Shown here piece by piece: positions 1-45,997 of a stretch of DNA of 45,997 bases (position 1 is the stretch's first letter; each line of letters starts with the position of its first letter). The DNA is from Candidatus Poribacteria bacterium. GTDB lineage: Bacteria > Poribacteria > WGA-4E > WGA-3G. Both the position numbers and the translations under genes were made by a program. Location: contig JAGWBU010000016.1 of NCBI GenBank assembly GCA_021295735.1, positions 1 through 45,997 of the forward strand, in the 5' to 3' direction. The notes under the pieces are model-generated. The model saw only the letters and a list, made by a program, of their open reading frames with translations, ran no database searches and was not told the origin of the DNA.

Positions 1-51
1 AAAAATGGGGACTGGGACAAATATTGGAATGAACTCCCACAGGCAGCATGA
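1..51 (+). CDS. 3' end of a truncated upstream gene (possible)
   Basis: Frame 1 is open from the window edge and reads KNGDWDKYWNELPQAA followed by TGA at 49-51. The composition (several W, D and Y) looks like a real protein C-terminus rather than random sequence. The family cannot be named from 16 residues. The 240 bases that follow are non-coding, which fits a gene end here. Only the sequence to the left of the window can confirm it. Confidence 0.3.
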   Translation, partial: KNGDWDKYWNELPQAA

Positions 52-194
52 CACTTATAACCAAAACTTTACGCACCCTCCGTGATTTTCTATAGTTGGC
101 AATCGTCCAATTATATGCTATCATTTTAAGGCATAACTCCCAATAAACCAATTTCCTCAAGATCTTTTTGTTATTGGGAACTGCGCAAAATTAG

Positions 195-240
195 TCTTCC
201 TTTTTCAATCACGTACTTTTTTCTGATAAATGCAACCTTC
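195..240 (+). promoter_or_regulatory. Conserved upstream element, copy 1
   Basis: This stretch runs CTTCC, then a T-rich tract ending TTTTTTC, then AAATGCAA. It matches in order and spacing the stretches upstream of the other two sigma-propeller genes (4299-4340 and 7421-7463). It lies 55-100 bases before the start codon. A shared promoter or operator, perhaps recognised by the ECF factors themselves, is inference. The rest of 52-294 holds an inverted pair (CCCAATAA at 139-146, TTATTGGG at 171-178) and no gene. Confidence 0.4.
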
Positions 241-294
241 ATAAGCCAAATAGCATCTTTATATTAAAAGATTAGTCTATTTGTGAGGTGATCC

Positions 295-3243
295 ATGAAA
301 CATGATGATGCTGAGTTGATTGAACGTACACTTGAAGGTGACCAGCAAGCCTTTGCTGCACTTGTAGAAAAATACCAAGAACAGATACACGCGTTGGCGT
401 GGCAGAAAATTGGTGATTTCCACATTGCACAGGAGATAACACAAGATGCTTTCATTACTGCGTATCAAAAACTTTCAACCCTCACACATCACAACCGATT
501 TGCTGGATGGCTCTATGTCATTACCAGTAATAAGTGTAACATGTGGCACCGAAAGAAAAAACCGAAACTACAATCTCTGGAGGAGACAGACCCAATGGAA
601 TTAGAAGAGGTGTATTATTCCGAATATACGTCTCGTCAACGTGAAGAAGCAGCGAATCAAAATCAGCGAGCAATTGTTCGGAAGCTGCTCAATAAACTCC
701 GAGAAAGTGAACGGACAGTGGTAACGATGCACTACCTTGCAGGTTTAACATGTGAAGAGATCGGTAAGTTTTTGGGTGTATCGCCGAACACGGTTAAAAG
801 TCGGCTGCATCGCGCCCGGGAACGCTTAAAGAAGGAGGAAGCAGTGATTCAAGAAAATCTTAGCAGTTTCCAACTGCCAACACAAATGACAGAGAATATC
901 ATAGCACCATCAGCAAATAAACCTTTGGTGCCGTTGGCAGTTTCCGCTGCCTCAGCAATAATAGTTTTTCTGCTGATAGGGTTTGGGGCGCAAAATCTAA
1001 TTCGGTTTCAGAAGCCGTATAGTATAGAGGCAACATCAAAACCAACGATTGAAATCGTTGATGCTCCAATAGTCTTGGAATCCTCTGCCAAACCTGTAGT
1101 TAGCAATCAAGTTGGTCGTTCTGATGTTCTCAGTAACAATGATGGAACGGGGCAGAGATCGGATACATCACTATTTGCTGCAGCAGAATCGGATGATGCA
1201 GAAATCTCAAAGTCTGAACCGAATTGGATTCAGGCGAAGGGTTTAGAGGGGGGTGCAGCCACTTATCTCTTTGCAACAACTCGCGGTGACATGTATGCAG
1301 GCACACTCAGCACTCTTTACAGACTGGCAGAGGATGGTAGCACATGGAAACTCGTCAATACTCGTAATGCGTCCTCATTCTCCGTACAAAATAGGGTAAT
1401 CAGCTGGGGACCAATGGCAGAACAAGGCGATACCATTTATCTTGCAACAGAGACAGAAATATTAGCTTCAACAGATAGGGGCGAAACTTGGGATTCACTC
1501 GGTCCTCATCCTGGTGGTATCCCAATTGACTTAGTTATAATAGAACAAGATTTATATCTTGGTTTCCCCGAAGGTATTTACCGTTCCAAAGATGGTGGTA
1601 AATCTTGGTTGGGTTGGACACATTTAATTAGCAAGCAAACTGGCAACAAAATTCGTACAATTGCCGCTATTAAAAATACCTTTTTTGCAGGGACCGATAA
1701 AGGTCTTTATCGTCTCTATGACGGTGGTATCTGGGAAAAAATACACATCGGTCAGGGAAATGTGCAGGAAAAAGAAGTTGACATCCATGATTTGGCAGTT
1801 GCAGAAGATCGACTCTACGTTGTAGTTGTGCCAGTAAAATCAAGAAGTACCTATAATGTTTCGACTGCCTCGGGAATTAAAAAGTCTGTTAGAAATTTGG
1901 GTTGGAATCTCTACCATTCAAATGATACCGGTGAAACATGGGATTTAATTGCCCATAAAGAAAAAATTATGGATAAGAAAAATAAGTTTTATTTTCCTTT
2001 ACAGGTATTTGGACCCAGAGGACATCAATTTCCGTTTACGGGAATGGGACCAAATTTAAAGGTCAAGATAACTGCAGTAAAAGGGAGAATTGTAGTGATA
2101 GACACGGAATACCAATCCTACTCAATTGATAGAAACGGAAATTGGGTATTGGATGATACTTCTAACAGGAGAGTACAAAACATATCTCCAACACCTGTGA
2201 TGTTAAACCCAAATACCATATATACTTCCAACACATACGGCATTTCTCGTAGTACTGACGGTGGTAAGTCATGGCAACAATTTAATTCAGGGTTAACAGG
2301 TGCCTCCATCTTGACTTTGGCTGCTGTAAACGATTCCTTGTATGCGATCACATCTGAAGGACTTTTCACTTCATCTGATGAAGGTGAATCGTGGACAGAT
2401 ATTTTCCTTGTAGGCGGAGATTTTACTATGAGTCTGAAGATTTTCCACGAGTCAGTCTATGTTAGAACTGATAGAATGTTAGCGCAAAGTACATTTGTCA
2501 ATAATGTGCCTATTCCCATTATGAAAACAGGAGATATGAATATTAATCGTCTATCAACAAAAAACGGCAAGCAAACCTTCATTCGTAAAACCCCTACTAT
2601 TGAACAAAGTACCCCATCTCCCATTGGAACGGTACCAGGGAACTTTGCCGTTAGCGGTACAACCTATTATGCAGAATTCGACAAAAAACTCTTTAGGTGG
2701 AAACTCGGTGCTACTGAATGGTACAACACAGGGTTAATAGATGAAGGTGAACCGCCTCCGTTTGATGAATTTACTGACATCCTTGATAATACCGGATTCA
2801 AACTTGCCGTTTCGGATAAAACTGTTTATGTCGGCAAGCGGGATGGCAAACTTATGCGTTCTCTGGATGAAGGGGAGACTTGGAACGATGTCACTGCCAA
2901 TCTTCCATTTTCTGTTGACTATTTCAAGGCAATGGCTTTTGCTGGTGAAAATGTCTATGTTGCGACCAATAAAGGTGTTGCGCGCTCAAGCAATGGCACG
3001 GACTGGCGAACGATAACTGACTCAGAAGGAACACCTCTTGTCATAATCAGGTTCGCGGTGGATGGCACAACGCTATATGGTCAAGCTGGGCAAAAGATGT
3101 ATCAAATAAAAGAAGATTTGGATAAGTGGGAGCAGGTTACCTCGGAAATACCATATCTCATTTCAAGTCTTGATGTTAATGGGAATACCCTCTATGTCGG
3201 AACTTTTGGTAGTGGTGTGCTACACTTTTCACTTGACGAATAG
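295..3243 (+). CDS. Membrane-tethered ECF sigma factor fused to Asp-box beta-propeller (paralogue 1)
   Basis: The protein has 982 residues. Residues about 15-88 are sigma-70 region 2 (DAELIERTLEGDQQAFAALV, then AQEITQDAF and FAGWLYVI). Residues about 125-178 are region 4, a helix-turn-helix with EEIGKFLGVSPNTVKSRLHRA. A hydrophobic segment at 211-231 is a single transmembrane helix. The remainder is a repeat domain with Asp-box motifs (STDRGETW, SKDGGKSW, SNDTGETW, STDGGKSW, SLDEGETW), as in sortilin/sialidase-type propellers. Predicted layout: cytoplasmic sigma part and extracytoplasmic propeller. The ATG follows GAGGTGATCC, a strong ribosome site. It is the first of three tandem paralogues, and an acidic membrane protein follows after 62 bases. 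What the propeller binds is unknown, as is whether the sigma part must be released by proteolysis to act. Confidence 0.93.
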   Translation: MKHDDAELIERTLEGDQQAFAALVEKYQEQIHALAWQKIGDFHIAQEITQDAFITAYQKLSTLTHHNRFAGWLYVITSNKCNMWHRKKKPKLQSLEETDPMELEEVYYSEYTSRQREEAANQNQRAIVRKLLNKLRESERTVVTMHYLAGLTCEEIGKFLGVSPNTVKSRLHRARERLKKEEAVIQENLSSFQLPTQMTENIIAPSANKPLVPLAVSAASAIIVFLLIGFGAQNLIRFQKPYSIEATSKPTIEIVDAPIVLESSAKPVVSNQVGRSDVLSNNDGTGQRSDTSLFAAAESDDAEISKSEPNWIQAKGLEGGAATYLFATTRGDMYAGTLSTLYRLAEDGSTWKLVNTRNASSFSVQNRVISWGPMAEQGDTIYLATETEILASTDRGETWDSLGPHPGGIPIDLVIIEQDLYLGFPEGIYRSKDGGKSWLGWTHLISKQTGNKIRTIAAIKNTFFAGTDKGLYRLYDGGIWEKIHIGQGNVQEKEVDIHDLAVAEDRLYVVVVPVKSRSTYNVSTASGIKKSVRNLGWNLYHSNDTGETWDLIAHKEKIMDKKNKFYFPLQVFGPRGHQFPFTGMGPNLKVKITAVKGRIVVIDTEYQSYSIDRNGNWVLDDTSNRRVQNISPTPVMLNPNTIYTSNTYGISRSTDGGKSWQQFNSGLTGASILTLAAVNDSLYAITSEGLFTSSDEGESWTDIFLVGGDFTMSLKIFHESVYVRTDRMLAQSTFVNNVPIPIMKTGDMNINRLSTKNGKQTFIRKTPTIEQSTPSPIGTVPGNFAVSGTTYYAEFDKKLFRWKLGATEWYNTGLIDEGEPPPFDEFTDILDNTGFKLAVSDKTVYVGKRDGKLMRSLDEGETWNDVTANLPFSVDYFKAMAFAGENVYVATNKGVARSSNGTDWRTITDSEGTPLVIIRFAVDGTTLYGQAGQKMYQIKEDLDKWEQVTSEIPYLISSLDVNGNTLYVGTFGSGVLHFSLDE

Positions 3244-3305
3244 GTCTCCTACAGTCAAATTAACCTACCTTAAACATAATAAAACTCTAAACCAATGAGG
3301 TGATA

Positions 3306-4070
3306 ATGATGAAACAATTTAATTGGAAACATGTGGGAATAGCATTATTTTTGACCATCGCGTTATGTGTGGGGTTTATGCTATATAATCAATGGGATGT
3401 CGCGCGTTTTCAAAAGTCGTTAGTAGAAGGGACAACGCAAATATCACAAGAACAGCAGTCAGAAAAGTCTGGTGAAACACCTCAACAACCAACAACATTA
3501 ACCCTGTCTAAAACATCTGACTCTGAGAATAACAAAATAGAAATAGCTGACAATGAAGAAAAGGATGTGGAAGAGGCTACATTTTATGACTTCTTAGATT
3601 TTCTTGACGAACTTGAAGCGGCAGAAATGGAAAAACTCATTGAAAGCCTTGATTTAGAAGAGGATGAGAAAAAGGCGATTGCAGAACTTGCTGAACAGGA
3701 ATCTGATATCACAGAAGATATTCATCCAAGTAATATGATTGTTGACTTGATGGAATCAGGAGTTGCATCTCTTGCTGATCTCATTGAACTGATGGAAGAA
3801 TCCTCAACCTTAATGTCTGAAAACGTTCAGCAAAGATTCGAACCAGTATTGCAGACACTTCAAACTATGCAGGAAAATGGTGGTGGATTAATATTTCACC
3901 GCCCCCCAGCAGACACAAGTAATTTTATACTTTTCTTCATTAATCCAAGTCCATCACAGCGACCGCAATTAGACTTAGACGCAGACAATTTGATCCATGA
4001 GATTCCATCTGATGATCCAAGCAAGGGTTCACTTTTCTTGCATAAAGGTAATTCAATCATAATTGATTAG
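3306..4070 (+). CDS. Acidic single-pass membrane protein of unknown function
   Basis: The 254-residue product begins MMKQFNWKHVGIALFLTIAL, with one hydrophobic helix at about 10-27. A polar linker rich in Q, S, T and E follows, then an acidic helical part (residues about 75-125, with EELEAAE-like and LDLEEDEKKAIAEL stretches), then a less acidic tail. An in-frame GTG at 3300 is open, but the sequence GAGGTGATA at 3297-3305 is the ribosome site for ATG 3306 or ATG 3309, so GTG is unlikely. It lies 62 bases after the first sigma-propeller gene on the same strand with no terminator between, so co-transcription is likely. I recognise no family. A partner or regulator of the sigma-propeller protein is a guess from position only. 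Confidence 0.82.
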   Translation: MMKQFNWKHVGIALFLTIALCVGFMLYNQWDVARFQKSLVEGTTQISQEQQSEKSGETPQQPTTLTLSKTSDSENNKIEIADNEEKDVEEATFYDFLDFLDELEAAEMEKLIESLDLEEDEKKAIAELAEQESDITEDIHPSNMIVDLMESGVASLADLIELMEESSTLMSENVQQRFEPVLQTLQTMQENGGGLIFHRPPADTSNFILFFINPSPSQRPQLDLDADNLIHEIPSDDPSKGSLFLHKGNSIIID

Positions 4071-4226
4071 GTCATAATACTATTTCTGATAATATAATTA
4101 TCTTTTGTAGCACAAACTTTATGAAGATTAAATAATTATTTGGGTAATTATGCAGAGAAAGCCCAGTATGCTTGCAAAGCGCCTATCAGAAACAATTAGA
4201 ACGCACCTCTTGGTAGTTGTAAACAA

Positions 4227-4254
4227 CACTCCTATTAGTAGGTGTGCTTTTTTT
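4227..4254 (+). terminator. Rho-independent terminator
   Basis: The arms CAC-T-CCTA and TAGG-T-GTG close on the loop TTAG and are followed by CTTTTTTT. It ends the transcript of the first sigma-propeller gene and the acidic membrane protein. The same terminator sequence recurs at 7349-7375 after the second paralogue, as part of a longer duplicated block. Confidence 0.7.
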
Positions 4255-4298
4255 ATAATTCACCATAAATCCTCTTCTCATTTCTGAAAAAATTATCA

Positions 4299-4340
4299 TT
4301 CTTCCCTCCAAATTGCAATTTTTTCAAAAATATGCAATTC
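4299..4340 (+). promoter_or_regulatory. Conserved upstream element, copy 2
   Basis: It holds TTCTTCCCTCC, then TTTTTTCAAAAATATGCAATTC. It lies within a block of roughly 125 bases (about 4231-4358) that is nearly duplicated at about 7353-7480. The pattern is also found upstream of paralogue 1. A TATAAT at 4384-4389 lies closer to the start codon and may be the -10 box of a housekeeping promoter, though its -35 is poor. A regulatory role is inferred from conservation only. Confidence 0.45.
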
Positions 4341-4416
4341 TACACCATAAAATCGCGTTTTTAATTACAGAGGGTTCTTTTGTTATAATTGAATTTTTTC
4401 TATATGAAGGTGTCCG

Positions 4417-7245
4417 ATGAAAAACGATGATTCTGAACTAATTCAACGCACATTAGAAGGTGATCAACACGCTTTTGCTCAACTTGTAGAAAAATACCAA
4501 GAGCAGGTACACACCCTTGCGTGGCAGAAAATTGGGGATTTTCACATCGCACAAGAAATTACACAAGATGTTTTCATCACTGCATATCAAAAATTCTCGT
4601 CGTTCACACACTACAGGCAATTTGCAGGATGGCTTTATGTTGTTACAAACCGAAAGTGCATTGCGTGGCACCGAAAGAAAAAAATCGAAACACAATCATT
4701 TGATGAGACAAATCCCGTTGAGTTGGAGGAGGCATATTATTCAGAATATATAGCCCAACAACGCGAAGAAGCGGAAAAAGAAAAACGCCGTACTATCGTT
4801 CATAAACTGCTCAGTAAGTTACAGGAAAGTGACCGTACAGTGATGAGCCTCTATTACCTCGCTGAAATGTCATGTGAAGAAATTTCTGAGTTTTTGGGGG
4901 TGGCTCCCAATACAGTACGGAGTCGGCTCCACCGCGCACGTAACCGCTTAAAGAAGGAGGAAGCAGTGATTCAAGAAAATCTTAGCAGTTTCCAACTGCC
5001 AACACAAATGACAGAGAATATCACAGGAAGTAAACCTTTAGTGCCGTTAGCAGTTTCCGCTGCCTCAGCAATAATAGTTTTTCTGCTGATAGGCTTTGGT
5101 GCGCAAAATCTAATTCGGTTTCAGATGCCGTTTAGTTTGACTGCACAATCTGAACGAACAGTTGAAATCGTTGACGCACGATTAGTCTTGGAATCCCCTG
5201 CAAAACCTGCAATTATCAATCAAGTTGGTCGTTCTGATGTTCTCAGTAACAATGATGGAACGGGGCAGAAACCGGTCACACCGCTATTTGCTGCAGCACA
5301 ATCGGATGATACTGAAAGAACTAATTTCAAAGGCACATGGAGACAGACGAATGGTCCTTACGGTGGCAAGATAACAACGCTTTATAAAACCACTCATGGC
5401 GTGCTCCTTGCGGGGACAGAGGGCGCAGGTATATTTCGCTCCACTGATAATGGAAACAACTGGACACCAGTTAATACTGGATTAAACAATGAAGGACGAT
5501 TCATGGATGTTACTGCATTCGCGGAAAAGGGGAATAAGATCTATGCAGGCAGGTGGGAGGCATTATACTTTTCTACTGATATTGGCAACACTTGGCAACC
5601 CGTATCTGCGATCCAAGGCCCTGGGTGGATCAGTGGCATTGTTATTCATGATGACCATATCTACGTTAGTACAGAGGGCAGAGGTGTTTGGCAGTCAAAT
5701 GATGGTGATTCATGGGCACAAATCAATGATGGACTCGGAATAACGGTTCATGATATGCTCTTACATAACGACCTGCTAACAGTGATGGAGGTTTTTAGAC
5801 TCTCAAGGCATGGGACAATGCTGGTTGCTACTACAAGAAAAGGGCTCTTTCGTAGAACAGGGAATGAAGACTCGTGGACACTTACCAATCCAGTTGTCGT
5901 TAAGCATTCAGGTAGGGTTGAGTCGGAAAATAATTCGCAAGATAAACCAGGATTAAATCCGTCACCTGAGCAACATTCTTCATCTGATTTACGTGTTGAG
6001 TCGTTCGCTTCAATGAAACACTTACTTTTTGTGAGTGGAAATATAGGGAAAAAATCTGGGATCTTCCGGTCAAATGACGCAGGCGACTCATGGATGCTCA
6101 TCACCCCAGAAAAAGTAAAAGCAGAAGGTGATGACGTTCAGACAATTGCAGTGCAAGGTGGGAGACTATACGCTGGCACTTATGATGGTTTGGTTTATCT
6201 TTCGGAGGATATGGGTGATTCCTGGATATCAATCAATGATGGGGTAATGCATGGTGGTGTATTGTCATTGTTACCAATCAATGATAATACTGTCTTCATT
6301 GGCACATCTAAAAATGGAGTCTTTCGCACAACAGATGCAGGGAATTCTTGGGAAGAATGCAACACTGGTATAATAAATACATCTGTCACCAAATTAGAGG
6401 TTATTGGTGATAAACTATACACTGTTGTTGGAAAAAAAATTGTTTATTCTGCTGACGGTGGAGATACATGGCTGCCAGTAAACGATCCTTCAATGCAGAG
6501 CAAATTTGGTTCTCCAACCATTTGTGTATCAGATGGAGAACTCTACATCGCTGCTTACTTTGGTGATGATAAATATATTCCGCCTTTTTCAGGTCGTGAG
6601 GGTGATAGTGTTTACAGATTGAATAGAAAAAATAACACTTTGGTTAAACTCTTCACAGATATGGACTTGTATGGAATTGTAAGTATGGATGTAGTTGGCA
6701 ATACATTTTATATGGGCACATGGAAAAGTGGAGTCTTCCAGTGGGAGCAGAAAACGGGTCTTACCAAACTTGGTTTGGTACATCACAACATCTGGCTATT
6801 ATCTGCAAATAGTGAGAATGTGATTGTGGTTGCAGGGCATCGGGGTACAGTGGACAATGAAATCTACCGTTTTAAAGAGAACCGTTGGGAGCCTATTCAT
6901 ACAGCAGAAATGATTGATGGCGGTTTGACTGATCTCAAATGGGTTGGTTCGACATTATACGCGACCTTTTGGGAAAACGGCGTATTTCGTTCCATGGATG
7001 GAGGCGATACTTGGACATCCATCAACGATGGACTGGATGAAACATCTGCTACATCAATTGGAACAAATGGTACTGAGGTGTATGTCAGCACATCTACAGG
7101 TGTTTTCAAATGGATAGAAGAGAAACAGCATTGGAAGTCGATTGGTTCTCATACTCAACAGGTTTCATCCTTAGTAGTAGTTGACGGTTTTCTTTACGCT
7201 GGTACTTTCAATAGCGGAGTGTATAAGATTCGGATTGAGCAATAA
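4417..7245 (+). CDS. Membrane-tethered ECF sigma factor fused to Asp-box beta-propeller (paralogue 2)
   Basis: The protein has 942 residues. Sigma region 2 is at about 15-88 and region 4 at about 125-178 (EEISEFLGVAPNTVRSRLHRA). The transmembrane helix is at 207-228, and a long Asp-box propeller follows with motifs such as STDNGNNW, STDIGNTW, SNDGDSW, SEDMGDSW, TTDAGNSW and SMDGGDTW. The part from the end of region 4 through the membrane helix is almost identical to paralogue 1 at DNA level, including a 79-base identical block. The propeller is much more divergent from paralogues 1 and 3, which suggests a different ligand. The start ATG follows GAAGGTGTCCG. The gene has its own upstream element and lies behind a terminator, so it is probably a separate transcript. 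Confidence 0.93.
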   Translation: MKNDDSELIQRTLEGDQHAFAQLVEKYQEQVHTLAWQKIGDFHIAQEITQDVFITAYQKFSSFTHYRQFAGWLYVVTNRKCIAWHRKKKIETQSFDETNPVELEEAYYSEYIAQQREEAEKEKRRTIVHKLLSKLQESDRTVMSLYYLAEMSCEEISEFLGVAPNTVRSRLHRARNRLKKEEAVIQENLSSFQLPTQMTENITGSKPLVPLAVSAASAIIVFLLIGFGAQNLIRFQMPFSLTAQSERTVEIVDARLVLESPAKPAIINQVGRSDVLSNNDGTGQKPVTPLFAAAQSDDTERTNFKGTWRQTNGPYGGKITTLYKTTHGVLLAGTEGAGIFRSTDNGNNWTPVNTGLNNEGRFMDVTAFAEKGNKIYAGRWEALYFSTDIGNTWQPVSAIQGPGWISGIVIHDDHIYVSTEGRGVWQSNDGDSWAQINDGLGITVHDMLLHNDLLTVMEVFRLSRHGTMLVATTRKGLFRRTGNEDSWTLTNPVVVKHSGRVESENNSQDKPGLNPSPEQHSSSDLRVESFASMKHLLFVSGNIGKKSGIFRSNDAGDSWMLITPEKVKAEGDDVQTIAVQGGRLYAGTYDGLVYLSEDMGDSWISINDGVMHGGVLSLLPINDNTVFIGTSKNGVFRTTDAGNSWEECNTGIINTSVTKLEVIGDKLYTVVGKKIVYSADGGDTWLPVNDPSMQSKFGSPTICVSDGELYIAAYFGDDKYIPPFSGREGDSVYRLNRKNNTLVKLFTDMDLYGIVSMDVVGNTFYMGTWKSGVFQWEQKTGLTKLGLVHHNIWLLSANSENVIVVAGHRGTVDNEIYRFKENRWEPIHTAEMIDGGLTDLKWVGSTLYATFWENGVFRSMDGGDTWTSINDGLDETSATSIGTNGTEVYVSTSTGVFKWIEEKQHWKSIGSHTQQVSSLVVVDGFLYAGTFNSGVYKIRIEQ

Positions 7246-7285
7246 ACTGCTTATAGTTGATTTTACAGTTTACATTATTCTTTTC

Positions 7286-7306
7286 GGCGCGCTTACAAAG
7301 CGCGCC
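7286..7306. repeat. Perfect GC-rich palindrome
   Basis: GGCGCGCTT and AAGCGCGCC form a perfect 9-bp stem with the loop ACA, 40 bases after the stop of paralogue 2. A related hairpin (CAAGCGCG/CGCGCTTG) lies at 36020-36048, and a decayed form is visible near 4155-4172. It belongs to a set of short dispersed palindromes in this genome. It has no T tract of its own; a proper terminator follows at 7349. Confidence 0.6.
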
Positions 7307-7348
7307 TACCAATAAATTATAATGCGCTCCTATTAGTAGGTTTTATAA

Positions 7349-7375
7349 CACTCCTATTAGTAAGGGTGCTTTTTT
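7349..7375 (+). terminator. Rho-independent terminator
   Basis: CACTCCT and AGGGTG arms around ATTAGTA, followed by CTTTTTT. It is a close copy of the terminator at 4227-4254. A partial extra copy (CTCCTATTAGTAGG) lies just before it at 7327-7340. Confidence 0.6.
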
Positions 7376-7420
7376 ATAATTCTGCATAAATCCTCTTCTC
7401 ACATTTGAAAAAATCTTCGT

Positions 7421-7463
7421 TCTTCCCTCCAAATTTGCTTTTTTTTCAAAAATATGCAATTCT
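7421..7463 (+). promoter_or_regulatory. Conserved upstream element, copy 3
   Basis: It contains TCTTCCCTCC, a T-rich tract and AAAAATATGCAATTC, nearly identical to copy 2. Closer to the gene, TATATTAAAAGAT at 7484-7496 is identical to 260-272 upstream of paralogue 1 and absent from paralogue 2. The leader of paralogue 3 therefore combines features of the other two. Confidence 0.45.
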
Positions 7464-7518
7464 GCACTATAAAATCGCGTCTATATATTAAAAGATCAAT
7501 TTCCTATTGAGGTATCAG

Positions 7519-10500
7519 ATGCAATACGACGATTCTGACCTGATTCAACAAACACTTGAAGGTGATCAACACGCCTTTGCTGCACTTGTGGAAAAATACC
7601 AAAAACAGATACACGCGTTGGCGTGGCAGAAAATTGGTGATTTCCACATTGCGCAAGAGATTACGCAGGATGCGTTCTTTACAGCATTCCAAAAGCTTTC
7701 GACTCTCACAGACCATAATCGTTTTGCCGGGTGGCTCTATGTGATTGCCAATCGCAAATGTATTGCGTGGCACCGAAAGAAATCACCACAACCACAATCG
7801 TTAGAAACGACAGACCCAGTTGAATTAGAGGAGGTGTATTATTCAGAATATATGACACAACAACGCGAAGAAGCTGCAAATCAAAAGAGACGTGCAATAG
7901 TCCAGAAATTGCTAAGTAAGCTACAAGAAAGCGAGCGCACAGTCGTAAATCTGTATTATATCGCAGGAATGACATGTGAAGATATTGGCAAATTCTTGGG
8001 TGTATCTACTAACACAGTCCGTAGTAGACTCCACCGTGCGCGTAACCGATTAAAGAAGGAAGAAGCAATGATTCAAGAAAACTTGGGCAGTTTCCAACTG
8101 CCAACACAAATGACAGAAAACATTATGAAGGGAATTTCACAACTAAAACCCACAACTCCATCTGGAAGTAAACCTTTAGTGCCGTTAGCAATATCCGCTG
8201 CATCAGCAATAATAGTTTTATTGCTGATAGGCGTTGGGGCGCAAAATCTAATCCGTTTTCAGAAGCCGTATAGTATGGAAGCAATATCAAAACCAACGGT
8301 TGAAATCGTTGAGACGTCACTTGTTCTGCAATTTCCAACAGAACCAGCAGTAAGAAATCAGGTTGGACGTTCAGATGTAAACGGTCAAAGCAACGGTACA
8401 GGACAAAAACCAGATGCACCTCTGTTCGCTGCAGCACAGATAGATGATATAGAAATTTCAAAGTCAAAGCAGCAATGGGTGCAAACCAAAGGTCCCGAAG
8501 GTGGCATAGTTGCTACCTTATTTACAACAACCCGCGGGGACGTATATGCAGGGGCGCTCAGTAGTCTCTACAGACTTACGGATGATGGACAAGCATGGAA
8601 ACTCGTCAACACAATCAAAGATCATTTATATACTGCACAATACGCAGGAAAAACATGGTGGCCTGTAGCAGAGCGGCAGGATACACTTTACATTGCTACC
8701 AGCAAAGAGATATTAGCTTCTACAGATAGAGGCGAAACATGGGACGTATTCTGTGAGTGTATAAAAGGTCAGCTTGTTGGTATGGTAATAACTGATGGAA
8801 TCCCCGGCGCGCAAGCCGACGTGACAATCTACCTTGCATATACAAACGGCATATTCCGCACGGATAATGCTGGCAAATCGTGGACACCGCTGTCTGATGG
8901 TATGACAGATAGGAAAATCCATGCAATCGCTGCAATTGAAAACACCGTCTTTGCTGGTACCGATAAGGGACTATATCGCCTAAAATCAGAAGGATGGGAA
9001 CAGTTGCCTGTAGGCGGTAAAGTGGAAAACATTCGAGCGTTGGCAAGTGCTGGACACCGACTCTATGTTGCTGTAGGAAAGGAGTCTAAGAATCAGATAA
9101 CTTCTCAATTCTTGTCAATGATGACAACACGAAAGACTCCCAAGTCGTTATATCGTTCAACAGACTTGGGAGAATCATGGAAATCAATAGACCCTGAAAA
9201 AGGGCCTATGAAAATGTCTGGAACAACGACTTTTCGGTTCTCTGACAAAAGTAATTCGGAACCTACTAACACAATAAAAATAGTTGCACACCAAGATAAC
9301 CTTTTAGTCATTGATCGGGGTGATTCTCACTTCTCAAACGATTCTTATTATTCAAATGATGCCGGTAATAATTGGAATATCTTGCCAATAAGTCTTTCAG
9401 ATAGTGACTCACTATCCATCATCACAATGTTGAACAAAAACACATTCTACAGCAGCGGAAATGATGGCATCTATCACACAACCAATGCCGGCAAGACATG
9501 GCGTCAACTCAACACTGGATTGGTGAATACTTTCATTTTCAATTTAGTCGCTGTAAATGACACGCTCTATGCAAACATAGGGCCAGAACTTGTTGCCTCA
9601 TTTGACGGTGGTGAATCGTGGACAAATGTACTCGGTAGAACTGAGAGCATCAATGGTATGTTGGAATCTAACGGTGTTTTCTACGTCAAGGGTTCGAAAA
9701 AAATGGCACCACGCCTTTACCGCTTGTCTGCTGAAGATAAACGGGTAACCTCAATCCCTGGAATGCCGATTTTTGAGGTACCGGACTTTAACAAGCTAAT
9801 GGAGGAAGAAATCGGAAATGCATTTCTTGCTACACTTCAGGAGAAGGCTAAGACAGACCTTGCAGCAGAAAAAAAGATTGATCCTGAACATTTTGACGCA
9901 GACAAGTTCAATGAAACCTACAATAAGATTGTGCAGGAAAATCTAAATAGATCCTTTAAATTTTCATTTGGTAGTTTCGCTGTTAGCGGTGCAACCTACT
10001 ATATGGAATCCGATCAGAGACTTTTTAGATGGGAACCCGGCACTTCTGAATGGTACGACACTGGATTAGTAGATGAAAGTGAATCTGGTCATGTTGATGG
10101 CAAATTTGACGATTTTGATTCTATCGGCTTCAGAATCGCTGTATCGGGAGACATCGTTTACGTCGGCAAAAGAGATGGACACCTCATGCTGTCGTATGAT
10201 GAAGGTGACATGTGGAACGATGTCACCACAAAACTTCCATTTTCTGTTGGACGTTTCAATGATATTACTTTCGCTGGGCAAACTGTCTATGTGGCGACCG
10301 ACAAAGGTGTTGTGCGATCAAACAATGGAATCAAATGGCACACACTCATTGATGCTGAAGGAACGCCTCTCGCTATGAAAAGATTGGCAGTCGATGACAC
10401 AACGGTTTACGGCGAATATAACCATAAAATATATCAATTGAGCATGGACACTGGCAAGTGGCAACAAGTAACGCCAGAAATCCCACATTTTGTTTTTTCT

Positions 10501-10587
10501 TTTGACGTTGATGCAGACACCCTCTATGTGGGAACGGCAGGAAAGGGCGTACTCCGCTTTTCACTTGACGATTCGGCAGATCAATAA
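7519..10587 (+). CDS. Membrane-tethered ECF sigma factor fused to Asp-box beta-propeller (paralogue 3)
   Basis: The protein has 1022 residues. Sigma region 2 is at about 15-88, region 4 at about 125-178 (EDIGKFLGVSTNTVRSRLHRA), the membrane helix at about 218-240, then the Asp-box propeller (STDRGETW, TDNAGKSW, STDLGESW, TTNAGKTW, SYDEGDMW). The frame is open from a TTG at 7507, but GAGGT at 7509-7513 is the ribosome site for ATG 7519, and MQYDDSDLIQ then aligns with the starts of both paralogues. The propeller is closest to paralogue 1 (both have FAVSG.TYY and LFRW). It differs by a charged helical insertion of about 60 residues encoded near 9765-9960 (EVPDFNKLMEEEIGNAF and onward). Confidence 0.93.
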   Translation: MQYDDSDLIQQTLEGDQHAFAALVEKYQKQIHALAWQKIGDFHIAQEITQDAFFTAFQKLSTLTDHNRFAGWLYVIANRKCIAWHRKKSPQPQSLETTDPVELEEVYYSEYMTQQREEAANQKRRAIVQKLLSKLQESERTVVNLYYIAGMTCEDIGKFLGVSTNTVRSRLHRARNRLKKEEAMIQENLGSFQLPTQMTENIMKGISQLKPTTPSGSKPLVPLAISAASAIIVLLLIGVGAQNLIRFQKPYSMEAISKPTVEIVETSLVLQFPTEPAVRNQVGRSDVNGQSNGTGQKPDAPLFAAAQIDDIEISKSKQQWVQTKGPEGGIVATLFTTTRGDVYAGALSSLYRLTDDGQAWKLVNTIKDHLYTAQYAGKTWWPVAERQDTLYIATSKEILASTDRGETWDVFCECIKGQLVGMVITDGIPGAQADVTIYLAYTNGIFRTDNAGKSWTPLSDGMTDRKIHAIAAIENTVFAGTDKGLYRLKSEGWEQLPVGGKVENIRALASAGHRLYVAVGKESKNQITSQFLSMMTTRKTPKSLYRSTDLGESWKSIDPEKGPMKMSGTTTFRFSDKSNSEPTNTIKIVAHQDNLLVIDRGDSHFSNDSYYSNDAGNNWNILPISLSDSDSLSIITMLNKNTFYSSGNDGIYHTTNAGKTWRQLNTGLVNTFIFNLVAVNDTLYANIGPELVASFDGGESWTNVLGRTESINGMLESNGVFYVKGSKKMAPRLYRLSAEDKRVTSIPGMPIFEVPDFNKLMEEEIGNAFLATLQEKAKTDLAAEKKIDPEHFDADKFNETYNKIVQENLNRSFKFSFGSFAVSGATYYMESDQRLFRWEPGTSEWYDTGLVDESESGHVDGKFDDFDSIGFRIAVSGDIVYVGKRDGHLMLSYDEGDMWNDVTTKLPFSVGRFNDITFAGQTVYVATDKGVVRSNNGIKWHTLIDAEGTPLAMKRLAVDDTTVYGEYNHKIYQLSMDTGKWQQVTPEIPHFVFSFDVDADTLYVGTAGKGVLRFSLDDSADQ

Positions 10588-10619
10588 ACAGTTCTTGAAC
10601 TCATAGTGAGTAAGATCTA

Positions 10620-10978
10620 ATACCATTTCTATTATAGTAAAATCCAATAATATGTTCACATTTCAATGAACAGCAATTCCCACACGCATGCGCTGGCGAG
10701 GTTTCCTAACTATAAATAAGATGCCATTATTGAGATGTTCTTGTAGGAGCGACCTGTTGGTCGCGACCCGACAAATCATGCAGCATATCATACGGGGAAT
10801 GCCTAAAGACGAATGCGCCAAATCAACGGTCCGAATGCCTTTTGGCATTCCCCGTATGGCATTCGCCATGATTCATACCGTTGATTTGGCGTATGCTGCT
10901 AAGCGCATTTGGCGTTGATTCGAGGTCGCTCGGACAAGATATTCCAGCAAATGACACATTATATATTAGAAATGGTAT
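10620..10978. mobile_element. MITE-like foldback element with crossed inverted repeats
   Basis: The ends are a perfect 12-bp inverted repeat, ATACCATTTCTA at 10620-10631 and its complement at 10967-10978; TA dinucleotides at the ends could be target duplications. Nested inside are arms at 10740-10755/10923-10938 (14 of 16 matching), 10780-10787/10892-10899, 10789-10803/10844-10858 (15 bp perfect) and 10816-10830/10877-10891 (15 bp perfect). The last two pairs cross each other. A GAATGCC-TTTT-GGCATTC hairpin sits at 10833-10849. No protein gene is credible inside. It fills most of the gap between the third sigma gene and the TPR gene. The mobile-element reading is inference from the terminal repeats. 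Confidence 0.5.
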
Positions 10979-11045
10979 AACTTTTTTACTGTAAACTTGA
11001 AGTAAAGAACGGATTATGTTGCCAAGCATTTCTACGTTGAATTTA

Positions 11046-14000
11046 CTATTTGGTCACCAGTTTCAAATCATCAAAAGGTTTGCCTTCAGTATCAGTAATT
11101 CGAAGATAAAATCCCCAAGGTAGTAATTCATTACAGACTTTGACAAGGATAGTGTTTTGCCCTGCGATAAGTGTCACAGGGATGGTTCGCCGGTCAATTT
11201 GTGCGCCACGAGTTCTTCTGTGTGCATATACTTTACTACCGTTCAACCATACTTTACCTTGGTCATCACTATCAAATCGGATTTGTGCTTTCCGTTCCTC
11301 AGGTGAGGTAAAGGTTATCCATGCGTAAGCGGTGTGCCAATTTTCACCGTTGCTAAAGTCAAAAAATCCGTCAAAGGTATCATCAGTTCCCCGTTTCCAA
11401 GTCACTTTTCCAGAGACCGCCTCATATTTTGCATTGGTGTCTATCTCCGTTGTTTCTTCTGGGATATAAGCGGTGTTGTATCCGACACCTTTTGTATTGT
11501 CGAATGGACCGAGTGTTAACCATGCAGTTTCGGGGAAAAAGCCCGTTTTCAGAATATATGATTTTGATTTGTCCATCATTCCGAGTTCACGGCAGAATTC
11601 AGCTAATGATAAGTTAGCATTTAGCTGGTTGTCTGGTTGGTCGGGTATAACGTCAATCAATTTTCCTATCATTTCCGTGTAAAGTGTTTTGTCTTTGACA
11701 TTCTTACCTATTTGAGAGATACCTGTAAGCAAATGTTCTATTCTATCTCCGCTGGCTTTTCCAGACTGATTTATAAGGTTAAGGCTGTGTTGTAAATTTT
11801 CTAATGCCTTATCATACTGTTCATTCGCCAGGTATGCGTGACCCAGGGTTGATAGGTAGTTTGAATCTGTTCGGGTTTCAGCTGCTTGTTTTGCAAGTTC
11901 CAATGCAATTTCCGGCATGATATTCTGACTCAGAAGATGCTGAGCAAGTTGAGAAAATTCCTCTGCGTTTTTTCCCTGATTAGGTTCATCTTTAAGTATT
12001 TCTAACCATTTTCTATATGCAGACGCTGCTTTATCCGTATCACCTGATTCAATATAGGTATCGCCTAACATTTTGTGGAGAAAAGGACTGTTTTGGGTTT
12101 CTTCGCCAAGTTCTTTAAGAATGGCAAGCCTTTTTTCTGTATATTCTTTACCGCCGTAAAGTTTCAAGATGGCTTTAACAGCTGAATCATATTCTGCTGG
12201 TTTGAGAGAAGCTTTTAAGGCTTGACGATATGCGGCTTCGGCTTCTGATAAGTTATCTTGATTTTTATGAGTTTTTGCCAACGAGTCATAAAGTTCATAC
12301 GAGTCGGGTTCAAGTGAGATGGCTATTTGATAAGCTGCGGCCGCTTTTTGTAATCTCTCTTGCTTGTTTGTCTGCGTTGAACCCTCGTATAGGTCCCCAA
12401 TTTTTTTGTGCCATTGCGCTTTATCAGGTTGAAGTTCGCTAATCTTTTCGTATTGCGCGATTGCTTCTTTGATCTTGTTACTTAATTCGTAGTTTTGTGC
12501 AAGCGCGAGGCGCGCATCTACATCGTTTGGGTTATCTTCAATTTTCTTAATCTGTTCAGGAATCTGTTTTTGGTGAAGATTTCCGTCTCTATATGCTTGT
12601 TGGATTGCTTTTTCCGCGTTCTCTTTTTTTCTTCTATCGCTGGTAATACTTTTCAACTGTTGATATGCTTCAACAGCTTCTTCATACTGTTCTGTCGCGA
12701 GTGCACTTTTCCCGATGAGATCATATAATATCTCCTCTTCCCATCTGGACCCACCATGTCTGTGCATCGTATTGGCAGCAATAGCGTCTTTAAACAGTTT
12801 GATCGCAGGTGTATACATTTTACTTTCATAACAGATAGAACCAAGTGCACAGAGTAACCACATATCGCTCCTACGGGTACTTGATGTAAGTGCAGTAGTG
12901 GCTTGATTTAACATTTCTTTTGCCTTCTCTGATTTTCCGCTTTTATTAAGTGCGGCAGCAGCGTAATAAAAACTGCGAACATTACTCGGTTCTGCTTTGC
13001 AAAGTGCCTGATATGTCTCTGCTGCCTTCTCATGGTTTTCGGATTTCCTATATATTTCTCCGACTATTTCAAGGGTGATAGCATCATTAGGCTTCTTTGT
13101 AAGCTTTTCTTCAAAGATTGTCTGCAATTGGTGCAATTTTCCTTGCTTCTTATAGGCTTTAATTAAAGTATCACGCGCTGTATCATCACCGAACTTGATA
13201 TCAAAACCTGATGGACCCCTACCTATAGTGGTGGAATTTGAATTGGGTTGATACATTTCATCATGAAGTTCAATTGCCAAATCATTCTCACCACGGCGGA
13301 CGTATTCCTGCATCAGTTCCATATAGGCATTATTTTGTTCGTAACTGCTGGACGTCATGTTGAGCGCTTCCTTATAGGCACTGATGGCTTTTTCAGATTC
13401 TCCCTTAGTACGATATTGACGGGCAAGTTCCAATTGCATAGTGAACGTAAGAGTGCCATTCTTTTCTGCTTCCTTTAACTTTTCTTCTAATTTACCTTGA
13501 CGTCGATAGAGTGATAACAGTTGTCGTTCAACATTCTGTTGTTCCCATTCACCGGTTGTCAATTGAAGAGCTTTTTCATAAGCCTTGACGGCTTCATCTA
13601 ACTTCCCTTGACTGTCAAGGTCACGTGCGATTTCTTGTTGCATAGCAAAGGTAAGTGCCCCTCGCTCTTCCGCGTCTTTTAGAAATTCATCAAGTTTCCC
13701 TTTACGCTGATAGATTTGCATCAATTGTCGCTCAATGTTCTGTCGTTGTCCATCCTGTGCAACGTATTTGAGTGCTTCGTTGAATGCTTTTTCAGCATCA
13801 TCAAGTCTACTGTTGCGAAGGTAGAGCCGTCCTAATCGTTCATAGGTTTGTGCATCCCCTGGTGAAAGTTCAATAGCTTTTTTATAATTTGTGATAGCGT
13901 CTTCAATTTGACCATTGCTACCGTAGAGTTGCGCGAGCCGAGCGTAATGTATACCGTTTTCAGCGTCATCCTGAATATATTTCAAGGCGAGTTGAATTGC

Positions 14001-17000
14001 ATCATTGAGTTTCCCAACGCTTTGATATGCCTTTATAATTCCATCTTGGTATCTTGTATTTTCAGGATCAGCTTCAAGTAAGCCTTGCCAAGTTTTAAGT
14101 GCCTTTTCATGTTGATTTTGGCGCGAATAGAGGCCGGCAAGTTGCGCGCGAGATTCGAGGTCTATTGGCATCGCTTTCGCGATCTGCTCGTAAATTTCTA
14201 TGGCTTCAGAGATTTGATTACGGCGCATGTGTTGTTGTGCGATTGATCGCTGCACCCCAATGTTCATTCCTGCTGTTTTAGGTGTTGACAGCTGATTGCC
14301 TGCAACGCCATCCCGTCTCTGTTTGATTGTCATCAATTGTTCTTGTGCGCGTTCTTTATAATATTGTTGTGCTGCAAGATCATTGATTACTTCGGTTAAC
14401 AGGATTTCTGCTTCGTCCCACAATTCGTGTTTAATATATGTTTGTGCAACGTTCTCTTTTTCATAATATTGTGGTGCACCACGCCGCATCATAAGTCGAA
14501 GTGTCCCCATTTTTAGTATAGCATTCTGCGCCTTCTCTTTTTCGCCTTTTTGGGAATATGCTGTTCCGAGTTTTCTATAGGTATCTGAAAGTTGCCAGTA
14601 ATTCTGTAGATCTATATTCTGAATTGTGGCTTCAAGTGTGCGAATTTCTCGGTCAATGTCCCCTTCTGCTTTATATGTATCAGCTACAGTATTTAGCCAT
14701 CGCTGTCTTAATGATAAAGGAGCATGTTCAAGAAGTTTTTCGACAATTGCATCTGAACCTTCTAAGTCGTTCGTTACAATTTTCGCAATAGCGGCGAGGT
14801 AAAGTGATGGCGGATCAATTTTTTCATTGCTTATCTTCCCATCGTATTTCGCTGCAAGCGCTTTTATCTCTTCCTCTGTTTCATCAAACTTTGAGAGTTT
14901 TAAAATGATGCTAACTTGCGCATCGGGGGTCACAGTTTGCAGCTTCTGCCTCAAAAGCTGAATTGCTTTATCACGTTCACCAGCAGACGTATAGGCATCA
15001 GCTAATTGGAGGTACATATTTGTCTTGTCGGATTCTATGAATTTTTCATATATTTGAATTGCAGCTTTATAGTTTTTGTTTCTGATGCATTCCTCTGCAG
15101 CCTGCCTTGCGAAATCATTGCCTCTGGAATATTGGGTATCAAGGTCTATTAGTTCCTTTGCAAGTGTAACCAATTTATCAATTTCACCTGCTTCAGTAAA
15201 TGTTCGAACTATATCCCAATAGTTAGAATATACTGCGTTAATATTGTTTTTCTCTTTTAGAAGAATGCTATATTGGGTTACAGCCTTTTTTGATTGTCTA
15301 TTCCGTTGCAGCATCTGTGCGTATCGCATTCGCGTTGTATAGTCTTTCGGACGCAGTGCAAGCGCTGCCTCAAAAGCTTCTGAAGCCTTATTGATTTGAT
15401 TTCTACCTTCGTAGAACGATGCTAATCTTATTTGGGTTTGGAATGAGTTTGGATTTTTCTCAGCCGCTTCAATTAATTTTGCTGCTCGGTTGCCGCCAGA
15501 CATGGAACGACTGGCGAGACGTGCTGCTTGTTGAAATTGCCAGGGGTACAATGTTCGCCCGTAACGGTCGCGTTGGTTGGCGAAATGTATGGCGCGTGCA
15601 GCTATACGTGCTGCATCTTGTCCCCGACCGAGTTGTGCCAGATGTTCGCTTAATTGCACGAGGAAGTTCGCGTCACGTTCACGCATTGCCAAGGTCATTG
15701 TTTTCTTCGCGACAGCTATAGCGTACTGCGTGAGACCGTTCTGCTGGAGTTTCTGTGAAAACCGAAAAAGTTTGCGGACACTACTCGGAGAATTTAGAAC
15801 TTTTGTGATCAAGTCACGGACAATGAGCGTATCACCTACATGGACTGCGACCTGTAACGTCAGGTCGTAATATTGACGGCGGTTTCTGGGATCTGCATCA
15901 GCGAGATTTTCCAGGAGTTCTAATGCTGTCTTATGTTCACCTGCCTGAATAGAGACCAAAACAGTGTTGAGTTTAAGCGTAAGATCATCGGAGAATTCCT
16001 TTTGTAAACCAGCAAGGATTCCCAATGCTGTATCGCGTTTATTTTCCCACCAATAGCAATAGCACATCGCTAACGCGGGATAAATTCTGTCTCTACCTTC
16101 AGCCGCTTCTAACTTCGCTTGTAAGATAGTATATAATGCTTGTTGCTGATTATTTATCCACAACTGATTGAAAATTTGCTGCAGAAACTCCAGCTTATTC
16201 TGGCTGTAGTAGGTTGTAGGTGCGGGAAAATTTGATTGAATAGCGGCATATCCTCCAAAAGAGTAGTTGGATCTTCCGAGTGCCTGCGTGCGGCGCGGAT
16301 TTGTAATTCTCGGTTTTGTGCGTTCAAAATATTGCCAATAGAGGGCAATTGCTTTGTCAATATTTCCACCACGAAGATAGGTAGCAGCCAGTGTTTGATA
16401 GATGCGAGAATACTGTTGGGACAATTGTGGTGTGGCTGTAGCCGAAAATTGTGCAATCATTTTCTCCGCTTCGTCTGTCCTTCCCATCTGTACAAAAGTT
16501 TCTACTAACATGGAAAATATATTCGGAGTGATTACTTTTATTTTCGCAAGATCATCTAAAAGTTTTCCAGCATCTTCTTTCTGCCCTTGATTGTTAAATC
16601 TTCTGGCGAAGTCTGCCATATACCATTGTCGTGCTTCTGGCGTCAACCAAGCCAATTCTTCAAGTTGTTCCATTAATGTGTCATAATTAAGCTTTTCCTG
16701 CGTTTGGAGCAGATTCATCTGCATACCTTGATACGCTGGATTGTTCGGAGATGCAGCGATTAATCTTTCGGTAATTTGTTCAGATTCCTGACGTTTTCCA
16801 GTTAGTATATATAGTTGTGCTAAAAGTTCAAGTGTCTGTACGTCTTTTGGATTCTCATTAGCATTTTTCTCAAATTGTTCAACAAGTTCGTTTAATTTCC
16901 CTTCCTCTTCCATAAATATTTTTAACTGCACAAGTGCACCAGCTTGTGCCTCTTCAAAACTAATGGGACTCCATGCTTGTGCTGTTGTGTATCCGTACGG

Positions 17001-20000
17001 CTGCCTTTGGATACGATTTAGTATATTTTGTGGAAGGGTGAGTTTATTTGTATTGACTCCAGGCGGACGGTAGATGGCGGATCGCACACTTGTCGTTGTG
17101 TTATTAGTGGTGGCAGTCAAGGTAGTATCAGAGCCAGGTTCGGGCATTGCTAAGATCCGCTGAAAGTGGGGCATTGCTCTTTCCGCCTCGTTTATTTCAA
17201 CAAGTGTAGCACCGATTTGGTATAGCGCGAGATGTGCGTCTTTGCCCGAAATTTTTTCTGCTGCGCTGTCCAAGGCAAAAAGTGCTTCTTCTAACAAACC
17301 GTGCCGAATCAACAATTTGGCGAGTTTGACTTCAGCTTCAAGGGTCTGATTTTTGGCATGAAGTACTTTAGACCATGCTTGGATGGCTTCTTGCTCGCGC
17401 CCGACATCAAACAGAAGTTCACCGAGTTTTTGCTGATGTGTAGGATCGGGATTTGCTTTGACGAGACGTTGTTGATAAGTAAGTGCTTCCTGGAAATCGC
17501 CAAGGTCCAGACTTATATCAACAAGTTGTGATAAAAGTTCCGCGTTTTCGCGTTGGCGGTCTAATGCGCTCGCAAGTTGGAATCGTGCGTTTGAAAGATC
17601 ACCTTCAATCCGATAGACTTGTCCCAATGCTAAAACCGGTCCTACACCGGATGTATTAGATTTTGCCATCTGCTTCAGTTTTTCTTCAAGTTCTCCGCTT
17701 CTACCTAAATCGTAATATGCTTCGGAAAGAGGTTTAATAAAACTGAGTTTGTCGCTAATATTATCGCTTAACTCCCAACATCTCCAGTACTGTGCGATTG
17801 CTTGTCGGGAGTTGCCTGAACTGTTGTAAAGCGCAGCAAGTTCTGTTCGGATATCAATTGCTTCAGGTCGTAGTCGAATTGCTTGCTTATAGCTGTCAAT
17901 TGCCGCTTCATAATTGGCAGACTGTTTGGCGATTTCAGCGAGCAGTTGATGTCCCTCTGGGTTCCGTGGGCTATGGGCGACTACCTGTTTCGCTGCATTT
18001 GTGGCAGCCTCAAAGTCCATTCCTTTTAAATATGCGTTTGCGATATTCGCATGGTATTCACGCGCATTAGTGCTATCAATCTCAGTTAAGTACGTGTAAA
18101 TTGCAATCGCTTCATCACGTCTACCTTGTTTGACGTAGAGATTTGCTGTCTGACGATTAACACTTATATCATTAGGTTGAAGTTCTTTGGCTTTCAAAAG
18201 GATTTCGAGGGCATAAGTATTATTGCTCAACTTTAGGTACATTTTCGCGAGTCGCTTCAGTTGTGTGAATTTATCGGTATCTGCGAGTCCGGGTTTTTCA
18301 AGTTGTGCTTCTGCGTCTTCAATTTTTTCAACGAGCGTCCCTTGCTGCCGATAAAGTTCAATTCGCTGATCGTCCATCTGTTCTGCAAAAAAATCATTGG
18401 GGGCAAGTTTAATTGCTTCATTATATTCTAAAAGTGCATCATCGTATTGCTTGTTGCTCAGTAGGCGTTTTGCTAAAGCCTCACGAAAACGGTAAGCGTC
18501 GGGCATTAGTTCTACCGCTTTTTTGCTTGCATCAATTGCTTCGGTGGGAAACTTTTTTGCTTCTAACAACCGTGCTAAACGGTCATAATTCTCGGCAGTA
18601 CTCTTGTCATCTGCAACCATCTGGTTCCACGTCTCAATTGCCTTGTCACGGTTGGCTTGACGGAAATAGAACTCTCCAAAATATTCAATGTAGTCAAGAT
18701 TTTGAGGGGCAAGCGAGATCGCCTGCTGATACGCAGCAGCTGCATTTTCCATCCATTCGTGTCCAGTATAAATTTCAGCAAGTGTAAGGTGCGTGCTGGC
18801 ATTTTGCGGATCTCGGTCAATCATTCGTTGATATACTGCCTTTGCCTTGTCTTCATTTTCAAGCTCCAGATATAATTTACCAAGTTCTCGGTAGATGCCG
18901 AAATCATCAGGTTGTTGTTCGCTAAGTGATTCGTATTCGGCTGCAGCCTCTTCAAACTTTTCAGCGTTCCGGAGAGCAGTTATAAGATTTAGGCGGAGAC
19001 CAGAGTCTGTTGGTGCAAGTTCTAACCCTTTCCTATATGTGTCTGTTCCTTCCTCAAGCTGCTGATTTTCAATATATGTTGCGGCAAGTAAACCGAGCAA
19101 TTCAGGGTCATTCGGGTTTGCTTCAAGTTTACCTTGATAATATGTAATTAGGTCTGTCCAATTTGCATCTGCCGAATAAATTGCGATAATCCTATGTTGC
19201 AGGTCTTTTCTAAGCCAATTGCCGGTGGCAGTTAGGTCCAACGCCCTATCGTAATGCTCACGCGCCTTTTCATAGTCACCTGTATCTTCATGTATTTTAC
19301 CGATTTCCCGTAGACTGAGACACCTACGATACGGATCGTCTTTTTTAATATCAATGATGGCTTGGTGTTGTGCGATTGCTTGCGGATAGAGTTCTTTTTC
19401 TCGGAATAGGTCGGCGAGTTCAATGCGGGCAAATACGTTCTGCGGATCAAGTTCAGAGATTTTTTTCCATACCTGAATCGCATCGTCTAACTTATCTCGA
19501 CTAAAATAGGCATGTCCGAGTGCCTTGTAAATTTCTGTTAACTCTTCAGGAGATACAGATTGTAACTGTTCCGATAGGGTTACTGCTTTGGTTAACTCAC
19601 GAATTGCGTCCTCATGTTGGCGTAGCGTCACGTGTAGCTGCCCGAGTGCAAAATAGGCGTAGTAATTGTTAGGTGCAAGTGCTACTGTGCGTTGATATGC
19701 TGCAAGTGCTTCCTTATCCTTACCAAGTCTTTTATAAATATGCCCCAAAATAAGTTGAATGTTTGGGTCGTTAGGTTTGGCTTGTGTTTCTGCTTGATAA
19801 TCTGCGACCATTTTCTCTAAACCGTCACCTTCAAGATAAAATTGATAAAGCCGATCAAATGTGCTGCCTTCTTTCGGCTTTTGGTTGAGCATTAACTTGT
19901 AACGTTCAATGATTTTAGCATCGCTCGTTTCATCTTGCGCGAGAATGATGGGAGAAAGAAGTAGGGTTGAAAACAGTAGATATAACACACATAAAGCAAT

Positions 20001-20024
20001 TAAGCATTTTTCACGTCCAAACAT
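11046..20024 (-). CDS. Giant exported TPR protein with C-terminal beta-rich module
   Basis: The protein has 2992 residues. MFGREKCLIALCVLYLLFST and the hydrophobic run after it form a Sec signal peptide, with cleavage likely near ALAQ-like residues 28-31 (ILAQ-DE). From about residue 35 to 2800 it is an array of 34-residue TPR units (for example AYFALGQLHVTLRQHEDAIRE, AQTYERLGRLYLRNSRLDDAEKAF) with linkers, implying an extended protein scaffold outside the cytoplasm. Residues about 2834-2992 form a separate module starting AWLTLGPFDNTKGVGY, with IRFDSDDQGKVWLNGSKVY in the middle, closely similar to the end of the WD40 protein at 25231-28425. It looks like a ligand- or sugar-binding beta-sandwich, which is inference. 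AAGGAGG lies seven bases before the ATG. The gene is convergent with the sigma-propeller cluster. Confidence 0.93.
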   Translation of the reverse strand: MFGREKCLIALCVLYLLFSTLLLSPIILAQDETSDAKIIERYKLMLNQKPKEGSTFDRLYQFYLEGDGLEKMVADYQAETQAKPNDPNIQLILGHIYKRLGKDKEALAAYQRTVALAPNNYYAYFALGQLHVTLRQHEDAIRELTKAVTLSEQLQSVSPEELTEIYKALGHAYFSRDKLDDAIQVWKKISELDPQNVFARIELADLFREKELYPQAIAQHQAIIDIKKDDPYRRCLSLREIGKIHEDTGDYEKAREHYDRALDLTATGNWLRKDLQHRIIAIYSADANWTDLITYYQGKLEANPNDPELLGLLAATYIENQQLEEGTDTYRKGLELAPTDSGLRLNLITALRNAEKFEEAAAEYESLSEQQPDDFGIYRELGKLYLELENEDKAKAVYQRMIDRDPQNASTHLTLAEIYTGHEWMENAAAAYQQAISLAPQNLDYIEYFGEFYFRQANRDKAIETWNQMVADDKSTAENYDRLARLLEAKKFPTEAIDASKKAVELMPDAYRFREALAKRLLSNKQYDDALLEYNEAIKLAPNDFFAEQMDDQRIELYRQQGTLVEKIEDAEAQLEKPGLADTDKFTQLKRLAKMYLKLSNNTYALEILLKAKELQPNDISVNRQTANLYVKQGRRDEAIAIYTYLTEIDSTNAREYHANIANAYLKGMDFEAATNAAKQVVAHSPRNPEGHQLLAEIAKQSANYEAAIDSYKQAIRLRPEAIDIRTELAALYNSSGNSRQAIAQYWRCWELSDNISDKLSFIKPLSEAYYDLGRSGELEEKLKQMAKSNTSGVGPVLALGQVYRIEGDLSNARFQLASALDRQRENAELLSQLVDISLDLGDFQEALTYQQRLVKANPDPTHQQKLGELLFDVGREQEAIQAWSKVLHAKNQTLEAEVKLAKLLIRHGLLEEALFALDSAAEKISGKDAHLALYQIGATLVEINEAERAMPHFQRILAMPEPGSDTTLTATTNNTTTSVRSAIYRPPGVNTNKLTLPQNILNRIQRQPYGYTTAQAWSPISFEEAQAGALVQLKIFMEEEGKLNELVEQFEKNANENPKDVQTLELLAQLYILTGKRQESEQITERLIAASPNNPAYQGMQMNLLQTQEKLNYDTLMEQLEELAWLTPEARQWYMADFARRFNNQGQKEDAGKLLDDLAKIKVITPNIFSMLVETFVQMGRTDEAEKMIAQFSATATPQLSQQYSRIYQTLAATYLRGGNIDKAIALYWQYFERTKPRITNPRRTQALGRSNYSFGGYAAIQSNFPAPTTYYSQNKLEFLQQIFNQLWINNQQQALYTILQAKLEAAEGRDRIYPALAMCYCYWWENKRDTALGILAGLQKEFSDDLTLKLNTVLVSIQAGEHKTALELLENLADADPRNRRQYYDLTLQVAVHVGDTLIVRDLITKVLNSPSSVRKLFRFSQKLQQNGLTQYAIAVAKKTMTLAMRERDANFLVQLSEHLAQLGRGQDAARIAARAIHFANQRDRYGRTLYPWQFQQAARLASRSMSGGNRAAKLIEAAEKNPNSFQTQIRLASFYEGRNQINKASEAFEAALALRPKDYTTRMRYAQMLQRNRQSKKAVTQYSILLKEKNNINAVYSNYWDIVRTFTEAGEIDKLVTLAKELIDLDTQYSRGNDFARQAAEECIRNKNYKAAIQIYEKFIESDKTNMYLQLADAYTSAGERDKAIQLLRQKLQTVTPDAQVSIILKLSKFDETEEEIKALAAKYDGKISNEKIDPPSLYLAAIAKIVTNDLEGSDAIVEKLLEHAPLSLRQRWLNTVADTYKAEGDIDREIRTLEATIQNIDLQNYWQLSDTYRKLGTAYSQKGEKEKAQNAILKMGTLRLMMRRGAPQYYEKENVAQTYIKHELWDEAEILLTEVINDLAAQQYYKERAQEQLMTIKQRRDGVAGNQLSTPKTAGMNIGVQRSIAQQHMRRNQISEAIEIYEQIAKAMPIDLESRAQLAGLYSRQNQHEKALKTWQGLLEADPENTRYQDGIIKAYQSVGKLNDAIQLALKYIQDDAENGIHYARLAQLYGSNGQIEDAITNYKKAIELSPGDAQTYERLGRLYLRNSRLDDAEKAFNEALKYVAQDGQRQNIERQLMQIYQRKGKLDEFLKDAEERGALTFAMQQEIARDLDSQGKLDEAVKAYEKALQLTTGEWEQQNVERQLLSLYRRQGKLEEKLKEAEKNGTLTFTMQLELARQYRTKGESEKAISAYKEALNMTSSSYEQNNAYMELMQEYVRRGENDLAIELHDEMYQPNSNSTTIGRGPSGFDIKFGDDTARDTLIKAYKKQGKLHQLQTIFEEKLTKKPNDAITLEIVGEIYRKSENHEKAAETYQALCKAEPSNVRSFYYAAAALNKSGKSEKAKEMLNQATTALTSSTRRSDMWLLCALGSICYESKMYTPAIKLFKDAIAANTMHRHGGSRWEEEILYDLIGKSALATEQYEEAVEAYQQLKSITSDRRKKENAEKAIQQAYRDGNLHQKQIPEQIKKIEDNPNDVDARLALAQNYELSNKIKEAIAQYEKISELQPDKAQWHKKIGDLYEGSTQTNKQERLQKAAAAYQIAISLEPDSYELYDSLAKTHKNQDNLSEAEAAYRQALKASLKPAEYDSAVKAILKLYGGKEYTEKRLAILKELGEETQNSPFLHKMLGDTYIESGDTDKAASAYRKWLEILKDEPNQGKNAEEFSQLAQHLLSQNIMPEIALELAKQAAETRTDSNYLSTLGHAYLANEQYDKALENLQHSLNLINQSGKASGDRIEHLLTGISQIGKNVKDKTLYTEMIGKLIDVIPDQPDNQLNANLSLAEFCRELGMMDKSKSYILKTGFFPETAWLTLGPFDNTKGVGYNTAYIPEETTEIDTNAKYEAVSGKVTWKRGTDDTFDGFFDFSNGENWHTAYAWITFTSPEERKAQIRFDSDDQGKVWLNGSKVYAHRRTRGAQIDRRTIPVTLIAGQNTILVKVCNELLPWGFYLRITDTEGKPFDDLKLVTK

Positions 20025-20171
20025 CGGAAGCCCTCCTTGAGGATAAATAATTTTCTAAAAATGACTCGGATTCTTCAATGGTTTACTTAGACTAAATTTT
20101 TACGTGAGTTCAATTCGTAGCAAATTTTGAATAGAATTCACCATCTCAGCGAACTTAACACACACAGGTAG

Positions 20172-20191
20172 GTGCGGTTTCCTAACCGCAC
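20172..20191. repeat. Perfect hairpin palindrome
   Basis: GTGCGGTT and AACCGCAC form an 8-bp perfect stem with the loop TCCT, upstream of the TPR gene. A degraded relative (GAGGTTTCCTAAC) occurs near 10697-10709 in the foldback element. It is one of several short palindromes between genes in this window. Confidence 0.55.
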
Positions 20192-20207
20192 ATCGGCGTC
20201 AATTTAG

Positions 20208-20340
20208 TAGAGCGTATCTCATAAATATAATTTTGTTAGATTTCGCTCTGTTTTTTCTAACACGCACTTCTATTGTAGGGGCGGGGAGATGGCGAGGCAC
20301 AGGGACCTCGCCCTACATAAGATTTATGAGATACGCTCTA
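20208..20340. mobile_element. MITE with 19-bp perfect terminal inverted repeats
   Basis: TAGAGCGTATCTCATAAAT at 20208-20226 is exactly repeated in reverse complement at 20322-20340. The 133-base unit has no ORF of note and holds an inner hairpin (GGCGAGG at 20291-20297, CCTCGCC at 20305-20311) within a longer GTAGGGGCG/CGCCCTAC pair. The ends begin with TA, as expected if TA is the target site of an IS630/Tc1-type transposase. No transposase is in the window, so it would be non-autonomous. Confidence 0.6.
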
Positions 20341-20447
20341 GTATAAATTCTTGTGGGAAGACTTTGTCCACCCACCCATTCATCTTTAGTCCCGTGAATC
20401 AACACCAAATGTGCATAAGGCATTGGTGGGAAGACATATAGCATTAT

Positions 20448-20470
20448 ACACATTTCGCCCCTCTGGGGCT
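20448..20470. repeat. ACACATTTCGCCCC palindromic repeat, copy 1
   Basis: GCCCC-TCT-GGGGC (20457-20469) is preceded by ACACATTTC. The same sequence occurs at 40330-40351, and a shorter relative at 40380-40401. It lies in the 588-base gap between the TPR gene and the next gene. The rest of that gap holds the palindrome at 20172, the MITE at 20208 and no supported gene. Confidence 0.55.
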
Positions 20471-20612
20471 AATACATCCACAAAACAGAATAATTTCTTA
20501 AATTGACACCTATTGAATGGTTTTGTAATCGCTCCCATTATTGAACTCCTAATTAAAGTTCAAAAACTTTGACATCTCCGTGAGAAAAGATAGTGAATTG
20601 TGTTTTTGGGTG

Positions 20613-21449
20613 TCACTTTTCTCTTGCACCAGCTGAGTTTAGTGTTTGACCAAGAGATGCCAATGTAAATGTATCGTGAAACCAACCTGTGCAGTTGCTA
20701 TGTATATAGGTGATGTCATTTATTACAATACGGCGATTGTTAGGAAACTTTTTAAGCAGATCACCACGTAAATATCGACCGTCATAACGTCTAAAGAAGA
20801 CCGTGCGTCCGGTTTCTTCTTCAATATAAGCTTCAGCAAGCTCTCCTCCGTGCTCATCGGTAATATCAGCATCTAAAACCCTGAGACAGTGGAAGGTCCT
20901 TTCACCAATTGTCACATCATACGTTCCTGCTCCGAATCCCTGACCGTCCGTAAGTTTGTAGGATCCATCGGGTTGCAATTGGTAGCGACCATCATCAACA
21001 ATACGGCGTTTGCAAGGTCCACCCCATTGGTCTTCAAACCATTCGTCTCCGATTGTATTGAAAATACGTCTCCCATCAATTGTATTTACAACTGAGACCC
21101 ACTTTGTATGAGTTTCATCAATTGCAACATACATCAAATCAGGAGAAACTGGCCAGTCTTTTGCAAGCCACTCATTGAATTGGATTTCAACACAGTCAAT
21201 GTCTCGAATAGTTGCAGGAGCAGTCGGAATCATCTCTGTTACAGCGTCTAACTTTTGTGTTTCGCCATCGTATTCTGCCCACATATAACGTTCACCCATC
21301 TTTGGGATAGCAAACCACCACTGTAGTTCTTGACAATCAACTTCAGTTATACGGTCAGAACTTTCAACTATCTTTATATCGGGACGGGTCGGTGGAAACG
21401 TGTGATTTATTACTTTTCCTGGGTGTTCTATTGTGAATTTCTGCTCCAT
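20613..21449 (-). CDS. Hypothetical protein, unknown family
   Basis: The protein has 278 residues, starting MEQKFTIEHPGKVINHTFPP. The open frame extends to a TTG at 21467, but the codons in between spell the ribosome site AAGGAGAAAAGAAGG, so ATG 21449 is the start. It has no signal peptide or membrane helix and is rich in W, Y and acidic residues. It has conspicuous ELQWWFAIPKMGERYMWAEY, GFGAGTYDVTIGERTFHCLRVLD and HSNCTGWFHDTF segments and looks like a soluble, mostly beta protein. I do not recognise the family. It is the last gene of a - strand run with two tiny membrane proteins and a PhyH dioxygenase, so it may be co-transcribed with them. Confidence 0.85.
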   Translation of the reverse strand: MEQKFTIEHPGKVINHTFPPTRPDIKIVESSDRITEVDCQELQWWFAIPKMGERYMWAEYDGETQKLDAVTEMIPTAPATIRDIDCVEIQFNEWLAKDWPVSPDLMYVAIDETHTKWVSVVNTIDGRRIFNTIGDEWFEDQWGGPCKRRIVDDGRYQLQPDGSYKLTDGQGFGAGTYDVTIGERTFHCLRVLDADITDEHGGELAEAYIEEETGRTVFFRRYDGRYLRGDLLKKFPNNRRIVINDITYIHSNCTGWFHDTFTLASLGQTLNSAGAREK

Positions 21450-21522
21450 CCTTCTTTTCTCCTTCAAAACGAATCACTCATCTTCATTTAATGATTGCAA
21501 ACAAAAAAGCAAATTGATATCC

Positions 21523-21615
21523 TCAATTCTTGTTTTTCGTGACAATTACTATCACTGCGAGTACAGCACCAACGAGGAATATGCCAACTGCAAGTCCAAC
21601 AAAACTGATAGCCAT
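21523..21615 (-). CDS. Membrane microprotein of 30 residues (twin B)
   Basis: The frame reads MAISFVGLAVGIFLVGAVLA, then VIVIVTKNKN and a stop: one transmembrane helix with a short basic tail. AAAGGAG lies upstream (21621-21628 region); an in-frame ATG three codons earlier is too close to it, so ATG 21615 is preferred. The sequence aligns without gaps over the helix with the neighbour at 21760-21849 (shared GL, F, G, hydrophobic, then K.K). They are therefore probable tandem paralogues. It lies between a PhyH gene and an unknown gene on the same strand. Function unknown; a small subunit or regulator of a membrane complex is possible. Confidence 0.6.
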   Translation of the reverse strand: MAISFVGLAVGIFLVGAVLAVIVIVTKNKN

Positions 21616-21759
21616 TACTTTCATTCTCCTTTCCGAGATCCAATAGGCTTGTCTTTATCCTCGGATTTATAGCAAAACCAATAATTATTTATCGCATCAA
21701 CCAAGGTTTGTTCACATTTTTTGATATTTTACTTTAAGACATATTTCAACGATGTATTG

Positions 21760-21849
21760 CTATAATTTTGACTTTATAATGAGAGTTAAGGAAACTAATA
21801 TACCGGTGATAAACATGACAAACCCGAGACCTATAATTTTTGTAATCAT
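21760..21849 (-). CDS. Membrane microprotein of 29 residues (twin A)
   Basis: The frame reads MITKIIGLGFVMFITGILVS, then LTLIIKSKL and a stop. It is a single hydrophobic helix with lysines at both ends. GGAG lies six bases before the ATG (GGAGAAAACA-ATG). It starts 40 bases after the stop of the PhyH gene and is followed, 144 bases on, by its probable paralogue at 21523-21615. Conserved pattern between the two: GL....F..G......I followed by K residues. The function is unknown. Confidence 0.6.
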   Translation of the reverse strand: MITKIIGLGFVMFITGILVSLTLIIKSKL

Positions 21850-21889
21850 TGTTTTCTCCGAACTCAACTTTATAAAGCGATGTGTGAGA

Positions 21890-22702
21890 TTATTGATCCT
21901 TCCAACGTTTAACAGCATCTAATTTCGTCTGCTGCCAATCTGTCCAATCTTTTTTGCCTTCATACCGAACAACGTCGTGAATTGTAGCGCGCGGTTGATA
22001 GGTAATATAGTTTCCAGTGTGCCAAGCAAGGTTCCGATAGATCATAAAATCTCCAGGTCCTAAATGCACTTGAACTGCACCCGGAAACTTTTGACAGTGT
22101 TCAAGGCAAAAACGTTCTGCTTCAACGTTAGACTGGCCATCAGCAGGTTTACGCAACGCAGGATTGCCAGTTGTCTGTTCTTCGCCCGGCATGTCCCATT
22201 GCCGAAGATGGCTGCCTGGAACAAACCATGTGCAAGAATCCGCATAAATCGCACAGTTGACCTGATTGAAATGACGTAAGTCGTGCCAGACTTCTGCGAG
22301 TTTTGCGTTCACAGTTTCATCACGTGCTTCAGGTGGCACTTCAACCACGCCATCACGATGCCAACCGATATGCCAAGGATGCTCAAGGGGTTCGACAAGT
22401 AATCCCATAATGTCAACATGCCCATGCGAATAATCATCTCCAAGCAATTTCTGAACAGCATCTCGCAGTTCTGGCAGTTCTGTGTAGTCATAAAACGGTT
22501 TCAAATCCAAATCGTCACCATAGTTTGACAAAGGTTGAATCCGCTGTGTCTGTGGTCCATTGAGTTTGTGTGCTAAATGTCGCGCTTTCTCTGCTTCCTT
22601 GCGTAAATCTGTGAGCAGCGATGGCGGCACAACCCCTCGAAAAATTAGGTAGCCTTGCGAGAGATACTCGTTGACCATATAATCCTGAAATTCAAATGCC
22701 AT
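21890..22702 (-). CDS. Phytanoyl-CoA dioxygenase (PhyH) family protein 1
   Basis: The protein has 270 residues, a usual length for this Fe(II)/2-oxoglutarate dioxygenase family. The double-stranded beta-helix ligands are visible: HRD at 115-117 (H115 and D117 bind iron), H228 in LAWHTGNY as the distal ligand, and R238 as a likely 2-oxoglutarate contact. The N-terminus (DYMVNEYLSQGYLIFRGVVP) is typical of the family. It has no signal peptide and is presumably cytoplasmic. The substrate is not predictable: the family hydroxylates or halogenates many small molecules. AGGA lies just before the ATG. It is the first gene of a - strand run with two microproteins and an unknown gene. Two other PhyH proteins in the window are only distantly similar. 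Confidence 0.9.
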   Translation of the reverse strand: MAFEFQDYMVNEYLSQGYLIFRGVVPPSLLTDLRKEAEKARHLAHKLNGPQTQRIQPLSNYGDDLDLKPFYDYTELPELRDAVQKLLGDDYSHGHVDIMGLLVEPLEHPWHIGWHRDGVVEVPPEARDETVNAKLAEVWHDLRHFNQVNCAIYADSCTWFVPGSHLRQWDMPGEEQTTGNPALRKPADGQSNVEAERFCLEHCQKFPGAVQVHLGPGDFMIYRNLAWHTGNYITYQPRATIHDVVRYEGKKDWTDWQQTKLDAVKRWKDQ

Positions 22703-22846
22703 TGTATTCCTAATATGGTTAGTCGTCAGTTTTCAAGTGATTCTTCACATTTTGTGTCAGCAAATCAAACTACTCTACTAAAGCAGTTATGTCTATGCTT
22801 CTTTCTGTTTTTGTGCTGTTACTCATTTTCGGATGCATTTGAGGCT

Positions 22847-23314
22847 TCAATAGCGTGATAACTTATGCATCGCAGCAAGATATAATGCTTTGCTTTGGTT
22901 ATCAAACGGTCCTGGCTTAGGCTGATTTTCTGGAAAGTGCGAAAACAGTTTCGCTTCACTGACTTCGTCTATATCCAATGGACTACCCAACTTTTTGATT
23001 TCTCCCATATAAGCAATTCCCCAATATTCGAGATTGAACATAAAGCAGTGGAGATGACACAAGACTTCAAAATTTTTCAACGTTGCGCCTGTCTCCTCCA
23101 TAAGTTCACGGTGTAACGCTTGTTCAGTTGTTTCTTCGGATTCAATGCGTCCACCGGGCAAGACCCAAATGTCTTCATCACGCCATTTGCAAAAGAGTAT
23201 CTGATTTTGTTGATAGGCAAGACAATTGACGAACTTGATTTGCCCTACATTTTTTGGAGGTTCTCCAAAATAGAGCAACATGTATCCGTCTTGTTCCTCA
23301 ATCTTTTGAATCAT
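22847..23314 (-). CDS. NUDIX hydrolase
   Basis: The protein has 155 residues. A complete Nudix box spans residues 55-77: G55, E61, R69-E70, E73-E74, G76, matching Gx5Ex7REUxEExGU, with the metal-binding RELMEETG core. It hydrolyses a nucleoside diphosphate linked to another moiety; the substrate is not predictable. The N-terminal half (CLAYQQNQILFCKWRDEDIW) gives the usual beta strand before the box. GGAG stands five bases before the ATG. It is divergent from the sulfatase gene, with a 310-base gap between them that holds the sulfatase promoter. Confidence 0.92.
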   Translation of the reverse strand: MIQKIEEQDGYMLLYFGEPPKNVGQIKFVNCLAYQQNQILFCKWRDEDIWVLPGGRIESEETTEQALHRELMEETGATLKNFEVLCHLHCFMFNLEYWGIAYMGEIKKLGSPLDIDEVSEAKLFSHFPENQPKPGPFDNQSKALYLAAMHKLSRY

Positions 23315-23562
23315 TTTCTCTCCATAAGTTCATACAACGTATCACATAACGTGAGTGGCACCTGAATTTTGTAAGGTTTGCGTTATACTTATTTTAGAGT
23401 TGGCAATTTGAGTTGTTGTCGGAGATATTCAGGCAGCGTCCAATGTCAACTTGGTAAAGTTTTGAGAGAAAATTAAGATGAGATTTGAACAACCTTTAAT
23501 ATTGTACTACAACCCGTATTTCTATGTCAAATAGAAACGCATGGTGCGTGATATGTTTTTGC

Positions 23563-23590
23563 TTGACGATAATCTTATCCCATGTATAAT
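23563..23590 (+). promoter_or_regulatory. Sigma-70-type promoter of the sulfatase gene
   Basis: TTGACG at 23563-23568 and TATAAT at 23585-23590 are separated by 16 bases, close to the housekeeping consensus. The expected transcription start near 23597 gives a leader of about 28 bases to ATG 23625. It lies inside the longer open frame that starts at 23541, which argues against that earlier start. Confidence 0.7.
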
Positions 23591-23624
23591 GGATTTCAGC
23601 ATCATTTACGAGGTAGGTAAAAGA

Positions 23625-25082
23625 ATGTACAATCAGCGTCCCAATTTGTTATATATCCATTCTGATCAACACAACCCTTATGTTACAGGTTGTTATGGTG
23701 ATGAATTGGTGCAAACTCCAAACCTTGACCAACTCGCTGCAGATGGGATTGTGTTTGAAAATACCTACTGCCCGTCACCGATCTGTGTGCCTTCTCGCAT
23801 GTCAATGTTGAGTGGACGATACCCGTACGAAAATGCAGTATGGACAAACAGCCATATCCTTGATTCTGGGATTCCGACTTTCGCACATGCGATGGGCACT
23901 GCTGGGTACGAACCCGTTCTCATTGGACGAATGCATGCTTTAGGGCCGGATCAGCTGCACGGTTATACTGAACGTCTTGTGGGTGACCACGGACCGAATC
24001 ATCCGGGTGGGGGCGGTGTTGACCACGGTGAGCTATCTGGAACAGCGGGACCGGCGCGAGTAAGTCTACAAAAATCTGGTCCAGGGCAGAGTGCGTATCA
24101 GGTTCACGATGAGGATGTAACTGCGGCAACCGTCGATTATCTCAATCGGCTTGGCGTTCAGAAAAGAGCAGGACTACTTGATACACCGTTTTCAATTTCT
24201 GTCGGGTTTATGTTGCCGCATCAACCTTTTGTTGCGCGTCAGGTAGACTATCAACTATATGAAGGGCAGATGACGATGCCGCAAAACCCTGAACCTTTTT
24301 CAGATAAACTGCATCCCTACTTCCGATGGTGGCGCGAAAAATGTGGGATAACCGAAGTCTCTAATGATGAGATCCTTCGGGCACGCACGGCATATTGGGC
24401 TTTGGTTACACGGATGGATATAATGATTGGGCAGATTCTGACTGTACTCAGAGAAAATGAATTGGATCAGAACACGATTATCCTTTATAGTTCTGATCAC
24501 GGCGAACAGGTTGGTGAACACGGGCTTTGGTGGAAACAGACATTTTATGAACATTCTGTCAAAGTCCCGGCGATTTTATCGTGGAGAGGCAGCCTGCCAG
24601 AAGGTGTGCGGTGTAATCGTGTAATCAGTTCACTTGATTTGAATGCGACAATGATTGATGCTCTTGGCGCATCGCCTTTGCCAAATTCCCGTGGAAGAAG
24701 TGTTCTACCGCTTTTTCGTGAAGAAAATGCGGCGTGGGAAGACATCGCATTTTCTGAATTTTGCACCGACGATGGATGTTATCATCGGATGGTTCGCTAT
24801 GAAGATTGGAAACTGAATTACTATCACGAGCAACCGACTCAACTGTTTAACTTGAAGGAAGATCCAAATGAATTAGATGACCGTTCAAATGACCCAGAAT
24901 GTAGAGACATGTTGATGGCGTTGACGGAAAAGATTTTGGATGGATGGGATCCCGATAAGATTGCTGTTCAGATGGCAGCCAAGCGAACCGATACACGCGT
25001 TCTTGGCCAATGGGCACGCAACACACAACCTCCTGACCAGTACCGATGGAATCTTTTGCCAGAAATGGATTATTTGGATTGA
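23625..25082 (+). CDS. Sulfatase (formylglycine-dependent, type I)
   Basis: The protein has 485 residues from ATG 23625. The sulfatase signature CVPSR at 54-58 carries the cysteine that is converted to formylglycine, followed by MSMLSGRYP. The metal site is suggested by HSDQH near residues 12-16, and by YSSDHGEQVGEHGLWWK further on. No signal peptide is visible, so it acts in the cytoplasm or is exported by an unseen route. The substrate is a sulfate ester, perhaps from imported sulfated carbohydrate or a small molecule. The frame is open from 23541, but a promoter (23563-23590) lies inside that extension and AGG-TAAAAGA precedes ATG 23625. Maturation needs an anaerobic or FGE-type enzyme that is not in this window. 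Confidence 0.92.
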   Translation: MYNQRPNLLYIHSDQHNPYVTGCYGDELVQTPNLDQLAADGIVFENTYCPSPICVPSRMSMLSGRYPYENAVWTNSHILDSGIPTFAHAMGTAGYEPVLIGRMHALGPDQLHGYTERLVGDHGPNHPGGGGVDHGELSGTAGPARVSLQKSGPGQSAYQVHDEDVTAATVDYLNRLGVQKRAGLLDTPFSISVGFMLPHQPFVARQVDYQLYEGQMTMPQNPEPFSDKLHPYFRWWREKCGITEVSNDEILRARTAYWALVTRMDIMIGQILTVLRENELDQNTIILYSSDHGEQVGEHGLWWKQTFYEHSVKVPAILSWRGSLPEGVRCNRVISSLDLNATMIDALGASPLPNSRGRSVLPLFREENAAWEDIAFSEFCTDDGCYHRMVRYEDWKLNYYHEQPTQLFNLKEDPNELDDRSNDPECRDMLMALTEKILDGWDPDKIAVQMAAKRTDTRVLGQWARNTQPPDQYRWNLLPEMDYLD

Positions 25083-25171
25083 AAGATTATTGCACCACCC
25101 GTTATTGAAATTGTTGCATTGAAGTTGGAAATGTGGAGAAAACTTGGGAGTGTTTACACATAACTAAAAAC

Positions 25172-25185
25172 TTGTTTATAAACAA
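25172..25185. promoter_or_regulatory. Perfect 14-bp palindrome, possible operator
   Basis: TTGTTTATAAACAA is a perfect palindrome 46 bases before the start of the WD40 gene. A related half (TGTTTACA) lies at 25151-25158. It could be an operator for a dimeric regulator; this is inference from symmetry and position. Confidence 0.35.
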
Positions 25186-25202
25186 CATGATGATACACCA
25201 CT

Positions 25203-25224
25203 ATCTGCGGAGGCAGATGAGGAG
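25203..25224 (+). promoter_or_regulatory. Hairpin directly before the ribosome site of the WD40 gene
   Basis: ATCTGC-GGAG-GCAGAT forms a 6-bp stem with a GGAG tetraloop (25203-25218). GAGGAG (25219-25224) follows immediately and is the ribosome site six bases before ATG 25231. The loop is itself Shine-Dalgarno-like, so the hairpin could affect initiation; that is speculative. Confidence 0.35.
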
Positions 25225-25230
25225 CAAGAA

Positions 25231-28200
25231 ATGGAGAATTATCCACAATGGAATCTGCCAAAAGAAGCGAAAATGCGTTTAGGTAAGGGTGGTATGGGAG
25301 GTATTCAGTTTTCACCAGATGGCACACAAATTGCAGTGCACAGTTCTGTCGGTATATGGTTATACGATGTAGAAACGGGCAAGGAGATATCTCTCATTCC
25401 AGAAATATCTGGCACGCTTGCATTTTCCTCTGATGGACGCTTTCTCAAAAGTGAAAAAGGGGTGTGGGAAATAGCAACAGGACGAAATGTTTCACATCAC
25501 GATACCCTTCCAGATGTTGACGTGGCATGGTTTTTGAAAGACCGCAAGACGTTTGTGAGTATGGGTAAAGCCAGAGACACAATTAGCATATTAAATACTG
25601 AAACTGGACAGATGACTACCACCGTAATTGGAGAAAGACCCGGTTATGCTCATCTTGAAAACTATGCGCTTACAGAAGATAAAATTGCTATCGGAAGCAG
25701 AGATGGTAGGCTTGAGTTGTGGGACATTAGGACTGGCAAGAAGTTATCTACGCTCAGGGAACAAACAGAGAAGACGATTAATTTTCGGATTGGAGTGTCG
25801 GCAGAAAATCATTCTATATCGTTAGCATTTACCCCAGATGGAGTAAAACTCGCCAGTGGAAATCTGGATGGAACGGTGCAAGTATGGGATACCATCACTG
25901 GAGAAGAACTAATTTTCCTAAATAAGTCAATGGACAAAATGAAAATGTTATTTCATTCGCCAGATGGAAAATTGCACACACATGAGCCATGGGAAAAGAA
26001 TAGTCCAGGTAGACCTACAGTGTTAGTATTCTCTCCAGATGGAAATTTGCTCGCTATAGGAAATATCAATAGTTCTATCCAACTGTGGAATATCGTAACA
26101 ACTGAATTGATCGCATCCTTTGCTGGTCACACAAGTAATGTTTCCAGATTGGCATTTTCGCCAGATGGTAACACACTCGCAAGTGGAAGTTCAGATGGCA
26201 CCGTCCGGTTTTGGAGCATTGAGACGAAAGCACCTCGCCAGACCAGCATTACTGGACATGCGTGGATAAGAAACGCGTCTTTCATAAAAGATAATTCCAC
26301 ACTCGCAAGTGTTTCATCAGATGGAATAGTCACTGCCTGGGATCTGAAGAATCACCATAAAACGACTCACAAAACCAAAAAGACACTTGAGATACTAAGA
26401 TCATGGGGTTCTTACGTATCCCTTGTGCTTTCACCTGATGGAACAAAACTCCTCACCCACGGTCTTGTCCATGATTCGTCTGACCCTAATTTTGATAATT
26501 ATGAGCTCCGTCTGACTGATGTTAAAACGGGACGTGAGTTGGCGGCTTTTCCAGACGATAATGAGAAAGTTTTTTCTCCTGACGGGAAGACCATTGCCGG
26601 TAGTCGCGGAAACACAATCTACATCTTAAATACGGAATCGGGTGAAAAACTTAAAATAATAACCTCAGACCACGGTGAGAATTTTGATGATGACAAATCT
26701 TTTGTTGAAACTGTAGCATTCTCACCAGATGGCAAAAATATTGTCAGCGGAAACGAGGGCGGACAGGTTCAAATGTGGGATGCGGAAACAGGGGTTGCTT
26801 TAACTTCTTTCTTTAAAGAGCAGCCTTCAAGTGGTAATGGGCGCACGTTTCCTATTCGTTCATTTGCGTTTTCCTCAGATGGTTTGCTACTTGCTGTGAG
26901 AGACCGGAACAAGATTCGTTTGTTAGGAAGATTGAAACAAATACATTTCAAAGAAGTGTCACTTGATGCTAAATTATTTGACGATACCTTACTGTTTTCA
27001 CCAGACAATTGTGTGCTTGTTACCAGTCTTTATAACGGTAAAATTCAATTATTTGATGTATCTACAGGAGACATACTCGCTACGCTTGATGGACACACTA
27101 ACATGGTGGAGGCGTTGACATTTTCGCCTGATGGCAAAACACTTATTAGTGTTGGAGGAGGTACAATTCTCTTCTGGGACTGGGAGAAAGTTAGCACGAG
27201 TGCACGCAAAGAGGAGCAAGAACGTAATCCTGATAAAGATCTTCACACTACGGGACAATCCACAGAAAACGTGTTGAAATTCCTTGAACGTTCATCACTA
27301 ACAGTGAAAAGCATAAAACATGCTTTGACTTTAGCAGAGGTATATCTCGCAAACGAATGGTATGAAGAGGCATTAGAACGGTACAAAAGAAACCTATATA
27401 TTACTACGTCAAGAACTGTTCCAACACCAAAAGGAGACTTAAATGTCATAGCCTCCCCAAAGTTAGAACGCAAGTTGTTCAGACAGATTACCAGAGCCAG
27501 CAAAAACGTCAAAGACATAGAAGGTTACGCCAATATGTTGAGTCAATTGATTGAATTTGCTTCTGATAGACCGAACATCCAACTGAATTCACACATAATT
27601 TTGGCTAAATTTTATGCCGCAAATGGTATGCTTGAAAAGGCAGAAGAACATATTCAAAAAACTGAATTGATTACTGAAAATATACCCACGGATAGTTTGG
27701 AAATCCGGGTAAACGCTTACATCGCATTAGCAGAATGCTATCGCGAATATGGGCAACCTGTAAAAGCAGAAGAGTATATACAGAGGACTGTATTTATTCT
27801 TGAAAACCTTCACCCTGATGCGCTGCAAACTAAGTTAAATGCCAACTTCGCTTTAGCAGAATACTATCGGGAGTTTGGACAGTTTGAAAAGGCGGATGAA
27901 TATGTTCAGAGAACTGGCTTTATTATTGAAGATGCATGGATGGTGCTTGGTCCATTTGATAATACCGATGGAATCGGTTACGATAGAGCATACATTCCTG
28001 AGGACATCACGGAAATTGATTTGACTGCAAAATACGATGGATTAAATGGACAAGTAAGTTGGAAAAAGTTCTCCGATGATGATTTAGATGGGTACATTCA
28101 TCTCGGAGAAGGCGATGTTGATTGGCATGTCGCTTATGCCTTCACAATCGTTACCTCCCCCGATGAACGGGAAGTTGAAATCCGATTTGATAGTGATGAC

Positions 28201-28425
28201 CAAGGGAAAGTATGGCTCAATGGCAAAGAGGTTTTTTCCCATACGAAAACCTTTATGGCAATAGTTGATACATATACTATTCCTGTGACACTCAAACCCG
28301 GCAAAAACAGCATCTTTGTTAAGGTATGTAATGAACAGGGTGGATGGGCATTTTATATGCGGATTACAGACTCAGAAGGCAACCCTTTTTCTGATTTGAA
28401 GTTTGGTAACAATGAAGAGAAATAA
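25231..28425 (+). CDS. WD40 protein with TPR-like helices and C-terminal beta-rich module
   Basis: The protein has 1064 residues and no signal peptide. Residues about 20-650 hold WD40-type repeats with the FSPDG...LASG..DGTV..W pattern (VLVFSPDGNLLAIGN, LAFSPDGNTLASGSSDGTVR), enough for two propellers. Residues about 690-895 are paired helices with TPR-like repeats (ALAECYREYGQPVKAEEYIQ and FALAEYYREFGQFEKADEYV). Residues 902-1064 are a module beginning AWMVLGPFDNTDGIGYDRAY and containing EIRFDSDDQGKVWLNGKEVF, closely similar to the end of the 2992-residue TPR protein. It is likely a scaffold or sensor. The ATG follows GAGGAG. It lies between the sulfatase and a PhyH/amidase pair on the same strand. 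Confidence 0.92.
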   Translation: MENYPQWNLPKEAKMRLGKGGMGGIQFSPDGTQIAVHSSVGIWLYDVETGKEISLIPEISGTLAFSSDGRFLKSEKGVWEIATGRNVSHHDTLPDVDVAWFLKDRKTFVSMGKARDTISILNTETGQMTTTVIGERPGYAHLENYALTEDKIAIGSRDGRLELWDIRTGKKLSTLREQTEKTINFRIGVSAENHSISLAFTPDGVKLASGNLDGTVQVWDTITGEELIFLNKSMDKMKMLFHSPDGKLHTHEPWEKNSPGRPTVLVFSPDGNLLAIGNINSSIQLWNIVTTELIASFAGHTSNVSRLAFSPDGNTLASGSSDGTVRFWSIETKAPRQTSITGHAWIRNASFIKDNSTLASVSSDGIVTAWDLKNHHKTTHKTKKTLEILRSWGSYVSLVLSPDGTKLLTHGLVHDSSDPNFDNYELRLTDVKTGRELAAFPDDNEKVFSPDGKTIAGSRGNTIYILNTESGEKLKIITSDHGENFDDDKSFVETVAFSPDGKNIVSGNEGGQVQMWDAETGVALTSFFKEQPSSGNGRTFPIRSFAFSSDGLLLAVRDRNKIRLLGRLKQIHFKEVSLDAKLFDDTLLFSPDNCVLVTSLYNGKIQLFDVSTGDILATLDGHTNMVEALTFSPDGKTLISVGGGTILFWDWEKVSTSARKEEQERNPDKDLHTTGQSTENVLKFLERSSLTVKSIKHALTLAEVYLANEWYEEALERYKRNLYITTSRTVPTPKGDLNVIASPKLERKLFRQITRASKNVKDIEGYANMLSQLIEFASDRPNIQLNSHIILAKFYAANGMLEKAEEHIQKTELITENIPTDSLEIRVNAYIALAECYREYGQPVKAEEYIQRTVFILENLHPDALQTKLNANFALAEYYREFGQFEKADEYVQRTGFIIEDAWMVLGPFDNTDGIGYDRAYIPEDITEIDLTAKYDGLNGQVSWKKFSDDDLDGYIHLGEGDVDWHVAYAFTIVTSPDEREVEIRFDSDDQGKVWLNGKEVFSHTKTFMAIVDTYTIPVTLKPGKNSIFVKVCNEQGGWAFYMRITDSEGNPFSDLKFGNNEEK

Positions 28426-28477
28426 CTGTGTGGTATTTATGAATTAATAAGGATATTGGTTTAAGAGGAGATACAAT

Positions 28478-29335
28478 ATGGAAAACAGTCCAATACTAAG
28501 TGGTAAACCTTTTAGTGAAGAGAAAACAACACAGATCGCCGAACAATTCTTCCGTGATGGATTTGTTCATATTCCGGGAGTGCTGACTGAAGATGAGGTC
28601 ACTGCACTACGAGATAAAACAGATGCGTTCTTCGCAGACCCAGAACTTGCTGAAAGGACAAACCCTGAACTTGCAGACCACCGATATATCCAGATGGGTG
28701 CACACGCTGAATCGGGTGAAACATTACCTTTCATTTTACGAAATACGATTGAACTTGATCCGATCTATCGGGATATGCTGCTTCGTGAACCGATTTTGAG
28801 TTTGGCTGAGGCAATAGTCGGGGCAAACTGCAAGTTTTGTGGTCAGAATGTGCTTCGTAATCTACCCGGACTCTCTATTAGCACTTGGCATGTAGACGGA
28901 TCGGTACATTTTCCTGTTACCGATGAGATGCCACGCCACGATCCTCGCTTACGCATGCCTGTGATGTGGTTCACGGTTCAGATGGCACTAAACGATATTG
29001 ATACAATTGAGGAAGGACCGACTCAATATGTCCGTGGCAGCCATTATTCAGGCAGAGGTCCCAACGATCAAGAAAATCCCGAATTTGAAGGGAATAAACC
29101 GGTTTCTATTTTCTGCAAAGCAGGTGATATTTATCTGCAGGACCCACAATGTTGGCATCGTGGTGCACCGAACCTGTCGGGCAAAACCCGTTATATTTTA
29201 CAATCTCAGTATGCAGCTTATTGGGCATACTGGCGGTTCAGTCTGTGTAACGGAGTGCCTGTACCAGAAGACGCATTACAAAATGCAAGTGATCGTCTGC
29301 TGGGTTTGTTAGGACGTAGTCGTCCGAATTCTTAA
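28478..29335 (+). CDS. Phytanoyl-CoA dioxygenase (PhyH) family protein 2
   Basis: The protein has 285 residues. Iron ligands are seen as HVD at 138-140 (STWHVDGSVHF) and H227 in DPQCWHRGAPN, with R238 as the probable 2-oxoglutarate contact. PTQYVRGSHYSGRGP at about 181-195 is the usual GSH loop of the family. It is cytoplasmic by sequence. AGGAG sits seven bases before the ATG. An amidase gene follows 21 bases later, so the two are probably one transcript and may act on the same compound, with the dioxygenase oxidising and the amidase cleaving an amide. The substrate is unknown. Confidence 0.9.
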   Translation: MENSPILSGKPFSEEKTTQIAEQFFRDGFVHIPGVLTEDEVTALRDKTDAFFADPELAERTNPELADHRYIQMGAHAESGETLPFILRNTIELDPIYRDMLLREPILSLAEAIVGANCKFCGQNVLRNLPGLSISTWHVDGSVHFPVTDEMPRHDPRLRMPVMWFTVQMALNDIDTIEEGPTQYVRGSHYSGRGPNDQENPEFEGNKPVSIFCKAGDIYLQDPQCWHRGAPNLSGKTRYILQSQYAAYWAYWRFSLCNGVPVPEDALQNASDRLLGLLGRSRPNS

Positions 29336-29356
29336 TTGAAATCAAGAAGGCGTAAC

Positions 29357-30757
29357 ATGTCAGAAACACCACTTCACTATAAACCTATTACCGAAATCGC
29401 AGAATTACTGTCTTCAAAAAAGTTGTCACCAGTTGAACTGACAACCGTTATGTTGCAGCGGATTGAACAACTTGACGACCAGTTGAAAAGTTATGCCACA
29501 GTAATGGCTGACCATGCGATAGCAGCAGCACAGAAAGCTGAACAGGAAATTTCAGCAGGTAAATATCGTGGACCGCTTCACGGTGTCCCGATTGCAGTGA
29601 AAGATCTCTGTTTTACAAAGGATGTTCGCACGATGGGCGGCGCGAAAGTTCTGCAAAATCATGTCCCCGAGTTTGACAGCACGGTTGTTGAGAGACTTGA
29701 AGCCGCGGGGGCGGTGCTACTTGGCAAACTCAATTTGACAGAAGGCGCAATGGGCGGTTACCATCCGGAATTTGATATTCCGATAAATCCGTGGAATCCT
29801 GATAAATGGACAGGTTCATCTTCAAGCGGTTCTGGCGTTGCAACTGCTGCAGGATTGTGTTCAGGTTCAATCGGTAGTGACACTGGTGGTTCAATTCGCT
29901 TTCCCTCAGCTGCGTGCGGGATTGTTGGAATAAAACCAACATGGGGTATAGTTAGCCGATACGGAGTGCTTGCACTTGCTGAATCTATGGATCATGTCGG
30001 CCCAATGACGCGAAGTGTTGCGGATGCGGGGATTATGCTTGAAGCAATCGCTGGCTTTGACCCGAATGATCCAACTTCTCTGCCCAATCCTGTACCTGCT
30101 ATGCTTGATGGGATAGATAAGGGTATCAAAAGAGTTAAAATAGGGTTTGACGAAAATTACGCAACGAAAGATGTTGACACTGAACTTGCCGAAGCGGTGT
30201 GTGCTGGCGTGAAAGTCTTAGAGGGATTAGGATCAGAAATCGTAGAGGTACAGTTGCCAGACATGGAAGAGTATGTTTTGGCGTGGCCAACAATCTGTTC
30301 CGCAGAAGCGGTAGCAGCGCATGCAGCTACCTATCCTTCACAACGGGATGCCTACGGACCTTGGTTCCAAGGATGGCTTGATATGGGCGCGCAGGTAACA
30401 GGGGCTAAATATGCCGAAGCAAACAACTTAAGAGTCGAATGTACAGGACATCTCAGATGGGTATTTCAAGATATTGATGTGTTGGTATGTCCGTCAATGT
30501 CCGCACCACCGCACAAAGTTACGCCTGAATTGCTATATGGTCCGAAAGAGACAAGACCAGCAAGGTTTCAACGATTTACTGCACCGTTTGACTACAACGG
30601 TGCCCCAACACTATCTGTACCGTGCGGTATGAACAGCGAAGGATTGCCCTTGAGCATTCAGTTTGTTGGCAAGCATTTGTCAGAACCGCTATTGTGTCAA
30701 GTTGGGCACGCTTATGAGAGTGCAACCTCATGGCATAATCTTCATCCCAACATTTAA
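29357..30757 (+). CDS. Amidase (amidase signature family)
   Basis: The protein has 466 residues. The Ser-cisSer-Lys triad region is present: K82 in IAVKDL, the serine cluster GSSSSGSG at 153-160, and nucleophile S179 in GSDTGGSIRFPS. CGIVGIKPTWG follows, as in GatA and other signature amidases. It hydrolyses a C-N amide bond. GatA is possible in principle, but no gatB or gatC is adjacent, and the pairing with a PhyH gene suggests a catabolic amidase. The frame is open from TTG 29336, but AAGAAGG at 29343-29349 is the ribosome site for ATG 29357. It converges with the SMP-30 gene, leaving 12 bases between the stops. Confidence 0.92.
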   Translation: MSETPLHYKPITEIAELLSSKKLSPVELTTVMLQRIEQLDDQLKSYATVMADHAIAAAQKAEQEISAGKYRGPLHGVPIAVKDLCFTKDVRTMGGAKVLQNHVPEFDSTVVERLEAAGAVLLGKLNLTEGAMGGYHPEFDIPINPWNPDKWTGSSSSGSGVATAAGLCSGSIGSDTGGSIRFPSAACGIVGIKPTWGIVSRYGVLALAESMDHVGPMTRSVADAGIMLEAIAGFDPNDPTSLPNPVPAMLDGIDKGIKRVKIGFDENYATKDVDTELAEAVCAGVKVLEGLGSEIVEVQLPDMEEYVLAWPTICSAEAVAAHAATYPSQRDAYGPWFQGWLDMGAQVTGAKYAEANNLRVECTGHLRWVFQDIDVLVCPSMSAPPHKVTPELLYGPKETRPARFQRFTAPFDYNGAPTLSVPCGMNSEGLPLSIQFVGKHLSEPLLCQVGHAYESATSWHNLHPNI

Positions 30758-30769
30758 CCAAGAACAATT

Positions 30770-31732
30770 CTATTTTTGCGGAAGGTGATAACCGTCTTTT
30801 CCAACACGAATTCTGTAGAGACTTCCGCCTGCTGTGATATAAAGCACCTTACTTGCTTCACCACGCCCAAAGGCGACGTTTGTCGGTAATTCCGGTGTCT
30901 TGATGTACGCCAATTCCTTACCATCTGGCGCATAAACACAAATACCAAACCGTGTTGCATCGCGGACTGCAACGTAGAGATTACCTTCCACATCAACTTC
31001 AAATCCGTCGGGACCGTGTTCTGGCGCATAGTCAGCGAGCATTTCACGGAAAGTTGCTGTCCCGTCAGATGACAAATCGTAAGCAAGGAGTGCCATCCGT
31101 CCCATGCAAGTTGGCAATTCATCAGGCATCTCCCGAAACGAACCGCTGTCGTTACTACCGACATAAAGCGTTTTCTGATCAGGTGAGACCGCGATACCAT
31201 TCGGTTTGCCGGAATCAGCGATGACGAGATGGACTGAACCATCTGTATCAATCCGATAGACACCCATAACGGGTTGTGCTACAGACTCATGCCCAACGTA
31301 GCGAGGATCAGTAAAATAGATTCTTCCCTGCTCATCAATCGTAAGATCATTAGGTGAATTAAACGATTTTCCTTCATATAGACCTGCGATAATATCACTT
31401 TTCCCCGTTTTCATATCAGTTCGGGTAATCCGTCGTCCTCCGAAATCTGCGCCCTCCGCAACAACTAAACGTCCATGTGCGTCAAACTTCATCCCGTTTG
31501 ACATCCCACTTGGAGATCGAAAAACAGAGGTATCCCCTGTTTTAGGATCGTATCGCATGATGTGTCCGGCTTGCATATCAGCTTGATGTGTGAAGGTGAT
31601 ATCGCTGAAATAGACCGTGCCATCTGGCGCGACGGTTGGTCCCTCCGTAAAATGTGCGTCACTGAAAACTTCCTCAAGTTTAGAGTCTGCTGGTAGGATT
31701 TCTTCTACGTTTGCAGTTTGCGAATTTGGCAT
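30770..31732 (-). CDS. SMP-30/gluconolactonase-like beta-propeller protein
   Basis: The protein has 320 residues, with the SMP-30 metal site in place: E30 (FTEGPTVAPDG), N178 (GKPNGIAVSPD) and D242 (GPDGFEVD), plus N128 (NSPNDL), which corresponds to the substrate-side asparagine. The repeated YFSD, YFTDP, LYVGSND and LYVAV strands fit a six-bladed propeller. Members hydrolyse sugar lactones or related esters. No signal peptide is seen. AGGAG lies before the ATG. It is followed 133 bases upstream by the Gfo/Idh/MocA gene on the same strand; the two could act in sugar oxidation and lactone hydrolysis, which is inference. Confidence 0.9.
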   Translation of the reverse strand: MPNSQTANVEEILPADSKLEEVFSDAHFTEGPTVAPDGTVYFSDITFTHQADMQAGHIMRYDPKTGDTSVFRSPSGMSNGMKFDAHGRLVVAEGADFGGRRITRTDMKTGKSDIIAGLYEGKSFNSPNDLTIDEQGRIYFTDPRYVGHESVAQPVMGVYRIDTDGSVHLVIADSGKPNGIAVSPDQKTLYVGSNDSGSFREMPDELPTCMGRMALLAYDLSSDGTATFREMLADYAPEHGPDGFEVDVEGNLYVAVRDATRFGICVYAPDGKELAYIKTPELPTNVAFGRGEASKVLYITAGGSLYRIRVGKDGYHLPQK

Positions 31733-31794
31733 ATTTAACTCCTCATTATAGTGATATACGAATATTCCTATACGCCTCTTTTTCCATTAACAGT

Positions 31795-31818
31795 GTTTGT
31801 AGTCGCGCAATTCATTGC
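31795..31818. repeat. 24-bp repeat, inverted copy of 36968-36991
   Basis: The 24 bases GTTTGTAGTCGCG to CAATTCATTGC are exactly matched in reverse complement at 36968-36991. GCGCAAT-TC-ATTGCGC inside it is itself a palindrome. The two copies lie in opposite orientation and bracket the oxidoreductase, the Res gene, the 58-residue protein and the broken membrane gene. The remaining part of 31733-31865 holds nothing else. Confidence 0.65.
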
Positions 31819-31865
31819 GCCTCTTTCTTGTTAATAAAGTATGTAGTCAATCTTTCGGACGTATT

Positions 31866-32882
31866 TTATCCCATCGGATGCGGACCGTGCGTCGTCAAGC
31901 TCTGGCGGGCATGTGCATAAACGGCATCCTGAATTTCAAGTATCCGCACAGCATCAACAACCGACGGTTCAAATGTGCCTCCGTCACGAATAGCGTCAAA
32001 TGCTTTACCCATCACGCCTTTTATTCTTGCACCGTGTGAGATGTCCTCGCTGAACTGCACACCTTCTGTTGTGTGAACTTCAATCAACGGTTCGCCATTC
32101 TTACCATATTGCTCAAATACCGATGCTTTTGTGCCAATAAATCGGAAGAAGTGATCGCCACCCCGCTTGCCTGACGGATAGGTATAACCCGACTCAATAA
32201 TCCCTGTGATACCGTCTTCTGTCCTTAGCACACCGATACCGCTATCCTCCACTCCCCGACTATGCATAGCATTAGACATCACCGCACCAACCACCGTAAT
32301 CTCCTGATTACCCACAAACTGAAGAAAAGTATCAATACCGTGTGCTGCTTCAACTGCCCAACACCCACCACCGGAAATGTTCGGATCGTTGTGCCAGTAG
32401 GAAGGTGTCGGATCATAACGGGATGGTGGACCATTGTTCAATCTGCTATTGTATAACACAAGGTCACCCAAACTGCCATCTTCAATCATCTCCTTGACGA
32501 CACTCACGATTCTGCTTACACGGTTTGGCAGCACAAGCGCGCTGAATACGCCATGCTTTTCGGATGCCTTTGCTGTAGGACGCAGCCTATCTGCACAGTC
32601 TGCGAACGGTTTATCCAAAAGATAGGGGATACGTCTGTCAACACATGCCCGAACGTGAGATGGCATTTCGGTATGTTTTCCCGCGACAAGTGCTGCGTCC
32701 GGTTTGGTTGCATCCAGACAGTTGCCTGCAGAATCAAATGCTGGAGACTGAAAGTCATTTGCTAACTGTTCGCGTTGTGAATGCTCCGCATCCATCACAC
32801 CTACGATTTCGTGTCCGAGTGCTTGTGCGGTGCGTGCCATGCTGCGTCCGTGATGGCTGTAGGAGAGAAGTGCTAATTTCAT
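31866..32882 (-). CDS. Gfo/Idh/MocA family oxidoreductase
   Basis: The protein has 338 residues. The N-terminal dinucleotide-binding fold begins MKLALLSYSHHGRSMARTAQ; the glycine motif is less regular than the usual GxGxxG. DKP at 90-92 replaces the family EKP motif and carries the lysine. SGGGCWAVEAAHGIDTF at 170-186 matches the catalytic-helix motif, with H181 and D184. Members are NAD(P)-dependent dehydrogenases of sugars, inositols and related compounds. CGGAG lies before the ATG. The gene lies 34 bases downstream of the Res gene, but a functional link to it is doubtful. Confidence 0.9.
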   Translation of the reverse strand: MKLALLSYSHHGRSMARTAQALGHEIVGVMDAEHSQREQLANDFQSPAFDSAGNCLDATKPDAALVAGKHTEMPSHVRACVDRRIPYLLDKPFADCADRLRPTAKASEKHGVFSALVLPNRVSRIVSVVKEMIEDGSLGDLVLYNSRLNNGPPSRYDPTPSYWHNDPNISGGGCWAVEAAHGIDTFLQFVGNQEITVVGAVMSNAMHSRGVEDSGIGVLRTEDGITGIIESGYTYPSGKRGGDHFFRFIGTKASVFEQYGKNGEPLIEVHTTEGVQFSEDISHGARIKGVMGKAFDAIRDGGTFEPSVVDAVRILEIQDAVYAHARQSLTTHGPHPMG

Positions 32883-32916
32883 TTGTTACTCCGGAATTGA
32901 TACTAAGTTTCTATAA

Positions 32917-35900
32917 CTAACCAGGTGTAATTGAACCCTCAAAAATTTCAGCCAATTCCTCCCTCAGCAATTGTGGATCTCGGCAAACATGAAATTCCCA
33001 TTTTTTCAATTTACCCCAATTATTCACTGCGGCTATCCAACGTTTAGCTGCAGCATGTTTCGCATGAACCTGATCCGGTTCAAAACCTTTTATTTCTAAA
33101 ACAAGATGGACTCCATTTGTCAGTCGTACAATAAAATCTGGTTCGTAGAGATGAGAAAAACCGTTGTATTCATACGGAATTCCGAGTCCGAGATGGTCGT
33201 TCCGCACGTAACATTGGACAACATCAGATTGCTCAAGCCGAAATTTAGCAGCACGTTCCCATGTGTCTGTATCCAGTACTACCTGATTCACATGACTCCG
33301 TTCTGTTGCTACACATGTTCGCGCTGTGAGAAAGTCAACATCAGCCGATGTGCCGATCGGTGCATAACGGTTGAGGATAGGCAGCAGCGGGATTTCACCT
33401 TTCGCTTCATCAGGTTGAATAGCAGTCATCAAACGTTCTACGATTAGCGTAACGTATTTATCTTGACCGAGTTCACAAGGGTTACAACCGTGGAAGTCAA
33501 CCTTAGTTCTAATATAAGCCTCAACATACTTATAGACTTGCGGAAAAAGGCGGTGACGAGAGAGCAATCTAAGTTTCGGATTGCTGTCCGGATCTGGAGC
33601 GGTTTGACTGTCCCCAACTAATTTGAGAACAATTCGATGTGCAATCTCAAACTGGATGGCTTGCAAGTGGGTGGTCTGGTAATATTCTTCCCGGTCTTGA
33701 AGAATAATACCACCCGGACCTGATGCTGAAGGTGTGCCGATTTCATATCCCACAGCAGGTTTGACATAAAGTGCTGTTGGATTCAGTTCCGGTTGAATGC
33801 TAAGCGGTTCTGTTGAGTCAATATCTGCCTTGATTTCGTTTTTTCGTAGAGCAAAGGCGTATCCTTCTACAATCGGAAATCGTATCTCAGAATTTTCACG
33901 ATCAGGTAATGCTCTGACGTGATTTTTCGGTTTGTCATCAGGTTCTCTGCCTTTTGTGGGTCTGCCTCTGAAGGGGATAACTGAAAATGGTATGCCGTAG
34001 ACATCAACGTATTCCTCGGTAAGCAATCCAGTCTCTGGATCCGGTGTGTAATTCATTCTGCGTAACCCGCGCCCGACTACCTGTTCACAGAGCAGTTGAC
34101 TGGTAAAAGCACGCAACCCAAAGATATGTGTGACATTGTTTGCATCCCATCCCTCATTTAGCATTGCGACTGAGACAACGCATCTTATCTGTGCTCCCGG
34201 CTTACCAGGTTTTCCTATTGTTGCAACAATTTCTCTAAGTGCCTCTGCGGCTTGTGATGTGTTCTGGTTTGGGTTGGCACTTTCCGCTTGTGCAAGCATT
34301 TTGCTATCAATACGTAGTGTTCGTTTTACGTTTTCGGTATTTGAAAACAGTTCGGGAAAGATGGAACCTTTGTCATAGACTGTCTTCATCTTATTTTTCT
34401 TTTTCTTTTTACTTTTTCCGGCGGTGTCGCTGTCGTCAACGACCTCTTCGGCTCGTTCACCAGAAATCTTTTGATAAAAAATCTCTGCGATATCGGTATT
34501 AGCACATACGATAATCAAGACTGGCGGTGTTTTTTCTTGTGCATCTGATGCTTCCTCAATATATCCAAAACGTTCTTTCCACTGGCTGGTAAGTGTAAGC
34601 AGTGCTGGTTCTGCCTCACGATAGATGGCATCAGGTTTTGGAGTTCTTGTCCGTCTTCCTGGCGTTGTGTCTACAGCCGAAAGATCGTCAACAATCGTTT
34701 TCCATAGACGGAAGTATTTGGGTTCTGGTCTGCCAGTGGTGTCACTAACAGGTAATCGCGGAATCTTTGTGATGCCACTCTCAATTGCATCTACTAAACC
34801 GAAATCACTGACAAGCCACGGAAAGGGGGAACCCTCTCGAAAACCGCTGCCTTTAATGTAAAACGGTGTGGCAGAAAGGTCAACACAAAATTTGATACCA
34901 CACCCAACGTTAATTTTATCCAAACCTTCTACCCACACAGTTGCGTCTTGGCGTTCCCTCTTTTCCTCTGCAGAGAGTTTTTCCTCAATCGGTGCTGGGC
35001 GATAGGCGTGATGTCCCTCATCATTTAGTACCATAATAGGCGCGCGATCATGAAGTTCACCTAACACACGTTTGGCAAATACATCCGGGGTTTCTTCGCC
35101 TTTATTGACAACAGTGTAGATTTGACCGCCTTCGCTATGTTCCGATTCAGGTGCAAATTGATGCCAATTGGTAATCAACACCTTCCCACTATTGAGCAAC
35201 GGGCGGAGTTTTGTCGGAAGAAGTTCAAATTCATCGTAGTAGTTATCACTATCTTCGGGACGCAAAACCTGCAACCGTTGTTTGATTGTAAGATTCGGAC
35301 AGACGATGAGTGCTGCTGCAGGAAAACGTTCATCAGACGGTACTTTGCCACGATTACAAAATGCCCACGCGATAAGCATCGCCATCACAACAGTCTTGCC
35401 GCTACCAGTTGCCATTTTACAACCGTAACGGATCAAATCTAATGTATCGGGATCATTCGGAGAATCTACTAATTTCGCCAGGTCATCTTTGGAAAATTTA
35501 GGCGTAAAGCGTGGTCCCTTCTCTCTCTGAAGAATTTCAACGAGATAAATAATTGTTTCAACCGCTTCGCGTTGACAGAAAAAGAGTCGTCTTAACAGGT
35601 CTTCACGTCCCCAATGTCTCAGTAATTCTTTTGTTACATTCGTAGCACTTTCGTATTTTGAATTACGCCACCGCCGAACATCATCGCGGAGTGCGTTCAC
35701 TAACGGTAAATCGTCGCGTTGTTCTTCTTGAAAAAGTTTAAGTTGTTCGCTACCAGTACGTTCCGTTTTGTACCAGTATCCTGCATCGCGCCGGCCTGGT
35801 TGCTTGGAAGCCTCACCTGTTTGTGGATCGTAAATCCAATGTGCAGTGGGTTCTTCGTACGGGCTGCACAAGATCGGTTGTTCTACAGGTTGAATTGGGA

Positions 35901-35925
35901 GTTCAATTTGTTGGCTCTGATTCAT
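32917..35925 (-). CDS. Type III-like restriction endonuclease, helicase/nuclease (Res) subunit
   Basis: The protein has 1002 residues, counted from ATG 35925 (a TTG one codon earlier is open, but GAGG stands seven bases before the ATG). Helicase motif I is ATGSGKT at 172-178, motif II DEGH at about 302-305, and motifs V and VI are NEGWDANNVTHIFGLRAF and QVVGRGLRR. The C-terminal nuclease has the PD-(D/E)xK pattern: D930 in EPDFIV and E944-K946 in LVLEIKG. This is the DEAD/DEAH helicase plus endonuclease architecture of type III Res proteins of the large (about 1000-residue) kind. Its partner methyltransferase at 37048-39987 is on the same strand, 1.1 kb upstream, with two small genes between. 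Role: cleavage of unmodified foreign DNA. Confidence 0.92.
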   Translation of the reverse strand: MNQSQQIELPIQPVEQPILCSPYEEPTAHWIYDPQTGEASKQPGRRDAGYWYKTERTGSEQLKLFQEEQRDDLPLVNALRDDVRRWRNSKYESATNVTKELLRHWGREDLLRRLFFCQREAVETIIYLVEILQREKGPRFTPKFSKDDLAKLVDSPNDPDTLDLIRYGCKMATGSGKTVVMAMLIAWAFCNRGKVPSDERFPAAALIVCPNLTIKQRLQVLRPEDSDNYYDEFELLPTKLRPLLNSGKVLITNWHQFAPESEHSEGGQIYTVVNKGEETPDVFAKRVLGELHDRAPIMVLNDEGHHAYRPAPIEEKLSAEEKRERQDATVWVEGLDKINVGCGIKFCVDLSATPFYIKGSGFREGSPFPWLVSDFGLVDAIESGITKIPRLPVSDTTGRPEPKYFRLWKTIVDDLSAVDTTPGRRTRTPKPDAIYREAEPALLTLTSQWKERFGYIEEASDAQEKTPPVLIIVCANTDIAEIFYQKISGERAEEVVDDSDTAGKSKKKKKNKMKTVYDKGSIFPELFSNTENVKRTLRIDSKMLAQAESANPNQNTSQAAEALREIVATIGKPGKPGAQIRCVVSVAMLNEGWDANNVTHIFGLRAFTSQLLCEQVVGRGLRRMNYTPDPETGLLTEEYVDVYGIPFSVIPFRGRPTKGREPDDKPKNHVRALPDRENSEIRFPIVEGYAFALRKNEIKADIDSTEPLSIQPELNPTALYVKPAVGYEIGTPSASGPGGIILQDREEYYQTTHLQAIQFEIAHRIVLKLVGDSQTAPDPDSNPKLRLLSRHRLFPQVYKYVEAYIRTKVDFHGCNPCELGQDKYVTLIVERLMTAIQPDEAKGEIPLLPILNRYAPIGTSADVDFLTARTCVATERSHVNQVVLDTDTWERAAKFRLEQSDVVQCYVRNDHLGLGIPYEYNGFSHLYEPDFIVRLTNGVHLVLEIKGFEPDQVHAKHAAAKRWIAAVNNWGKLKKWEFHVCRDPQLLREELAEIFEGSITPG

Positions 35926-36019
35926 CAAGAGTCCTCGCTTTTTGTGTTAGTTGTCTCTTTTGTAAACCCAAAACCTATAAGGCGATAGGTTAGGTTTCTT
36001 GGCAAAACCTTAGAAATGA

Positions 36020-36048
36020 CAAGCGCGCCCTTGTGAAGGACGCGCTTG
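36020..36048 (-). terminator. Hairpin after the 58-residue gene
   Basis: CAAGCGCG at 36020-36027 and CGCGCTTG at 36041-36048 form an 8-bp stem. Read on the - strand it lies just after the stop of the 58-residue gene and is followed by TCATTTCT, a weak T-rich run. It resembles the palindrome at 7286-7306. A second hairpin, AACCTAT/ATAGGTT, lies at 35972-35991. It may be a terminator or only a repeat. Confidence 0.4.
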
Positions 36049-36061
36049 CTATACATATTAT

Positions 36062-36238
36062 CTACTTTTTAGATGGTTTGGATGGCTTAGAAGGTTGAGC
36101 AGGCTTGTTGGAAGTAGGTTTGGATGGCGAAGCGGGTTGTGGTTTCGCTGGTGGTTTGCGCGGCGGCCTTCTTGGACCAGCTGCTTCTAATATTTGATTG
36201 CTCTTAGTTTTTGTAGTTGTGGTTTTCTTATTTGACAT
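36062..36238 (-). CDS. Basic 58-residue Pro/Lys/Ser-rich protein
   Basis: The frame starts MSNKKTTTTKTKSNQILEAA and continues with GPRRPPRKPPAKP, then repeated PSKP units and ends SKPSKK. It has about 15 lysines, three arginines and one glutamate, so it is strongly basic and largely disordered, like the tails of histone H1-like nucleoid proteins. AAAGGAG lies seven bases before the ATG, a strong ribosome site. It lies between the Mod and Res genes on their strand. DNA binding or a role in the restriction system is inferred from charge and position only. Confidence 0.7.
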   Translation of the reverse strand: MSNKKTTTTKTKSNQILEAAGPRRPPRKPPAKPQPASPSKPTSNKPAQPSKPSKPSKK

Positions 36239-36310
36239 GATATAACTCCTTTAATTCTATGTGTGAACTTTTTAGCACTACTCTGCAACTATTGATTCTC
36301 ATAAGCCTTT

Positions 36311-36763
36311 TTAATTCCATCCAATGAAGAAAGCTGTACAAATAACAGCAGCAATATAGGTAAAGACAGAAACATAACTTAGAACACGCGTTACGCTTGA
36401 TGCAAAGGACTTTTGCTGTCCGGCATCTTCGTTGCCCTCCAGATAGTACTTTTCATTGAATTCGCGCTGCTTATCTAAAGCACGTTATCCAAAAAGGTAG
36501 GACAAGAGCGTAGAAATAATAGCGAGAACAAACATCAACCAAGAGAGGTGTAGTAACCACACATGTAAGGCTTCTGCCAGTTTAACTACGTTTCTTATGA
36601 ATACCAACGATAAACCTAAACCGGCACTTGACAATGAGAGAATCGCTTTGTCAAGATTCTCAACATTTGACAGATCGCGCTTAGAAAGTTCTTCGTCCTG
36701 TTTAATATACTGTTCATAGAGTTTTTCTTGGTCATCATCCGGATTTTGACGTTCTTCGTCCAT
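36311..36763 (-). pseudogene. Three-helix membrane protein interrupted by one in-frame TAA
   Basis: From ATG 36763 the frame runs 92 codons: an acidic N-terminus MDEERQNPDDDQEKLYEQYI, a helix at about 40-61 and a second at about 68-91 ending LLSYLFG. It then meets TAA at 36485-36487. The same frame continues without further stops for 57 codons (RALDKQREFNEKYYLEGNED, then a third helix VLSYVSVFTYIAAVICTAFF) to a TAA at 36311-36313. The second part has no plausible start codon or ribosome site, so the whole is one gene of about 150 codons with a nonsense codon (CAA to TAA would explain it), unless the stop is read through or is an assembly error. A good promoter and AGGA ribosome site precede it. 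Confidence 0.7.
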
Positions 36764-36821
36764 GATGTTTCCTACCTGAAAATCGAATTAACAATTTTGT
36801 AACGTTTTAGTGGACAAAATA

Positions 36822-36850
36822 AGTATAACGCATTTTAACAAAACAGGCAA
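36822..36850 (-). promoter_or_regulatory. Sigma-70-type promoter of the interrupted membrane gene
   Basis: On the - strand TTGCCT (36845-36850) and TATACT (36822-36827) are 17 bases apart. The predicted start near 36815 gives a leader of about 50 bases to ATG 36763. So this gene, the 58-residue gene and perhaps Res can be transcribed separately from Mod. Confidence 0.6.
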
Positions 36851-36886
36851 CCATTTTATTCGTTAAGCAGGTATTATACACCTATC

Positions 36887-36932
36887 GCCCCGAGAATCAA
36901 CGCCAAACCTACTTTTTGAGGTTTAGCGGGGC
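36887..36932. repeat. Nested hairpin downstream of the Mod gene
   Basis: GCCCCG (36887-36892) pairs with CGGGGC (36927-36932), and inside it AAACCT (36905-36910) pairs with AGGTTT (36919-36924). It lies beyond the 3' end of Mod on the - strand and may act in termination. The region 36764-37047 otherwise holds only the promoter at 36822 and repeats. Confidence 0.45.
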
Positions 36933-36967
36933 TAAAACCCGCGATTCACAGAAAAAAGAGAAAAGGT

Positions 36968-36991
36968 GCAATGAATTGCGCGACTACAAAC
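36968..36991. repeat. 24-bp repeat, inverted copy of 31795-31818
   Basis: An exact reverse-complement match over 24 bases to 31795-31818; see that entry. About 5.2 kb separates the copies. Confidence 0.65.
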
Positions 36992-37022
36992 GCATCTCCT
37001 CTTAAAATCCGCGTCCTCTGTG

Positions 37023-37042
37023 AAATCCGCGATTCAGACAAT
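37023..37042. repeat. 20-bp repeat beside the Mod stop codon, copy 1
   Basis: AAATCCGCGATTCAGACAAT is found here and at 40679-40698 in the same orientation. Each copy lies just beyond the 3' end of a - strand gene (Mod, PhyH 3). TTCAGACAAT occurs once more at 40739-40748, next to the PhyH stop, after several AATCCTG units. Confidence 0.6.
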
Positions 37043-37047
37043 CAGAA

Positions 37048-39987
37048 TCAATACCCCACCTCACCCAAAGCATGCACGCGCATAACCTCATTCCCACGCG
37101 GATCAATGACTTTGACTGCTACACACGCATGCTCACCCGCAGGAAACGGCAAAGATTCTGTGCCACTAAACTTCTCAAAACATTCAGGGTCAATTACGCC
37201 TTTGAGATCACGGACGATTTTGTCCCACGCTTTTTTGTCAGGAAAGAAGGCTTGCGTGATGCAGAAGTCTCGACCGTTATAGTCCGAATCAATAAACCAC
37301 GCTGCAACTTTATCTGCACCTGCAGAATTCACCGTGTTGTCCACAGGATTATAAATGTCCACACCTTCCATCTTGACGATGAATTCGCCATTTTCTGTTT
37401 CTTTGAGTTCTGTACGCGGCAAACCAAACACGGTAAACAGTTGGCTGGTCGGTGTTTCCTTGAGTAGGTCGTCCATCGCCACGTCGGGGTTGATGTGTGC
37501 CATGTGGATGCGGACATCTGGATTTGGGTCTTTTGAGATAGTGGTTTGTGCTGCACCATCAAAACTGAATCCTGCAAAAACGAGATCATCATATCCATAC
37601 CGATATGCTGCACGTAAACACTGTTCAACTTGTATTGCCGTCACCGGACCGTGTTGTGGACCAAATGCTACTGCAACGCGGCGCTCCGTGTCATCATCTT
37701 CCCAACTTCCTTCGGCGTGGAGGACATCGCCCTCAAGCGGATCAAGCGTGGCGAATTTCATCGTTTTGTTATCTGGAAACTTCACACCATCATTCTTAAG
37801 CAGGCGGATTATTTTATCAAGGTACGCCTCGGCATTTACTGCCTCGTGTCCTTCTTCTCCATCTTCAAAAGTGTCAGTTGCTTCTTCAGGTTCACCGCCA
37901 ATAGGTGAATCGGCATCAAGCGACTCTTCGGCAGGTTGCACCGCCTCCACTGTGAAAGGACCGCTTACCCGGACCCGCTTTCTGTCCACCTCAGGTTGAT
38001 CGACTAACTCCTCACCTTCGGAGGATGCAGCGATGCATTCATTTACCTCGTCCATCTTTGCACGCCATGCCTTGCGATAATCTGTTAACGCATCTTGTAA
38101 GGTTTCAGGCCAATCGGGGTCGGTATCAAAAGGCACTTCCCACTCCTGCCATGCTGTTTCGGGAAGCTGCCAACGTCGTCTATCTGCATCCGTGACAGAT
38201 TTTTTTCCTTCGCGTCTTTCCTTCTCTGCAAGTTTGGCAAGGAGTTTGGTGCGAATTTCTTGTGTAACTTCTGCTAAAGTGTTGTTTAGTGTTTCCAACT
38301 TGTCTTTTAGAATCGGTTCATGTTTTAAAAATATAGGATCAAGTGCGGTGTTATTGGCGATACTTTTGAGGGTAATGTGAGGCACCGTTTTATTGTCAAA
38401 ACCGCCTGCGATACCTTTCGGGTCATCTTTGAGTTCATAGTAATCGAAGGATGCTGTCAAGAGACGTTGACGTGCTAAAGCAATCGCGACACGGCTGGTG
38501 TCAATTGTTATCCACCGTCTACCCCACTGCTCAGCAACGTAGGCTGTGGTGCCACCGCCGCATGTTGGGTCAAGGACGAGATCTCCAGGGTCTGTGGTCA
38601 TGAGCAGACAACGTTCAACAACTTGTGAGTTAGTTTGAACAACATAGACGGGATTTTGTGCCCCAATCACATCTTGCCAGAGATGGTTAAGAGGTGATAC
38701 AGGAAAGTCATCCAGAAAAAATTTATACCGAATACCAGACCTTGTGAACAAAATCCTGTTTGCTTGTAAAGCTCGTTTTAGTCCTTGCTCGTTAGTCCGA
38801 AAACGCCCCTCAATCTTCCTTCCATGCCAGTCAAATTTGATTTCAGGATTAGGTTGACGAATCAAATTATCCGACATAAATGGTCTATAATCATCAACAA
38901 TTTCACTATTTCGTAGTTTTAAGTTACGCTCCCCGATAGTCAGAATCTCTCCATAGGTGTTTTCAAAGTGAGACGCGAGGGTATTATCTTTTCGTTTCAA
39001 AAAAACTTTTCGCATCTTCTCTTTTGCCAAATCTCGATCTTTTGCATACCAAAGAATGTAATCACAGATTGTCGTAACAAAATCAGATGAGACTAACGAA
39101 CGGGTTTTGGTGAAAACTAACTGACTCACAAAATTTTCTGGACCAAATACCTCATCCATGACAGATCGCACACGATGCACATTTTCATCACTAATCTGCA
39201 CAAAGATACTTCCGTTATCTGTCAACAAATCTTTAGCCGCAATCAGTCGATCGCGTAAGTAGGCGAGGTAGGAATGAGTGCCAAGGGTCCACGTATCGCG
39301 GTATGCCTTAATCTGTTCTGGTTCGCGTGTCAAATCTTGTTCTCTATCCTTTACGTCACGTTGAAATACGTTGGATTGAAAATTTGAAGCGTACTTGATA
39401 CCATAGGGTGGGTCAATGTAAATCATTTGCACCTTGCCAGCAAGGTCTTCTCGGTGCGCAAGGGAACTCATCACGGTCAGACTATCGCCCAAGATAAGAC
39501 GATTTGCCCACTCTACGTCATGCTGATAAAAATCGACTGCTTCAGCATAATCTTGCTGCGGGTCCGCAAAGAGGCTGCGTTGGACGTTTTCGCGTGCTGC
39601 CACCTTCAAAATCGCTTTTGCACTCACGCGTTCGTGTATATGCAACGCAACTGGGTCAACTTCAAAGGATTTTTTCTCCTGTTTACCTGCCCATTCCAGC
39701 CACGGTTCATGGTGTCTGAGCGCGTCTGCAATTGTTTTCGCTTCTTCGGCAGAGAGGACTTCGCGCTGTACTTTTTGGAGTAGTTCGGGGAGTTTATCGG
39801 CATCACCGTTTGGATCAAATCGGAGGTTTGGCGGGAGGTGCGGGTTGTATGCGTATTCCTGCTTCGGTGGATCGTGTATTTTTCCTTGTGCTGCGATGCC
39901 TGCGGGTGGGTTGTTCTTTCGTTTCGCGTTGTCGTGTCGGTAATCTTGGACCTCTTTTTGTGAGGTGGTGCGTTTTTTTGTTGCCAT
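37048..39987 (-). CDS. Type III-like DNA methyltransferase (Mod), beta class
   Basis: The protein has 979 residues. The catalytic motif IV DPPYGIKYASNF is at 192-203 and the AdoMet-binding motif I LDPTCGGGTTAYVAEQWGRR at about 472-491. The order IV before I is that of beta-class N6-adenine or N4-cytosine methyltransferases, including type III Mod. The long C-terminal part (about 560-979), with an acidic stretch EEATDTFEDGEEGHEAVNAE, exceeds classical Mod proteins and fits the larger subfamily found with about 1000-residue Res helicases. AAAGGAGGA precedes the ATG. Mod sets the recognition sequence and protects self DNA. I see no simple-sequence tract that would make it phase-variable. Its Res partner is separated by two small genes. 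Confidence 0.92.
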   Translation of the reverse strand: MATKKRTTSQKEVQDYRHDNAKRKNNPPAGIAAQGKIHDPPKQEYAYNPHLPPNLRFDPNGDADKLPELLQKVQREVLSAEEAKTIADALRHHEPWLEWAGKQEKKSFEVDPVALHIHERVSAKAILKVAARENVQRSLFADPQQDYAEAVDFYQHDVEWANRLILGDSLTVMSSLAHREDLAGKVQMIYIDPPYGIKYASNFQSNVFQRDVKDREQDLTREPEQIKAYRDTWTLGTHSYLAYLRDRLIAAKDLLTDNGSIFVQISDENVHRVRSVMDEVFGPENFVSQLVFTKTRSLVSSDFVTTICDYILWYAKDRDLAKEKMRKVFLKRKDNTLASHFENTYGEILTIGERNLKLRNSEIVDDYRPFMSDNLIRQPNPEIKFDWHGRKIEGRFRTNEQGLKRALQANRILFTRSGIRYKFFLDDFPVSPLNHLWQDVIGAQNPVYVVQTNSQVVERCLLMTTDPGDLVLDPTCGGGTTAYVAEQWGRRWITIDTSRVAIALARQRLLTASFDYYELKDDPKGIAGGFDNKTVPHITLKSIANNTALDPIFLKHEPILKDKLETLNNTLAEVTQEIRTKLLAKLAEKERREGKKSVTDADRRRWQLPETAWQEWEVPFDTDPDWPETLQDALTDYRKAWRAKMDEVNECIAASSEGEELVDQPEVDRKRVRVSGPFTVEAVQPAEESLDADSPIGGEPEEATDTFEDGEEGHEAVNAEAYLDKIIRLLKNDGVKFPDNKTMKFATLDPLEGDVLHAEGSWEDDDTERRVAVAFGPQHGPVTAIQVEQCLRAAYRYGYDDLVFAGFSFDGAAQTTISKDPNPDVRIHMAHINPDVAMDDLLKETPTSQLFTVFGLPRTELKETENGEFIVKMEGVDIYNPVDNTVNSAGADKVAAWFIDSDYNGRDFCITQAFFPDKKAWDKIVRDLKGVIDPECFEKFSGTESLPFPAGEHACVAVKVIDPRGNEVMRVHALGEVGY

Positions 39988-40137
39988 AAATGTCCTCCTT
40001 TGTTGTTATCAGGGATAATACCTTAAAATGTGTTAGGTGTCAAGTGATTGATTAGGTGCGTCAGAGACATTCAATTTTCGGTTTTTATCCGTTGGAGTCG
40101 TAAAGTAGATATTTTGAGATCGCTCCTACCTAAAATA

Positions 40138-40178
40138 TTACCATACGGTATGTTTTTTCATACCGTGGTAACTTTTTT
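40138..40178 (+). terminator. Orphan + strand terminator-like hairpin
   Basis: TTACCATACGGTATG and CATACCGTGGTAA pair with a two-base bulge around a T6 loop, followed by CTTTTTT. It faces the + strand, yet no + strand gene lies upstream of it; the Mod gene runs the other way. It may end an untranslated RNA or block antisense transcription. The gap 39988-40755 contains this, the repeats at 40330 and 40380, a twofold ACTATTACTG at about 40305-40327, and no supported gene. Confidence 0.5.
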
Positions 40179-40329
40179 AAATTGGCTATAAAACCAGTCT
40201 ATGTATGGGCTTATAGGTATTTTTCTTATTTTACTATAATTTGGACATTTTTTAGGGTTCTTGTGTGATAATGTCGGTTAATAGAGGCTCTTTTAGATAT
40301 CAACATGACTATTACTGACTATTACTGAT

Positions 40330-40351
40330 ACACATTTCGCCCCGCTGGGGC
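40330..40351. repeat. ACACATTTCGCCCC palindromic repeat, copy 2
   Basis: GCCCC-GCT-GGGGC at 40339-40351 with the same ACACATTTC prefix as the copy at 20448-20470. Confidence 0.55.
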
Positions 40352-40379
40352 TTACGCCGTTTAGGTTATCGTTTTCTAT

Positions 40380-40401
40380 AAACATTCCGCCCCGCTGGGG
40401 C
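40380..40401. repeat. GCCCC-GCT-GGGGC palindromic repeat, copy 3
   Basis: The same stem and loop as copy 2 (40389-40401), 50 bases downstream, with a shortened prefix (AACATTCC). Two copies so close together suggest local duplication. Confidence 0.5.
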
Positions 40402-40678
40402 TGCTGTCATTGCACCTGAGTATTTTTTCTGTGAGTTACGACTCCTGCGAAAAACTCGTAAAAATAAAAGATAGCTGAAAACTCAACAAGAAACAGACAA
40501 AAATTGTCCATATTATAGTATACCTAAGTTATAGGTGCTGTTGAGAAGTTTTGTGGTATGCCGGACAATAAATATCCAATATATTTCCAATAAGTTTGCT
40601 GGAAAAGTTGGAGTTAAAGCGTATTTAAAATTCGGATGAGAGCGTATTTTGTTTTCAACAAATCCCTCTTATCGGAGC

Positions 40679-40698
40679 AAATCCGCGATTCAGACAAT
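40679..40698. repeat. 20-bp repeat downstream of PhyH 3, copy 2
   Basis: An exact copy of 37023-37042. It is followed by four AATCC-type units (about 40703-40738) and another TTCAGACAAT before the PhyH stop. Confidence 0.6.
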
Positions 40699-40755
40699 AT
40701 ACCAATCCTGGAAAATCCTATAATCCTGTAAATCCTGGTTCAGACAATTCCCAGA

Positions 40756-41670
40756 TTAACCAACAGCATAATCATCAGGATTATTCTTACGCCAATTCGG
40801 GAGATACCCTTCTGTATGTCCAAATCCGTAAGAAGGTCCAATCTGGTTTGCACTTGACCAGGGCCACGCTTGTCCACCGATAAGACGAAATTCATCACCT
40901 TTACCACATAACCAATAGAACATGTGCGCTACATAACGTGCTACGCCGTGTCCACCGTAGGGTGCCATCTGAAAATCAAAATTCGGTTCCTGTATCCAAT
41001 CGCGTGTCGGTGGCACTGTTCGCCAATAACTGTATTTGAGCATGTGGCGTAACCCAGTGGCTGTAGACTCACCGCGCCGATGAAGGATACTTTGCGAATG
41101 GATAACAAACGACCCCGCTGGTCCATCGCTTGCAACACCTTTCTCAGATATATCCCGACTCGTTGGCGAAATATGTGAACCAGGCAGAAGTTCCGTTGGT
41201 CCCATCTCCAGCGGCGTGTCTTGCGGAAAATAAAATACCTCCACAAAATTGATTTCGGGACCAAAAACGTGATCAGCATCGTGATGCCAACCTTGCGCAG
41301 GCATCGGACATTCAACCCGATGATTGCTTACCAACACAGGTAAACCAACGTTCTTACCCAGTAAGGAACGCAATGCACCAGCAAGTTCCCGATTGAGAAG
41401 CACATGCTCAATATACCAATCCTCAAGCAGAATAGAGCTCGGTTCATGTGTCCCCCGAATTCGTTCTAAATCCGCATGCGTCATGCCATTGGGTATATAA
41501 CTCGGATTGATCGGTATATCGCCATTCAGATAATCAAAGGTGCGCTGGTTAATCCTATCAGGGACGACACCTTGAAGTTGGAGATAACCGTCTCTACAAA
41601 ATTGTAGCACCTGTGAATCGGTGAGGGTTGGTTCACAATCAAAGGTTCTATTGGTTTTATCGTATTTCAT
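40756..41670 (-). CDS. Phytanoyl-CoA dioxygenase (PhyH) family protein 3
   Basis: The protein has 304 residues. The iron site is HHD at 129-131 (GWHHDADHVFG; H129 and D131), with the distal histidine at H197 in SQSILHRRGES. The GSH loop is LLPGSHISPTSRD at about 161-173. There is no signal peptide. AAGGT precedes the ATG. The 3' half (YWRTVPPTRDWIQEPNF and onward) differs from the other two PhyH proteins of the window, so a different substrate is likely. It lies 25 bases downstream of the broken DUF4411 toxin gene on the same strand, but probably has no functional link to it. Confidence 0.9.
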   Translation of the reverse strand: MKYDKTNRTFDCEPTLTDSQVLQFCRDGYLQLQGVVPDRINQRTFDYLNGDIPINPSYIPNGMTHADLERIRGTHEPSSILLEDWYIEHVLLNRELAGALRSLLGKNVGLPVLVSNHRVECPMPAQGWHHDADHVFGPEINFVEVFYFPQDTPLEMGPTELLPGSHISPTSRDISEKGVASDGPAGSFVIHSQSILHRRGESTATGLRHMLKYSYWRTVPPTRDWIQEPNFDFQMAPYGGHGVARYVAHMFYWLCGKGDEFRLIGGQAWPWSSANQIGPSYGFGHTEGYLPNWRKNNPDDYAVG

Positions 41671-41695
41671 GATGATACCTTATATTTTTGGCGTT

Positions 41696-42170
41696 TTAGA
41701 ATTTCCAACCTTCTCGTTCCATGAATCCTTGCAGGTTTGTGCAGTCAATGTTAAAATGTTCACACACGTTGGGTATATTGGGTGAGTTCGGTTTTTTTGA
41801 TTCTTCGGTAACTACACAACCGTCAATAAATTTAGCTGCAGCAATAATGAAGGGATCAGCACACGGTTTACCCTCAAATAGATGTTCGTGTCTAAGCATA
41901 TCTTTAAAATTCTTTGTTGATAAAATCTGATTAATAAAATTCCGTTCGTCTACACTCGGTTCTTTAAAATATAGTTTTATGTTCTTCTATCCATTTAATT
42001 AAATGGGCATGTCGTGTGTAGTGATCTAATTCTCTACGAACTTCTCTTACAGATATAATCTTATTATCTACATCTACCGCCCGATTAAATTCTCTCCAAA
42101 AAGATGCAAATTGATTTGGATAGTAATTTCCCGTTACTCTAAAACTATTATTATCAAGTACGTAAATCAA
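41696..42170 (-). pseudogene. DUF4411-type PIN-like toxin, broken by a one-base frameshift
   Basis: The first part starts at TTG 42170 (MIYVLDNNSFRVTGNYYPNQ) and ends ...WIEEHKTIF-stop at 41964. The next base frame continues exactly where it broke: FKEPSVDERNFINQILSTKN, then MLRHEHLFEGKPCADPFIIA to the end at 41696. The junction is a TTTT run: removing one T restores a single 157-residue protein of normal length for the family. D6 and the ADPFIIAAAK segment fit the PIN-like fold, a probable RNase toxin. The TTG start overlaps the TGA stop of the antitoxin gene (TTGA), so translation is coupled. It could be a real loss of toxin, slippage or a sequencing error. Confidence 0.75.
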
Positions 42171-43357
42171 TTTTGAGCTGCCTTTCGAAACAAACGGTCT
42201 TCTAATATTTCCAAATTTCCAACTTTGACATTTAAATAATCCGAAAGTTTCTCAATAGAACATAATTCTTGATGGAATTTCTCAAATGCAAGATTAGCAT
42301 ATTTGAGACCTAAATATGTTAGGTGAGTGTTATAATAATCCCCTCCACCAGATTTTTTAATACCACCCTCGTTTCGTTTTTGATATTCGTATTGGTCTGC
42401 CCAATTTTTCACTTTTTGATTATATATTTCTTGAGGGAGTATACCAATATTAATTAATTTCAATAGAATAACAGGTCTGCTGACATTATAGAATTTTGCC
42501 AACTTTTGAATTACCACATCGTCGTATTCAGAAAAAATAAGACGCTTCTCAAAATCTTTAGTTGGCACTAAAAATTCACTTGCAAATTGATTGCAAAAAC
42601 TTTCTAAATCTGCTGATTCTATTTTAATTGATCCTATTATATCTGGTGTGATTCCATTCTTACCTACTAAAACATGTCCTAATTCATGGATTAATGTGAA
42701 AATCTGTCTTACAGATGGTCTACTATTATTAAGATAGATTACTGGAAATTCTTCATGCATAAGGCAAAACCCATCTACTAATTCATCTTTAAAAGCATCC
42801 TTAAAAACAAATATACCTTTTTCCTGGATGTGATAACGCCAATTCTCGAGAGCTATTTTCTCATTTTCCCAATTTGATTGCATTTCAACGCTTATATCAA
42901 GATAGGCTCTACTTTTTTCTGCCAACTCAAAGGCATTTTGATTATTTAAAGTAATATCAGATGGTAATAACTGAAGATCCCGATAGATTAAGTCCTCTGA
43001 TGGATTTTTTTGATTATTCAATTCCATTAATGAAAGTTGTCGTGAATAAGCCTGACGGAACAAAAAGAGTGTTCTTGGTTTCAACTTTTTCACATCAGTA
43101 CTTCTCAGTGTAACATTCTCTTCAAATATTGGTTCTTCTGGTGGATCCGGGAGGAAAAAGAGTGCAACAGGGCGTTTGTACTTGTCAGCTAAAGTTTCAA
43201 GTTGAACATAAGTCAGCGCGCGATCCCCAGACTCACATTCAATGATAAATGATTTATTCTTATTTAATGCTTTAGCAGCCGCTTCTTCGGAATAACCGGA
43301 ACGTTCACGGGCCCATTTGAGGATTTCAGGATTAATCCCATTGATATACTCAGCCAT
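42167..43357 (-). CDS. XRE/ImmA-IrrE family antitoxin (HTH plus Zn-peptidase-like domain)
   Basis: The protein has 396 residues from ATG 43357. Residues about 8-62 are an XRE-type helix-turn-helix (EILKWARERSGYSEEAAAKA, IIECESGDRALTYVQLETLA). The C-terminal half has the HELGH metalloprotease motif at 224-228 with E252 and E261 following in a conserved helix (COG2856). Such proteins are the antitoxin and repressor partners of DUF4411 or PIN toxins. The longest frame begins at 43453, but GAGGT before ATG 43357 and the AT-rich extension point to the later start. The stop overlaps the toxin start by four bases. The A+T-rich base composition, compared with the flanking enzyme genes, suggests recent transfer. 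Confidence 0.88.
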   Translation of the reverse strand: MAEYINGINPEILKWARERSGYSEEAAAKALNKNKSFIIECESGDRALTYVQLETLADKYKRPVALFFLPDPPEEPIFEENVTLRSTDVKKLKPRTLFLFRQAYSRQLSLMELNNQKNPSEDLIYRDLQLLPSDITLNNQNAFELAEKSRAYLDISVEMQSNWENEKIALENWRYHIQEKGIFVFKDAFKDELVDGFCLMHEEFPVIYLNNSRPSVRQIFTLIHELGHVLVGKNGITPDIIGSIKIESADLESFCNQFASEFLVPTKDFEKRLIFSEYDDVVIQKLAKFYNVSRPVILLKLINIGILPQEIYNQKVKNWADQYEYQKRNEGGIKKSGGGDYYNTHLTYLGLKYANLAFEKFHQELCSIEKLSDYLNVKVGNLEILEDRLFRKAAQN

Positions 43358-43449
43358 GATAGTAACCTCAACATTTAAACAAATTATATCTATACTCTTG
43401 CAAATACGATCTTTCGTTAAATATATTATAACATAATAAACAAATTGAA

Positions 43450-44898
43450 TCAAATGTTAGGTACAAAATCCTTATCACCCATACCTGGCTGCAAACCGAG
43501 TTTTTGATATGATTCAGCAGTCGGGAAAATCTTACCAGGATTACAAAGTCCAGTCGGATTGAAAATCTCTTTTACATTTACCATCACCTGCAAATCTGCA
43601 GGACTGAAGATAAGCGGCATATAATCCATCTTTTCAACACCGATGCCATGTTCACCCGTGATTGTGCCGCCAACCTCAGCGCACACAGTCAAGATTTCTT
43701 TGTTCACATGTTCCACCCGTTCACATTGGTCAGCGTCGCGTTCGTCAAAAAGAACAATCGGATGGATATTGCCATCGCCTGCATGGAAAACGTTGGCAAT
43801 CGCAATCTGATATTTCTCAGAGATTTCGGAGATACGACGGAGCACTTTGGGTAACCGAGTGCGCGGCACAACGCCATCTTGCGTGATATAGTTCGGCGCA
43901 AGTCGTCCGAATGAACCGAACGCACTTTTGCGAGCCTTCCAAAGTTCCTGACGTTCCGCATCATCTTTGGCGTAATTCACTTCGCGAGCGTTATGTTGGT
44001 TGAATATTTCCAAGATTTTGTCTGTTTGGTTCTGCATGCCTGCCTCAATACCGTCCAATTCCGCGATAAGGATTGCTTCAGCATCAAGGGGAAAACCGAA
44101 CTGAAACGCCTCCTCTAATGCTCGGATAACGAGAGTATCCATCATTTCAAGTGCCGCAGGAATAATGCCCGCACCTATAATCGTTGACACAGCATTTGAA
44201 GCATCGTCCATTTTATCAAAAACGGCAAGCGCAGTCTGATATGCTTGCGGATTCCGTGTGAGGCGAACTGTCGCTTTTGTCACGATACCGAATGTGCCTT
44301 CAGAACCGATTAGCACGCCGCGCAGGTCATAACCGGGTACTTCTTCAACTTCCCCGCCAAATTCAATTATTTCACCATCCGGCATCACGACCTCCAGGCC
44401 GAGGACATGGTCAGAAGTAACACCATATTTTAAAGTGTGCGGACCACCAGAGTTTTCAGCGATATTGCCACCGATTGTGCATGCCTTTTGGCTTGATGGG
44501 TCTGGCGCGTAGTGGTACCCCTGCGCCTGCACTGCTTGAGACAAAAGGAGATTGACAACCCCAGGCTCAACCACTGCGCGTCCGTTTTCAATATCTATCT
44601 CAAGGATGCTGTCCATCCGATTGAGTGCGATGATAATCCCACCTTGGACAGAGAGCATCCCACCACTTAAACCTGTCCCACCACCGCGCGCAATGAACGG
44701 TGCGTTATACTTGTTCGCTAATTTAACAATATCCGATACTTGCTGCGTTGTGTCTGCAAAGACAACGACATCCGGCATTGCTTTAAATGAAGGTGCTGCA
44801 TCACATTCGTATACCGATAGTGCAGTTGCATCTGTTAGGACATTTTTAGAACCGAGAAGTTCAGTGAGTTCTGCGATAAGTTGTTCTTTCTGGTCCAT
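43450..44898 (-). CDS. FAD-linked oxidase, glycolate oxidase GlcD-like
   Basis: The protein has 482 residues. An N-terminal FAD-binding (PCMH-type) domain includes ARGGGTGLSGG at 70-80, and SSQKACTIGGNIAENSGG and GSEGTFGIVTKATVRL follow. The C-terminal oxidase domain ends with HAGDGNIHP at 372-380 and GEHGIGVEK at about 415-423, both typical of GlcD and D-lactate dehydrogenases. It oxidises a 2-hydroxy acid, probably glycolate or D-lactate. AAAGGAAAA precedes the ATG. No glcE or glcF is adjacent in the window. It is divergent from the LamG gene. Confidence 0.92.
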   Translation of the reverse strand: MDQKEQLIAELTELLGSKNVLTDATALSVYECDAAPSFKAMPDVVVFADTTQQVSDIVKLANKYNAPFIARGGGTGLSGGMLSVQGGIIIALNRMDSILEIDIENGRAVVEPGVVNLLLSQAVQAQGYHYAPDPSSQKACTIGGNIAENSGGPHTLKYGVTSDHVLGLEVVMPDGEIIEFGGEVEEVPGYDLRGVLIGSEGTFGIVTKATVRLTRNPQAYQTALAVFDKMDDASNAVSTIIGAGIIPAALEMMDTLVIRALEEAFQFGFPLDAEAILIAELDGIEAGMQNQTDKILEIFNQHNAREVNYAKDDAERQELWKARKSAFGSFGRLAPNYITQDGVVPRTRLPKVLRRISEISEKYQIAIANVFHAGDGNIHPIVLFDERDADQCERVEHVNKEILTVCAEVGGTITGEHGIGVEKMDYMPLIFSPADLQVMVNVKEIFNPTGLCNPGKIFPTAESYQKLGLQPGMGDKDFVPNI

Positions 44899-44994
44899 GG
44901 AATTTTCCTTTGTTCCTAATGATAAATTGTGCTATTTCAGATTACCATATTTTGATTTGTTTGTCCAATTAGAATATTCTGAAGTATTAATTTT

Positions 44995-45024
44995 TTGGCA
45001 TTGTATAGTCAAAAATGTTATAAT
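44995..45024 (+). promoter_or_regulatory. Sigma-70-type promoter of the LamG gene
   Basis: TTGGCA (44995-45000) and TATAAT (45019-45024) are 18 bases apart. The leader of about 95 bases ends in a hairpin, CACGC-CAAA-GCGTG at 45092-45105, just before the AAGGAG ribosome site at 45115-45120. Confidence 0.6.
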
Positions 45025-45125
45025 AGAAACAAGTGCTAAATTAATAGCGTTTAATTCGGGAAAATTCGTTAAATTCTTAATCCTAACAAGGCACGCCAAA
45101 GCGTGTGGAAAATGAAGGAGACATA

Positions 45126-45905
45126 ATGCGAAAATTAGCTTTGATATTGGGAATTGTGTGTTCGATCACATGGCTGATGCCACATATTAGTTCTGCGAAG
45201 ATTGATCCAGACACAGCAGCCGGCGTTTGGTTATTTGATGAAGGTGCTGGCGATACTGTAAAGGATTCTTCAGATAAGGGCAATGATGGTGAGATTAATG
45301 GTGCTAAGTGGAAAGATGGAAAATTTGGCGATGGTCTTGAATTTGATGGAGGGGACTGGGTGTCAATTGAATCAACTGCTGACTTACAGCTTGGTGATGA
45401 ACATACGATGATGGCGTGGTTTTATGCCACTGACATTTCTCAGCATAGGATGTTGATCTCTAAAAATGCTGAATATCTGTTACGTATTGATGTGCCAGGG
45501 GAAGGTAATAAAATGTCAACATTTGTCCACATCGGTGGTTGGGAACCCAGAGCATCCGCGGGTGTTCCTAAAGAGGATACTTGGACGCACATTGCTGCAA
45601 CTTTTGACAGCGGGGCAAACAATAATCAACTTGTTATCTATGTCAACGGTGTACAGGCAGGTGCCAGCACACGTCCCGGCAAAGGTACAGGAAATGCTGA
45701 TCCTGTTACTATCGGAAGATGGAATAACGGTTCATATTTCTTCGGTATTATTGATGAAGTGGCGATATTTAAAGATGTACTTACTGAAGATGATTTGAAA
45801 ACAATCATGGATAACGGTTTAGATAAAGCACTCGGTGGCGTTGCAGCTGTTGATGCATCTAATAAACTAACTACAACGTGGGCGAATCTAAAGTCTGATA
45901 GATAG
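45126..45905 (+). CDS. Exported LamG/concanavalin A-like domain protein
   Basis: The protein has 259 residues. MRKLALILGIVCSITWLMPH with ISSA forms a Sec signal peptide, cleaved near residue 24. The mature part is one LamG-type (concanavalin-like lectin/glucanase) jelly roll: AAGVWLFDEGAGDTVKDSS, GLEFDGGDWVSIEST, MMAWFYATD, WTHIAATFD, VIYVNGVQAG and GIIDEVAIFKDVLTEDDLK are the usual strands. It ends TTWANLKSDR. It probably binds carbohydrate or protein at the cell surface or in the periplasm; no catalytic residues can be named. The frame is open from GTG 45105, but AAGGAG lies five bases before ATG 45126 and the signal peptide begins there. Confidence 0.9.
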   Translation: MRKLALILGIVCSITWLMPHISSAKIDPDTAAGVWLFDEGAGDTVKDSSDKGNDGEINGAKWKDGKFGDGLEFDGGDWVSIESTADLQLGDEHTMMAWFYATDISQHRMLISKNAEYLLRIDVPGEGNKMSTFVHIGGWEPRASAGVPKEDTWTHIAATFDSGANNNQLVIYVNGVQAGASTRPGKGTGNADPVTIGRWNNGSYFFGIIDEVAIFKDVLTEDDLKTIMDNGLDKALGGVAAVDASNKLTTTWANLKSDR

Positions 45906-45997
45906 TTTATCATTATTGTAACGCGTTGTGCCAGTTAACATTTGGTATATTTATATTTCACATGTTCCTCTTGTTTGGGTTTGCATTCCGCAACTTT

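Follow-up and report, generated by a model that had tools for sequence, protein, structure and literature searches.

Poribacterial ECF sigma factors joined in one chain to a membrane helix and a predicted extracytoplasmic propeller head

The window analysed here is a stretch of 45,997 nucleotides from a Candidatus Poribacteria bacterium (GenBank assembly GCA_021295735.1, contig JAGWBU010000016.1), near the start of which lie three genes for large sigma factor fusions. As a sequence-only reading had claimed, open reading frames, Pfam matches and hydrophobicity place a sigma domain, a membrane helix and a propeller in a single chain at each of the three. The same reading put the genes in a row; they are indeed neighbours, but are not strictly consecutive, as a small reading frame at 3306-4070 splits genes 1 and 2. 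The features of the locus are as follows.

227..265, + strand: ECF-type promoter of gene 1, -35 TGCAACC, -10 region AGCATCT (27.4 bits, family matrix)
295..3243, + strand: gene 1, sigma-TM-Asp-box protein of 982 aa (ORF, Pfam, hydrophobicity, AlphaFold model)
295..864, + strand: gene 1, N-terminal ECF sigma domain (Pfam region 2 at aa 23-89, region 4 at aa 127-180)
925..981, + strand: gene 1, membrane helix, aa 211-229 (hydrophobicity; family topology)
994..1080, + strand: gene 1, conserved juxtamembrane block FQKPYS...EIVDAPIV, about aa 234-262 (family conservation)
1210..3240, + strand: gene 1, Asp-box head, about aa 306-982 (AlphaFold model, Foldseek)
3306..4070, + strand: small single-pass membrane protein of 254 aa, between genes 1 and 2 (ORF)
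4329..4367, + strand: ECF-type promoter of gene 2, TGCAATT ... CGCGTT (27.1 bits, family matrix)
4417..7245, + strand: gene 2, sigma-TM-Asp-box protein of 942 aa (ORF, Pfam, hydrophobicity)
5038..5094, + strand: gene 2, membrane helix, aa 208-226 (hydrophobicity)
7451..7489, + strand: ECF-type promoter of gene 3, TGCAATT ... CGCGTC (33.8 bits, family matrix)
7519..10587, + strand: gene 3, sigma-TM-Asp-box protein of 1022 aa from ATG 7519 (ORF, Pfam, alignment)
8179..8235, + strand: gene 3, membrane helix (hydrophobicity)

All three proteins match Sigma70_r2 and Sigma70_r4 above the Pfam cut-offs, and none has a region-3 match in Pfam. The best solved relative of the family sigma profile is SigW (E 1.5e-36), with AlgU/SigH and RpoE also matched. 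An alternative start for gene 3, TTG 7507, was rejected, as it falls within the ribosome-binding-like sequence TTGAGGT and the family alignment begins at 7519.

An AAC-type -35 element combined with a CGT-type -10 element is the hallmark of ECF (group 4) promoters (PMC8103513), and family members carry this combination upstream of their own genes, with T replacing the C of AAC in about a third of the sites and a variable -10. The matrix describing these promoters derives from 160 family genes, 4 of which were short of upstream DNA; removal of 22 of the remaining 156 as similar left 134 upstream regions, own-genome members being part of this training set. The motif TGCAA(C/T) ... GTC, at a score of at least 14 bits, is found in 117 of these 134 non-redundant regions, compared with 1 of 670 shuffles. 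Cross-validation recovered the promoter in 111 of 134, although the site picks came from the full matrix and this figure is thus not fully independent. In a control set of 354 upstream regions, 23 matches reached 14 bits, comprising 14 family genes hidden by de-duplication and 9 others. Within the genome itself, the promoter precedes 26 of 28 testable members and is absent from L041 and L043, the latter with an uncertain start. Scanning the window with the family matrix yielded no site above 10 bits beyond the three gene promoters, and a generic sigma-70 scan was uninformative (37 sites versus 30.0 expected, sd 5.5).

Promoter and sigma sequences also co-vary. Among the top 20 pairs from 89 non-redundant members, sigma-2 positions pair with the -10 element in 10 of 11 cases and sigma-4 positions with the -35 element in 9 of 9 (Fisher 1.2e-4). 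Kinship among sequences can itself produce co-variation, and the signal weakens under stricter redundancy cuts: at n=40 the p values are 0.03, 0.15 and 0.004 for the top 20, 50 and 100 pairs, and at n=15 the result is not significant. On the strength of the ECF-type promoters ahead of these genes and of their co-variation with the sigma domain, that domain appears to be functional.

By eye, the head in the AlphaFold model of gene 1 can be divided into about 14 blades of four strands each. Sortilin-Vps10 scores above the Pfam cut-off in all three window proteins and DUF6242 in proteins 1 and 2, and the BNR/Asp-box model remains below its 27-bit cut-off, at 25.1, 12.8 and 23.2 bits in proteins 1, 2 and 3. 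Strict Asp-box matches number 6, 6 and 5 in heads 1-3, where shuffled heads average 0.007, 0.011 and 0.007, and a chance origin was rejected. The folds ranked best by Foldseek are GH74 enzymes (6mgj, E 3.9e-19), and the periplasmic sensor domains of BT4673 and BT4663 are also among the matches. The modelled head may thus be likened in its blade count to the twin seven-bladed propellers of GH74, yet whole-query TM-scores are only 0.17-0.37, and the resemblance to GH74 xyloglucanases and to the BT4663/BT4673 sensor propellers is one of fold, with sequence identities of only 11-16%.

Each window protein contains one hydrophobic segment (mean Kyte-Doolittle values of 2.51, 2.51 and 2.60). In 127 non-redundant members, out of 142 with a helix, lysines and arginines within 15 residues of the helix average 2.92 on the N-terminal side versus 1.61 on the C-terminal side, being more numerous on the former in 95 members, equal in 24 and fewer in 8; in Asp-box members, cysteine makes up 0.92% of the sigma part versus 0.25% of the head. 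The charge bias and cysteine content together favour a cytoplasmic sigma domain and an outside head, in agreement with the topology first proposed for these proteins. Sequence conservation extends through the membrane region, with mean information of 2.82 bits in the helix and 2.73 in the juxtamembrane block, compared with 3.26 in sigma-2 and 1.85 in the stalk that follows. In an alignment of 101 of 125 listed sequences, preselected for a hydrophobic segment and a length of 301 aa or more, two prolines at the helix's cytosolic end are the only positions beyond the sigma domain that never vary, and 99 of the 101 retain a glycine within the helix. Helix-breaking residues of this kind would suit a substrate of intramembrane proteases. 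Model confidence is low across the membrane and juxtamembrane region, also when that region is modelled separately.

The three genes do not form a special island, as the family is spread through the genome and its relatives. The genome holds 29 related genes, 18 of which have the membrane core by motif, and a profile finds 22 core matches; the arrangement, which the sequence-only reading had not known from elsewhere, is therefore not singular. The core of linker, helix and juxtamembrane block was found in all 58 genomes of the same family, at 1 to at least 54 copies each, in 9 of 14 other genomes of the order, and in none of 12 outside it. Gene clusters of the sigma-TM-head type recur in relatives, and all named relatives are Poribacteria (70 loci from a contig scan). 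Some members lack the membrane helix, and in some of these the same sigma domain is followed by a peptidase or other C-terminal part.

Heads differ among family members, falling into Asp-box, WD40 and other types by loose motif counts. WD40 heads were assigned in this way to 29 of the 160 family genes, and Pfam found them in 3 of 10 submitted; as the 160 represent about a tenth of roughly 1,550 core matches, the numbers per class should not be read as a census. Loci L001-L030 and L058 were excluded as parts of wider stretches, and genes sharing identical first 250 aa were removed. A sigma tree of 115 rows contains 36 changes of head class, and its starred branches force at least 14 changes for Asp-box and at least 11 for WD40. 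By the evidence of this tree, heads have been swapped repeatedly among family members.

None of the 29 family genes in the genome has a zf-HC2 anti-sigma gene beside it. By comparison, nine zf-HC2 matches (one below cut-off) occur at eight places, each adjoining one of the 17 other ECF-like genes, so that 8 of these have such a neighbour. Since the other nine also lack one, the absence of zf-HC2 is alone no proof of self-sufficiency. The genome encodes two M50 and three S41 proteases; M50 proteases are present in all 14 control genomes, and their occurrence here therefore says little.

We propose, with a probability of about 0.58, that the window proteins are self-contained, autoregulated transmembrane sensor-sigma factors, probably freed by proteolysis. 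Each protein would be a complete one-chain signalling unit, with its ECF sigma domain in the cytoplasm, one helix through the membrane and a beta-propeller head outside the cytoplasmic membrane that would sense a ligand, for which a glycan or a surface protein is plausible. In the absence of a signal, the sigma domain would be held at the membrane, away from RNA polymerase, perhaps aided by the conserved cytosolic helix that precedes the membrane; this helix is shorter by 9 and 12 residues in genes 1 and 2 (family alignment), so it cannot be needed for silencing in every member. A signal would lead to cleavage near the membrane, first outside and then by an S2P/RseP-type cut, and the freed sigma would act at the conserved promoter upstream of its own gene, transcribing that gene together with neighbours that encode membrane or secreted proteins, ORF 3306-4070 among them. 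Paralogues would read somewhat different promoters, and many sensors could therefore work side by side. The sequences support the domains, topology bias, promoters, co-variation, head exchange and lack of a zinc-finger anti-sigma neighbour; autoregulation itself, silencing, ligand, cleavage and target genes are what we infer. A more elaborate version, which we advance tentatively and at less than even odds, envisages at least 54 tethered sigmas in some genomes, sharing one membrane core and differing in swapped heads and promoter variants of their own, in which a conserved pair of helices linking sigma-4 to the membrane would act as a built-in anti-sigma and cleavage of the proline-flanked helix would fire a response to sponge-host or matrix molecules.

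Regulators of the ToxR/CadC type act while tethered to the membrane, and the sigma domain might do likewise, with the ligand altering oligomerisation or the cytosolic linker and the membrane-bound sigma recruiting polymerase uncleaved. The conservation of helix and juxtamembrane block is what a conformational relay would also require, but the sigma domain would have to enter polymerase and touch both -35 and -10 on a short tether, only some 20-30 residues separating sigma-4 from the helix in genes 1 and 2, and IutY, the single-chain precedent that has been characterised, undergoes cleavage; we regard this alternative as unlikely, if worth keeping in mind. Quite improbable, in our estimation, is a separate regulator, in which small neighbouring membrane proteins such as ORF 3306-4070 supply the anti-sigma or co-receptor function and the head makes up no more than one portion of the receptor. 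This ORF starts 62 nt after gene 1, is without a promoter site of its own and is probably co-transcribed with gene 1; it has relatives in 13 of 26 genomes, its own included, and other small single-pass proteins near family genes bear the family promoter. Against such a role, the other 13 genomes have no relative at E 0.001, neither a Pfam or NCBIfam family nor an anti-sigma domain was found in the ORF, and no ORF of at least 100 aa follows genes 2 and 3 on their strand within the array. Upstream of the ORF's relatives (17 rows), no promoter site scores above 0 bits.

There is little reason to think that many copies are decaying or serve as decoys that direct no transcription: two adjacent genes on contig C192 are split by deletions that shift the frame, either inside the helix or directly ahead of it, and shortened members occur, but sigma residues are conserved over the 89 non-redundant members and co-vary with promoters, and nearly all of the matches listed are free of internal stops. 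That the helix does no more than anchor the protein, with the propeller serving inside the cytoplasm as a platform for binding other proteins, as the C-terminal parts of some helix-less members might suggest, is very improbable given the positive-inside bias, the scarcity of cysteine in heads, and the Foldseek ranking of GH74 enzymes and periplasmic sensor domains.

If our preferred reading of self-contained, proteolytically freed sensor-sigma factors is correct, an uncultured branch of sponge symbionts senses its surroundings by dozens of single-gene units with exchangeable heads, distinguishable promoters and apparently no separate zinc-finger anti-sigma. Such units would provide a natural series in which to study the silencing and release of membrane-tethered sigma factors, to learn how paralogous sigmas avoid cross-talk, and to find out what sponge symbionts detect. 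With the promoters located, the question can be put to the test directly in a laboratory host.

Tethered ECFs that carry a C-terminal outside part have known precedents in IutY and ECF48/52/53; what stands out in the present variant is its scale, its heads and its promoters. IutY of Pseudomonas putida (ECF243) is described as combining sigma, one helix and a periplasmic anti-sigma domain in one chain with no separate anti-sigma, working with an outer-membrane receptor and being activated through Prc and RseP (PMC5411451; PMC8999054). The window proteins share this one-chain order, by predicted topology, but their outside part is a large propeller and family genes number in the tens per genome; a FecR-like periplasmic anti-sigma domain gave no Pfam match at E 1 or less in the three. 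ECF48, ECF52 (SCO4117) and ECF53 of Actinobacteria, as outlined in PMC8999054, are likewise fused C-terminally to membrane helices, with an outside carbohydrate-binding domain in SCO4117, but hold a zinc finger before the membrane, which Pfam does not find in the three window proteins. The ECF fusions presented in the relevant part of a paper on conflict systems have another architecture than sigma-TM-propeller. The clostridial SigI/RsgI sets, in the account of PMC6056542, comprise numerous paralogues that regulate their own expression, each paired with a sensor outside the cell and having a -35 specificity of its own; the Poribacterial family resembles them in its many paralogues with outside sensors and in its putative autoregulation, but sigma and sensor are two proteins in SigI/RsgI, and SigI combines sigma-2 with another C-terminal domain in place of the sigma-4 found here. 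The passage on ECF57 in PMC8999054 describes, for a Singulisphaera example, a C-terminal extension of WD40-like type and a pair of conserved cysteines that link sigma-2 to sigma-4, and mentions neither the Asp-box heads of the window genes nor a membrane core. The WD40 heads of some family members are reminiscent of that description, as are two cysteines, C81 being kept in 88 and C153 in 63 of the 89 non-redundant members.

Three genes of the window encode proteins in which N-terminal sigma-70 regions 2 and 4, recognized by Pfam in all three products, are followed by a single hydrophobic helix and then by a head carrying six (genes 1 and 2) or five (gene 3) strict Asp-boxes, as compared with ~0.01 in shuffled heads. 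These domain matches, hydrophobic segments, and motif counts uphold the sequence-only reading that a sigma factor, one helix, and an Asp-box head are joined in a single chain three times over. The genes were also taken to lie directly in a row, which does not hold for genes 1 and 2, as these are separated by a further ORF:

295-3243, + strand: gene 1, product of 982 aa
3306-4070: intervening ORF, small product with one hydrophobic segment at the N terminus (by eye)
4417-7245, + strand: gene 2, product of 942 aa
7519-10587, + strand: gene 3, product of 1022 aa

The product of the intervening ORF matches no known family. For gene 3, the ATG at 7519 was adopted because the TTG chosen by the ORF finder, which we rejected, falls within the gene's own ribosome-binding-like stretch.

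The sequence-only reading knew of no other such tandem, but the same genome (5.07 Mb, 230 contigs) holds 29 family genes, and similar clusters are seen elsewhere, for example in a related genome with five matches in 18 kb. Among the best 80 of 164 relatives (70 loci), those that are named come without exception from Poribacteria, with best-segment identities of up to 91%, which places the window in this phylum. The family core, which comprises the linker, helix, and juxtamembrane segment, is recovered in the window's own genome 18 times by motif and 22 times by profile. A profile survey of 84 Poribacteria genomes, this one included, detected the core in 58/58 genomes of the same taxonomic family (1 to at least 54 matches apiece, at least ~1,550 in sum), in 9/14 elsewhere in the order (1-3 apiece), and in none of the 12 genomes of the phylum outside the order.

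Of solved structures, SigW is the closest to the family profile (E 1.5e-36). Outside the sigma domain, 101 aligned rows share just two invariant residues, both of them prolines at the helix's cytosolic end; a helix glycine is kept in 99/101, a juxtamembrane proline in 98/101, and a juxtamembrane tyrosine in 96/101. In the cytosolic segment, FQLP is conserved, as are hydrophobic positions of a helix, and part of this segment is missing from gene 1 (9 residues) and gene 2 (12 residues). Among 127 non-redundant members drawn from 142 having a helix, Lys+Arg within 15 residues average 2.92 on the N-terminal side versus 1.61 on the C-terminal side, with an N-side excess in 95 members, a tie in 24, and a C-side excess in 8. 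In Asp-box members, cysteine makes up 0.92% of the sigma part and 0.25% of the head. Both biases fit a cytoplasmic sigma domain and a head outside.

AlphaFold modeled the gene 1 product from 42 sequences (mean pLDDT 67.6): the sigma helices are confident, residues 187-307 are of low confidence, and the head is all-beta, with ~14 four-stranded blades as counted by eye. Foldseek placed GH74 xyloglucanases on top (6mgj, E 3.9e-19); lower among the 50 matches listed come BT4673 and BT4663, each through its periplasmic domain. Query-wide TM-scores for these matches are low (0.17-0.37), so that the mutual placement of the two halves of the modeled head is unsure. Searched by sequence, the head matched only four Ycf48-like chains (E 0.002-0.003). 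A paralogue was also modeled over its first 300 aa (101 sequences); here pLDDT is near 90 for the sigma domains and about 80 for a cytosolic helix at 198-208, and the membrane and juxtamembrane part is of low confidence. Among solved chains, this model comes closest to SigW of the SigW-RsiW complex.

The upstream regions share a motif, ATGCAA(C/T)(C/T)nT + GCGTC, in two spacings differing by one base, the second block ending mostly about 30 nt 5′ of the start codon. At a threshold of at least 14 bits, the promoter matrix recognizes 117/134 non-redundant upstream regions (111/134 in cross-validation) versus 1/670 shuffles. The blocks are more conserved than the adjoining sequence: at the shorter spacing, similarity is 0.68 and 0.65 in the two blocks, 0.39 in the upstream flank, and 0.45 in the spacer, and at the longer spacing the corresponding values are 0.74, 0.56, 0.31, and 0.43. 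Across both strands of the 46-kb window, only three sites exceed 10 bits, each directly before gene 1, 2, or 3, and 26 of 28 testable members in this genome, which belong to the training set, carry the promoter.

In 1.19 Mb of partly overlapping collected loci, 156 distinct sites reach at least 14 bits, 124 before family genes and 32 elsewhere. A downstream gene is present at 19 of the 25 non-family sites of at least 18 bits, and 18 of these 19 genes begin with a hydrophobic segment (membrane, lipoprotein, or secreted, by eye). Seven of these sites (L043:1332, L043:5120, L115:1659, L115:5175, L138:9329, L114:9259, and L109:9228, named by collected locus) precede genes for a single type of small one-pass membrane protein, which is encoded near sigma genes and may be a standard target. 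When the pattern was searched across the genome, 29 matches were obtained versus 12 with a reversed control; strong extra sites include ones upstream of a MoxR-like ATPase, an ABC ATPase, and two membrane proteins, all identified by eye. The top score of this search, 38.2 bits, belongs to C52:69225 (L191, own genome), where no ORF of at least 60 aa begins in the next 250 nt; this site perhaps serves a small RNA or a short gene.

Promoter bases co-vary with sigma residues in a pattern that sorts by domain (n=89): among the top 20 pairs, sigma-2 pairs with the -10 block in 10/11 and sigma-4 with the -35 block in 9/9 (p 1.2e-4). The top pair joins K/R168 to the last two -35 bases, with S169 ranking sixth and R175 twenty-fifth, residues that we take, from work on RpoE, to lie in the -35 recognition helix. 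Under stricter redundancy cuts the signal is weaker at n=40 and not significant at n=15, and kinship of the sequences may contribute to it.

By motif counts, the heads of 160 collected family genes comprise 86 Asp-box, 29 WD40, and 45 other or cut-off forms; Pfam finds WD40 in 3/10 members, Asp-box-type propeller families in 1/10, and in 1/10 (L057:4505-7483) a helix-less family sigma domain followed by an M61 peptidase part, where PDZ matches are weak and below cut-off. A quick tree built only from the sigma domain (115 rows) shows 36 changes of head class versus a mean of 49 for shuffled labels, and starred branches force at least 14 changes for Asp-box and at least 11 for WD40. These counts indicate that heads are in part inherited and often swapped among sigma domains. 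Two adjacent family genes of the own genome (contig C192; L049:5409-6068 and L049:8600-9271) are each interrupted, where the membrane helix begins, by a deletion that shifts the frame; sigma is left soluble behind a strong promoter, with the head in a different frame, which may reflect either decay or natural untethering.

We favor, at a probability of somewhat under 0.6, a model in which sensor and sigma share one chain, sigma would be silent while at the membrane, two-step proteolysis would free it, and the freed sigma would switch on its own gene. The sequences themselves show the domains, the topology bias, the promoters, and the exchange of heads; silencing, autoregulation, and a ligand are putative. 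Cleavage is proposed mainly by likeness to IutY, which, according to two papers (PMC5411451, PMC8999054), yields an active sigma upon truncation and is cut by Prc and RseP. The main alternative is that sigma acts while tethered, without cleavage. As to anti-sigma partners, a search for the zinc-finger type (zf-HC2) in the own genome found none beside the 29 family genes. Nine matches, one of them under the cut-off, occupy eight places, each adjoining one of 17 other ECF-like genes of lower identity (8/17). Because the remaining 9/17 likewise have no such neighbor, confidence in the favored one-chain model is slightly lowered, and two minor alternatives gain slightly.

Tethered ECFs are a known kind, with IutY and ECF48/52/53 described in PMC8999054, which also reports WD40-like extensions and paired cysteines for ECF57. 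Possible counterparts of these cysteines in the Poribacteria family, C81 (88/89) and C153 (63/89), make kinship with ECF57 possible. The propeller-headed family was not found described in the literature covered on membrane-bound sigma factors, ECF-WD40/propeller proteins, ECF57, and Poribacteria sigma factors, a coverage that stops short of the main ECF classification and the Planctomycetes survey. The main text of a Poribacteria genome paper (PMC3909097) contains neither "sigma" nor "Asp-box" and describes WD40 domains as abundant.

Distant ECF-like matches within long frames of the own genome, at C68:61954-62487 (1435 aa), C177:47073-47627 (412 aa), and C187:2329-2850 (401 aa), may represent more sigma fusions. 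In the window, the array adjoins a 2992-aa ORF (11046-20024, - strand) with a signal-like start and, by eye, TPR-like repeats; consecutive genes for a sulfatase, a WD40 protein, a PhyH-type dioxygenase, and an amidase occupy 23541-30757, and ORFs for a ResIII-type helicase and an N6/N4 DNA methylase at 32917-39987 (- strand) are possibly a restriction-modification pair.
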